Translations under genes and position numbers: made by a program | Notes under the pieces: model-generated | The model's input: the letters and a program-made list of their open reading frames with translations, nothing else | What the model was told of the DNA's origin: nothing | Databases searched by the model: none | In this document: piece after piece, positions 1 to 64,000 of the stretch | Layout of the letters: each line of letters opens with the position of its first letter | Position numbering within the stretch: position 1 is the stretch's first letter | Assembly: GCF_014633365.1 (NCBI RefSeq) | Contig: NC_068346.1 | Coordinates: forward strand, 12,979,030 to 13,043,029 | Length of the DNA stretch: 64,000 bases | Direction: 5' to 3' | Origin: Diospyros lotus | Taxonomy: Eukaryota > Streptophyta > Magnoliopsida > Ericales > Ebenaceae

Positions 1-1700
1 CAAAACAAACTAGAGTATAAAGCCCCAAATACCCGAGCAACACATGCACTCAAACTCAATCTCACTCCCAAACAATAAAGCCCCAAGTGATACACACTTA
101 CTAGGGACGAGATCCGAAATACCTTGTGTCTTCTTCTTGGTTCTTATTAACAGAAAGTGCCTTCGATCTTCCTCATTCTGTTCTTGCGCGTTGCCTCTGT
201 TCGTGCCTTCTATTTGCCTTCATACTCCTTGCCTTTCATTTGCCCTAAAACAACTATATATATACACGGGCCAATGGATACATAATAGAAATTATGGGCT
301 TAACATAAACATGAGCTTGGGCTTCAATTAACAGCCCACAATGAAATCGGCCCATATTATATTATATATCCAACCTACTTTATTTATATACATATACACA
401 AATTTAAATGAAATAAACCCACATGAAATACAAATGTAATACAAATAAAATACATCAATATATTTTGAATCACAAATATTAACACTTAGGTCAAATCCTC
501 AAGATTCAGCCAACCATGGTGGCAGTGCAAGTTGCCCAGCAAGTTTTAGATTTTTCTAAAATTACATTTTTTGCCCGTCAATTTGTTAAATTCTAATTTA
601 TCCTTATTTTGTTGTCCCTCTACCTTTGATATGTCAGACTTATGACTTTTATTCATTATGCTTAAACCCACTACAATTTAAGTTATCATTTAAGCCTAAA
701 AAATTTCTAGGAATTACGTAAAAGCTCTCAATAATTTTAAAAAAATTACACTAAAACCCCTTATACTTTGAAAAATTGCATCATATAAAACTTCTTGACA
801 AATTGCCCAAAATAGCCTCAAATCAATACAAATTTACCATTAGACTCCCTTTATTTATTTGAAGTGACAAATCATAATTTTTTAATTTATCTTAAAAATT
901 TGAGATATTATAAACCTTGTGACATGAAATTTATTTATAAGTTCATCTTATAGATAAAGAGTCATTAATCATCACTCTTGAGACCAAACAAAAGTGACAA
1001 CAAACTTAGTTAGAAGAGCTAGAGCAAGTCAAGTTTCAGTCACAAACTATGATTTCTAGTGTCGATAAGTCAACCATGCACTAAGATAGTATCCAAATTT
1101 TTGTAAAAGCTAAAGTAATATTAGGAATCATGATTGATAACAATGTTATTATTTATGTGTCATATTTTTATTGGAAGAGGTATTAAGTAAAGAAAATAAT
1201 AACACATGATTTTCTTAGTCTCATTCAATAAGGAGATGCTACATAATTAATGATATCGTCATCAATCATAATTTATAATATTATTTTAATATATATTAAG
1301 TGTGAATACAAATTTACAACCTTTTAACATACAAAGTAACATTATTTACGCTTATTGCCCAAGAAGGATAACCGGGCATCTTCAGCAACTTAAGAAGGAT
1401 GAACGAGCTGCCCGTGACAACTGGCTCTCAGATTCCTTACGGAGCATATTTGCTCCCATTTCCATTTTATTGTATTTAATTCTTTCGGTGCTTCCACCAC
1501 CAGGAATTGAATTACTATTACCAAACGAGAAAGTGGAAAAGGAAGAAAGAGATAACAGAAGTAGAGGATCCTGATGGGTCCCACCTCTGATCGGTGCACC
1601 TGCCCGCACATGAGTCCTCCTGCCACTGGTACAACCGAACCGTTCCTTGGTAATAAATGTTATTTAGTTTATCAAATTAAGTAACTAATCTGATTCGTTG
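1..1700. other. Intergenic DNA upstream of the membrane-protein gene
   Basis: AT-rich sequence without a convincing coding region. The short open frames here show no recognisable domain or plausible splice sites. The only structure I see is one copy of a dispersed repeat at about 541-920, listed separately. Confidence 0.5.
541..920 (+). repeat. Dispersed repeat, copy 1
   Basis: This stretch matches 63358-63750 in the same orientation, with many substitutions and small indels. Shared landmarks are 'attacatttt..gcccgtcaa / attacatttatgtccctcaa', 'ttaaattctaattta', 'gcttaaacccactacaattta / accaagacccacaacagctta', and 'cttgacaaatt'. No open frame, TIR or LTR-like terminus is apparent. The wording resembles anonymous plant repeats often seen near genes. 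I cannot assign it to a class. Confidence 0.55.
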
Positions 1701-1739
1701 AGTTTAATCCATCCATACAGTGGGATCAGGCAGGCCCGT

Positions 1740-2548
1740 CACGTCACGTCTTGCCTTGCCGCTTCTGTTTCTGTGACTCTGAGATCCGAAATTCCCATAA
1801 AGGGCTTCCAGCTTCACTCGAATTACCGTCGGCCCTTCTCCCCAAAACCGCTGTTTCCATCTAGAAAAACAAAACGGAAAAAAAGGAGAATGAATGCTCT
1901 GGAAATGGTAATTCCCTCCGACGCTAGTGGCAATCTGGTAAATGGGAATTTGGTAGGAGGATTAACAAATCCGCCGGATTCATTGACTGGGAAGGGACGC
2001 GGCGCTGATTTAACGAGGAAGCAAATCTGACTATATTAATTGAATAATTGATTGATTGGTGAAAAAGAAAAGAAAAAGCGAGAGTGAGTGAGAGGACAAA
2101 AAGTGGAAGTGGAATAGCACTTCAGCTTTGCTTCGTTCATTCATTCAATCACAGTGAGGCGGTGAGGTCGTTCATTCATTCACACACACCCGCCTTTTCC
2201 GTCTCCCCATCAAACCTCCATGTGACTCTCTCTCTCTCTCTCTCTCTCTCTACATATGCACATGAATATCTATCTATCTACATATATAGTGTTGGCCATA
2301 TGTGTTCATGCGAAATGCTTTCTCCCTCCCATATAGATGCATGTAGTTGAAATGGTACCAAGTCTCTGGTGTCTAGCCTAGGATCTCTTCTGCTCCTTTG
2401 CACCCTTTTCCTCCTATCTATGTGTATGTATCATAATGGGTTTATTGCTTTCTCTCTCTAGGTGTAGAAGTAGAAGGAGCCAAATCTTGGGATGGAATCC
2501 CTTCAACTGCGGTTGTGGCTCTGAGATTCGCAGAGAAGCCCCGCGCAG
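1740..2548 (+). promoter_or_regulatory. Putative promoter and 5' leader of the membrane-protein gene
   Basis: This is the region before the start codon at 2549. It contains a doubled TGACG/CGTCA-type core (cacgtcacgtc near 1739-1749), a pyrimidine-rich leader, and a (TC)n tract at about 2226-2251. 'ctctctctag' ending at 2460 could be a splice acceptor of a 5'-UTR intron, but no donor can be fixed by eye. The transcription start is unknown. Confidence 0.35.
2226..2251. repeat. (TC)n microsatellite in the 5' leader
   Basis: An uninterrupted run of about thirteen TC dinucleotides follows 'gtgac', about 300 bp before the start codon. Pyrimidine tracts of this kind are common in plant 5' leaders. 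Confidence 0.8.
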
Positions 2549-5500
2549 ATGAAGATCTTCTTTGTGACCCAGTTCGCCCTCTTCACTGCCGTTTCAACCT
2601 CTCTCTTTTCCATTTCAGCTGTCTCTCCTCTCAGAGATCCTCTCAAGCCCATCTTAGGTGAGTTTACGTGTGTTCCTGAAATGAGTATTGTTTTGTTGTT
2701 ATCTGAGGATGGTGACTTAAAATTGATCTGGTAGATTTTTAAGTAACGAGTTTTTCTTTGATTTCAAGTTTTACCGATAAGGGATTAAATGTATTGCTTG
2801 CTGAAATGGTTATCGTCTGGTCTGGTGCTTTTGCTTTATTGGAATCATGGAATTGTTTTCCTTGCCTTTTATGTTATAGTATGAGAATTAGGTTAGGTTG
2901 GCTTTTGATGGAAGAATTTGATTGGCAAGTCTTTCGTTGATTACAAGATTGAAAACTGATATATGCGTCATATGTATTATTGAATGGGTATTGCTTGGTG
3001 TTTTATGGAACAATGGTATTCGTTTCTCGGATTTTCTACTGCTAGAACTGATTTTGTAGTAATTGGGTTGTCTTTTATTTTGGCATTTTGTACGTAGGAG
3101 AGGGGAATTTGGGGGAATGGAAAGATGGCATCTTGAGTGCCACCGAGCAAGCTCTGGGCCCTGGTGGCAACCCCCCAGCAAGCACTCTTGTGTTAGCAGC
3201 GAATAGGACAAAGAGGGTGGACATTCTTCATGGGTTTAAAAGATATCGAGGTGGATGGGACATTGCCAATAAGCATTACTGGGCAGTAAGTGCTGTTTCC
3301 TCATCTTGAGATGGTAACTTGATTGGTCTGGTTATAGCTCTGTAGCAAAACTTAATTCTTGATTTATGGAGATGAAAATTCTGATACGATCTCAAAGTAT
3401 TTCCTCTGTAATGGTGAACTAACTTTAGTTTTCTATTGAATTAGAGGATCCAGGTTTGTTTTTGCCAAGTTCATGTCAATTGTAGGTCAGTACTGGGAAT
3501 AGAAACATTCTTGGAAAAACACAGCTCATAAACAGCATAGGTACTTACAAATTGCAGATTTTTTCTTAAAAGGGTCGGATTCAATTGTTTTTGGTGTCTC
3601 GGCTCCCTGATGTGTTTTGTTGTTGAGAAGGCCAATCATAGGATTTCCTATTGGAAAAATCAAAACATGTAGAAGGTCCTTCAGAGTTCCTGGAATTAAG
3701 AAATCGTGTCATTTAAAAAATTTTAAGAAGCATTTTGTCCAATAGGCTAATCACAATAAACAGAACCTTGTGAATGGATGCATATGAACTCAAAGAAATG
3801 TCTTGTGACCTGCTTAATAGTTTCATATGCATGGTACTCATGTACACGTGGACATTCTCTGCTGCTCGTTACCCAGTGTAACTTTTTTAATTAGAGATAG
3901 GAATTGGGACAGTTAATTAATATATTCTAATATCAAAATCAGATTGTTGAGATTAACAATTGGTGTTTTTTTTTTTCCCGAGTGAACTAGAATGCATGAA
4001 ACTCAACATAGTTGGAATAATCACATTTGTCGTTGCATTGACTGGTATCTTCATTCTCAAATCTTGTCTGTTACTAACAATTACAGTGACAGTTACATTT
4101 AGTTAAAGCCTTGGTATAAGAACCAACGAATGGGAATGATTTGATTATAGAAAAAGGGAATCCTAATGATATTGATATAACTCAAAAATACAAGCATTTG
4201 TGGAATCTCCAATTTTGGATTTTTTGGTGCTCAGGAAGATGGTAGTTTGATAGTGGTTAAGTTGCTTTGTTTTAAAAAATATACACTTCACTTAACACGA
4301 GACAGTTTCTGCAGTGAATATTGGCCTTGTCATCTAGCTCAATTTTGAGGTTGTGTCTAGGGAAGTTTAATTGTATTTGTAAAGATGGCAAGACTAGAGA
4401 CTTATTTTTCCTAGTTCTCTGTCCTTGGTTTGTGTCCTAGTATGCACAGCTCAAGCATTTATGTCTATGAAACAGCTAAAAAAAATTCTGCCCATCATTC
4501 TGACCACTTTTATCCATAGTCGGTTGGATTTACAGGTGCCTTCGGATTTATTTTGGCTGTGCTCTGGTTTGTTTGCTTTGGTGTGGCTCTTGTTGTACAT
4601 CATTGCTGTGGATGGAGAATAAAAGTCAAAGGGGAAGGATCAAGCTTATTGCAGAGAATATGTCTGATACTGCTTGTCGTCTTCACATGTGCTGCAGCGT
4701 ATTCATCTGAACTCCAAACTTCAAGCTAGTAGTACTATTATTCAATATTCATACCGGTTCATTATTGACTTTAATTCTTTGCAAATATCTTAATTCTTCC
4801 ATATCTGGTTTGACTGTTGTTTTTCAAAAAGCAATTTGGTAAGTGAATGTTACTGACATCCATGGGAATCAGTGTGGGTGCACTTAGCATGCATGTCCTT
4901 GTATACAAAACTGTATATGCTTGATAGCATACTCTGATGATGTTGGAGAAAGAAATAGTAGTGCTTTTGAAGGCGTAGGAATGAGATTCATATGGTTAGG
5001 GAATTATTTATGTTTTTGTTTTGATGTGGATTGGAGGGAGCAACCTTTAGACTCCTTTTTGTTTTTGTGATGATCTTCATTGTAAGTAGCCTTATAGGTT
5101 TGCCTCCCCATGAATGGTGCTCTTCTCATGTTAGTAATATTGCTAATGTTATTACTTAATAATTTTTTTGGTTCCCTTTATTTTCTCATGTTAGTGATAT
5201 TGTCACTTACGTTGTGAATTTCTTGAAGTTTATGTTTTCATAAAGATGCATATCTTCTCGGAATCTGGAACAGCTTTTAAAATTTTCCATTTCCATTCAA
5301 ATTTTCATATGGACACTGATTGTACATTCAGTTGTTATTTCCTTTCTTGAGGCATTCACGGCATCACCTCTGCTTGGCATTCCACTTGTCAAATGGAGAA
5401 TTTGGTGTCCCATGTGTCTTGCGTTTTTTTTTTTCTCCATGAGCCCAATGTATCTTTCACTGACACATGATCTTACACTGCCCAGGATTGGATGTATACT

Positions 5501-7782
5501 TCTCTCTGTTGGGCAGGATGATTTCCATGATGAAGCGATGCACACACTGAAGTTTGTTGTCAATCAATCTGACTATGCTGTTCAGACGCTGAGAAATGTC
5601 ACGGAGTATCTAATACTTGCAAAAAGTATTAATGTAACCCAGGTTTACCTTCCTTCAGATGTCAAAGATGAAATTGACAAGTTGAGTGTGGATCTAGACA
5701 CTGCAGCAGATACTCTGAGCGAGAAGACAAGTGAAAATTCCAAAAAAATAGAGAGAGTCTTCGACCTAGTGTAAAATTCATGAACTTAGTATTATTCTTT
5801 AGCTATTCCATCGAACCAATGGCACTGACAGGCAAAAAAAATATAAATGCAGGCGAACGTCGTTGATCACTGTTGCTGCATTGATGCTTGTTCTAACTCT
5901 TCTTGGTCTTTGTATGTATTGTTGGAAATCTGCATTGACCTTTTTTTTGCTAGTTGATTTTGCCATCTTGATTTGATATCTCTTGGCTATTTTGATCTTG
6001 AACATTATTGCTTTTTCATTGCAGTACTATCCCTCCTTGGGCACAAACATGCAATTCACATGTAAGATTTCTAGTTATTGGTAGATTTCTTCCACTTTTA
6101 TAGAGCGAACAATGTTTTCCTTGTGGGATATTCCTCCATAATTCAGTATCTGATTTTACCTTCAATTTGATGCAGATTCATTTTTAGTGGATGGCTTCTC
6201 GTGGTGGTCACATTCATTCTTTGTGGCACTTTTGTAATACTCAACAAGTAAGGTTCTTAACGATATATATTCCTTACTATGCTTCCAACTTTCCTTCCCC
6301 TGTGGTAATACCTCTATTAAATGGACCAGAAAAGACAGTTTTCTTTTTCAAACTGTCCTACTCCTGCAATATGTTAATGTTTTTATGGTAAAAGGATGGT
6401 ACAAGATTATTTACCCCCCAAATCTATATGGGATGCTTCAATGGTGCCTTGGAAGGTGTAATTTCTTTACAGCCGCATCAACAGTTGGTTTTACATATCT
6501 GGATTCTCTGTTGACCTTATGCTAAAGCCAGTTATCTTTTCATTACTAAGCTGTGGATTTTCATTCAATTTTCTTATCTTTCTAGATCTGCCATTGCTCA
6601 TTTCCCTTTTTTCTGGCAATTGTTTCCAAAACTATTTAGTTTATTATTCTAATTTGTGATGGACAATACAAATCATCATAGAATAAGCTAAGCCAATGTA
6701 CTGACTGGACATTACAAATTATGATCTGTTTCAGTGCAATTTCTGATACTTGTATGGCTATGGGAGAATGGGTAGATAATCCCCATGCAGAGACTGCTCT
6801 TAGCAACATCCTTCCATGTGTTGATGAGAGAACCACAAATCGGACTCTTATTCAGAGTAAACAAGTCACCGTGGATATAGTAAATATTGTCAACCAATTC
6901 ATATACACCTTTGCAAACACAAACCCGCCTCCACAGGCCTACCCTTATTACTACAACCAGTCCGGGCCTTTGATGTCACCACTTTGTTATCCATACGACA
7001 ATCAACTACAAGCTCGCCAGTGCACACCCTTGGAGGTGTCTATGACTAATGCATCTCTGGTACGTGGTCTTTTCTTATGATTTATTTTTATCATTGCTCT
7101 ATTTTTAGGTATACTAGTGTTCATGTAGAGATTTTTGAAACTGTTCAACTTGGTCTTGATCTTAAGATCGATGGAGATGAACTGCTGTTTTTCTTATACG
7201 TTGAAAATGGAAGTCTTGTAAATTTAATTTCAATGCCTTGTTAAGATCTTGGATCGGAGATTGGCTTCACCGTGAGCTTGTTTAAGAGATCAAGGTGTAA
7301 CTTCAAAATGAGCTATATATAACTTGTCGAATATACTTTTACAGGTCTGGCAGGATTTCATTTGCACAGGATCACCATCTGGTTTGTGCACTAGCGTTGG
7401 GAGGGTGACGACAGACATGTACACGCAGATGGTGGCAGCTGTTAACATAAGCATTGCCCTTCAGCTCTATGCTCCACCGTTGCTAAGTCTCCAGGATTGC
7501 AATTTTGTACGTGACACCTTCAGGAACATCACCTCGTCTCACTGCCCTCCCCTGCAGCACCATCTGCAAACAGTAAATGCTGGACTGGCCATAATCTCGG
7601 TAGGACTCATGCTGTGTCTCGCCCTCTGGTTACTCTATGCAAACCGCCCCCGAAGGGAGGAAGTGTTTGCGAACATATCGTCCCAAATAAAAGGCAGCTG
7701 CAGCTACAAGAACAGCTGCAAGAGCAGCAGCAACCTTGATGCATCGTCGAGGAGCACAACTCCTTCAAGGAGTGCAGTCTAG
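2549..7782 (+). CDS. Multi-pass membrane protein, tweety-like/DDB_G0292058-like family (9 exons, 563 aa)
   Basis: The exons I place are 2549-2657, 3098-3285, 4520-4698, 5486-5770, 5853-5911, 6025-6061, 6176-6247, 6735-7059 and 7345-7782. All introns are GT..AG, every junction keeps frame, and the total is 1692 nt (563 codons plus stop). The protein starts with a likely signal peptide (residues 1-25). It then has hydrophobic segments at about 101-124, 138-162, 255-283, 286-309 and 497-517, with two extracytoplasmic loops rich in Cys and NxS/T sites between them. The C-terminal tail is Ser/Lys-rich. A conserved-looking block RVDILHGFKRYRGGWDI lies in the first loop. It resembles uncharacterised Arabidopsis proteins such as At2g12400 and At2g25270, recalled from memory. 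Tweety relatives in animals are anion-channel-like, but a function in plants is not established. The start is chosen because it opens the signal peptide and fits the family length of about 540-560 aa. Confidence 0.9.
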
Positions 7783-8700
7783 CGTAGAAAACGAATATAG
7801 AGATTTAGATTTGTGGGTTTACTTCAACCTGAGCAAGGAACCAAGGTGGGGCGAAGCGCCATTTTGAGTTCTGGGCAGCTAGTAGTGTTAACAAATTATC
7901 CGGTTTCTGGTTGATCATCTTGTATAGTAAAAGATAAGCAGTTCTCTTGGTCTCTATATATTGTCAATTTTTAAGTTGTGCTGGCTCCATCTATGTTAGA
8001 ATTTAGAGAACTGAACTTCTCTACTTCGAGATGGTTGCAGCTTTGGCATTGGCGTTGGCTTGGCATTAAGATTGATTGGATTGGTGGTATTCATAACCGT
8101 TGATATTGTTTCTTCAACCATATATACGCTAACTGCTTTAGTAAAGAGAATTATTATCGACCATTATCTTGCCTTATCATTCTCAAAACGTTTCCGTCTT
8201 CACTTCCTGGAACATGGCAAAATCTCAGGACTCCCTGGTATTTGCATAATGCCTTAACTAAGGCAAAAGGGTGACCAGATAAGTGAAAGTTAAAACAGCG
8301 TGGCCAGCATGTTATCTATTGTAGAATGTAGAAACTCTCTTGAAGAGACGTTTTACTAGATCGTTCTAAGATCATTTTTGTCATTTATAAAATGTTGGAT
8401 CATTAACTTAATGTGTGTCAAATGTAAGTATAGTAAAGAAAAGATAAAATTAAATATATAAAAAAGTACAAGACCATATATATTTTATAAGGTTGAAGTG
8501 ATAGTTATTAAAAATAAGAAGTATTTGGATATATGAAAAGATTATTGAAAGAAGTTTATGGTAATTTTGGGCTAGCACAATCAAATCAAATAAAAAAAAA
8601 AAATACATTCTCAACCTTAATTTCAATAAGACCAACACACAATAGTATACGCATAATTGACCGTCAATATAACATATCAAACAAATTGGAGATGTTACAT
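7783..8700. other. 3' UTR and intergenic spacer
   Basis: About 200 bp after the stop at 7782 are likely 3' UTR, but I cannot fix a poly(A) site. The rest is AT-rich and contains no convincing gene. The 3' LTR expected for the minus-strand copia remnant that begins at about 8702 was looked for here and not found. Confidence 0.45.
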
Positions 8701-8701
8701 G

Positions 8702-9690
8702 ATTTTACCAATACTTAGAAGTGTAAGGCAACTTTTAAACTTTGTTAATGAAAGTATCTTATTTCTCATATTTGAAAGATTATGTTCTGAGAGAATTTTC
8801 TCAAGTCTAATAATATCTTGAGACACAATATCACATATAAAGTGAAATATAACATCAATGTGCTTAGTGCATTAGTGAAAAATAGGGTTCTTACACAAAT
8901 AGATTGTAGATTGGCTATCTGAATAGACAATCATATTTTTACTTAAAACACATAGGTAAATCCTTAAACCATAAATCTTCTTTGATAACTTTCATGGCAA
9001 CAATGTATTCAGATTCGGTGGTAGAAAGAGCAACAATATGTTGGAGTTGAGACACTTCCAACTAATGCAAGAATCACACAAAATGAACACATAGGAAAAA
9101 GTAGATTTCTTATTTTCTCTATTACTCGCATAATCAAGATCAATAAAACTCTTAAGTTTCACACTAATAGTATAATGTTTATAGACTAAGCCAATATTAT
9201 AAGTACCCCTCAGATATTTAAGCAACCATTTCAAAGCTTCCCAATGATTGAGATCGGGATCGGGATTTGTCATAAACCTGCTGAGAGTAGCATGAGCTAA
9301 ATCAGCTCTAGTACAAACTATTAAGTATATCACAAATCCAATAGCATTAGAATATGGAATTCTGCTCATATATTCCTTTTCTTCTTCGTTGGCAAGAGAT
9401 TAGTCTTTAGACAAAATGAAATGATTAGCAAGTGGTAACAAAACAAATTTGCAATCATGCATGACAAATCTATTAAAAACCTTTAACACATAAGATGATT
9501 GATGCAAAAACAATAATGAATTTGATCTATTTCTTTCAATTTCTATACCTAAGATTCGTCTAGCTATTCCTAGGTCTTTCATATCAAATTCATTACTTAA
9601 AGCAGTATTTATGCCATTAATCATCTTCACGTTAAGGCCAATTAGGAGCATATAATCAACATATAATAAAATAATAAAAGAAACACACAA
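8702..9690 (-). pseudogene. Copia reverse transcriptase C-terminus and RNase H remnant
   Basis: The segment 9690-9400 encodes the second half of a copia RT, with LLYVDYMLL (degenerate YVDD box) and FDMKDLGIARRILGIEI. The segment 9369-8992 continues with CTRADLAHA and HWEALKWLLKYLRGT, then the RNase H start with IDLDYA. Below 8992 the reading shifts, but the RNase H C-terminus and the terminal TKFKSCLTLLSIG block near 8710-8750 are still legible. The YVDD box reads YVDY, which would not support catalysis. Confidence 0.8.
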
Positions 9691-10170
9691 TCTTTATTAT
9701 GATGTTTGAAATATAAGCAATGATCAAATTCACTTCTTTTGAAACCAATTGAATGCACAAAAGAATCAAAACATTTGTACTATTGTTTAAGAGATTGTTT
9801 CAAACCACACAAAGATTTTTTCAAGAAGCACACAAAATTAGATTTCGTTTTATCTTCAAAACATTTAGGTTAAGCCATATAAATCTTTTTCATCGAGAAT
9901 ACCATGCAAAAAACCATTTTTCACATCAAGTTGTTCAAGTTTCTAGTGAAAATATGCAACCAATGTAAGTATGACACGTATAGTGGTATACTTAACAACA
10001 GGAGAAAAAATCTAATTATAATCAACCCCCTCCTTTTATGTAAACCCTTGAACTATTAATCTAACCTTAAATCTTATAGGTTCACTCTTACTCGTACCCT
10101 CTTTAACCTTATAAATCCATTTGCAACCTATAATGGATTTGTCTTTAGGTTTAGGCACTAACTCCCAAGA

Positions 10171-10939
10171 CTAGTTTTTAGAGAGGGAACTCATCTCTTC
10201 TTTCATTGCTTCTACCCACTCCTTAAAATGCTCACTTCTAATGGCCATATTATAGGTGTTTGGCTCTTTGTCAACTAGCTCTTGATAACTAGCACGTGTT
10301 AGGTCAAAATCAGATTCTAGCATTTGGGGTATTCTGTGAGGTCTCATTTCTTTATCTCGGGCTAATTGGTAGTCAAATAATGGTTGTTGGTTAATAAGGT
10401 GATCTTCTACTACTTCCTCTCTCCTCTCATCTAATATGGGTTGGCTTTGACTCTCCACCTTGCTTGAGGTGGTAGGAATATGGATACTCAATCTACTCAA
10501 CTCCTTTTGGGATTTCTTACTCTCATTTTCTTGTTGTTTTTCACTTTTTGATTTTAAACAAGGCATTTATGATCCCATTAAATGCGACATCCCTACTCAT
10601 AATAATTCTCACCCCCTTTTGTCTTCTATCCCAAAGTCTATAACCCTTAACTCCCTCTGGATAACTAAGAAAAACACATTTTCTAACTCTGGGTTCTAAT
10701 TTTCCCTCATTTTGATAAGAGAAAGCAACACAACCAAAAGTTTTGAGAAACGAATAATCAACATATTTACCATACCATTTTTCATGCGGAGTGTCACCAT
10801 TCAATGTAGCAGATGGAGTTATATTAATTAGATAACATGCAATCATGATAGCTTCACTCCTAAAAGATTTAGGTATTCCAAAACTAATCATCATGCTTCT
10901 CACCTTGTCAAGTATATTCCTATTCATCCTTTCAGCCAC
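10171..10939 (-). pseudogene. Copia integrase C-terminus and linker to RT
   Basis: The segment 10939-10541 begins AERMNRNILDKVRSM and includes PSATLNGDTPHEKWYGK and GCVAFSYQNEGKLEPRVRKCVFLSYPEG, read in pieces. These are hallmarks of the copia integrase core end and C-terminal domain. The segment 10566-10171 is the acidic linker before RT and ends EHFKEWVEAMKEEMSSL, the conserved start of the copia RT region. The two frames overlap, so at least one frameshift separates them. Confidence 0.8.
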
Positions 10940-11221
10940 CCCATTTTATTGGAAGGTGTAAGAAACATTCTTATGCCTAGTAATGCCACATTCTTTACAT
11001 AAATCATCAAAGTCAACATTGGAAAATTCAATATTGTTATCATTTCTAAGATATTTCACCTTTTTACTTGTCTAGGTTTCCACATGTATTTTTCAGTTTT
11101 TAAAACTCTTAAATGTTTCAAATTTATCTTTTAAAAGATACACCCAAACCTTTCTCGAATAATCATCAATGATGGATAAAAAATATCTATTCCCACCAGA
11201 TGTGGGGTTAGTAGTCGGTCT

Positions 11222-12796
11222 CTACAGGTCTGAATAAATATACTCTAAGACCCTTGTGGATCTATGCACATTAGATGAGAATGACAGTTTATGATATTTT
11301 TTAAGCACACCATGGTCACAAAATGGAAAGTTAGACACACAATCCTTCCCAAATACCCCCTTATCATTAAGAAGTTTAAGCCCTTTAACACTAACATGGG
11401 CTAATCTATTGTGCCATTTGTGTATGTCATCGGTGTTAATGGAAGCAATGTGGGAGCCTGAGTCACCCACTACTTTAGTTGTAGAAACATAGATACCATT
11501 TCTCCTAACCCCCTTACATACCACCATAGCTCTTTTAATCATTTTAAGCATGCAATTTTCAATTTTACCAATCAAGTCATTCTTTTCTAACTCATCTACT
11601 GAAATGAGATTCCTATCCATTTCGGGAATATACTCGACATCTTTCAATTTTAAAACATATCCAGTATCAAGTTTAATAGTGAAGTCCCCAATCCCAATGA
11701 CCTTATATGGAATGTTACTGTAGACAATAACATAACCGCCATCAAATTCGTGCATGTTTTCAAACCAATATTTTTGAGATGTTACATGAAATGATGCACC
11801 AGAGTCAAGAATCCATTTATGCACATGAGATTTAACAGTAACATTCAATTCAGTAGAGTTAGAATCTAAAAGCATATAAACATCACTCGGATCATATGAT
11901 GTGATCGCATTTGCCTCTTCTTTCTCTTTTCATTTCTCATTCTGTTTGTTTTTCTCAGCATAACAATCTTTAATGAAGTGCCTGGTCTTCCCATACCTAT
12001 AACACTTCTTATCCTTCCCTTGTGCCTTAGATTTAGATCTACTCCTCACTTTCTTTTTGCCACCTCTCTCCCAACTCCTCAACTAAGATATACCCCTTAA
12101 CATGTGAACCTCACCATTTTTTCTCTTATTTTCCAACTCCATCTCCTTACTTCTAAGTGAATCACTGACAATTTCAAGTATCAAAATGTCTCTCCCATAC
12201 TTGATAGCATTTTTAACCTTTTTGTAAGTATCAAAAATAACATTTAATAAGATGATTGCCTTATATTTTTCAATAACCTTTTCACCACAATTCGTGATGT
12301 CTTGTACAAGTTTGTTAAAAACATCTAAATCCTTGGAGGAGCCAATTTTAAAACTAACAAATTTTTCGAGTAAGAAAAGTTTATTAGGAGTATTTTTTGT
12401 CAAATATAAATCCTCTAACTTTTTCCAAGGATCTTTAATGGATTCAAGTTTACCAACTTTTCGTAAAATTGAGTCAGAGAGGTGAAAAATAATTGAAGTG
12501 TATGCAAGTTCATCAAATTATTTATTTTGTTCTGCAGTGCTAGATTCAACAAATTTGCCATCAATGACTTTTGAAATTTTTTGTTGAACAAGTATACACT
12601 TCATCTTTTGTTGCCACATAGAAAAATCACCCTTCCCGTTGAAAACCCCATCTCGAAATGACGTGTAGTCATGTTCACAAAGAAAATGCACAAACACAAA
12701 TATGCAACCAAAAGGATCAAAGAAAACACAAAGTTTCACACAATATCCTAGGTAGCAGATATGCAAAGACTCAACAAAGAAAAGGTATTCTAACAA
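11222..12796 (-). pseudogene. Copia gag, protease and GAG-pre-integrase remnant
   Basis: Gag fragments lie at 12796-12518 (FNGKGDFSMWQQKMKCIL) and 12403-12083. A zinc-knuckle region at about 12060-11940 is still legible as a Cys-rich stretch. The protease at 11875-11222 has the active-site motif LDSGASFHVTS and continues into HKWHNRLAHVS and FCDHGVLKKYHKLSF, the degraded His/Cys portion of the GAG-pre-integrase. Frame breaks separate all pieces. Confidence 0.78.
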
Positions 12797-13214
12797 TAAT
12801 ATAGCAACTAGAGAGTTAAATCAAATTCAATATGCAAATTTAAGATACTAAGCAAATAAATAAGCACAGATGAATCACGAAGAACTAAATCTTACAATGG
12901 TTACCCCACAACATCAGAAACAAAATTCTGATACTAGAGGATCAAATTTGTGTTGTCTCTGCCCTCCACACGCCACCTTTGGTTATCCATGTGTTTTCGC
13001 TAGTCAACGAGTGCAATGACGCATGTCATCAGGGAGAATACCCAAGGCTTACTGATCTTGAGTATGGGGTCCCTTTGCCACAACTCAGTCCCTGTAGAGA
13101 GAAATCAAGAAATTTCATATTTGGGTATGAAAACCCTAAGGGCAATCGATCCCAAGTTTTCTAACAGATTTCTGATCAAGGTTCAATCCTTGCACAACCC
13201 AGATGCTTAACAAG

Positions 13215-13226
13215 GCTCTGATACCA
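13215..13226 (-). other. Primer-binding site of the 8.7-13.2 kb copia element
   Basis: GCTCTGATACCA on the + strand is the complement of TGGTATCAGAGC, the 12-nt match to the 3' end of plant initiator tRNA-Met. It fixes the orientation (minus) and shows that the 5' LTR begins two bases to the right. Confidence 0.85.
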
Positions 13227-13228
13227 AT

Positions 13229-13870
13229 TGTGAGCGAAAAAAACCTACAATGAAACACATTAGTGCAACGATTGAACACAAAAACAAACAAACATGGGAA
13301 ACTGAAACATAAAAGGGAATGAAAAGAACTCCATTTCAGTCACCAATGACAATCACAAAGATGGATACTCAAGGCTCATATCATATATATCCAACATACC
13401 ACTTAGGCAACACCATAGAATATGACCACCAAGCTTCAAATAAACTCGATCCCCATAACAACCTATCATAATAAACCCAATCCTCTACACAGAGTAAAGT
13501 CCACAAAGGAGAAAGAATATCATAGAGAAATGGGGGAGTTTGATGAACGCAGGCAAAGGATCAAAAAAGTGAGGGTCAAAGAAAGTAGTCAAGGGAGAAA
13601 CACAAAACTTCAATTGAACTAGAGAAAATAGAGGGCGGCTAAGAGGTCCCGACAAAATAGAGCACATGGCTAAGGTTTACGGCGTGTCCTCGAGGGGGAA
13701 GGAGGACTCCAACTATATAGAGATAATTAGGTTTAGGTTAGGGTAAAAGGGAAGCAAGCTTTCCTTTTTTGAGCAAATGGGATAAGCCCATCTTACCTCC
13801 AAAGAAAAAAAGGCTAATCAGCTTATGGACCGACTTCTAAATTTGGGTTGCCAATAAGTGATGTTGGATT
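13229..13870 (-). repeat. 5' LTR of the degenerate copia element (outer boundary uncertain)
   Basis: The LTR starts next to the PBS with TGTGAGCG. A minus-strand TATA-like motif (tctatatagtt, plus-strand 13710-13722) and GC-richer U5-like DNA follow. The outer end cannot be fixed because no partner LTR is visible for comparison. 13870 is an approximate limit. Confidence 0.45.
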
Positions 13871-14243
13871 TGGTTATTTCTCCAATTACTAGTTGAAGCC
13901 TATGAAGATTATTCATGCTCGATTTAATTGTCATTGCCTTGGACTTATTAGGAAACACAAACCAACAACAATCAAATCAAATAAGAAAAAAAAGACATTT
14001 TGTGTTATTTGTTGTTATAAAATTAGAAGCTATTTTTTTTGTTTTGCATTGTTTATTTTTCAAAAAATTGTTGTTGATTTTAACATTTTGATTTTTTTCA
14101 TTTGTACAAATATTTATGATGAAAATCTATTACAACATTTGGCCATAAAATAAATTAAGAAATATATAAATTAACTCATTCAAAATTTTATATTAATAAA
14201 ATACTGTATCATAACATTGAAATCAATAAAATTAGTCGCATAA

Positions 14244-14960
14244 TTATCTAATATTATTGTCCACAAATGTTATGTTATTCAATCCCGAAACATTATTCAC
14301 TTGACCAATTTGACTTGAATCAAAGCTAATATTTTCACTTGCTTGAAGTTTATCCTTATTTTCTTGGTCAACTCCAAGTATAATATTTTGATCTGCATAT
14401 TTCGTGAATAATGAATCCATCCTATTATGAATTTTGATATAGTTATGCACAACAAAATAGGCAAGTGTTTTGAAATTTTGATGCTTGAAGTCATAAGAAG
14501 GCTTGGCTCTAAGAAGGGGAAAGCGTGCTTTCAACACTTTGAAATGTTTTCAATGCCATTGTGCAATGAAGAAAGTCTATAATTAAATAACTCCTTAGGA
14601 CTTATTGGAATTTACCTGTCCCTAAAATCACACAAAGTATAACTCTCTCTATAATATGGAGTAAGAAATCCCAACATATTGGTATATCTAGAATCAACCA
14701 CGTAATATTTACCTGTTGGTGGCATAGAAAACCTATTTTTCAAGTCATTCACTACTTCAAGAAAATTTCTTACATCATTTGCACTTCACTCCTAACTTGT
14801 GATTACAAATGTAAATCGGATGTCAAATGAACAAACACACATTATGTTTGTGTGGGTGTAATTTTTCTCCCATGAAATGCAATTTGTTCATCAACTGACA
14901 CACGAGTAGAAATATGAGTACCATCAATACCTAAAAATATTTTAAAAATATTTGAAAGTT
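14244..14960 (-). pseudogene. PIF/Harbinger transposase (DDE_Tnp_4) pseudogene
   Basis: Translating the minus strand from about 14960 gives, in order: FLGIDGTHIS (first catalytic Asp of the DDE nuclease), MCVCSFDIRFTFV, FSMPPTGKYYVVDSRY (second Asp), NMLGFLTPYYRESYTL, KELFNYRLSSLHNGIE (third acidic residue region) and MLKARFPLLRAKPSYDFKHQ. These are the conserved blocks of plant HARBI1-like transposases, which cut at TWA sites. Frame changes and stops between the blocks make it a pseudogene. No TIRs or partner Myb-like gene were identified. Confidence 0.82.
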
Positions 14961-15054
14961 TAAGGAAATAAAAGCCTAAATTTAAATTAGAGTATAATTT
15001 ATTTGGCCCATTAACTGGGTTTATAATTTAAATATATGTATGTATACGTGTGTA

Positions 15055-15080
15055 ATATTATATATATATATATATATAAA
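15055..15080. repeat. (TA)n microsatellite
   Basis: A run of TA dinucleotides around 15058-15078 in AT-rich intergenic DNA. Confidence 0.75.
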
Positions 15081-15964
15081 GGCAAGCAAATAAGTTGACA
15101 ATTAAGCCAACCCACCAGGCACCCCACAATTATGTGGAGTCCCTTTCAGCTAGGGCAACAAATGGCGACAACTGGCATCATTGCTCGCCTACATGGCCGA
15201 GGGATTGCCTTGGGTAGCCCTCTTACAACATTGGAGATGGCTTCCAAAAGATTCCTTTATTGACCATTGACCCTATTCCTATTCCTTTTCCTCCATTTTC
15301 ACATGTATTTATAGGAACATTTTACACAAATTGAAGACTTTAAAAATAAAAATAAAATACAAATTTCTCATATTAATTAGTTTCTTTATAAAAAAAATGA
15401 GAAGTCCTATAAATTGAGATAAGGACTCTCACTTGAGGGATTTTAAGCAAGTATAAGACAACAAAAAAAAAATAAAGAATAATAGAGAAAGGAAGAAGGA
15501 AGAGAGAAAATTAGTGAATGAAAGAAGAAGGATGAATCAAACTAATGAAGGGAAAGAAAAGAGAAAACTAGTGAAGAGAAAAAGTCACGTAATATCACAA
15601 AGACTTCGCAAAAAAATAACTCAAAGTACCTTTAACATATAAGGATTATCACCCAAGGTTTGGAGAAAAATGAGACATCCAATGGGTTGGTTAACCAAGA
15701 TCGAGGAGACTCTATCAGGTGAACCCCAAATGACCCTAAAACCCCAAGCAAGTGAATTAGACAATAACTTTAATGAGCCAAATGATATAGATGACCTCTT
15801 TACACGCTAGGACTCGAGGATGGTAGTACCTTGTATAGGTAGCTACCTTGATGGTTATGTATTCCTATGATTTTGAGGTTATATATGTAAGAAATACAAA
15901 TCGTTCAAGTATTATAATTCAAATGAGTAATCTTGTTGTTTTGTTTTTAATGGTGTTTTGATGA

Positions 15965-16475
15965 TGAAAAACCTGTGTTCTTTTTGCTTTTCAATTTTCA
16001 GTTTTTTGTTTTGATAATCTGTTTTTAGAAAATTGAAAACGTGTTCTTTTTGTCATTTTGAAAAATTATTTATCAAAATAGAAAATTAGAAAATGTGTTC
16101 TCTTTGAAATTTTAAAAATAATTTTTTAATAATATTTTATTCAATAAATTTAATTATTCAGTTAATTAAAAATATTTAATATTAATATATTATTGAAAAT
16201 ATATACATTTTAAAGTTAATGAATTTTATAATATTTTTCCCATTACAATAATAAAATATGAATAAATAAATAAATAAATGTGTTTTGAGTTTAGAGTTTG
16301 TTTTGGATGAAAACACTCAAAATAACTTTTTGTTGTTTTGAGTTTTCTTTATATTTTTTTTTTGTTTTCAAAAATACATTTTTAAAAATAGTAAAGAGAA
16401 CGCGTTTTTATTATTTTAGAAAATCGAAAACTAAAAATGACTTGAAAACAGTAAAGAGAACGCAATCTTATATTT
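15965..16475. mobile_element. Candidate inverted-repeat DNA element (MITE-like)
   Basis: The left side carries 'gtgttctttttg...ttttagaaaattgaaaac' and 'gtgttctctttg'. The right side carries the complements 'agtaaagagaacgcg' and 'agtaaagagaacgc', with 'ttttagaaaatcgaaaac' between them. The two sides can pair imperfectly over roughly 100 bp. The centre is AT-rich. No clear target-site duplication was found, so the exact ends are uncertain. A hAT or Mutator-type non-autonomous element is the likeliest class. Confidence 0.5.
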
Positions 16476-16689
16476 TTGAAATTTGAAAATGATATATATT
16501 ATATCTTTAGCATTTAAAAATGAAATATATTTTATCTTTAGAAATTAAAAATGAAAAATCTAAATAATGCCAAAGGATAAATATGTTTTCAATGTATGCA
16601 AATGCAAAATCTTTTGTATTTATTTTGAAATCAATTTTTTGTATTTATATTAAAATTAAATGTGTTAAGAGTGTCAAAATATTTTTCAA

Positions 16690-17480
16690 AATATAAACAC
16701 TCTTTAAAAGGCAAAACTGTTGATCGTTTTTTCAAAATAGTCTACCGTTTTTGGCATTTCAGTAAAAACAATCAACCATTGCATTGAACTCTCGATATGA
16801 AAAATTTGAATTATTTGTTCTTTTCACATAAGTTTAAAAAATGTCAACCATCACTATATAATGTCAACTTCTTGTTAAAATAGTTGACTATTTTTCTAAA
16901 GAAGTCTATTGTTTGTCCAAGGCCGTGAGTAAATTTCAATTTTCTCAAAGAAAATTGTCGATTAGTTTGATAAATTGTCGATCATTTCTTTATGATATGT
17001 TTAAACGACTAGTTTTTGTAGGCTTTAAAAGCTCCCAATGGCTCTTGCAACAATTAATAATTTCAAATCATGGAAAAAGCCTATAAATACCAACCCATGA
17101 TGCACTAAAGAGGTTGATCAAGTGATAAAAGCTTACTAGTGATATTATTCTTCTCACTTATACTTGTACTTTCAATATTTTTCTCAACTAATGCTAATTA
17201 TCTTCTGTAATATCTTGTTAAAACTTTGTTGGATATTTTAGAGAAACTTTGTAATTGAGAGTGTCAACTCTTAGATTATTTTCTTTATAAATTGTGTTGT
17301 ATTTTCTAACGGTTGGGTTAGAGGGCTTATTTGGTTAAGTAGGAGGTTATAGTGGATTTTGAAATCTCTAGGGAGAGGTAGAGTAATGGTGTAGGTCGGA
17401 TTGAATCAAACCAGTCTAAATCTTTTGTGTCTTTTTCTTACCTTAATTTATATTATCTTACTCTAATTCACTATTTTTAT
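16690..17480 (+). repeat. LTR-like fragment with TCGAT/TCGAC-type motifs
   Basis: The left part holds repeated degenerate 'gttgatcg / tcaaccat / tgtcgat' units. A TATA-like 'cctataaatacc' follows at about 17074-17085, then a leader-like region with 'ttgagagtgtcaactctta'. This order is typical of the U3-R-U5 parts of a plant retrotransposon LTR. No internal domain or partner LTR is adjacent. Confidence 0.4.
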
Positions 17481-17832
17481 ATTTTTCTTTAAAGCCTCCA
17501 CAAATTTTTAAAATTTATAAACATCCAATTTACCCCTTCTTGGGTGTGAGATTAATGAAATATTATTTTTATGGTTAAATGACGTGGCGATTGACATGAA
17601 CTAATATGATCATCAACTTTTAGAGAAAAGTTTCTCCTTCTTTTCTAGAGACTATCTTGAATCAAAAATGGTTTCAATGGACTGACTCAACATTCTACAC
17701 GTGGACAATTACACGGCCGGGTGAACACAAGTGGAAATCAAATTTCGTCAAAAGGTATTCATCCATATTTCCTTCTTCATTTAGTAGATTGTAAAAATCT
17801 AAAAAATGTGATACCAAAAAAATATTTTTTTC

Positions 17833-18700
17833 CTATTGCGTATGATCAGATCTAATATAACAGATAAAACATATATAAGATATGGCACCAGAATCAACAA
17901 TCCAAGAAGTAGGGTACTGACCAATCATGAGATTGGTCTCAATCACAAATAAGGAAGGGAAAATACATTGACCCTCTTGACTTTTGACCTTCAAGCTTCT
18001 AAGATAGTCTGAGTAATTTCTCTTCCAATGCTCATCTTTTTGAAAAAAGTAACATTTACCCTTACCTGCCACCTTATCCTACAACTTTGTCTTATCTATG
18101 TCTCTTTGTAGGCCAAGGACTTTCTTTTCTTCTTTTTGATTTTTTTTTGGAAGAATATGAGGCCATAACAAGAACTTTTTCTTTGCCTTTTCCTTTCATT
18201 TGTGACTGCACCATCGTTAACATATTTAACAACTCTAAGAGGGAACACTTAATTTTATTCATATAAAAATAAGTTATAAAAGAGGAGAAAAAATTTGACA
18301 ACAATTACATGATTAGATCAATCATAAGATAAGCATCCGTAGGGATATGCAACATATCAAGTTGACCAATCCAATTGATCTTGTTAATAACATGATCTCC
18401 CACATCAAACCCTTCCATAATTTTAACTCGAAATAGCTTTTTCGATATCTCATACCGAGCTATTTGACTATGCTCGCCATAGAGGTCCTTAAGATTTTGA
18501 ATCATGCTCGCAATGTCAAGAAAATTCTCATGCTAATGTTGCAAGTCATTGGACATCAAGCCAAGAATATAGTTACAGGCTCGTAAGTCATGATCCTTTA
18601 ACATCTTGCAAGTGTCCTGCTAAGGTACATCCTCATATAAAGACTTAGGGGGGCTAAGGTACAAGACATTGGCAATTTTTTTCATGCTAAGCATTGTTTT
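17833..18700 (-). pseudogene. Ty1/copia gag and protease fragment
   Basis: Read from about 18700 downward, this gives a UBN2-type gag (KMLKDHD..., IQNLKDLYGEHSQIARYEI, KKLFRVKIMEGFDVGDHV), a Lys-rich basic stretch and a degenerate zinc knuckle (CYFFQKDEHWKRNYSDY, in which the second Cys is lost). The protease motif WIVDSGAISYIC follows. The reading frame is broken at about 18305 and 18080. The rest of pol is absent, so this is a truncated element feeding into the LTR-like copy at 18824. Confidence 0.75.
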
Positions 18701-18823
18701 TAAATTTAAAACTAGTCCAAAAATTTTTGGCCAATAAGCCTATTGGTGTCCAAAATACATATAAGCAGATTCATATTGCTTACTATTTGCACTGCAAAAA
18801 ATAAAGAGATTATTAGTAGATAT

Positions 18824-20304
18824 TGTTGGAATACACTTATGGTGGTTTAGATAAATTTAAAAATTTTGTACATTAGGGATGTGCAACGGAATACATAAAT
18901 GCACACACCATATTTAGCTTGGGTATTTAAGCAACATGATATCTCATCTTATGAAATACAATAATACACATACATGTAGCCCAATATCAGGTGGAGTGTA
19001 GAAATTGTTTCTACATTGATACCGATTCCATCTCATTGTAGCTCAATGTCAAGTGGAGTATAGAAATTGTTTCCACATTGAGACCGATTCCATCTCGAGT
19101 TGTGGTAAGCCTAGTCTATCCACACCTAGCAAGCTATCAAGTACCACATCGCAATCCTTGTCCCATGCTAGCCTGAGGACATTGATTCACCATCACCCAC
19201 GTGTCTTCCCGGACTCTCCAAAATTTGTCATGCACGTAACTATTATGCCACTGTAAATTCTCTGGAGTAGAAGCAAAAGAAGACATATGAGGAAGAAACA
19301 GCCAAGAACATCCACCAAAATCTCTCGTCTTTGCCCAATTTTTGCCTCCCGCAATTCCCACCAGCACTCTTTAATTGTCTGACACGTGGACGACACTATA
19401 ACCGATTAAGGCGACAAAAACGGTCGATCGATTCCTCAGAGGCAATCAATCGATTTCAACTGAGGCGACAAAAATGGTCAATTGGCTATGCTGAAGCAAT
19501 CAACATCTCTAGCTATTTCTAAAGAAATAGTTTCTAACATTTAATTAACCTGAATCATTAACACTTAATGACATCCAAGACACAACATGTGCACGGTGTC
19601 GATACCAGCTACTACACTATATGGTGTGTGACTTTTTAGGTTTATTGCCCGCTAGCAAACAGATAGTGCCAAAACCTTTTTTTGACGCATGTCGAAACAT
19701 CTCAACCCATCACGAGAATCTTTCCATGTTTTGGTGACGATTTGAAAGGTCTTAAAAAAGGGCTTAACAACGGTCCAACACAATATAGAAAGAAATAAAG
19801 TCTAACTTCAAGTAAGCCTATTACAGTTGATGATTACCATGTAATACAATTCTTCCATAGCCTAACGTCCCAACTCAATGAGAGTTATGGTGTGATGAAC
19901 TCACAAACTCAGTAACTATGTGTCAGATCTTATCAACGTGGCTAGGTGACACCTCAGAAAACATTTTCCTGATTAATCATTATACCTTGGCCAAGGACTT
20001 TTCTATCACACTAATAATAGATCACATGTGGCGTTCACCTTATCAATGATGATAAGGGTGATAGATCCTATCCCTAAGCACCTGCCTCCATGCACTAGCA
20101 ATATGCAACCACATAAATGAACGTTCGCACCTTATAATTAGATGGTTTAACACATTAACAAATTTTGTACATTAATACACAAGACAATCGTGCCACTTCA
20201 AGTCTAAGGATTAGTTACACAATTGCAACTCAATAATAAGATCATTATCCACAATGCCATGTGATCAATCATCAGTGTCACATTTAGTGCATTGTTCTCC
20301 AACA
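18824..20304 (-). repeat. Long LTR, copy A (TGTTGGA...TCCAACA)
   Basis: This segment begins TGTTGGA and ends TCCAACA, a perfect 7-bp inverted terminal pair with the TG..CA ends expected of an LTR, about 1.48 kb long. It lies directly upstream, in minus orientation, of the copia gag fragment. It shares extended but diverged similarity with 24294-25510: 'acattagggatgtgcaacg', 'aggcctagtctatccacacc', 'ttaacacttaatgacat', 'gctgacgattaccat'. No clear PBS is seen at its internal edge. Confidence 0.55.
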
Positions 20305-21530
20305 ATCACCCACGAGTTTATTAGAGACATCCCCATATCATATGGCATATAATTCATCACCCCTAACTATTAGTATCTCATACTAATCAAGATAATATAT
20401 ATCATGATAGTCCATAATTGATTAATCAGAGTCCCCATTTGATTAATCTAAGGATCAAGAATATTTAAGAAATATCGTCTCATATTCTTAACACCTTAAG
20501 AATAAAACTCTCAAACAAAAAATCTAGGGACTCATTCATATAACAAATTGGAGAGTTTAATGAATGATGATAAATTTACATTTCTTAAAAATACATACAA
20601 AGATACATCAAATGTATTTATTACATATGCTATATGTCATCTAAATCTAGCATTAAGGCGCATCACTAACAAATATATATTTGAAAAATACCATTTAATC
20701 AAGGACTTTAAACTAAATGGTTACTTTCACTAAATTTTTAGAAATTTTATACTTTTCAAGCAGAAAATATGAATCCGTTAGGACTCAATAGTTAGTGATC
20801 GAATTCTCTTTCATATGAATACCCCTCACATAATATTTTTTTGGAGTACTCACATAATTGAGTAAGCAACAACTTGCCACCACATCATATGTGGAGCTCG
20901 ATCTTTAGCCTTTAACCTCACAAAAACCTCACATAATAGTTTCTTGGTTGGTTGGATTAATTAGATTCCACCCACTGTCTCAACTAAGTGCAATGATTTG
21001 AACACATCAAACCTCACATAATAGTTTCTTGGTCAAATGTATATCGTTTAACACCACTCCATCATATGGTTTAAATAGGAGTAAACAAACAATCTTTCAT
21101 GAAATGTGCCACCCTACGTATCCGTAATCAAAACACACCTAATAAGACTAATGCACCCCTACGACAATGGAAGGCTATGAAGAATAATATTCACCACTTA
21201 GATATAATATTGATTTGCACATGGGAAGATTTTTGGGCTTCTAACAATAGGTCTTATCATTCCATCCATCCATTCCATCATACATCTCACGCAATATAAA
21301 AACGAATGGATAAATAAAATTGGGATGATCATGGACTTGAGCATTAATTAAACGTGAGCCTCAAGATTTAAATAACATTTTTCACAAATCACACCATACG
21401 CAACTTGAATCCTTTCAACACTTCCAACTTCTTATCTTGAGAATCCATAAACTCTTGATCTCTTCATTCTCATCAACTCTTGATGTCGTATTCATTACAA
21501 CTTTTGTAAAATAAAGACTAAAAAAAACTG
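20305..21530. other. AT-rich intergenic stretch
   Basis: I see no gene. Around 20520-20690 there is weak similarity to 25540-25690 ('gattcattcat..aaattggagag', 'aaagatacatcaaat'), so the repeat that includes the long LTR copies may extend beyond their TG..CA ends. The short phrase 'cctcacataatagtttcttggt' occurs twice near 20930 and 21010. Confidence 0.4.
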
Positions 21531-22450
21531 TTGGTCCCTTGACACACAATGACCACTCAAGAAGGGGTGAATTGAGTGTTAAAAACTTATTAAACTGAAT
21601 TCTTTACTTTTTAAAACTCTTGAGCTTTTCTTATACAAAGATGATACTTGTTATAAATATATATGTTGTTTGAGAGTGATAGCAATAAATACACAAAGAA
21701 CAATAATCAACACAAGAATATATAGTGGTTCGGTGTCTCTAACACCTACTCCACTCTTTCAAGGTTAACCCGACACTTGAGGTTTCACTAAAACCACCAC
21801 TAGGTTTCCACACAATATCACCTAGCAAAGTTATACATCCCGAGATTTTCCCTTTAATTCACCACGAAAACTATTACAACAATACACCTAGATTACTTGG
21901 GCTCTAGGAGACCTCTTACAATCCACAATTAAAGACAATAAATCCTATGTCCAAACAACCTTGGACTAATATGGAAATAAACACAGTGATATTACAAGGC
22001 AAATATAAATGATACAAGAGTTACTAATAAGAAGAAAACTTCTTCTTCTTTGCCTTAGGCCCCAAATGATGTAATCTTTAATCTTAATAATTGGATTGCT
22101 TTTCTTGAGTGCTTGAGAGCTTAGGTGTGCTTTAGAATGATAGATCTTGATAGTGCATTAGCCTTTGTCAGAAATCTCTTGAAGATATATATACTTGAGC
22201 TTTCAACGAATCTATAACGGCTAGAAAAATTCGACCATTAGAGTCTAGCAGTCGATTGTTCTAACCGATAGTTGACTTCACGACACCCATAGTCGACTCT
22301 CGATGCCGACAATCGACTCTCATTGGCCTACAGTCGACTCCCAATCGATTGGCCAAAACCTACTCTCGACTACATCGACTCTATATAACACATAGTCGAC
22401 TGTCCCTTACTAGGAGTTGACTCTCAATCCAAATTTTCAAAAAAAATAGA
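21530..22450 (-). repeat. LTR-like fragment with TCGACT repeats, minus orientation
   Basis: On the minus strand the right part (22450-22220) carries many 'agtcgac/tcgact' units. It is followed by a leader-like region ending in the phrase 'accgaaccactatat' (near 21720-21735), a wording common in plant retrotransposon LTRs and leaders. No internal coding region adjoins it. Ends are not resolved. Confidence 0.4.
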
Positions 22451-22689
22451 TTTGCTTTGATGATATAATTCATAGCATGAATATAGTATGAATATATTAC
22501 AACACATTTTCTTTAATTTATATTTTACCTTCCATTTACTTTAATACATAAATGTAAATAAGAAAGTACCCCCTATTTAAATTCAATAAAAATATCTAAA
22601 AAATCAAAATTCATAACAATAAGAAAATATAATTTTGATTTTAGTACTATTATATGTATTTCCCGCACCACTTCTTATGGGTTAGAGCT

Positions 22690-23345
22690 AGTCCAATAGG
22701 CCCGCCCCACCCACCTAAAGCCCGAAAGGCCCAAGTGAGCTCACCAGGATGAGCTCATACGTTGCTGAAATCTAAGCTCTGATCGCGGAACCAAGAGAGC
22801 TCCGAACAAGCTCCCAACATGGTTCTAGCGAGCTCCTAATGATACACCCAACGAGCTTCTAGCGACATTCCCAATTCGCTAGCTTAACTATTCAGGCCCG
22901 ATGGTTCTAAATCCTTCAGATCGCATAGACAACAAAGCTGCTGGACAACTAGATGCATGGGACCCACTCATTTTATCTGAGGCTAGCCATATCCCTTATA
23001 ATGAGGATCCCACTCTCGATTTTATGCAGATGATAAGGACTGTTTATCCCCCATTATATCATCTTTATATTTTTTATATCTTATGCAAATTGTAAAAGAC
23101 CCTCGTTATAAATAGGAGGCGGAAATATCATTAAGGAAGGGGACGATAGGAATAATGATATACTGTCACTCTGAAAGAATAATCAGGGTACAGTCGTGGA
23201 GTAGGTATCGTTCTGGCCGAATCATGTAAAAATTCTTTGTGTTCTTTCTGTGTTATTCTTCCTCCTTGTATCTTAGACTTACTCATTCACTGCGGCCTTA
23301 ACGAATCACAGTCAGCTAAAATTGAACGTCGATAAGTACAAATTC
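22690..23345 (+). repeat. LTR fragment, Ty3/gypsy TAT-like, plus orientation
   Basis: A TATAAATA box at 23107-23114 is followed by 'tcgtggagtaggtatcgttctggccgaatcatg', written here in summary form, and then by 'gtcagctaaa..gaacgtcgataa'. Such wording is typical of R-U5 regions of TAT/Ogre-like LTRs in plants. A reverse-oriented relative lies at about 62300-62900. No internal domain adjoins, so it is probably a solo LTR or a truncated copy. Confidence 0.45.
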
Positions 23346-24275
23346 AGGATTTGATAATTTTATCACCTTCAAAATACATACCTTTTATTTCTTGAAAAAT
23401 TCATCAAAAATTACTTTAACAACAATGAATATTAGTATAGAAATACTGGGAGACAGTTTTCCAAAAGGAAAACATTTTCTTATATGTTCCCTTATAATGC
23501 GCTAATATTCCACTTAGAACATATAGCATTTCTTGGTTCATTTTGATGCACAAAATACTATAATACTTAAAATATATTATCTACCATAAGACATATCAAA
23601 AATCCATTAGGGGATTTAAATATACTAAAAATAGTTTTACTAAAATTATGTTTTGTTAAACATCAAAAAATACACAATAAGTTGATTGGAGCAATTTAGC
23701 TCAACAAAAACTACTAAAACTTATGCCTCAATTACAAACCCAAAAGAAAGAATAATTACATGTTAATCAAATTAACACAAAACCTTATAACATTCATTCA
23801 TTCACATCCTAGTCCATGTTCATCATATTTGATCATATCAAACTTCTTCACATTCACATTTGAAAACAAAACATGTTGATGTCAAGAATTAACTTTCGAA
23901 CACCTGGCATCCCATGTCTAACATGCCCATGTCACTGTCCAATGTAATCTCATTATATAATCAACAACAATTAGCATCTTATTCAAATAGTTGTGTAACA
24001 CAGTAAAAAATGCTCGAGTATTTTGGTAAAATTGTCGACTGATTTTGGCATCTAAAAACAGTCAACTTGTTTCAGGTAAACTATTAACCGATTTTAGTCT
24101 TTTAGAAAAACAGTCGTCTTATTACTTTAAGAAGTGGACAAAATTTAAGATTATATGAAAAACAATCAATTGGGCTAAGAAAATAGCCAAAAAAAATTCA
24201 TCTTACACACAACCGATTGCCCAACAACCTGCAAAACTTAACACAAACACATTTGCATATGCATTAAACAAGTAG
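23346..24275. other. AT-rich intergenic stretch
   Basis: No gene is visible. Around 24000-24130 there are again degenerate 'tgtcgactgattttggcat / cagtcaactt' units like those in the two LTR-like fragments at 16.7 and 22.3 kb. Confidence 0.4.
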
Positions 24276-24277
24276 TC

Positions 24278-24292
24278 GAGGATTTGATACCA
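24278..24292 (-). other. Putative primer-binding site next to long LTR copy B
   Basis: GAGGATTTGATACCA is the complement of TGGTATCAAATCCTC, a diverged initiator-tRNA-Met-type PBS. It stands immediately left of TGTTGGA at 24294, which supports reading copy B as a 5' LTR of a minus-strand element whose body is gone or unrecognisable. Confidence 0.5.
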
Positions 24293-24293
24293 C

Positions 24294-25510
24294 TGTTGGA
24301 AGCATCATATAGATATATATGTAATTTTAAAAATTTGACATTAGAGATGTGCAACGAAATTCTAAACAAATCATATGTAACTTGAATGTTTAAGCAACTC
24401 AATATTACATCATATGTAATCAAATAAATACGTACCTAAATGACTGATATTAGGTGGGTGTAGAAACTATTTTAACACTGAGATCATATCCTCCTCAAGC
24501 TATGGAAGGCCTAGTCTATTCACGCCAAAAAAGTTATCTGAAACCAACAACGACATGTAAGCCATTTGTACAAAAGAACCGATTTCTCTTGAAACATCCA
24601 CTAGCTATCTAATACGCAAAACGATAAATAGTTTATATTGAAAAGTTGATATTTTTCCCATTATTTGGAAAATCGATCTATAGTCTTCAACAAGCAGTCA
24701 ACCATTTTCCTCACTATTAGAAAATCGGCCAATTAACTACAAGAAAAAGGCTATAGTTATGTGTTGCATGATGTATGGTCCAACATCTAGTTGTATCTGT
24801 TCCATTAACACTTAATGAACCATATCATTAACATTTAATGACATATCAAGACCTACCATAAACAGTTTACGATTTTGAGAACATAATAGGTGCATAGATC
24901 CAATTTCGAATGCCACACTTTTCGGTGTGTAACTTTCTAAGTTCACTGCTTAGTAGTAATCAAATAATATTAAATCCCTTTGATATCGGTCAAACACTTC
25001 GCCTATCTCAAGAACTTCTCCATCTCTACGAGACGTTCTGACGATATTGAGTAATGCCCAACAACGACTCAGAACATTCTAAAAGGCAATGGAGTCTATT
25101 CATATGTGAACTTATTATAGCTGACGATTACCATATAATACAATAATTCCACCACCAAACGTCTTGATCGAGTGAAAGCTATGGAGTGATAAATTCACAA
25201 ACCTGATAATTATATGTCTGATTTCATCAATGTGACTAGATGACACATCAAGAAAATCATTTCCTTATCATTCATTCTACCCTGACCAAGAATTTTCCCA
25301 TCACAACGTTCGCTTCAACTTAAGGGTGATGAATCCTATCCACAAACACCTATCTCCATGCACTAGCGATACATGACCATATAAGATAAGCGTCCCCAAC
25401 TTGCAATTGGATGGTTTAGCATATCAACAAATCTCGCACACTAGCACACAAGACAACATTAATGTCACTTTAAGTCAAAAGATCAATTTCACAATCGCAA
25501 CTTTGGAGAG
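24294..25510 (-). repeat. Long LTR, copy B (diverged)
   Basis: This segment starts TGTTGGA like copy A and follows it through many landmarks: 'ttagagatgtgcaacga', 'aggcctagtctattcacgcc', 'attaacatttaatgacat', 'gctgacgattaccatataat', 'gtgatgaatcctatcc'. It is a direct repeat of copy A. The outer end with TCCAACA is not preserved. Confidence 0.5.
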
Positions 25511-25694
25511 TAATGAATGAATATAACTTTGTTAAATGATCAAACAAGAAATCTAGAGAATCATTCATACAAATTTGGAGAGTAATGAATGAACATGACT
25601 TTATCATTTATATATGCAAAGATACATCAAATATTTAATAAGTTCGTCAGACGCCATCAAAATATAGTATCAGGGCATATCACTATCAAGGGTT

Positions 25695-25716
25695 TCACAC
25701 ACACACACACACACTC
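25695..25716. repeat. (AC)n microsatellite
   Basis: Roughly eleven AC/CA dinucleotides in a row follow 'gggtttc'. Confidence 0.8.
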
Positions 25717-25845
25717 TAATTTCTTTTTCTTTGTTTTTTCTTTTTCCATTTTTTCTTCAAACCTAGATTTGGGTTTATCACACTCTAACAATAAATGCCC
25801 CAACTTGTTTTTGTAGACGTTTGTGGGCCTTTTCCTATTAATATA

Positions 25846-25994
25846 TTTTATTTACACAACAAAAAAAACTAATCTAGGTTCATCGCATGCCAACATAGAA
25901 TCTATTGGATTCATCGTTATTTTATTTACACAACAAAAAAAAACTAATCTAGATTCATTGCATGCCAACATAGAATCTATTGGATTCATCGTTA
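25846..25994. repeat. Two-copy 74-bp tandem repeat
   Basis: Unit 1 (25846-25919) and unit 2 (25920-25994) each start 'ttttatttacacaac', run through a poly-A of 8 or 9, 'ctaatctag', 'catgccaacatagaatc' and end 'ggattcatcgttat'. They differ at only three or so positions, so the duplication is recent. Confidence 0.9.
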
Positions 25995-26192
25995 TCGTCT
26001 GTGATGAACTTAGTGGCTGCATTTGTTATTTTTTATTTATTTTATTTTATTTTTTTAATTAAAAGAGAAAAGAGAGAGAATGATAGATAAATTGGTCATT
26101 TATCCTTTATTTAATAATAAGACTGATTATTACTATTTTTTAAATATAGAAAATTTCTTATAATTTTACCAAAATTGTTATTTACAATTTTC

Positions 26193-26451
26193 TCAATGTC
26201 CTGAGCGCAATTTATCCCGTTGAAAATGAATGACCAATAACCCGCTGGAAAGGTGCGGATACTGAATCATGGGTGGGCTAAAGCGCCATTGGGCCTTGAC
26301 TCTATCTAGTCGTGATAATTTGTAGAACCCTTCCTCTCTCTGTTTGCCCTTATAGACAGTATTGTTCTGTTCGACATTTTCTCGCTCGGCCGGCAAAACT
26401 CGATCCTTCCTATCTAATCCAAAGCTCTCTCCGGCTCAGTTTGCCGTCGCT
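26193..26451 (+). promoter_or_regulatory. Putative promoter and 5' UTR of the RanBP2-type zinc-finger gene
   Basis: This is the region before the ATG at 26452. It includes 'ttgggccttgac' (a TGGGCC-like site II element, common in plant housekeeping promoters) near 26290 and a pyrimidine-rich leader ('tcctctctctg'). No clear TATA box is seen at the expected distance. Confidence 0.4.
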
Positions 26452-29400
26452 ATGTCTCAGGTTAATCGATTTTCTTCTCCTCTGTTCAATTCTCATTTTC
26501 TGAATCAGACCAAAGCATGTCTCTCTGTGGTTGGTTTCCTTTTTCTCTATGTTTTCGTGGATCGTTTCGTTGATTTTTTATTGGGCCGATGTGAGCAGAG
26601 TTTGGTTCCTGAGTATTAAATACGTATTTTTGTGTGTATTCAGGGGATTAATAATCTATTTAGCAGTATCTAAGTGAATTCCTATCATCGTTGATTGGGT
26701 TCAACTTCTAGGGTTTCATAGCTGACTTTGAAAAGTTGTGTGTTGGAGGGAAATGATTGACAACATATAACGCATTGTTTTTCGTTAAAAAATATTTTTC
26801 GTTAACTGGACCAACGCGTCTCAATTATGATAGTTCTCTGTGTGTGTGTGTGTATAAATTAATGGACACATCAATTCTTCCTACTTTGAATTCTCCTACA
26901 GATCCTGCAGCGACTTCTTTTCTGATTTCCTTCTTTTCTTCTTTGTTCTTATTCTTTGCCTCTCTATTTGTAAAGCTGAAAAAGAAAAACTGAACAATTA
27001 GATGCAATTAAGGTAATAGAGAAGTTATATCTGACATGAAAATTTTAATATTTTCCCTGCAATCAACTAAGAATATATATATATATATATATATTAGGAT
27101 AAAGTTTCTCATACAAAATGTGACATGACTTCAAAAGTAGGAATATACACAATAGCATTGATATACCAGAGTAATATTGTTTTTCCTTCAATTTTAGGTG
27201 GATAACAGAAATTCTTCGGCAGCCAAGCGAGCTCGAACAGATGGTAATGGGTGCAACAATACTTTGCTTTGTTGGTTTATACACCAATCTATATATGCTT
27301 GCGTTCAATTATTTGCATGTTTTTTATTTATGCATGGATTTTTTTGTATACAAGTTCATAGTATTAGCATAGTTATTATTTCTGTTCTGGCCAATATGCT
27401 CCATACCGGACAAATGCAATACAAATTTCTTTATGTGAAAAGAGATACAAAAGACTCCCCTCTGCAGGGCACAGTGTAACCTTTTGCTTCCCTTTTCATA
27501 GGGACGCAGAGGGTCAATAGGGATACATAACTTCCTTATCAATTAGTTATATACAGATACAAGTATACATAATCAATGATATATAATATAGATATATTAT
27601 AACATATGTTAGTATCAAAATTTATGAATTTTTACCCAGCAAAAAAATAAGTATATGATGCATATTATTTGATTGAAAAAAATTATTTTATCAAGTATTT
27701 AGCCTATATCTTATTTATTATTGAAAGAATTAGGTAGAGAATTATGAAAACATTCCACCTTGAATGATTCATTGAACTATGGAAATATATATACAGAAAA
27801 CTCCTAAAAAATCTGCTAAAAACTCTCCTATCTATCCTCCTATTTTATAGGAGTGGATTACAACACTTTTAGTTATCTACTTTACATATTAGGATTAGCA
27901 AGAGTTCGAATACTGATTTATCCTTATTCTTAGATGGAATTTCTGTTGTGATCTTGATCTTCATTCTCGAGTCATTCATTCTTCCTTATATCCTTCCAAT
28001 ACTTTCCCTTCAAACTGGTGAATGATGTCAATCATTCCCAGCTTGTCTCTAAGCAATTCAAAGCCTTGTTTTTGCATTGTTTTAGTCAAGATATCTGCTT
28101 CTTGACCTTCTGTAGGAACATAAGTGAGTCTTATGTTTCCTCTTTCCATCTCTTGCTTGACAAAATGTCTATCAATTCTCACGTGCTTCATTCAGTCATG
28201 TTGTATTGGATTGTTTACAAAGCTGATAGCTAATTTGCTGTCACTAAAAAGTAGTTTAGGAGATGATATAGGCATAGCTAGATCCTTCATCAATCTTTCT
28301 ATCCATATTATTTCACAAATACCTTGAGCAATGGCTTGATACTCAGTCTCTGCACTGCTGCGAACAACTTGTTGTTTTTTGCTTCTCCAAGTCACTAGAT
28401 CTCCCCACAGCTTGGTACAGTATTCTGATGTGGATCTACTATCATCAATAGAGCCTGCCCAATCTGAATCTGCATAGCCACGGATTCCTCTATCTTATTT
28501 TTCTTGAACATTAGTGTCACGGTCCTAGGCCACAGTGACAATGAGCTAACCGGGGCTCGGTGGTTTAGAAAGAAAATGACAGGTAGGGAGTCGAGTAAGA
28601 AGGTAGAAGAACATAGGATTAGAGAGAATTGGAGAATGCGAGGAAGAGATAGAGAGAAACAGAGTGATTTTTGTATTCAATCTTTTCGTAGCCATCTCCC
28701 ATGGAATGGAAGTAGTACATATAGGCGCGCCGGGTGGAAATAGATGCAGCGGATCCTTTCCTCCATAGTGGTTGCAACAGAATGTTGTCTTTTCCTAGGG
28801 CCTTTACACGTGGCCTCCTATAGCTAACAGAATCTGTTAGCTAGAATATGACTATTAACTGGAATATAAATGCAATAATGGAAATACAGCAAAACAAACA
28901 GAAATGAAAATGCAAAATGGACCATAGCCGTGACAATTTTCCCCCCCCTTAGGACATTTCTTGTCCTCAAGAAATGCCGAGTAGGCTTGCTAATCTTGGA
29001 AAACGCTGGAGTAGGCCTGGTAGATATTCCCACGAGTTGTCCTTGTTACTCCCCTGGTTCCACTTCACCAACACTTCAATTAGAGGGGCCCCTTGGTTGT
29101 GGATCACCCTTCTGTCTATAATAGCTTCTGGTTCCGTCAGACCTTCTTTTTCCCTACACGGTGCTGGTAAGACCGTGTCTGCCGACTCCGCCCCTGTTGA
29201 TCGCTTCAGTAGTGATACATGGAAGACAGGGTGTAAGTGGGAGCCTTCGGGTAGTTGGAGTCTGTAAGCCACCTTACCTATTTTTTTTGCTATAGTGAAT
29301 GGTCCAAAGTACCGAGGGCTCAACTTGGTTACTGCCTCTTGACTGAGGGCCTTCAGGTGAGGGTATCTTAGATTGAGATACACCCTTTCTCCCACTTTAA

Positions 29401-32400
29401 ATTCCCGATCGCTTCTCCTTTTGTCAGCATACTGTTTCATCCTATTCCAGGGCCGATGCCAATTCTTGCTTTAGTTGCTGCAAGACCACCCTCCTTTGTT
29501 GTAGGTATTCTTCCATCGATATCTCTGTTGCATGCCCTCCAGTGGCCGGTAATAGCGGCGGTGGACATCCATATAGTGCCTCATAGGGGGACATTTTTAA
29601 GGATGTATGGTGGGTGGTATTATACCACCATTGTGCCAATGCCAACCACCTATGCCAGTGTTTGGGCTGCTGTATACATATGCACCTTAAGTAGGTTTCC
29701 ACCACCTGGTTGACCCTCTCAGTCTGCCCATCTGATTGGGGATGATATGCTGTTGACATATTAAGCTTAATCCCTATAGATCCTATCAATTCTTGCCAGA
29801 AGTGGCTTGTGAACACCTTGTCGCGGTCTGATATGATGGTGCTTGGCACTCCATGTTGTGATACGACTCTGTCCATAAACATTCTAGCCACTTCCTTGGC
29901 TGTGTAAGGGTGGGCCAGCCCTATAAACTGTGCAAACTTCGTGAATCGATCCACTACAACCAAAATACTATCCCTCCCTTTTGATTTAGGTAGCCCCTTG
30001 ATGAAATCCATGGATACACTAACCCAAGCTCGACCCGGTACTAGTAGAGGTTGTAAGAGACCCGGGTAGGCCACGTTCTCCAGTTTACACCTCTTGCATT
30101 TATCGCATGCCAACACAAAGTTCTTTACGTCTGCCTTCATCTTGGGCCAATAAAACAACTGCCTAACTCGGAGGTAGGTATTTTGGATCCCCAAATGCCC
30201 CCCCACGGGTGAGTCATGCAATGAATGTAAAATCTTCTGCTTAAGGTCCCCCTTGCTCCTTATGACCAGCTTGCCTTTAAACCTCAACATCCCGTCCTTT
30301 AGAGTATAGTTTCCAGCCCTATTAGGTTCCATCGCCAACCTCTCCATTAGCTCCACAATCTGCTCATCGTCGGCATAGCTGTCAACCACCTCCTGAAACC
30401 ATTTGAGAACTATTTTAGTAATAGTTGCCAAGCTGCCTTCCTCTTGACACCTTGATAGTGCATCTGCAGCTATATTTTCCTTCCTTCGCCTGAACTGTAT
30501 GGAATAGTTGAGCCCCATCAGCTTGGCCATGCCTCTTTTTGTAGCTGAGTTTGTAGTTTCTGCTGTAGTAAAAATTTTAGACTTTCATGATCTGTTTTGA
30601 TGATGAATCTACTCCCTTCTAAGTAGTGTCTCCACCTCTCAACTGCCATCAAGACTGCTAGGAATTCCTTCTCATATATGCTCAATCCCAAGTGCCTAGC
30701 TTAAGAATGCTAAAGGCCTACCCTTCTGCATTAGGACTGCCCCTACACCAACTTCGCAAGCATCTGTCTCCAGTACAAAGGGTTCATTAAAATCTGGTAA
30801 CCCTAAAGCCGGCACTGTGCTCACCGCCACCTTAAGCTTCTCAAAGGCTACTTCAGCCTCCTCACCCCATTTGAAATTCCCCTTCTTCAGCAACTCAGTT
30901 AGGGGGCGGTTGATGATGCCATACCGTTTAACAAACCGTCGATAATATCCTGTGAGGCCGAGGAACCCTCTTAGAGCCTTCAAGTTCGCGAGTTTGGGCC
31001 AGTTGATCATGGCATCCACTTTCTTTGGGTCTGTTCTCACTCCCTCCCCCGATATTATATGGCCCAAGTATTCCACTTGATCTTGGCCGAAGCAACACTT
31101 AGTCCTTTTTATGAAAAGTTGGTTGGATTTGAGGACTTCTAGGGTAGTTCTGAGATGGGATAGGTGCTGTTCGAGGTTTGGGCTGTAAACGAGGATGTCA
31201 TCAAAGAAAACTAATACAAATTTTCTCAAATAAGGATCAAATATTCAGTTCATGAGGGATTGAAAGGTAGCTGGTGCATTGGTGAGCCCAAAAGGCATCA
31301 CTCGAAATTCAAAATGTCCATGGTGAGTTCTGAAGGCAGTTTTGTGGATATCCTCAGCTTTCATTCTGATTTGGTGATAGCCCGATCTAAGGTCGAGCTT
31401 GGAGAAAATGATGGCATTATGCAGTTCATCCATTAGGTCTTCTATCAAGGGTATGGGGAACTTGTCTTTTATGATGAGGGCATTCAATTGTCGGTAGTCT
31501 ACACAAAAACGCCAAGTGCCGTCCTTCTTCTTGACTAGAAAGATCGGTGAGGCAAAGGGGTTGTGGCTAGGCCTTATAAAGGATTGGTTTAGCATTTCTT
31601 TTACCATCCTTTCGATCTCTATTTTCTGGATGGGTGAATATCAGTAAGCCCTGATATTTACTGGTTCGGAGTTTGATTTGAGGTGGATGGAGTGGTTTAG
31701 GTCTCGGTTGGGTGGTAAGGTATTAGGCTTAACAAATAAGTCCCCAAATTCTACCAACAGTTCATTAATAAGGTGGCTAGAGTGTACCTGACCAACTTCT
31801 CCATGCTGGCTGCTAATGGATAAGGTGAGCTCCCCGGTCCTCATTGTCTCCTGCCCCTCCTCCCCCGCTACAATCGAAAACAATTGAGTCAGTTTTCCCC
31901 AGTTGTGCCGAAGGACTCGCTGTAGGCTCCTTCCCATCATCATCTTGCAGGCTCCAGTTTCGCACCCTCCTTTGAGTGTCATCTTTTTTCCTCCTTTTTC
32001 AAAAGATACTTCCATACGGTTAAAGTCGAAACTAATGGGGCTGACTTCCTTCATCCAGTCAACCCCTAAAACCACATCACAGGCCCCCAGTTGCAGAAGC
32101 CTGAGGTCAGCTTCAAACTCTTCCCCTTGCATCTCCCAAATAAACCTTGGGCAAGCCGAGTGGCTAATCACTCTACCCCCTATTAGCCACTGTCACACTA
32201 AGGGGTGGAGTATCCGAGAGCGGGCTTCTCAATCTCCTCGCGGTACCCTCATCAAGGAAGCTATGGGTGCTTCCACTATCGATCAAGATCATCAGGTTCT
32301 TGTCCTTCACCTTTCCCTTGACTTTAATTATCTTGTTGTTGGTCACTTCTTTTAACGCATGGAGTGATATTTCTCCATTGTCTTCCTCCCCCAACTCTTC

Positions 32401-35400
32401 CCTCTCAGTAACATCTTCTACCTCTTCCATTGTCTCTCTTGGATCTCCTTCCAGTAGGAGAATTTGTCTCCTACATTGGTGCCCTGGGAAGTACTTATCC
32501 CCGCACTTGAAACACAAACCTGGTTGCCTCCTTTGTTCGTTAAACCTCCCTATGGCCTGAGGTACACCCGGCGGTTTAGCTCCGAGATTACTAACTGCCC
32601 ACTCTTGGTTATATCCTCTGCCTCCCTGATGAGAGGTCCTTGTCGTCATAGCCTTACTCTGCTGCCTCTTCTTCTTCATCAAGGCCTCCACCACCATCTC
32701 CTGCAGCCTCGCGCACTCCACTGCTTGCTCCACTGTTCGTGGTCTGATCATTTTGACCATATGCCTGAGGTCCTCACTTAGTCCACTCAAGAAGCTGGAC
32801 ACGAAGTAGGCCTCTGAGAGATGTGGGTCATGGCTGCTCATAATAGATCTAAGCTCCTCAAACCTTTTCAAGTAAGCGTTCAACTCCCCAACCTGTCTGA
32901 GTTTGTTGAATTCTTCAACAATATCAGACAAACTTCTTTCCCCGAATCTCTCACATAATTTCTCAGTGAATTCACCCCATGTAGGATCGCGCCTTACACT
33001 AATCCACCATTGATACCATGCATCTACTACATCATTAAAGTAAGCGGCAGCTAAGGTCACCCTTCTACCCTCCGGAATGTCATACCATTCAAACATTCTC
33101 TCACCCACCAACGCGGGTTATCCCCTTCAAATATGGGTATCTCCATTCGGGGCATAGGAAATCTCAGCTGTTGTCGAGGTGCCTGCTCCATGCGACCCCT
33201 GTGCAGCATCGTCGCCCCCTCTTCATCTTGTTCCCCTCCTATATCGAGAGTCTCTGGTCGGTGCACTGTTCTATCGTTCCTTAAGAGGGGTTTGGTTCTA
33301 TCTCTAAGAGGGAATTCTGGGGCAATGCTCACCGAATTTTGGCGAGTGAACATCAGCATGAATTACTGTAGTTGCGTTCCGAGTTCCTCTCGCATCTGGA
33401 CTAGCATTCCATCCAGCCTTCTTTCCAGGCTGTCTATCGCTCCTTCCAGCTTGTGGTCCATTGCTATGATCGCCTCATGGTTGTGACCATTTCCCAACTC
33501 CAGCTGGTCGACGCGTCTCTGGACCTCGATCATGGACGAGTTGGCTTGTTGCAACTGTGATTCCATATTCTTCATGCGGGTATAGTCCGCCATAAGCTTC
33601 TATAAGTTTCGGCCAGAATCGAGTCTTTGATACCAAATTGTCACAGTCCTAGGCCATAGTGACAATGAGCTAACCGGGGCTCGGTGGTTTAGAAAGAAAA
33701 TGACAGTAGGGAGACGAGTAAGAAGGTAGAAAGAACATAGGATTAGAGAGAATTGGAGAATGCGAGGAAGAGATAGAGAGAAACATAGTGATTTTTGTAT
33801 TCAATCTTTTCGTAGCCATCTCCCGTGGAATGGAAGTAGTACATATAGGCGCGCCGGGTGGAAATAGATGCAGCGGATCCTTCCCTCCCTAGCGGTTGCA
33901 ACATAATGTTTTGTCTTTTCCTAGGGCCTTTACACGTGGCCTCCTATACCTAACAAAATCTGTTAGCTAGAATATGACTATTAACTGGAATATAAATGCA
34001 ATAATGGAAATACAGCAAAACAAACAGAAATGAAAATGCAAAATGGACCATAGCCGTGACAATTAGCCCCTTCCTGGGTGTTCCTTTGAGATACCTGAGG
34101 ATATGGTGAGTTGCTTTAAGATGTCTTTTAGTTGGAAGATGCATATATTGATTGATAATGCTTAGAACATATGCTATATCCGGCCTTGTGTGGGATAGGT
34201 AGATGAGCTTCCCTACTAGGAGTTGATATCTTCCTTTGTCAACTTGATACTCTTCTTTTCCTTCCTTATTCTTCCAATTGGGCTCTAGGGGAGTACTTGC
34301 TGGTTTACACCCTAGTTTGCCTATTTCCCTTAGCAAATCTAAGGTGTATGTCCTTTGAGTTATGAATATACCTTCCTTGCTTCTAGCTACTTCCAATCCT
34401 AGGAAGTATCTTAATTGTCCCAAATCTTTTACCTCAAATGTTTCCCTCAGCTGATACTTTAATTTTTCAATCTCTTGGTTGTTGTCTCCCGTGATGATAA
34501 TATCATCTACATATACTATCAAAATTGTTCTTCTTCTATCATTTTTGATCTTTGTGATGACAGTGACCTACCTGCCCTTGCTTGTATCCAAGCTGGTGTA
34601 AGGTATCACTGAATCTCTTAAACCACGCACTAGGATATTGTTTAAGACCATACAATGATTTCTTCAGCCTACATACCTTCTCTCTTGTGTCATTCTCCTC
34701 AAAACCAGGAGGTATTCTCATATATATATTTCTTCTTCTAGCTCACCATTCAAGAAAGCATTTTGGATATCCCATTGACGTAATCTCCAATCTAGATTTG
34801 TTGCCATGGATAACAATACCTGGATGGAATTTAGCTTAGCTACTGGAGCAAACATTTCCTCGTAGTCCAAGCCTTGAGTTTGAGTAAATTCTTGGGCCAC
34901 AAGCCTAGCTATGTACCTGTCAATACTCCCATCAACTTTATACTTCATGGTGAACACCATTTGCTACCTACTGTCTTCTTTCCATCTGGTAAGTTTACAA
35001 CTTCCCATTTATCATTATTTTCTAAAGCTTGCATTTCTTCCATGACTGTTGCCTTCCATTTCTCATCTTGTAGTGCATGATAAATGTCTCTAGGAATAGC
35101 CACACTATCAAGACTAATAGTGAATGACCTGAATTGAGGAGATAATTTTGAGTATCCCAAAAAATTTGAAATAGGGTGCTTTGTGCAGGATCTTACCCTG
35201 TTTCTTAGAGCAATTGGGATACCTAGATCATTTTCTTTGTTACCTCCTTCATGTTCCATCCTGTTCAGTGCCTCAACATCATGCAGCTATATTTTTTGGA
35301 CTTATCTTCGGGTTAGATAATTTGGTTGCTTGAGGATCACGAGGCTTTCTGGAATAAACCTTTAATGGTGGTTTATTCTAGACTTGATCATTTTCTAGAA

Positions 35401-38400
35401 TTTTGGTTTTCTCTCTCTCCCCCTTGATGGCGTAGGGTTGAAGGAATAGAATTTGAACTGGATGCAGGAATGTCATTATATGTTTGAGGATCAAGAATAG
35501 GAGCAGGTGATGGATTAGGGTTTGAAGTAGGTGAGAGATCAGCAAGTATAGGACTAATTTGATTCCAATAATCTTTAGCATTGGAGAGGTATTCTCATGC
35601 AAGGAGTTGTCTTGAAAAAATGGTTGATGCTCAATAAAAGAGACATCACAGGACACAATAAACTTCTGGGTAGTAGGATTGTAGCATTTATATCCTTGTT
35701 GAGTAGGAGAGCATCCAACAAAAATGCATTTGAGTGCTTTTGGGTTTAATTTGGATTGTGTAAGTTGGTTTTTGTGTACAAAAATAGTATATCTAAAAAC
35801 CTTAGGAGAGAGGGAGTTTAGAACTCTGGTATGGTGAGGGAAAGTTTCAAGAAAGACATTCAATGGAGTTTTAAACTCTAGAATTTTAGAAGGAAGCCTA
35901 TTGATGAGGTAAGCTGCTGTAAGAACAACTTCTCCCTAATAGGCATTTGGAATTGATTGGGTAAACATTAGAGCCATTTCTGTCTCAAGAAGATGACAGT
36001 TCTTTCAGCTACCTCATTTTATTGGGGGTTATAGGGACATGAGTTTTGATAAATAATATCATGCTCGGTTAGGTATTGATTGAATTCATTGGAAAGTACT
36101 CTCGGCCATTATCAGATCTCAATATATGAATAGATGATTGAAAGATATTTTGCATCATTTGATGAAACCTTTTGAAAATGAGGTAGGCTTCAGATTTGTC
36201 TTTCATTAGGAATACCCTGCTAACTCTTATATGATCATCTATAAATGTGATGAACCATCTAGTGTTAGTTAGATTGGTAGTCTTAGCCAGTCCCCAAACA
36301 TCACTATGAATCAAATGAAATGGTTTTGAGGGTTTATAGATATGATTTGGATGTGAGCTCTTGGTTTGTTTTGTAAGAATACAATGTTCACAATGAAAAT
36401 TTTGAATTTTATTACTAGAAATAGAAGGATACAAAACTCTAAGATACTCAAAGCTAGGATGTCCTAATTGTTGATGCCATAATATTTTGTTAGATTCTGA
36501 AACAGTAACCAAAGAGGATTGAATTGATGACCTAAATTCAGTAGGATGATCAAGTCTTGAAATCTGGTAGAGTTCTCCATTCTCCCTAGCACTGCCAATC
36601 ATCTTTCCCGAGGATAGGTCCTGAAAAACACAATGAGATTGAGAGAATGTTACTACACAACCCCTTTCTTTGGTTAGTTTACTTACTAATAGCAAGTTAC
36701 ATGTTAAATCAGGTACATAAAATACTGATTTTAAGGTTAAGCTTGCTATGTTAGCTGTTCCTTGGCTAAAGAGGTTGTACCATCAACCATAAAAACAACA
36801 ATTCCTTGATCACAAGGTTCATAATTGGATAAGATTTGAAGATAACCTGTCATGTGATCTAATGCTCCGGTATCTATGATTTGAAAGTTTGTAGAGAACT
36901 TTTGAAAGAGTAGAGAGTAATTTGTATTACCTTGTGTCACAACCCCAATGATCCCCACGGCTATAATTGTCATTATATTAGTAGCTAACTTGCATGCATT
37001 ACATAATAATTGTCATTTATTTTTCCTTTTTCTATTATAGAGCTTTGTCCTTAGCTATAGGCAGTTAGACTATTTGTTGTATTGCACATGGGTGCATGTG
37101 GGCAGGCTATTAGACTATATATAAGCCACAACTGAGGATGAGAAGAATTATATTTTAGTTGAAAATGAAGTTTCAATTTCCCTCTCTAGAATTCTCTCCC
37201 AATCTCCCTCTCGTTTCCCTCTGCTCTCTCTAATTTATCTCATTCTCTATTCCGATTCCTTCTCCTTGTTCCTCTGTGATCCTTCCCCATTTCTTGCTGC
37301 ATTTTCCTCCCTCTCCGTCTAATTCCCTTTTGATTTCTCTCAAATTCCAATCCAACCCTAGGCTAAACCATAGGTACACGACAAATTAATATTAGAGCCG
37401 TTGTTCCTCGACTGTGAGCTTGGAAATTCAATAGTTGTCCAGTTCGATTTTAAAGTAATCAAGCCAAATTCGAAGTAGGGCAAATCGGTCATTGGAAGCA
37501 AATTCAGGCGATTCTTAGCAAAGCAGTTGATGATGTGAATGGTAAAAAAACAAAGGCAAGGGTTGTCCAAGAGTATGTAAGTCTTGGGCCAATTACTCGT
37601 TCAAGGGCTAGAGAATTTCAAACGGAGTTTGAGTTATTTATTAGGAAGACTCCAGCCCATTTGGAAGAGTTAGAATTCAAAGTGAAGGAGTTAAAGTCCA
37701 AATTAATCACATTGCTTGTTTGCTCGGAAGCCTAGGACCAAAATGCAATCTAGGCACTCCATGATCAAGCCCAAGCAATCAGCCCATCTGCCAGACCCAA
37801 GTCTCATAACTGATGTCATGGATGATGTCACCATTCATTTGTCCTTTATGTTTGGGAGTGTTTTGTCTTTATGTATCATTGTGTTTTATCATCATGACTT
37901 CATTTGTTAAAAGTGGCATGATGTTTTTCTTTATGCTTTTGGTTTGTCTTTTATCATCGTTAGCCCCATTTTATCAAAAGAGGCAATCATGATTCCATTT
38001 GTCAAAAGTGGCATGATGATGTTTTACTTTATGCTTTTGGTTTGTCTTTTATCATCATTAGCCCTCTTTTGTCAAAAGAGGCAATGATGTTGTCTGTCTT
38101 TAATTATTAGATTTGTCTTTAAGACTAGTATTTATATGTGTGATCTTGTAATGTTTTGGCATGAATATTTTTATGAAGAAAGTGCAGAGAGCATTTTTAT
38201 CCTAATTCTTATCTAAGCAATTCATTTGTTTAGTGGCGAATTTACTTGATTCTTATCACTCTTCCTTCTTCTATCTTAGAGTGTAGCAAATCGAAACTAG
38301 TATTTTCTTGTTTGTGGCGAACTTTCTTATTAAACAATTGGTGCTAGTATTTCTTTTGTATTTTAAGCACATCAATTGAGTGGCGGATTTATGAGATTCT

Positions 38401-41400
38401 AGCAAATATGAGCGAGTAATTCTCGCTCGAGTCTTAAAGGCGAAGTCGGCAGTGACGCTCGATTGTGAAATTTAGTAAGTGTTGGTTAGAAATTGTAGAT
38501 GAACAGCCCAGGTGATTCCAAATTGGAAGGCGTCACGAAGTGAGGTGACTTGTAAGAGGCTGAATTGAGCTGATTAGATCACAAGAAGTTTCGAATTCTA
38601 GCGATCATGGCGGAGAAACAAAGCCAGACGACTTCAACGATATAGTAATTCCGATCACCTCTTGTCTGAATTTCATGGTGAAATAGAGCGAGTGAATCTC
38701 GGAGGCTAGATTAGATTATCGAAGGCAAGGATTCAATTCGCTTCAAAGGCAACTTTGAAGGAACGATTCAATCACAAGAAGCTGATTCTCGGCAGATCAA
38801 TTCCCGACGATTGCTACAGTGTGCGATTAAGGCAGAGTCACTTGAATTCCGAAGCAGAGTCAGTGGCCCCCTGGCCATTGGACAGTGATTGGGGTGTGGG
38901 TCGCAACTGTTGTTAGTCTTGATTGGTGGCGAGTGCAACGATTCTCAAGCTGTGATTGCCCCATTCCATCGTTGCTAATTTTCGATGCAGTGAATCTATC
39001 ATCCTTGTTCAAAAGTGAAAGGAAAGCAAGCAAAGTAGTTCGACTCAAGAATTGAATTCAACGCAAGTCTAGAGAGTTCCGATAGTGATACTGAGTAGAA
39101 CTTAAAGGCATAATCAAAGTTGGGTACGATTTTGGTAATTTTAGTAGTTGATCAATTTTCAGCTATTGATAGGAGATTGTTGTGAAATTCACAAGTGTGT
39201 TCGACTTTTGGCGGCGAGTAGACCTGGGTTTCCAACGCTCCATGATGGTTAATTTTTTATTGTTCATAGGCCATTACTTTTCGATGGCTCTTGGTTCGAA
39301 TTTTGAGAGGCAAAGCAGATCTGGTGAATTTCGTGGTTGCATCAGAGTTGAATTAACGTAGCTGAGCAGTTAATCCTTGGCTGTGGTTTCAATTCGAGTT
39401 GAAGGTTGATGAATCGAGAAAATTTTGCAAGATCAACAATGATGAAAGGGACACGGATGAAGAACCTTGAGTCCTAGGTGCATTAATTCCACTCGACGAT
39501 CAGTGATCTGCAGGCTCGAGTGGAATTACTGGAGATCGGATCCAATCGCAACCATGGTGATGGATCAAAAGTTGGTTACCTCTCTGGGGGGCTTGGAGAG
39601 AAGGTTGGATGGGATCATAGATGAAGTGGGAGCTCAGATGAGGGATCAAGTACAGACTTTCATGGTCATGTTCACTCACCAAAATCAATCATCTCTGAAT
39701 GGATTGACTTCAAATATTCTAGAGAGTACTGGGAATCTTTTGCTACATATTTCTTTGCTCAATTTGGTGTTGCATCCCCTGTTTTTCATTATACAAGAAC
39801 CATTCAAGGCTGCACAATGTACATGGGAGCTTTAATGTTCCCACCATGCTTGACAGAACCATTCAAGGCTGCACAATGTACATGGGAGCTTTAATGTTCC
39901 CACCATGCTTGACACGCTTGCATCTAGAAACTCTACAATAAATAATGTTCCTTCAAGTGGAGTTCAACAACCTGCTGGAAGCCTTTCTAGTGGTCGTTTT
40001 GCCTCAAACAATCTCCCTATTGCCCTTTCTCAGATATCTCATGGTAACTCACATGGTCATTCAAGAGTGACAAACAGAGGTGGAATGAGTGTTGTTGGAA
40101 ACCCTAGATATAGTAGTAGCACAAATGGAGTTGGTGGTTCTATTCCTGGGAGTCTTCCAACCTCTATTGCAATTGGTAACCGGGGTGCTATTCCAAGAAT
40201 GGAAGTATCTCCAATTCTTGGAAATGCAGGATCTCAAATTTCAAGCTCAATAGGAAACATAGTCAGTGGGGGCAACATTGGGAGGAACATGAGCTCTGGT
40301 GAGGTTGCTAGGGCAGCAGATGCAAAGGGACCATCTGATTTTTTTGAAAATGAAGTTCATGTAGAGGGATATTCCAGCAAACACAAAGAAAAATGAGTTG
40401 TTGAATTAATGGCATGGAATCTGGAGGTTCCAACCATAGATGTTAAAGGCGCGCCTAGGCGCAAGGCGCCAGTTCAGCGCCTCGACTAGGTCGAGGCGAG
40501 GCATTTTTCGAGAGGCGCGTGCCTTGCACGGCGAGGTGCTGTGGCATGAGGCGTGCCTACGTGCACCTCATGAAACTAGCTGTCAAGCAACCCGTTGCCC
40601 ACCGAAACCAGCTACCATTCTCGATTCCAACCTCCCCTGTTCTTGGTTCCAACCTGTTCTCATGAGTTTTTTATTTGTTTTATTTGATTAGAATTAGAAT
40701 TAAACAAACTCGATCACAATCGAGTTCAACTTCGGTCTTGTCCCAAACTCGCTACCACCACAGCTCTCCTGAAAAATCTACATTTGGGTCTTGTCCCAAA
40801 TTATTCGGGCTGGGTCAAATAACGAGCTTCATTCTAGAAATCAAGATATACTTCAACAACTTCTTTATTGATTGTGGACTTGTAGTGTTTATGTGTTTGT
40901 TTAGAACTTTACATGATGATTGGTATTTGTTTGAGTTTGAGACTTTGAGTTTGAACTTTGATGATGTTTCTAGTTTAGAATTTGCATGATGAATGAATTA
41001 ACTTTGATGTTGTTAGTTTAGAATTTGAAGATGATAAATCATGAATGATATGCATGTGTTATTATTGATAATTTGATAGTTGTTTATGATTTTATAAGAT
41101 TTTGAGTTTTTTTTCTAAAAGGTGCGCCTCGCGCCTCAAGCTTCAGGACCCTTTGCGTCTCAATGCACCTATCGTCTTTCAGAACTATGGTTTCGATGGA
41201 AAATTCAGTCCACATTAAGGAAGTTGATGTTGTAACTGAAGTGAACTTGTCAATGGTAATTCAAGATTCTGAAGATGATGAGAAGAGGGGAACATATGTG
41301 GTAACTGTGGGACGTGTGCCTTTCAAAATGATCATCATTTGATGGCTTTAGGGTTGCAGGTTTCAGTTGTTAATTATGGCAGGGAGCGACTATATTGATT

Positions 41401-44400
41401 AAAGGCACTTGATGGTGGACATTGACAGGTTTTGGCACCATTTTGGATCCTCAGACCATGAGTACCAACAATCTTAATTGGGTAGCTATTGCAAACCCAA
41501 AGGGAATGGTCTATTACACCTTGGAGGTTAATGCAACCTTGATTGCAATTGTACGAGCTGTGGTGATAAACCGTGGTTTTGTTCCAGTTGATGAGAACAT
41601 AAGGGCAAAGAGGAGAAGGCCTAGATGGAGAAAAAGGGAAAGAGGAATAAACCAGATAGAGAGAGCTGGTATTGAATGAAGAAACAACGGCGCAATGGTT
41701 TTAAGTTCTTGGGGAGAAGAACTCTCTCGAGGAGAGAGAATTGTCACAACCCCAAAGATCCCCACTGCTATAATTGTCATTATATTAGTAGATAGCTTAC
41801 ATGCATTACACAATAATTGTAATTTCCTTTTCCTTTTTCTATTATGGGGCTTTGTCCTTAGCTATAGGCAGTTAAACTATTTGTTGTATTGCACATGGTT
41901 GCATGTGGGGAGGCTATTAGGCTATATATAAGCCATAGCTGAGGATGGGAAGAATTATGTTTTAATTGATAAATGAAGTTATGATTTCCCTCTCTAGAAT
42001 TCTCTCACAATCTCCCTCTCGTTTCCCTCTACTCTTTCTAATTTCTCTCTTTCTCTATTCTAATTCCCTCTCCTTGTTGTTCCTATGTAATCCTTCCCCA
42101 TTTCTTGCTGCATTTTCCTCCCTATCCGTCTAATTCCCCTCTGATTTCTCTCAAATTCCAATCCAACCCTAAGCTAAACCCTAGGTACATGACACCTTGT
42201 TTTGCTAGGGATACCACTGGATTTGTGTTAGTACTTTCAGCCTTATTCACTTTAGTTTGGCTGAGTAATTGCTGTAAAACCTCTAGTTGATCAGCTATTA
42301 AGGTGACATTAGTTGAATTCCCTTTCTCAGCTTCTACCATGTATGTAGACTGACCACCCTTCCTTTGATTCCTTGCATTCCAATATGCTAGTTTTCCATG
42401 GATTTTCCAGCAGTTTTCCTAGTATGATAGGGTTTGTTGCAGTGGTCACACCAGTGTTTATCTTTCTAGACTTCTCCTTTATATGTGGTAGGAAATCTTA
42501 CACGCGAAATATTTAGGGCAGAATTTTGAGTATATACCTCATTGTTTGAATGCCCTGATGCTGGCAACATTACCTTCTTCCTACTCTCTTCTGGTCTTAC
42601 TTCAACAAAGACCTCTCTCATGGATGGGATGGGCTCTGTCTCGAGTAATCTGCCTCTTATCTCATCAAAATTTGAGTTTAGGCCATGTAGGAAATTAAAT
42701 ACCCTTTCTTTCTCCACCATCTTGTCATATTTTCTTCCATCTTCAGAACACTACGATGTAATCTCATGGAAAAGGTCCATCTCTTGCCATAATTCAGTTA
42801 AAGTATTGTAGTACTCAGTAACTAAATTTGTACCTTGCCTTGTGATTCAGATGATTGACTGAATTTGAAAACTTTGGGCTGTGTTTTCAAGGTCTGACTA
42901 GATTTCTTGGACAGCCTTCCAGATTTCACTAGCTGTCTTGTAAAATAGATAAGTTCTTCCAATTTTGGGTTCCATGGAATTGACTAACCAAGCCATAACA
43001 ATGGCATTCTCTGCTTGCTGCCTTGGGACTTGGCTTAAACATAACTCTTGTTAGGTAGCCTACTTTTTCCTTTCCACGAAATACCAACAAAACTGGTTGG
43101 GACCATTCTCTGAAGTTGGTTCCATTCAATTTGTATAGAGTGATTTGAAGAGAATGGCTATCGAGAGCTGTTGGAGTGATTGGAACTTGAGTATTCTTCA
43201 TTAGAGGAGGACTTGTGGTGGAAGTCTCGCTAGCTGTTGGATTCTCAACCATACCGTGAGTGTAGGAGTCCTATATGGACTAGAACACAAGCTATGGGGT
43301 GCCACAAGAACGTGGCTTTGATACCATGAAAGAATTAGGTAGAGAATTATGAAAACATTCCACCTTGAATGATTCATTGAACTATGGAAATATATATATA
43401 GAAAACTCCTAAAAAATCTGCTAAAAACTCTCCTATCTATCCTCCTATTTTATAGGAGTGGATTACAACATTTTTAGCTATCTACTTTACAGATTAGGAA
43501 TTTAGGATTAGCAAGAATTCTGATATTTCGAGACTGATTTATCCTTATTCTTAGATTGAATTTCTGTTGTGATCTTGGTCTTCATTCTCGAGCCATTCAT
43601 TCTTCCTTATCTCCTTCCAACAATTATGAATATTTTTTCATACTTAAAATTTTTAATTTTGTGAGTGATGTTTAACTTCTATTCACCTATTCCTGGTATT
43701 GTACCTGATGACAATTTTTTTATTATATCCAATAAGGTATTAACAATTATAATATGTATTATTAATTTCTTATTGTAATATATCTAAAACATTATCAGAT
43801 ATCATTTATTACTGGTACTGTGCCATACCAATAACAGATCTGGCAACTTCTCTGGTATGATTCTAATGGCTATTAATAGCTTTGTGAAGGTGAAAGAAAT
43901 GGTTTCAGACTTTGCAACAAAATTATTAAATTTCTTTGTTTAGTATTATTTAGAGGATAGTTATGGTGTAGAAGTGATTGGTATTTTCAGCAATGGTTCT
44001 GTCACATGCCCAAGGGTAGCTATGTAATTGTGTCCCTACATTCTGGTAGGATATTTTTTCTTTTGTCTTTATTCTTTTTGTCCTGTAGGTAAGGCGGTTA
44101 CAATGCCTTTGTCCTGTAGCTAAGCGATTACAACTGTGAGCCTATATATTGAGCCACAACTAGATGTTGGATTTCATGAATAGAAATTGACTAAATATTC
44201 TCTAATTCCCTCCTATCTTCTGCTTCTCTCTCTCTCCTTCTCTCTATCCCTTCCCCTCTCTTCTCTTAATTCTTGCTGGTTTCTCTTCAAATACCCCTTG
44301 TCAGATTTAGCAATCTGGCAATTGGTATCGGAGGCAGGCGATTCCTAGCCGTACAATCGGCAACCTAGGTGAAAACAATCGGTTCTCATCAATTGATTAT

Positions 44401-47400
44401 TTTGGTGGGTTGTTCGCAAAAGAAACGGTGATGGCGGAGGGAACTCGGATGAAGCAACTGGAGTTACGGTTGGATGCAATAGAGGCGAGTGTTTGTTAGA
44501 ACCAAGAGGTGTTTGAGGAAAGGCTAGAGACGATGGAACATGGCCTCTGACAGACTCAAGAGGAGGTCAGTCGAGGACACGTAGAGACGATGGCAGTAGA
44601 GAGGAACCTGCGAGGAGATTTCTCCCACCTTCGAGAGGAAATTGCAGGGTTCGGGCAGCAATTAAGCATCGTTTTGGCCTTGTTCTCTAGGCTTCCGAAC
44701 ATGAGCCTGCCGACAGATTTTCCACCAAGGACCAACCCAGCTCCAATACTCGTAGGGGGCTGACTTGAATATCACACTCCAGACCAGGCAGTAGCAAAGG
44801 AGCCACCAGAGATGATGGAACCTGCGACAAGGGGCGCGAAGGCCCATCACACTTGACATCTCGTTGTTCGAAGTAGACATCCCAAGATGGTGGGTTCGCA
44901 GGTGTGAATAGTTTTTAGAGGGGTTGTATATCAATATCGGGTGGCATAAGATCAAAAGGTAAACATAGCGGCGGCATACCTTTATGACATTGGGGATATA
45001 TGGTTTCAAGGGTGGAGTCGAGGAAGAACAATCCTAAGCTTGCCGAAGTTTGTAGAGGGGCTATGCAGGAGGTTCAGAGAAAGAAAGATGGTAGACGTTA
45101 TAGAAGAATTTAACAAAATGAAGCAATAAGGATCGGTGGACGAGTATCTCTCGAGGTTTGAAGAACTTAAGGCGTTGATTGAGATCACTCACCCCACGTT
45201 GGATGAAGCCTACTTCATATCCAGTTTCATCAGTAGGTTAAATGAGGAGTTACGATCGGTAGTCAAGATGATGTTGCCCACTACCATCAATCAAGCTACA
45301 GAGAAGGCCAAGCTACAGGAGTTGGCCCTAGAGGCTATTTTCAAGAAATAGAGGATGTTAACAAGGGGGTTAAACACAAGCAGTCCACATGTAGGAGGCG
45401 GAGGGGAGTTTAAGGTGTCTAGCTCGGTCCAACAGAAAGGGCATACGATGCCCAAAACTACCCAAAATTCAGCTCAGGTGAAGTCACTGTCCTTGGAGCA
45501 AAAAAGGCAACTAGGATTAGTGTTCTAAAATGCGCTAGGCACTAGTCGGGCGCTCGACTAGGGCCTAGCGCTAGGCGGGGCCTAGGAAAACTGTTTTTTT
45601 TTTTTTTTTTTTAACATTTTGATGTTATTTTCAAGTAAATCAAAGTTAAAACAAGTAGTGAAATAATAGAATTATGCTTGAGAAAACAAAGGTAGCTTGC
45701 TGCATGCTACATGTTGGCTTTGTTTCTTGCTTGCTTGCAAGTTACAAATATTAAAATATTTAAAACATTAATAAATATTCAAATAACAAATTCACACATT
45801 AACAAATAATCAAATATTAACATAAATAATAAATTAAATAACGAAAAGAAAAAAGGCAATGGCAAGCAGCAACAATGCTTGTTGCTTGCTTCTTACCGAA
45901 GGGTGAGGAGTGAGGAAGACGAAAGAGAGAACTAGAAAGCAGAGTGGAATGAAGGTCGGCGGCGAGTCCACCATTCACGATGGTCAACGGCGGCGTGCGA
46001 CGAGAAGGCTAACAGAAATAGAAAGCGGCGACAGCGACTTCGCAAGAGACGACGGTGGCGTGCTACAAGAAAGGCTAAGACAGAAAGGGCAAGCAGCGAC
46101 GGTGACGATGACTCCGCAAAAGACAGTCGGTGGCAGTGTGTGAGAGAGAGAATGGGGAATCGACGAGAGAGATAAGGGGTAAGGGGAAACAAAAACTCTA
46201 ATAATCAATTTATACAAAATGGATTTGGCAGCCCAGGCGATTCATGCGGCCTAGGTGGCCAATTAGGCCATAATTGGCTATGTGGTTCACTCGGCTAGGC
46301 GGCCACCTAGTACCGATTAGTCTAGGTCGGTGCCTAAGGGGGCCGATTAGGCCATAATTGCAGCGACCAGTGTCTGTCTAGCGCCTTGGCGCCGCCTAGG
46401 CCGAGTTTTAGTTCATTGGCTAGGATTGTGTTTTCGTTGTGGGGAAAAGTATGGGTTAAGTCACCAGTGCAGGAGACAGTTGCTTCAAATGGAAGGACTT
46501 GAAGAAGATTGAGTAGTAGAAGTAGCAGAAGAATTGGAGGGTGCTAGAGAAGAGGGTGGTGAGATTTCCTTGCATGCATTACAAGGAAGTCCATCTGGGA
46601 AGATAATAAAGGTGCAGGAATTAGTGGGGAAGAAGTGGCTGATGATTCTCATTGATAGTGGAAGTACTCACAGCTTTCTAGATGAAACTATAGTTGAGGA
46701 TTTACAATGGCCAACACAGAAGACACTTCCCATATCGATGATAGTAGCTAATGGCAACAAAATGCTGAGTACGTCAAGGTGCCAAGGGTTTAAGTGGATG
46801 ATGCAAGGGGGAGAGTTCACTGCAGATTTGCGAATCCTAAAGCTGGGTGGCTGCAATATCGTACTTGGGGTGGATTGGATGAAGACGATAAGCCCTCTAA
46901 TCTTCGACTTTAATAAGATAGAAGTTACTTTTGAAAGAGAAGGGAAGAAGCTGACATTGACAGGAAGTGAGGAGACTAGAGAATGCAAAGGATTAACAAG
47001 AAAGAAGATGCAGAAACTAATACAACAAGGGGAGTCCTTGATAGCCCAACTGCACTGCATATATGCAGTCGAAATAGAGGAGGGCAAGAGGGGAACAAGG
47101 AGGCAGCAACAGGCTGGGAGGACAGCCCATGGCCAGCAACGTTGTCCACACTGAACTCACTCACTAAGGTACACTCTTGACTCCCTACACTCACTGTTGA
47201 ATGAATTTGAGGATGTTTTTGTGGAGCCCTCAACCCTCCCTCCAACCTGTTTCCTTGACCATGCCATGCACTTGAAACCTAACACTAATCCTATCAATAT
47301 ACGAGCCTATAGGTATCCCCCAAAACAAAAGTCTGAGAATCTGAGATAGAAAGATTAGTGAATGAAATGCTGTCTAAATCCATCATCCAGCCAAGTCAAA

Positions 47401-50400
47401 GACAAAGCTCATTTGCCTCTCTTATCCTACTAGTCAAAAAGAAGGATGGGATGGCGGTTTTGTGTAGATTGCCATCAACTGAACTCCATCACTATCAAAA
47501 ACAAATTTCCCATCCCAATTATTGAAGATCTCCTCGATGAACTAGTCGGAGCCACAATTTTCTCAAAACTCGACCTTAGATCTGGGGACCATCAAATTCG
47601 GATGAGACCTAAGGATGTGCACAAAACAGCCTTCAAGACTCATCAAGAACTCTGAATTTTTAGTAATGCCCTTTGGTTTGATTAGTGCTCCTGCAACATT
47701 CCAAGTCTTGATGAACCACATCTTTAGCCCTTACCTAAGGAAATTCATCCTTGTGTTCTTTGATGATATCCTTGTTTACAGCCCATCCTTGGACCAACAC
47801 CTAACCCATTTGAGGGTAGCCTTTGAAATTCTCAGATCCAATCAATTGTTTGTGAAGGGATCCAAGTGTGCCTTTGCTGAAGCAAAAGTGGAGTATCTCA
47901 GCCATGTAATCATAGGAGAAGGGGTGAGTACGGACCCCAAAAATATTGCAACCATGTTAGAGTGGCCACAACCACAATCAGTCAAGGAGTTAAAGGGGTA
48001 TTTTAGGCCTGACAGGGCATTACAGGAGGTTCATCAGGAACTATGGGATTATTAGTAGGCTGCTGATAGATCTACTCAATAAAAATAACTTTGGTTGAAT
48101 AGCAATGCAGAAGAAGCATTTCAAACCTTGGAAAAAGCTATGACACAGGCCTCAATATTGGCCGGCCTTGATTTTTCAAGGCCCTTTATTCTAGAAACAA
48201 ATGCTTGTGATTCAGGGGTGGGTGCCGTTTTGGTGCAAGAGGGGAAGCCTTTGGCCTTCTTAAGTCAAACTTTAGCTCCAAAACACTTTGGTTTGAGCAT
48301 ATATGACAAGGAGTTGTTGGCAGTCATAATAGCAGTAGAAAAAAGGAGATATTATTTGGAAGGCAATCAATTCATAATCAAGACCGACCATGAAAGCCTT
48401 AAGTTTTTTTTACAGCAGAGGCTACATACTTAGTTGTAAAAAAAATGGGGTGTCTAAGCTACTCAGGTTGGACTATGTAATACAATATCGAAAGGGGAAG
48501 GAAAACACAATAGCTAATGCATTATCCTAGAGGGAAGAGACGGTTGAGTGTCTCGCAATATCAGTTGTGATCCCTGAGTGGGTTAAGGAAATTTCTGCCA
48601 GTTACAAGCAGATCGCGTGGGTATAATATATCATCGCACAGTTGGCGGTTCACCCTTTAAACCAGGCCGGTTATACCTTAACAGCAGGGGTTACTACGAT
48701 ACAAGGGAAGGTTGGTGATAGGAGATGACAACCTTCTCAAGGAAAGGATCCTTCAGTCCCTACACGACTCTCCTATAGGGGGACACTCAGGTATGAATGT
48801 TACATACAATAGGGTAAGACAATTGTTTTATTGGCCAGGGCTCAAGCGAGATGTGACCGCTTATGTCTTGAAGTGCTCCACTTGCCAACACTGCAAGCAT
48901 GAGTAGATTCCTTACCCAGGGCTGTTGCAGCCACTCAGCATACCTGAGCAAGCATAGGAACAAATTTCCATGGACTTTGTGAAAAGGTTGCCCAAATCAG
49001 AGGGGAGGAATGTGATCCTTGTGGTGGAGGACAGATTGACCAAGTTTGGTCACTTCTTGGCCTTGGCACCCGTTCACAGTATCAGAAGTTGCTAGGGTGT
49101 TACTAGATTTGGTTGTTAAATTACACGGGCTGCCTCTATCCATTATTTCTGACAGGGATAAGATCTTCACTAGCAACTTTTGGCAGGAATTATTCAAGAA
49201 TTTAGGGGTGAAATTACACATGTCAACCGCCTATCACCCGGAAACGGATGGACAAACGAAAAGGGTGAATCAATGCTTGGAGTCGTACCTCCGGTGTGTT
49301 TGTTTTGCTAAACCTAATAGTTGGAACAAATGGCTACCCCTAGCCCAATGGTGGTACAACACCAGCTTCCACAGTTCACTGAAAAGAATCCCATTTGAAG
49401 CCTTATTCGGTTACAAACCCCCTATTCTTCCTGCTGTTATGCAGTACTCGAATGTAGAGTTGGCAGCGAACCATTACTTATAGCAGCAACAGGAAGCTCT
49501 ACAGGTAATTAAGAGAGAACTAACTACTGCACAAAACCAAATGAAGTAGATGGCTGACAAGAGGAGAAGGGATGTCATTTGACTTGGGGGATAGGGTGTA
49601 CTTAAAAGTTAAAGAGGTTCCAGCAACATCTCTTCTCTAATAGTCCTCCCTCCAAGCTGAGCCCCAAATACTATGGCCACTTTCCCATAGTAGCAAAAGT
49701 AGGGGAGGTGGCCTATAGATTACAATTACCGGAGGGCGTATCAATCCACCTAGTTTTTCATGTTTCTCTGTTGAAGAAAGTCATTGGACAAATGGACAGC
49801 ATCACTGTGGATATTTCATCACCATTGGAAGAGGTGGAGGCTAGTATAGAACCCTGGCCATATTGGAAAGAAGAGTAATTTATCGGAACTCCCTGCCAAT
49901 GACTCAAGTTTTGCTGCAATGGGCCCATCTACATCTCGATCATACTACCTGGCAATACCTCCCAGACCTCCTCAAGCAATTTCCTCGGATGGCACAACTG
50001 TTATGATTTCTTGAGGATAAGCAATGTGTTAAAAGTGGGGGAAAGTTGTCACATGCCCAAGGGTAGCTATGTAATTGTGTCCCTACATTTTATTATGATA
50101 TTTTCTCCTGTCTTTATTCCTTTTGTCCTATAGCTAAAGTGGTTACAATGCCTTTTTCCTGTAGCTAAGCGGTTACAGTTGTGAGCCTATATATTGAGCC
50201 ATGGCTGGAGGTTGGATTTTATGAATAGAAATTGACTGAATATTCTCTAATTTCCTCCTCTCTCTCTCTCTCTCTCCTTCTCTCTATCTCTTCCCCTCTC
50301 TTCTCCTAATTCCCGTTGGTTTCTCCTCAAATACCCCTAGTCAGATTTAGCAATCTGACAGGGTTGAGTTGATTATGACTTGTTGAGCCCAGTTTTCTTC

Positions 50401-53400
50401 ACTAGATTTATGACTACTTTGTAAATACATAGTCCAGCACTAAGTTCAATGTCAAGCCATCTACACTTTCTGGAGTTTTCTATGTGTTATAAAGCTTGCT
50501 TGAAATTTTGGTGTGTTGATTATCTTTGTGCTGCATATTGGACATTTTCAATCATCATGCAAATATTACTTGATTAGAGGATATGTTGCGTGGCTTCACC
50601 CATATGTTTTTTGTCCTCACTACTTATCTTAATGTTTTCTAATTATGTCTGGAAAAGTAAAAGAAGATACCTTTTCACATTAAATTTTGGCAAATGCCAT
50701 CTTTTAATCCTGCAGTAGTTAAATTCTATAATGGTTAAGGAGCTGTTTAGTTGTGGAAACTGATTTCCAGTTTCCTATATCCAATTTTCTATAAAACCGT
50801 GTCTTCCCAAATCTCCATTTTCTATTTGAAATTTTTTTGTGTTTGAATAAATTATCTAATTTTTCATTTTCTGTGGAGTAATTTTCTGGAAAAATGGGGC
50901 CGTTTCTCACAACTAAACAGCTCCTAAGGTTCTCTTTTGATGCTAATCCAGTGGCAAGTGGAGACTATCTTTATATTTGTGGAAAAAAAGAAGTCTATTC
51001 ACAAGAGATATAAGTATAGGTCTGTAGTTAGATATGTAGTTTTGTTTTTCTGTGATGTCTATCTGATGCTCCTGGTCATGCTTCCTGAAATGAGCTTCTG
51101 ATTGCTGGCATATTTTTTGCCCTCTTTTTTGTAGATGCTATAAGTAATAAGGACATATAAGACTGCTTTGGAGGAATGAACCCTCTTTAAAAGATGCTAA
51201 CCTATCAATCTATATGCAAATTTTGTACAAATGCTGCCAATCTATCTTGATCTTCATTTCTCTTTGTGTCAAAGATTGAACCTGATATGTGTTATTTTCT
51301 TTTTCTTTTTTCTTTTAAAAAAATGATTTGTCATTATACAATCTCTTTTTATGTTTGTAGGTGGTCGCAGGGAAGATGACTGGACCTGCCCTAGCTGTGG
51401 CAATGTCAATTTTTCATTTAGGACTACTTGCAATATGCGTAATTGTACTCAGTCCAGACCAGCAGATCACCATTCAGTAAGATATTAAATACCACGGCCA
51501 ATTTTAAACACCCTCCCTCCAGGACCAAAACAAGGACAGAAAAAGTTTATACTTTTTTATTGTTTCCCGAGTTGGAAGGCTGACAGCATTTTGCTTGGAT
51601 GTTATTACATACAATAATTTGTTAAGTATAATCAAAGTTCCTTATAAGAATGAGATTCATGTTATTTGGTAAGTATGATCTCTTTAAAAGGCATAAGGCT
51701 CTCAAGTAAGTAGATTGTTTCTTTATGAGTCATGATTAAGGCTTTCAAAGTATGGTTGTTATATTAACATCTTCTAAGTTACAGATGGTCTTTTGTTAAT
51801 GATCTTTACTAAAGTTTCCTTGAGCTTATTTATAACATCAGCTCTCTTTATTTAATGTCTTGGTCTGGTCTATGTTTTTATTTTTCACTGCTTTTTTAGA
51901 TTTTACTTTTACTATATCACGCCTGCCACTTTCATTGTGTTTTGTCATGCTGAACGCCAGAAGTACTACACAATGAGTCCATTCAGCTGGACTACTTGGT
52001 TCCATGTTGCTTTGCTGTGGGTTTCTTTTTCCTTCTGTCTGCTGGAGGATTTCTGATAGTTTTAGGAATAAAATTTGTAGTTTTATCTGTAATCATCTCA
52101 CCCTCCTCTCACTTCTAGTTGTTTTGTAGTTTCTGTCACTTGTATTAAAATTTCCAACCAAGTTACTTTCTTATGTTTCAGAAATCTGCTGTGAAACCCT
52201 TGCCACCTCTTGGCTACTCATCTGCAGCTCCTTATGTAAACTCTGGGGGACCCTCATCAATGTATATGGGTGTGCCGCCATATGGCTCCTCTCTTTTCAA
52301 TGGTTCATCCATGCCTCCTTATGATGTCCCATTTTCTGGGGGTTCTGCGTATCATTACAATTATGGTAGTCGTCTTTCTGGAGGCAGCCCATATAGACCC
52401 CTCCATCTACCTGGTCCAACACCATATTCTAGTGGATCTATGATGGGCAATGGTATATTCTTCTCTCCTGATTCTAATTGGTTATTCCTAAAAGAATATG
52501 TGCAATATAAAATTTCTTTTTCAATATTTTGTAAATACCTTATCTGTCACACTTTTTGAAGCATATTATTTTCTGGTGTTAATATGCTATCTTTTATCTA
52601 ATTTCCTGTTGAATCCTCATGTGCTTCCCTCAACCTACTTATCCACATGCATCAAGTTGTTTTGTTTTTCTTTTTTTATTTTATTTTGAGGGTTTATCAA
52701 TCTTGTCGAGATGAGAATTGGATCATGATCTATAACCTCTGTTCTTTATTGTTCGCCATGTCATTCACTAATCCAACATACCATTAAGCACTTTGCACAT
52801 TTTAAATCTGCTGATTTATCCTTATTGCTTGTTTGTTGTTACACTTAATTAACTCATATTTTGATTTGTTTAGGTGGGATGTATGGCATGCCACCCCTAA
52901 TGGACCGCTATGGCTTGGGAATGGCCATGGGCCATGCTGGAATGGTATGAGGAACTAGTTTGCCATTATGTATGGATTTGTTAACTTGGTTCATTTTCGC
53001 ATGGAAGCATAATGCTTTACAAAAATGGTTTGGCTACCTACTACCATCATAACAATATTAATGTTCACAAAAACTTTTGGATTAATGCTTCCCCAACCAA
53101 TTATTGAAAAATTTTGGGTTCCTTTCTTCTACTAGACCAAGAACCCTCCTCTCTCTCTATTGAGTCTCTCTCCAACAACAATAACAATCACAAACCATAA
53201 TCTCATTGAGTGAAGCTGGCCACATGAATTTTATTTCTCCAAACCTCTATCCATAGCCATAATCTTTGTCGGGCTATTATATCCTATGTCATGTTTAAGA
53301 GGCTTTAGCCAAATTTTCTTTGGTTTTTCTTTTATATTTTTTGCTATGAGTTTTCTTTATCTCATCCACTCGCCTCATAGGCGCATTTATCAATCTTCTT

Positions 53401-56151
53401 CTCACACATAAGAATGCTATTTTATATGTATCTTGTATATCGTATCTTTAATAGAAGCCTCTGCAATTTTAATATGTGCATTCCCATTTATAATTTTGCC
53501 TTTTCTTGGATGCTCATGATAAATGATTTCATTAACCAAAAAATGTCATCTTCTTCCATGGATTTCCTTGGATTTCCATGCTTTTAAGAATAGTTGTCAA
53601 AGGTGCAAGTTGCATTGAGGTGCAAAAGAGCTAGGGGTGAGGCGCAAGGCAAAGCGGGAGCCTCATGCATGAGGCATTCATTTATTCAAAATGCTTATAA
53701 AATACTTATACACTATTCTTTTATGTACCTATAAGGATGTAGATATAAACTCATAAAATCATAAATGAAAAATAACAATAACGAACCTTATAATAACAAC
53801 TAATATTATTGCAAAACACAATTAGTTTCTTTTGCAAGTAGTTACTTCTAACTGCAAAAAAAAAAAAGTAGAGGAAATAAAAGATTACAGCCAACACTGC
53901 AAAAATAATTAGTTTTTTCTTATTTCTTTTGCAATTAGAAGAAAAAAAAATTAAAGCAGAACACATGACCAAAACACGACAAAAACAATTAGTTTCTTTT
54001 GCAATTAGTTTCTTTTAAAGTGCAAAAGAATTATAAAAGAGAAAAAAAATCAGTCAAGGACACTGAAAACAATTATAGAAAACAATTAGTTTCTTTTGCA
54101 ATTAGTTTATTCTATATTGAAACAGAAATTAGGAGATAGAAAAAGAAATTATGGTAGAACACACAACGAAAAACAATTGTAGCAAAGAATTGTTCGTTCT
54201 AAATTGCAAAAGAAATCAGAAGAAAGAAAGAAAAATACAGTAGAATGCACAGGGAATGCACAGTGATGTGATCAATACCCACAATTTCATGTTGGCTAAT
54301 AGAGAAAAGGTCACCGAGAGGGTTATCATGTGTCCACACATGCAACTAGTTCCCAGCAAGTGAATATCACTGCCAAAGGATCCCGGCTAGCAAGAGATCT
54401 GGCAAACCTTCGGCTTACACTTCTAGGTTCACAGCTCACCGATATACAAGAATACGCAATCAAATCAACTAGTAAAATAAGGTCTAAGATGACAAAATGG
54501 ACAAGAAATAGGATTTTAAAACTCTTGTATATATAAGTGCGTGAGACGTACTCCTTCCGCCTTGCATGAGGTGCACTCCTCATGCATGGCGCTACACCTC
54601 TGTGGTGATGAGGCGCACAGAGCTGCGCCTCGCACCTAGGTGCACCTTTGACTGCTATGCCTTTTAACAGTATATTATATAGTCCAATTGTTTTGCCATT
54701 CCATCATTTTCATAACTTAGTTTATGTTAGAGAGAAGTACATCTTTAGAACATTCAATTCTTATCCTTTTAGAATTTAGAGTTACTTGGATGCCTCAATA
54801 TAACATTTATTTCTCTACATCTATTGAAAAATTACTCTTCCCACTCTTATTGATTGCCCGCGTATTTACCAACACTTATTAATATTGTTTTTTACGTGCT
54901 TCGCTCGGCTCAAATCTAGCATTTTTTCTTCTCTTGCTTTACCCAGCTTTTATATATATGTGTGTGTGTGTCTTTTTTCCATCTTTTCTGTCAAGTTAGT
55001 GAAGCAAATTTTTATAAGCTTTTGACTTCGCTTCATTGATTGCCTTCCTTGCCTTATCTTTTTCTTGCCAAATATGTATCTTCAGGGTTTTTCATAATGG
55101 CATGTATATAAAGTGTTGTAACAAGCTAAATGGAGTATGTTTCCCCTCAATAATTTTCCTTGGATTCGAAATTTTTTTCAGGGACCAAGGCCGGGATTTT
55201 TTCCGGATGACAAACCTCAAAAGAAAGGTGCATATAGCTGTCAAATTTCTGGCCAATGGTTAAGGAATATAGTACTTCCACTATACTAATGTGTCTTTGT
55301 TTTCCTTTCCATCCATTTCTAGATGGAACACGGGATAATGACTGGCCATGTCCTAAGTGTGGCAATGTTAACTTTTCTTTTAGAACAGTTTGCAATATGA
55401 GAAAATGCAATACCCCAAAGCCTGGTTCCCAGGTCAGAGCTAAATTTTTTGCCTTCTTGATTTCACTGTTTGAATTGACTTTCATGTTAGTGCCTGCACT
55501 TGGTTATTCTAAAAGTTGAATTTTGGACTATTTTTTTTTTTATCACTGTCATTTTGGTAGTTTAGGAAGGATTCTCCCATTTATCCAAAATTTTATTAAC
55601 TCGATGTGCTACTACCTTTAATGCAGGCTGCAAAATCAGACAAGAATTCTAGTAAGTACTTTTTAACCAGCTAAAAAGTTGGTTGCACTGTTTTACTGTC
55701 ATGCTTATATGTTTTTTGTTATGCAGAACAAAAGATGCCTGAGGGAAGCTGGAAGTGTGAGACATGCAATAACATAAACTACCCTTTTAGGACCAAGTGT
55801 AACAGACAGAACTGTGGGGCAGATAAACCATCTGAGGCAAATGAGTCTCCTTCAGAGCCAGCTGATGAGAGCGATCAGGTCTGTTGTGCCGTTTGTTTAT
55901 TTCCAATGTCCAGTTGTTTCTTTGTTGCAAAGTTTATTGACCTTCCATGTATACTACACAAACTCAGAAAAATCCAAACGTCTATTATGTCTCAGTTAAT
56001 AATTGACTGGATCACCATCCCTCTCCCCCTCGCACACATACACAAATTTGCTTCCTATGTTCAAGTTTTTGTGGCTGCATTTTCATTTTCAGTTATGATG
56101 TTGCTTCTATTTCAGCATTTATTAATACACAGTTGTCTACTGTTCCAGTGA
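26452..56151 (+). CDS. RanBP2-type zinc-finger protein, three ZnF domains (10 exons, 282 aa)
   Basis: The exons I place are 26452-26460, 27198-27243, 51361-51476, 52182-52452, 52874-52944, 55182-55227, 55323-55432, 55627-55651, 55727-55878 and 56149-56151. All introns are GT..AG, junctions keep frame, and the coding length is 846 nt plus stop. The first exon codes only Met-Ser-Gln, and the last holds only the stop. The protein has three RanBP2/NZF fingers with the WxC-x2-C...C-x4-C pattern: Trp26 with Cys28/31/42/47, Trp194 with Cys196/199/210/215, and Trp240 with Cys242/245/256/261. A Gly/Pro/Tyr-rich low-complexity linker (about 58-186) separates fingers 1 and 2. Fingers with this N-x-N-F/Y-x-F-R signature (as in ZRANB2) bind single-stranded RNA, so RNA binding is the likely role. 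It matches Arabidopsis At1g67325 closely, by memory. Intron 2 is 24.1 kb and full of retrotransposons, yet its splice sites are intact. Confidence 0.93.
27722..28001 (-). repeat. 3' LTR of the outer copia element
   Basis: This LTR is about 280 bp. It begins TGAAAGAATT and ends CTTCCAATA, where the partner has CTTCCAACA. It lacks an approximately 10-bp stretch and carries several substitutions relative to the partner at 43327-43622. Confidence 0.93.
28002..28509 (-). pseudogene. Outer copia: RNase H C-terminal part
   Basis: The minus strand reads [39 protein letters not shown], a stop, then [17 protein letters not shown] and EADILTK, the standard end of a copia RNase H. The final residues run into the 3' LTR. 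The upstream part of RNase H/RT was separated from this block by the gypsy insertion at 28515-34061. Confidence 0.88.
28515..28935 (-). repeat. 3' LTR of gypsy element 1
   Basis: This is a 421-bp LTR with TGTCACGG...CCGTGACA ends. It contains 'ggcgcgccgggtgg', which is also present in the partner. Confidence 0.95.
28967..33593 (-). pseudogene. Gag-pol of gypsy element 1, with stops and frameshifts
   Basis: Read downward from 33593, the N-terminal coiled coil of gag starts [14 protein letters not shown]. The retrotransposon gag domain contains [21 protein letters not shown]. The zinc knuckle is [14 protein letters not shown] (32.6 kb). The aspartic protease has [14 protein letters not shown] (31.6-31.1 kb) has [10 protein letters not shown] and [10 protein letters not shown] (YxDD-type FDD box). 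RNase H is at about 30.75 kb. Integrase has the HHCC region [19 protein letters not shown] and core motifs [27 protein letters not shown] and [10 protein letters not shown]. The end is chromodomain-like ([19 protein letters not shown]). Breaks: an in-frame stop near 33361, frameshifts near 33105 and 32183, and stops near 31640 and 31242. More damage lies at 30700-30530. It cannot produce a full polyprotein. Confidence 0.9.
33639..34061 (-). repeat. 5' LTR of gypsy element 1
   Basis: This is a 423-bp LTR, TGTCACAG...CCGTGACA, 96-97 % like the copy at 28515-28935 by eye. Confidence 0.95.
34067..36929 (-). pseudogene. Outer copia: protease, integrase and reverse transcriptase
   Basis: From 36929 downward, the protease reads [17 protein letters not shown]-pre-integrase has [20 protein letters not shown], and the His/Cys and core integrase follow ([19 protein letters not shown] near 36.1 kb). 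The C-terminal integrase block has [22 protein letters not shown] follows with [65 protein letters not shown] (intact YVDD) and [13 protein letters not shown]. It is broken by stops and frameshifts near 34535, 34720, 34960, 35300 and 36050. Confidence 0.9.
36935..37383 (+). repeat. 5' LTR of the non-autonomous element
   Basis: This 449-bp LTR has a TATA-like 'ctatatataag' and a pyrimidine-rich R/U5 region ('ccctctctagaattctctc'). It is about 95 % like its partner. Confidence 0.93.
37384..39438 (+). other. Long untranslated leader of the non-autonomous element
   Basis: This stretch of about 2 kb between the PBS and the gag start has no long open frame. Short frames near 37535-37735 contain '[11 protein letters not shown]', a phrase also seen in some gypsy polyproteins, but I do not call a gene. 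A 95-bp tandem repeat lies at 37901-38093. Confidence 0.6.
37901..38093 (+). repeat. 95-bp tandem repeat in the leader
   Basis: Unit 1 begins 'catttgttaaaagtggcatg' at 37901. Unit 2 begins 'catttgtcaaaagtggcatg' at 37996. Both run through 'ctttatgcttttggtttg', 'ttttatcatc' and 'aaaagaggcaat'. Confidence 0.85.
39439..39690 (+). pseudogene. Gag N-terminal remnant of the non-autonomous element
   Basis: The start reads [12 protein letters not shown] then a stop, and later [21 protein letters not shown] and MVMFTHQN. This matches the N-terminal coiled coil of gag in gypsy element 1 (TRMKNMES..., [22 protein letters not shown]) block by block. It stops abruptly at MFTHQNQ, where the NOT2-like sequence begins. 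The junction is therefore at about 39688. Confidence 0.78.
39689..40350 (+). pseudogene. Captured fragment resembling CCR4-NOT subunit NOT2 (VIP2), intronless
   Basis: After the gag remnant the translation reads [17 protein letters not shown], then in other frames blocks like [14 protein letters not shown] and [13 protein letters not shown]. From 39905 it stays in one frame through [52 protein letters not shown] and [17 protein letters not shown]. From memory these are, in the same order, the N-terminal blocks of plant NOT2 (Arabidopsis VIP2), a scaffold of the mRNA-deadenylating CCR4-NOT complex. The stretch runs without introns over about 200 residues, as expected of a copy made from spliced mRNA. 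A 59-bp tandem duplication and other indels break the frame, and the conserved C-terminal NOT box is absent. It is not a working gene. Confidence 0.8.
39797..39914 (+). repeat. 59-bp tandem duplication inside the NOT2-like fragment
   Basis: Units 39797-39855 and 39856-39914 share 'gaaccattcaaggctgcac', 'gtacatgggagctttaatg' and 'cccaccatgcttgacac'. The unit length is not a multiple of three, so the duplication shifts the frame. Confidence 0.92.
40351..40431 (+). pseudogene. Coding-like tail after the NOT2-like block
   Basis: Continuing the same frame past the NOT2-like similarity gives [20 protein letters not shown], a stop and [14 protein letters not shown] do not recognise this. It may belong to a second captured gene, interrupted by the element at 40440-41182 and continuing after 41183. 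Confidence 0.4.
40440..41182. mobile_element. hAT-type non-autonomous element with GC-rich ends (copy 1)
   Basis: The left end is ATGTTAAAGGCGCGCCTAGGCGC, here split as 'atgttaaaggcgcgcc' plus 'taggcgc'. The right end reads, complemented, CTGAAAGACGATAGGTGC. The flanks AACCATAG (40432-40439) and AACTATGG (41183-41190) are an imperfect 8-bp duplication. The centre is AT-rich and non-coding. It closely resembles two other elements in this window (45519-46419 and 53589-54660). Confidence 0.72.
41183..41690 (+). pseudogene. Unidentified coding-like segment of the non-autonomous element
   Basis: The frame at 41422-41679 gives 85 residues ending with a very basic stretch ([16 protein letters not shown]). 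Another frame at about 41200-41340 reads [14 protein letters not shown] and [18 protein letters not shown]. These look protein-coding but match nothing I know. The segment lies between the hAT-type insertion and the purine tract, where a pol gene would normally end. It could be a second captured host fragment. Confidence 0.35.
41742..42194 (+). repeat. 3' LTR of the non-autonomous element
   Basis: This 453-bp LTR is TGTCACAACC...ATGACA and pairs with 36935-37383. Confidence 0.93.
42200..43252 (-). pseudogene. Outer copia: gag
   Basis: The minus strand from 43252 reads [17 protein letters not shown], then [19 protein letters not shown] (the conserved copia gag start), later [20 protein letters not shown], a degraded zinc-knuckle region around 42400, and [13 protein letters not shown]. 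Two or three frameshifts separate the pieces. The block continues into the protease on the other side of the non-autonomous insertion. Confidence 0.88.
43311..43325 (-). other. Primer-binding site of the outer copia element
   Basis: GTGGCTTTGATACCA is the complement of TGGTATCAAAGCCAC, an initiator-tRNA-Met-type PBS directly left of the 5' LTR. Confidence 0.85.
43327..43622 (-). repeat. 5' LTR of the outer copia element
   Basis: This 296-bp LTR, TGAAAGAATT...CCTTCCAACA, is followed by the duplicated target ATTAT. Confidence 0.94.
44000..44320 (+). repeat. 5' LTR of gypsy element 2
   Basis: This 321-bp LTR has a TATA-like 'gcctatatattgagcc' and a (TC)-rich U5. Confidence 0.93.
44431..50005 (+). 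pseudogene. Gag-pol of gypsy element 2, heavily interrupted
   Basis: Gag starts [20 protein letters not shown], similar to the gag start of gypsy element 1, and continues to [15 protein letters not shown] and [19 protein letters not shown]. The zinc knuckle begins [14 protein letters not shown] at about 46430, just after the hAT-type insertion. The protease has [15 protein letters not shown] has [18 protein letters not shown] and [10 protein letters not shown], RNase H has [14 protein letters not shown], and integrase has [35 protein letters not shown] and [10 protein letters not shown]. The chromodomain-like end is [21 protein letters not shown]. More than ten stops and frameshifts are present. 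Confidence 0.88.
45519..46419. mobile_element. hAT-type non-autonomous element with GC-rich ends (copy 2)
   Basis: A perfect 8-bp duplication, CTAGGATT, flanks it (45511-45518 and 46420-46427). Removing the insert and one repeat rejoins the gag zinc-knuckle frame (LGLCFRCG). The ends are AGTGTTCTAAAATGCGCTAGG and, complemented, CCAATGAACTAAAACTCGG, an imperfect inverted pair. GC-rich 'gggcgctcgactagggcc' stretches lie inside the ends, with an AT-rich centre. An 8-bp duplication is the hallmark of hAT transposition. No transposase is encoded. Confidence 0.85.
50047..50360 (+). repeat. 3' LTR of gypsy element 2
   Basis: This 314-bp LTR is TGTCACATGCCC...CAATCTGACA with a (TC)n run near 50258-50276. 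Confidence 0.93.
50739..50924. mobile_element. Tourist-like MITE
   Basis: This 186-bp segment has perfect 17-bp terminal inverted repeats, GGAGCTGTTTAGTTGTG and CACAACTAAACAGCTCC. A 3-bp duplication, TAA, flanks it (50736-50738 and 50925-50927). The TWA target and the GG..TGTTTRGTT terminus are typical of Tourist MITEs, which are moved by PIF/Harbinger transposases such as the pseudogene at 14.2-15.0 kb. Confidence 0.9.
53589..54660. mobile_element. hAT-type non-autonomous element with GC-rich ends (copy 3)
   Basis: Its ends are AATAGTTGTCAAAGGTGCA and, complemented, GCATAGCAGTCAAAGGTGCA. The 8-bp flanks are CTTTTAAG (53581-53588) and CTTTTAAC (54661-54668). Inside each end are 'gaggcgcaaggc' and 'gaggcgcacagagctgcgcc' blocks, and the centre is AT-rich with repeated 'aattagtttcttttgcaa' phrases. 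It lies in intron 5 of the zinc-finger gene. Confidence 0.8.
53800..54215. repeat. Repeated 'aattagtttcttttgcaa' motif inside hAT-type copy 3
   Basis: The phrase 'attagtttcttttgcaa' occurs at about 53822, 53990, 54008 (partial), 54085 and 54100, with inverse 'ttgcaattagaagaa' forms nearby. Such subterminal motif clusters are common in hAT elements, where they bind transposase, but here they are central. Confidence 0.6.
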
Positions 56152-56720
56152 GTTCTAGGACTTAATGAGGGTTGAGATTCTTGAGAAGGTCCAGAGTTGT
56201 CGTCCAGCATTGCTCATTATGGGTATCTGAAAGTCTGTCATGTCGTCTTCATGTTGCAGCCATTTTCGAGTTAATCTACCTTCTCATGATCTGTGTCAGG
56301 TTGTTGTATTAACTGGGATGGTATATCCGGTCTTTATGGATCCTTCTTAATTCAAACGTACCATGCGTCTGCTAGCTTTTTGTCTGGCAAATATTATTCA
56401 GGTGGGTTTGTGGTAACTTTTAGATAGGATTTTGTTCTACTGCATATCTGTTTTAGCGGGTATGTTAACATGCATTGAAGCTTTGTTATAAAGTGGTGTA
56501 TGGTCTATTTCAACTGTGTCTATTCTCAGAGTTTGTTTGGAGTTATTTCTGCTCTAGTAGCAGCAGATGTTTTTCTCAGGAGTCCATAAAATCCTTTTAT
56601 TTTTGGTCTGCTCATCCCGTAAAATATTTGTCAACCCAGGAAATGATGATATGTAGGATCGGCCTTGCAGAAATGTAATATGTAGGATCCACCCCCCGGC
56701 TCTCTCTCTTCCTCTTATCT
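56152..56720 (+). other. Probable 3' UTR of the zinc-finger gene
   Basis: The region follows the stop codon at 56149-56151. It has no coding signal. The transcript end is not identifiable by eye. 56720 is a rough limit. Confidence 0.4.
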
Positions 56721-58860
56721 GTTATAGGATCTGCTTTGGTGCAGCAGGTAAAGTGAATGAATGCCTTTTATCACCCCGATGAAGTCTTATTAGGTGCTAG
56801 GGGTTCTGATGGCTTTTTAAGTCCAGATATCCATAGGTCCATATATATATATATATATAATGGGCAAAATCTTGGATTTTGGATCTCAATTTGAAGGGTT
56901 GACGTGAAGTTTTATGGCTTCTTCTCGGGGGGAAACCCAAGAATGGTAGTAGAGGTGTCGACCCACAAGGCCCAAAGTTGTTAGGGGCCCGTTTACATTC
57001 CATCTCTATGATTTCGCTATTTACAGGCCAGCCAAGAGCTACTCCCACACTGACACTGGCAGCCCTTGAAGGGGGGGGGAAAAAAAAACTACTTCCCGAT
57101 GCAATGCGTCAGGAAATTGCATGGTTTGCTTCACAGGCAATAGTTATCTTCTCTCTCGTTGCATAGGTGCTGCTGAGATTCCAACTGTGAAGAGCCCACT
57201 CTCTTGAGCCAATGTTTTGGGGGATTCTCAAAAGTCAGTAGGAAAATGGAATATATTTGTTTGCGCGTGTTTTACAAGCATATGTAGTGATATTTATCTC
57301 CCATTTTTATTTCTTCTCCTTGTACGTATTGGAGCATCAAACGGAAGATTAATTTTAAAAGGTTTAGCTAAATGACCATATATTAAGTTTTAATTTTAGT
57401 CGGTGGGGGCATAATTATTCCAGTAAAATGAGGTTTTGAGTAGTTGTAGAATGCATGGTCGGGCATATCCCCAGATGTTTTCCCTTTTCATCAAGAGATT
57501 TGTTTATTTATTTATTTATTTATTTTTGCCTGAAGAAAAGGGCAAGGCTAAGTACCCGAGTGACACTCACAATGGAGTAAATCTTGTGTTGTATTCTTGG
57601 GTAATCTCATGGTGCTGAGCTCAAAGTAGCCCTTTTAGCCCAACTTATAGAGGTGCATTCTCCTCGTGAGTAACGGGATGGATACCAACCAGTTATCATC
57701 CAAAATTTTTAATAAATACGCTGTTACGATGTTGAACATTGGACGTGACGGAACTCCGAACTAGAAATTTTCTCTCATCCCGCACACATCAGTCACCAAA
57801 TCACCACCTTATTTTGGTCATTTAGGGTTGTCCCAAAACAGTTCATGTGAAATAAGTAAAATCTGTCGTCGTGGTGGGTGGTTTTCTTTCTTTCTTTTGG
57901 AGGATGGGTCATGAATCATGAAGATGCCAGTAAGCGAGCGTTGGATGAAGGAAAAAGCAATTTTCTTTTACCCGGAGGAGCATGTTTGTTTCTTGTCGGC
58001 AAGCCCAAGCTCGAGACAAATTGGTCTTCTTATCAAACCGGCAAACCCAAATTGTGTTGTATGGCTACAACCAAGATTGTGATTGTTATTATTATATTTA
58101 ATAAGACTGAAGCCTGAAGGTATCTTCTAAATTTTATTTCATATGGAGCGTTTTGTCTAAAATCAGTGAACTTGAATGAAAATGCTATACCAGTATATGA
58201 TTAGAAGTTTTTGATAATAATAATAATAATTAAAAAAAGCTTTTTAGTTAATAAAAAGCTTTTAATTTTGAAATAATAAATTTAATAAAATTAAATCGTT
58301 TTTTTAATTCTTTTACTTGTAAGAATAATAATTATGCTGGTGGGGGTACAGCGTGAGTATGCATGCTTAGACCAGCACTGTAACGTCATGGCATGGAAAA
58401 TTTCTACAATCTTCAAGCCCCAATCGATCGCTATCGCTTGCTTCCCAAGTGGCAGTCTCAAAGTTCCCTCCCAGGGGGTTGGCGTATGCCATGACATGAC
58501 ATAATATGTCATGTCAGAAGGCTTCGGGGGGCGAGAGGGGAGGGCAAGGTAATTTATGACTGATCGACTAGATTTTTTTTATTTTGTAAAATTAAAAATT
58601 TAACCAACTCTAGTGATAATACGACGTCGTAAAATTCAGCTTGTATATAAATAAATAATAATTAAATAAACTCAGCAGCTGCAGCTGCAGCAGCAGCATG
58701 ATGATCCAGAGATCATTAATCATTATACCCGCCGGCCCCTATTAAATTAAATATAGAGAAAATAAAATAAAAAATAAAAAAATCATCTACTAATCAATCC
58801 GACGAGACTCGGACTCGTGTAGGAACGAGCACCGCCCCCTCCCCTCAACTTGGAAAAATT
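56721..58860. other. Intergenic spacer
   Basis: There is no convincing gene. It contains a (TA)n tract at 56839-56859, a (TTTA)n tract at 57502-57525 and a CAG/CTG-rich 'gcagctgcagctgcagcagcag' stretch near 58676-58697. A fragment at 57878-58117 is open but has no known motif. Confidence 0.45.
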
Positions 58861-58971
58861 CAAAGTCAGAATCGATCGGAAAAGCAAATATGGTCTGTAG
58901 ACGAATGAAGATCGGTCAAGATTAGTATTGGTTCTGGCTCGAACCGCCCGGAACACACGGCCGCCTCCGGC

Positions 58972-59904
58972 TTAGCAAAACCGGGATGCATCCCTCCCGT
59001 CGGTGTCGTTACCGGACGGCGGTATCTCGAAATGCCAGAGCCTCCCAACGCCCTTCACCAAATGCTTCTTACACAGAAACTCCTCCGCGAATCTCTTCTC
59101 CACCTTTCGGTCCACGTCGTGCAGGAACACGTGCGTCATTCCCCATCGCTTCCTGTTCCGCCCCATCACCGCTGCCGAGTATATCGCCGCCATCCTCCCC
59201 GGCGCCTCCGCGAAGTACCCTCTCGGCGCGTCCACCATGATCAAGTCCCACTCCTTCTCGTACACCACGTTCGGCAAATTATTCAGCGCCAGCTTGCATT
59301 TCTCGTTCCCTTTCAGATACCATTTGAAGCACTCCAGCTCCGACTTGTACGTGGAGAGGAGGTGATCCGCCTCGGAGAGCTGGGTCCGGTACTTGACGTA
59401 ATACGCCTGGAGGTCGGGCGAGCCCTTGAGTACGGTTTGGACCCATTTGGGATCCTCTTCCAGGAATAAGGTGGTGCCGCCGGGGTTGAGCGAGGCCCAC
59501 ATCAGGGAGTCGTGGCCGAGGCCGAAAACGAGGAAGTTGCAGGGCGACAGAGATCGGAGGACGTCGAAGGAGATGCTGATCTCGGCCAGGGACTGCTGAG
59601 GGACGACGTGGGATGTGGCGTAGTGGAGAATGGCTCGCAGCTGCAGCGGCGCCGCGGGGTACCGATCCTCCTCCACCGGCCGCTGCATCCTACAGGTGAT
59701 GGGATTGTCGGCGGCCCGGAATAATCCGGCAATGAGCAGCACGCCACCGATGAGGCCGCCGAAAACCGCGACCTGGAACCATGGCTTTTCCGTAAGGAAG
59801 AGACGGCTCTTCATTGGTCGATCCATGATCCCCCCCTGACTCCGATTGGTTCTGGAGAAAATTACGCAAAGAGAATTGGCTTTGGGCTTGGCTTTGGCTC
59901 TCAA
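58972..59904 (-). CDS. Glucuronoxylan 4-O-methyltransferase (GXM-type, DUF579 family)
   Basis: This single exon encodes 310 residues from the ATG at 59904, or 284 from an in-frame ATG at 59826 (MDRPMKSRL). The second start fits the usual length of about 280-300 aa. One membrane anchor is at residues 43-62 (QVAVFGGLIGGVLLIAGLF), as expected for a type II Golgi enzyme. The lumenal domain has the family motifs FLVFGLGHDSLMWASLNPGG, TTLFLEEDPKWV, EWDLIMVDAPRGYFAEAPGR and FLHDVDRKVEKRFAEEFLC. GXM enzymes move a methyl group from S-adenosylmethionine to O4 of glucuronic acid side chains on xylan in secondary walls. The GLGHD, EED and VDAPRGY motifs distinguish it from the related IRX15 proteins, which have GLTHE and VDGPRGY. 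Which of the GXM1-3 paralogues it matches cannot be settled here. Confidence 0.93.
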   Translation of the reverse strand: MRAKAKPKANSLCVIFSRTNRSQGGIMDRPMKSRLFLTEKPWFQVAVFGGLIGGVLLIAGLFRAADNPITCRMQRPVEEDRYPAAPLQLRAILHYATSHVVPQQSLAEISISFDVLRSLSPCNFLVFGLGHDSLMWASLNPGGTTLFLEEDPKWVQTVLKGSPDLQAYYVKYRTQLSEADHLLSTYKSELECFKWYLKGNEKCKLALNNLPNVVYEKEWDLIMVDAPRGYFAEAPGRMAAIYSAAVMGRNRKRWGMTHVFLHDVDRKVEKRFAEEFLCKKHLVKGVGRLWHFEIPPSGNDTDGRDASRFC

Positions 59905-60410
59905 CGTAGAGGCGAAGAAGAAGAAGAAAAGGCTCCTCCAGCTTCGTGTTGTGTGTTTTAATTAATTAATTTGGATTTGATCCAAAATCAACACGTCATA
60001 GGTAGTGCCTGTTTGGGTTAGTGGGGAGGGGAGGGAGGGTTGTTATGTAATATAAATAAATAGAACTAGATGGTGCCCCTAAAAATAGGACTTATTAGGA
60101 GGAGAATAATAATAATTATTATTATTATTATTACTAAATACGATTTGAAATGACTAATGTGCCCCTTATGATTTTCTTTCTTCTGAGTGGAATAAATAAT
60201 AATCCAGGTTCCAGTTCAACGCCAGACAGACAGAGAGACAGAGTGTCTGATTAATTATTGGGCATTTAGTAGTAGTAGTTATAGAGAGAGAGAGACTTAT
60301 TAGTTTAGTCCCTTCCATCGGCCATGCTATTATTTATTATTTTTCCTGTCCCCCTCCCCCTGCCTACACGTAACACCTACACCTACACGTACACGCCCGC
60401 CTCTCCTTTC
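59905..60410 (-). promoter_or_regulatory. Putative promoter of the xylan methyltransferase gene
   Basis: This is the region upstream (higher coordinates) of the start. It contains AT-rich 'tttatttatattac' on the minus strand (about 60047-60060) as a possible TATA element. Near 60365-60395 is a repeated 'cacctacacctacacgtacacg', which resembles the AC-rich elements recognised by wall-related MYB factors but does not match the consensus exactly. No transcription start was found. Confidence 0.35.
60114..60133. repeat. (ATT)n microsatellite
   Basis: Repeated ATT/TAT triplets in the methyltransferase promoter region. Confidence 0.7.
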
Positions 60411-60479
60411 CTCTCTTGTTTGAGCTCCATTACAGAATCAGAAAAGAATCACATAAAGAGTTACCAAAAAAAAAAAAAA

Positions 60480-60795
60480 GGGGTAAAAAGATAAAATTAC
60501 TTTTCCCTTTCTATGGAAACCTCCCGCCCCTGCTTCTCTTCTTTTCCTCCCGTGGGCACTGCACTAGCCTCACCACTGCCCTCACCTCGTTGTCATTGCC
60601 GCCTCGCCTCATCGATCGTCGTTGTAATAAATCGGCGAGGCGAGGTGGCGATGGCAGCGAGGCACAATGACGAGACGAGTGCTGCAGCGAGGCTAGGGCA
60701 ACGGCCATGAGAGGGAGATAAGAGAAGCAGGGTGGGGGGTTTCCATGGTAGGGAGAGGAGACAGCAGGGCGGGGGCAAAATCGTCTTTTTGCCCC
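60480..60795. mobile_element. Fold-back inverted-repeat element (316 bp)
   Basis: The ends are GGGGTAAAAAGATAAAAT and, complemented, GGGGCAAAAAGACGATTTT. The two arms pair almost end to end. 'tggaaacctcccgcccctgc' pairs with 'gcagggtggggggtttcca', and 'tcgttgtcattgccgcctcg' pairs with 'aggcacaatgacgag'. Only a short loop remains near 60605-60625. The arms are GC-rich, unlike the AT-rich surroundings. Such long hairpins are typical of non-autonomous Mutator- or hAT-type MITEs. No clear target duplication is seen. Confidence 0.75.
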
Positions 60796-62290
60796 ATTTC
60801 TGTAAACTCGTCGGGCCTTCTAGCATTTTCCCTCCTGTTTTTGTCCCCTTTTGCTAGACTATATGTATTTATATTTATTTATCACAAATCCTTGCTCATT
60901 TATTTTTTTTTATTATTATATTACTTTTAGGTATTACCATATCTATCTATCTATTTTGTGTGATGCATAACATAAAATGTATACTCCATTTTTTGTAAAA
61001 TTTTTACATTACTAAACCAACAAATTTCTAAAGATATAATCAACTTTTGCTGCTTTGTTTTCAACTTTCTTTAGCCCTAACTTTTAATTTTATCAATTAA
61101 TTGAGATATTCAACTTTGCACTTGCCCCAACTTTAAACTACCATTGACATATCGATTAGATTTTTACCATTAATCTACCGGGCGTGAATAAACATTCATT
61201 TAGGACACCAACTTTTCCCTTTCATTCTTTTCTCCCTTTCTTGTCTATCAAAAATGGTAGCCAGCCATAGTTCCTCTTCTTCCTTCTTGTTTTAATCTTT
61301 TGTCTTCTTCTCCCAATGCTTTCACACTAAAACATGGCTGTACTAATGGGTTTGGGCATCCTTGTCTTGTCTTCTTCTTCCTTCCCTCTCTTACACTCCA
61401 AAAAACACAACCACCGTGATTAAAACCACCATTGCTTTGACTATTTCTTCTTTTTTCTTTTCTTTTACTTGATCTTGCCATTAGCTCAAAAATTTATGTT
61501 GTAGAGCTTAAATGCGAGTGGGGGAATTTAGACTTGTAATGAAATGGAAAATCTATCAAGAAGGGATGTGATGGTTTTTCGTTTGAATATTAATTAGGGG
61601 ATTTAAGGTTATGATGATGGAGAAGAAATGGCAACCATTCAAATCCATTGGTGGCTTCAGTCATAGCTATCATTTTTTCAAAGAATGGGAGAGATGACAG
61701 AGATGGAGGGGAAGATAATTTTCAAAGAGAGAGAGAGAGAGATGGAGGGGAAAAGAAGATAAAAAGAGAATTGGAAGAATAAAAAGAAAATTAGAAGGAG
61801 AAAACGAAGCCACGACCATGGCCAAATGTACCAATTCAACCATGGTTGTTTTTCTAGTAAGTGTGAGAAAATGGGAAAATAAGACAAAAGACAGAAAAGA
61901 AAAAAAAAAAAGTATAGCCATGCTACTATCTTGAAATTTCAAGATTTTTTAATAATTATATTTTGACCCAAAATTTTTAATAGTCCCTTTTTAGTCCTTT
62001 AATATAACTACCTTATTAAAAACCAAACTAAGACAAGAAATTCAAGTTTAGCAAGAAACATAGTCTAGATTGAATCTAGAATGAAGTATAAACTTTAAAA
62101 ACAATATTTATATATACGCTCAAGTTAATTTCAAACAACAATATAAAATTGTTCAAAATAAAAGTACGAATTCAAAACATTGAATATAAATATATAAATG
62201 AATATGAAACTTTAAGTGTCCTTTTTTTATGAATTTGAAACTTTAAAAACTAGTCCATTTTTTATGAATCATTCATCACATCTATATATA
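60796..62290. other. Intergenic DNA
   Basis: No gene could be supported. 61248-61925 contains pyrimidine-rich and purine-rich stretches that may form an imperfect inverted pair (see findings), and a (GA)n run at about 61725-61742. Confidence 0.4.
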
Positions 62291-62299
62291 TATACATAT

Positions 62300-62900
62300 A
62301 TATATTTATCGACGTTGAGAATTAGTCGATACTGATTCATTTGTCCAAACTAAGAAAGTAAACACGATTTCAAAGAAAAAAAATGAAGATAAAATGTATG
62401 CAAATGAGTTTTTCATGTGGTTCAGCTTGAACGATGTCTAGTCCATGACTGTTCATCTGATTATTCTAACAGAGTAATAGTAGGTTATTGTTTGTTATTT
62501 TTTATACAATGAATTTTGACCCCTATTTATAGCATAGGGTGTTTACAATTGAGATAAGTTTCCAAAATAAAAAGATATTATTACATTGATAACGTTTCCT
62601 TATCTACTTCATTCTAATCAGGAATGAATTCCACTTTAGTAGGGATTTGATTTGTTTAAAATTAAGAAAGACGACTCCTCCAATTAGGCTATTGAGAAAC
62701 TCCAATAAACTCGCTCTTATTACATTACGCGAGCTTAGCAACCTTGCGAGGAGCCGAAGACATAAGTTGTTGTTCACGCTATTCTGCGAACTGGATATGA
62801 TTTAAGCGACCTACGAGCTATCCTTGTTGGCTTCGAACCTGAGCTGGTCAGGCTTTGGATGATTGGACTGATCCGCTAGGTCGTCCCCATCCCATAATCA
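62300..62900 (-). repeat. LTR fragment, TAT-like, minus orientation
   Basis: On the minus strand a TATAAATAGGGG motif (plus-strand 62521-62532) is followed by 'gactagacatcgttcaagctgaaccacatg' in short form, and by 'cgactaattctcaacgtcgataa' near 62310-62330. The spacing and wording parallel the plus-strand fragment at 22690-23345. No internal domain adjoins. Confidence 0.45.
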
Positions 62901-63357
62901 TGCGGTCTCAAAAATACTCATATCAATATTATAGAAGAAAATACATTTAAAGATGAAATATATTTCAAAAATATCTTTGCATAAGATACATGATATGAAT
63001 AACCAATCTTAGCAATTTAATAGCATAAAAAATACCACATATTATACATTCGTGGTAAATTTTTCAAAATATATAATTGACTCGTATGTCAATTTTTCAC
63101 ATTTGATCACATCCTCAAAGATTGACCATTTTCTCTCAAATATCTTCCAATCTTTTCCTCATGACCACTTGGATCAAAACCTTCTATACAAACCTATCAA
63201 AATTTTCAAGCACAATCAATTTCATACCCCCACTCTTGACTAAAACCCTTCTATTTTTATAATCGACATTCATTGCCTAGATCTTTGTTTCTCTATCATT
63301 CATCCCTTTTTCTTCATTGTAGGTCAGTTCTCAGGATTTGACCTCCAGCAAGTGGTA

Positions 63358-63750
63358 GAGTTTTGAGAAATTACATTTATGTCCCTCAAGTTTTGTTAAT
63401 TCTAATTTAGTCCTCTTGTTTCCAGCTTTTTGCTTTTGATATATTACATTATGACTTCTATAAATTATACCAAGACCCACAACAGCTTAAGCTTTCACTT
63501 AAGCCTTGATTGTTTTTTAAAATTACGCAAAATCCACACCATTTAAGACCCCACACTTTGGAAATTACATCAAGTGCAGCGTCTTGACAAATTAGTAAAA
63601 TAACTCCTAACTCAACATAAAAAAGTTCTCAAGCCCTTGCAATATTATCAAAAATACCTTTAAATTATAAGAAATTGTCATTAAGTCCATTTTTGTTTAT
63701 TTAAAATAATAAATCCTAATTTTTTAAATTATCTTAAAAATTCTAGATAC
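63358..63750 (+). repeat. Dispersed repeat, copy 2
   Basis: This is the diverged direct copy of 541-920; shared landmarks are listed under copy 1. The immediate flanks do not match further, so the common unit is about 390 bp. Confidence 0.55.
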
Positions 63751-63795
63751 AATAAGAAACAATTATGGTCAAACCAATCGTTTATGGCAAAGAAG

Positions 63796-63828
63796 TGTGC
63801 GTGTGCGTGTGCGTGTGTGTGTGTGTGA
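63796..63828. repeat. (GT)n microsatellite
   Basis: A GTGCGT-interrupted run of GT dinucleotides of about 33 bp. Confidence 0.8.
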
Positions 63829-64000
63829 AAGAGATAATGGGAGGAGGGGAAAGAAGAGTTGACATAGTAGCCACGTGGATGAATATTCGTCACCTTAACT
63901 TGTTGCATCACTACTTAATAGGAGTGTTCAAAAAAACTGTTACACCAAGATTTTCGGTCGAACCGGATCGGATCGGACTGAATCGGTCGATTTTTTTGAA

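Follow-up and report, generated by a model that had tools for sequence, protein, structure and literature searches.

Exons of the host gene NOT2 lie inside a multi-copy family of non-autonomous LTR retrotransposons, and the edges of the captured piece point to a two-step transduction, in which a spliced fusion RNA would have formed first and a template switch would have followed, a course of events that we regard as probable. The copy in the window (the whole 64,000-nucleotide stretch of DNA that was analysed, G000:C9 of a 630-Mb plant genome) is degenerate and does not have one open frame (Table 1). Exon capture by plant LTR elements is usually argued from exon-only content. Here the donor gene, capture-free relatives and many sister copies are found in one genome, so that the position of each junction can be fixed to a single nucleotide; one falls on a splice site and one does not, which makes an old capture question testable.

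Table 1. Features of the window element, its surroundings and the two host genes (positions refer to the window)
Feature	Position	Strand	Remark
Chromovirus A gag N-terminus, relative of the element gag	33336..33593	-	AAAATTCG^GTGAGC at junction position
Target-site duplication CCTTG, left copy	36930..36934	.	directly outside 5' LTR
5' LTR (TGTCACAACC..GACA)	36935..37383	+	449 aligned sites, K2P 0.093 to 3' LTR
Decayed primer-binding region	37384..37403	+	L010, L018 and L031 have TTGGTATCAGA at or near the LTR end
gag N-terminal region, frame broken, ends ..CACCAAAATCAA	39403..39688	+
gag/NOT2 junction, first base of NOT2-A exon 2	39688..39689	+	GTRAG here in 14/21 non-NOT2 gags
NOT2-A exon 2 part	39689..39795	+	alignment to host gene
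NOT2-A exon 3 part, first portion doubled, fused directly to exons 2 and 4	39797..40033	+
Exact 59-bp tandem duplication (39796-39854, 39855-39913), in exon 3 part	39796..39913	+
NOT2-A exon 4, first 268/382 nt	40034..40301	+
Module X, belonging to a large family of non-autonomous LTR elements	40302..40431	+	83-91% to L054-L058, L060, L061; 79% to L059
Later GGCGCG-rich insert splitting module X; 20-nt imperfect inverted ends (AACCATAG..CTATGGTT)	40432..41192	.
Remainder of module X and basic 3' end of element ORF	41193..41679	+	85-88% to sisters L011, L023; ~88% to L058, L061
Purine-rich tract (GAGGAGAGAGAAT) ahead of 3' LTR	41729..41741	+	read by position as polypurine tract
3' LTR	41742..42194	+
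Target-site duplication CCTTG, right copy	42195..42199	.	directly outside 3' LTR
Copia element hit by the insertion, gag side (Retrotran_gag_3)	42195..43270	-	protease side 36072-36934
NOT2-A	L025, C1		exons 2-4 = 109, 179, 382 nt
NOT2-B	L028, C3		exons 2-4 = 109, 179, 379 nt

The element in the window

The first-pass annotation, made from the letters of the window, had described an LTR pair enclosed by a CCTTG duplication, a gag start that is cut short and an element without pol, all of which are borne out. The LTRs have TG..CA ends and differ at 39 of 449 compared sites (K2P 0.093), from which rates of 6.5e-9 and 1.3e-8 substitutions per site per year would give the insertion an age of roughly 7 or 3.6 million years. 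When the flanks are joined at CCTTG, they restore one open minus-strand frame of the copia element in which the element is nested, so that its ends are exact. Within 36935-42194 no tblastn match at E ≤ 0.01 was obtained with the 15 gag/pol ORFs of the window's other elements. With its paired LTRs, the duplication at both ends, a chromovirus-related gag, no pol of its own and copies elsewhere, the element is a non-autonomous LTR retrotransposon related to Ty3/chromoviruses, and its enzymes would have to come from pol-bearing relatives. One relative in the window, chromovirus A, has LTRs at 28515-28949 and 33639-34075 and matches to the Ty3 capsid, RT, integrase and chromodomain; its gag matches the window gag (tblastx E 2.3e-16) and that of the sister protein P0084 (44%, E 3.7e-22). 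The region is flanked by two Ty3-type elements with LTR pairs, at 28515-34075 (minus strand) and 44000-50360 (plus strand).

The sequence TTGGTATCAGA of L010, L018 and L031 is the usual initiator-tRNA-Met primer-binding site. The leader encodes at 37454-37735 a peptide resembling the end of a Ty3-type pol, and the leader may therefore itself be a recombinant piece. Frameshifts, stops and the exact 59-bp tandem duplication break the window gag and NOT2 parts, which do not form one open frame. The duplicated unit is single in all seven sister loci and the two host genes that match it, and as its two copies are identical although the LTRs have diverged, the duplication is probably younger than the insertion of the element. 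The insert of about 760 bp at 40432-41192 is missing from the corresponding place in the database protein P0036 and has no match in 32 of 33 loci compared, L011 having pieces of it only elsewhere; it is probably a small DNA transposon, and an 8-bp duplication that has since decayed may be represented by the words that flank it, GTTCCAAC and GTTTCGAT. The 3' part of the element (41193-41741) is, along most of its extent, about 88% identical to the X-bearing loci L058 and L061.

Host origin of the NOT2 piece

A host origin of the piece, claimed in the first-pass annotation on the basis of the ordered blocks of plant NOT2, is confirmed by 84 protein matches at E ≤ 1e-3 among 168 candidates (query ORF 39854-40396; best E 2.5e-55), the named ones being mostly plant NOT2/VIP2 and many carrying no informative name. 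The ORF has no Pfam match at E ≤ 0.1 and thus no NOT2_3_5 domain; this known domain of NOT2 lies C-terminal. A viral-contig scan with the same ORF found no relative. In many unspliced genomic frames the NOT2 match breaks at shared residues, near 42/43 and 102/103 of the NOT2 reference, which indicates introns there, and the window piece runs unbroken across both places. At least 113 matches were obtained in the element's own genome (150 of 265 candidates scored), and two NOT2 paralogs, A and B, were found there, both with introns. Aligned with exons 2-4 of NOT2-A, the window piece is 92.8% identical over 558 aligned sites and has no introns 2 and 3, which upholds the proposed origin from spliced RNA. 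The extent given for the piece, 39689..40350, stands at its start and is corrected at its end, which lies at 40301, everything from 40302 onward being module X. Three findings that the first-pass annotation had named as speaking against it, namely no NOT2 match, intron remnants in the piece or a gag-NOT2 junction absent from all sister copies, were each looked for, and none was obtained. As a separate observation, the Camellia sinensis gene models P0013, P0065, P0082 and P0083 contain further partial NOT2 copies, one of which is fused to a protein-phosphatase N-terminus.

Sister copies and spread of the chimera

Stretches of about 9 kb around 20 NOT2-matched places comprise the two host genes and 18 loci with the captured piece, which therefore occurs in at least 18 further places of the genome besides the window; together with the window copy these are referred to as family 1. 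The gag-NOT2 junction recurs in the sisters: gag adjoins NOT2 in 15 of the 18 loci, is displaced in L014 and L024 and matches elsewhere in L017, which is also without the exon-2 end of the piece. The piece has moved together with its LTRs, as LTR-like direct repeats surround it in 10 of 18 loci (L009, L010, L015-L018, L021, L023, L024 and L026; a short piece only in L023) and no clear ones are seen in the other eight. Eight sister LTR pairs were aligned, and K2P is 0.03-0.13 in seven of them, the value for L010 (0.219) being left out as it derives from chained pieces. An internal deletion between nt 104 of exon 2 and nt 98 of exon 3 is common to L013-L015, L018, L019, L021, L022 and L026, with near variants in L016 and L020; its presence in whole groups of copies shows that it was the chimera itself that multiplied.

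The family-1 pieces all derive from NOT2-A, 18 of 18 copies being nearer to it (86.5-92.8%) than to NOT2-B (75.6-81.5%). Between the window copy and NOT2-A exons 2-4 there are 140 shared 21-mers, the longest exact run being 68 nt, and 17 other copies compared share 8-70 each; such identity may bear on small RNAs, and the first-pass annotation had suggested that the transcript could act on host NOT2 mRNA by sense homology. A single open frame through gag, NOT2 and X is retained in 3 of 18 loci (L018, 442 aa; L019, 398 aa; L021, 405 aa). Open frames that run from gag into NOT2 across this same junction are also found in the database as the proteins P0084 and P0085, and the NOT2-X junction is present in P0036 and P0039. 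The P0084 gag finds its best matches in this genome at 85-91% identity, which suggests that the chimera family probably exists outside this genome too.

That a NOT2 retrocopy or genomic fragment was inserted as DNA into an existing element is very improbable. The window element did receive a later insert (40432-41192), but introns 2 and 3 are absent from the NOT2 piece, no poly(A) is seen at its edges, and the same two junctions, with gag and X adjoining NOT2, are found across the compared copies. Capture by a Pack-type TIR transposon was ruled out by the absence of introns 2 and 3 and by ends that are LTRs, and a LINE-type processed retrogene was rejected, there being no poly(A) at 40301 and gag and X adjoining the piece.

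Cargo or working protein

In family 1, pN/pS is 0.49 for gag (95% resampling range 0.32-0.81; 5 copies) and 1.13 for the NOT2 part (0.78-1.85; 8 copies), two sets that overlap only in L018, L019 and L021, and the gag value equalled or exceeded the NOT2 value in 2 of 1000 resamples. These sets, from which frameshifted or stop-bearing copies were excluded, represent 5 of 14 gag, 8 of 18 NOT2 and 7 of 9 X modules inspected. Values of 0.82 (7 copies) or 0.58 (5 copies) were obtained for X and 0.23 for the host genes NOT2-A versus NOT2-B, and narrower sets gave 0.37 for gag (L016, L018, L019, L021) and 1.24 for NOT2 (L018-L021). The NOT2 part is thus unconstrained while gag is constrained, which argues that it is cargo and not a working NOT2. 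It might still be proposed that the NOT2 part is retained for a protein function, for example as a Gag-linked NOT2 mimic acting on the CCR4-NOT complex, and the three open gag-NOT2-X frames as well as two separate captures of NOT2 paralogs would be in keeping with this; against the difference in pN/pS between NOT2 and gag in the same family, and with the window piece having no Pfam match, such a role is quite improbable. The pN/pS of the NOT2 part counts against a role as protein, not against effects at the RNA level.

The 5' junction

At the gag-NOT2 join the chimeras read ..CCAAAATCAG/TCATCTCTG.. or close variants, and exon 2 of NOT2-A starts as ..TCTGCAG|TCATCTCTG. Of the 18 copies in which the 5' junction is visible (17 loci and the window), 17 have a NOT2 match that begins at exon 2 nt 1, the exception being L014, where it starts at nt 3. 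Gags without NOT2 read ..CCAAAATCAG^GTAAGT.. or similar where the chimeras switch. Among 21 such gags, comprising chromovirus A and 20 mostly higher-scoring matches that are not NOT2 places (from 150 scored of 1775 candidates), GT is found at the junction in 16 and GTRAG in 14, with no NOT2 exon match, and GT is missing in L035, L039, L042, L043 and L044. The closest non-NOT2 gag among those read, L037 (80-86% at the nucleotide level), ranks first for all 7 copies tested; its alignment extends as far as the junction, where it continues with CAG^GTAAGC; the GT-less L042 is second closest for 6 of the 7. The motif is not confined to this position: across 934 aligned columns, six reach GTRAG in at least 5 of 17 sequences, the junction being one of them with 11 of 17 and the others having 12, 8, 7, 6 and 6, and at the junction GTRAG may be kept by QVS codons. 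As a donor motif of gag and the first base of a host exon meet at one point, splicing fits, and it offers the best reading of the 5' junction; the element thus seems to have acquired NOT2 by way of a spliced fusion RNA. It thus joins a putative element donor to a host exon start, as expected of transduction.

A pattern match (ATGTCAGGGTTACTTAAT/GT) some 4.6 kb ahead of exon 2 gives a candidate exon 1 of NOT2-A. In the intron 1 between them no sense gag relic or sense element was found, so that the founding insertion is not seen. This would suit a fusion RNA made in trans, the element RNA having been spliced to NOT2-A pre-mRNA without the element ever being inserted at NOT2; since trans-splicing between such RNAs is rare and the insertion allele, if old, may no longer exist, we consider this rather unlikely. 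Intron 1 also contains, in antisense, a relic LTR of a related element (about 71%; L025 oriented 3490-3816, about 200-500 nt before exon 2).

The 3' junction and module X

The transition from NOT2 to X lies at the same place in 19 of 19 copies compared. NOT2-A reads ..AGCTCTGGTGGGGG.. here, the chimeras ..AGCTCTGGTGAGGTTGCTAGGGC.. or variants, and the X parents ..(GA/AA)(T/C)CAGGTTGCTAGGGC.. or variants. NOT2 and X meet within exon 4, where no splice logic applies and the AG is retained, which speaks against intron removal; a second splice at this point was accordingly rejected. The 3' junction is probably the product of template switching. The first-pass annotation had attributed the whole capture to template switching during reverse transcription, which agrees with this edge and does not by itself explain the other, where the gag donor motif meets exon 2 nt 1.

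Searches of the own genome show X to be native to elements, with at least 150 matches listed, some of them chimeras (150 of 348 candidates scored). The X-bearing locus L054 includes X in an ORF of 552 aa, for which no Pfam match was obtained. A protein search with gag plus X gave nothing at E ≤ 1e-3 among 609 candidates of about 440-1400 aa, so that X is not nameable from the databases. The idea that X is a second host gene was discarded: NOT2 was not matched at E ≤ 0.01 in any of the 8 X loci read, X is a highly repetitive sequence, and it continues into the 3' end of the element.

Proposed course of the capture and known parallels

In the transduction that we favour, a transcript started in the LTR and carrying the gag start would have been spliced from the gag donor (CAG/GTAAG) to the exon-2 acceptor of NOT2-A, giving, as judged from the sequence, one fusion RNA of gag and NOT2 exons 2, 3 and 4. 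This RNA would then have been reverse-transcribed together with the RNA of an X-bearing non-autonomous element, minus-strand synthesis being initiated on the X element at its 3' end and switching inside exon 4, to yield 5'LTR-gag-NOT2-X-3'LTR. The subsequent multiplication is visible in the chimeras at no fewer than 18 other places and in the deletions common to groups of them. Both junctions might instead have arisen by template switching of reverse transcriptase between element RNA and a NOT2 transcript, as the 3' junction has this character and CAG is common to the gag site and the intron-1 acceptor; with both splice sites ending in CAG, gag RNA switching at CAG to unspliced NOT2 RNA would leave the same bases. 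The 5' junction would then lie on splice sites by chance, with CAG aiding, and two coincidences would be needed, the switch having to hit a conserved GTRAG column in gag and, in NOT2, precisely the base with which an exon starts, which makes this reading unlikely.

The two-step model of oncogene capture places template switching at the 3' end. By analogy, the closest mechanism to the proposed transduction would be that of the avian and murine acute transforming retroviruses, with which it appears to share vector-to-host splicing, a donor in gag and missing viral genes. An oncogene can be captured as a result of LTR read-through in which vector and cellular splice sites are joined, acute transforming retroviruses mostly lose viral genes and depend on a helper, and the alpharetroviral splice donor is located within gag (PMC4276931). 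In contrast to the retroviral oncogenes, the present case concerns a plant retrotransposon with unconstrained cargo that spread in the germ line and a fusion RNA deduced from sequence alone; it links plant retrotransposons to the retroviral oncogene route.

Among plant elements, maize Bs1 is not known to have a pol of its own. It is described as an LTR element with exon-only pieces of host genes (PMC13317346, PMC4717578). Bs1 holds pieces of three genes, whereas here pieces of two paralogs of one gene are found in two families and a junction is defined by a splice site. The TRIM elements with captured exons, such as soybean GmaRetroS15, are not known to have a gag. Their captures are exon-only and nearly all present in two or more copies (PMC4717578). 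Those TRIMs measure 1.2-1.4 kb, whereas the elements here bear gag and measure about 3.4-5.4 kb, some having long ORFs. For the NLR genes of pepper, LTR-mediated retroduplication is reported to have captured spliced host mRNA, with copies inside LTR elements (PMC5664825); these are genes, some of them functional, whereas in the present case only part of a gene was joined to gag. As capture routes, PMC13317346 gives transduction, abnormal template switching and transduplication, and in the openly licensed literature searched no plant capture defined by a splice donor was found.

A second capture and further families

NOT2 exons were captured at least twice, from two paralogs. Four loci, L030-L033 (those read of about 20 places with such a match span; family 3), carry NOT2-B exons 4-6, with exons 4/5 joined in L030, L032 and L033 and 5/6 in all four, and their LTR pairs have K2P of 0.011-0.084. 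In exon 4 all four are nearer to NOT2-B (89-94%) than to NOT2-A (78-80%), and in a tree of exon 4, made without L029 (exon-4 piece of 34 nt), host B and family 3 split off with a support of 100; the nearer paralog and this split set family 3 apart from family 1, so that NOT2 must have entered the element group on no fewer than two occasions. On the A side of the tree, where several branches are weakly supported, family 1 does not separate from host A, so that a single family-1 capture is argued from the shared junctions. The NOT2-B exons were taken up separately by a related family, whose 5' junction begins 9 nt into exon 4 with no clean splice edge. The ORFs of L030 and L031 continue into a Ty3 capsid domain. 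The family-1 piece with the exon-3 deletion was re-used in L029, in another ORF of 584 aa (one read of about 16 places with a 35-72 match span).

Two captures from two paralogs raise the question of why NOT2 was taken. One speculative answer, doubtful as it stands, is that a lineage which takes NOT2 exons repeatedly (two paralogs, at least two families, a third re-using the piece) does so because the element would profit from nucleotide identity to a broadly needed host mRNA, for instance if small-RNA silencing of the element thereby became costly to the host (camouflage), the gag donor serving as a standing capture device.

Together with L054, the loci L029-L031 are non-autonomous LTR elements with long ORFs of 552-584 aa, two of which have a basic ..KAGI[GD] tail, and they seem to form a modular group of elements that exchange segments. 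Compared with L028 6981-7066, L030 and L033 miss about 84 nt of NOT2-B exon 5, which begin with GCAGTG and end near TTTTCCTCAG, resembling a GC-AG exonic intron removed from the captured RNA.
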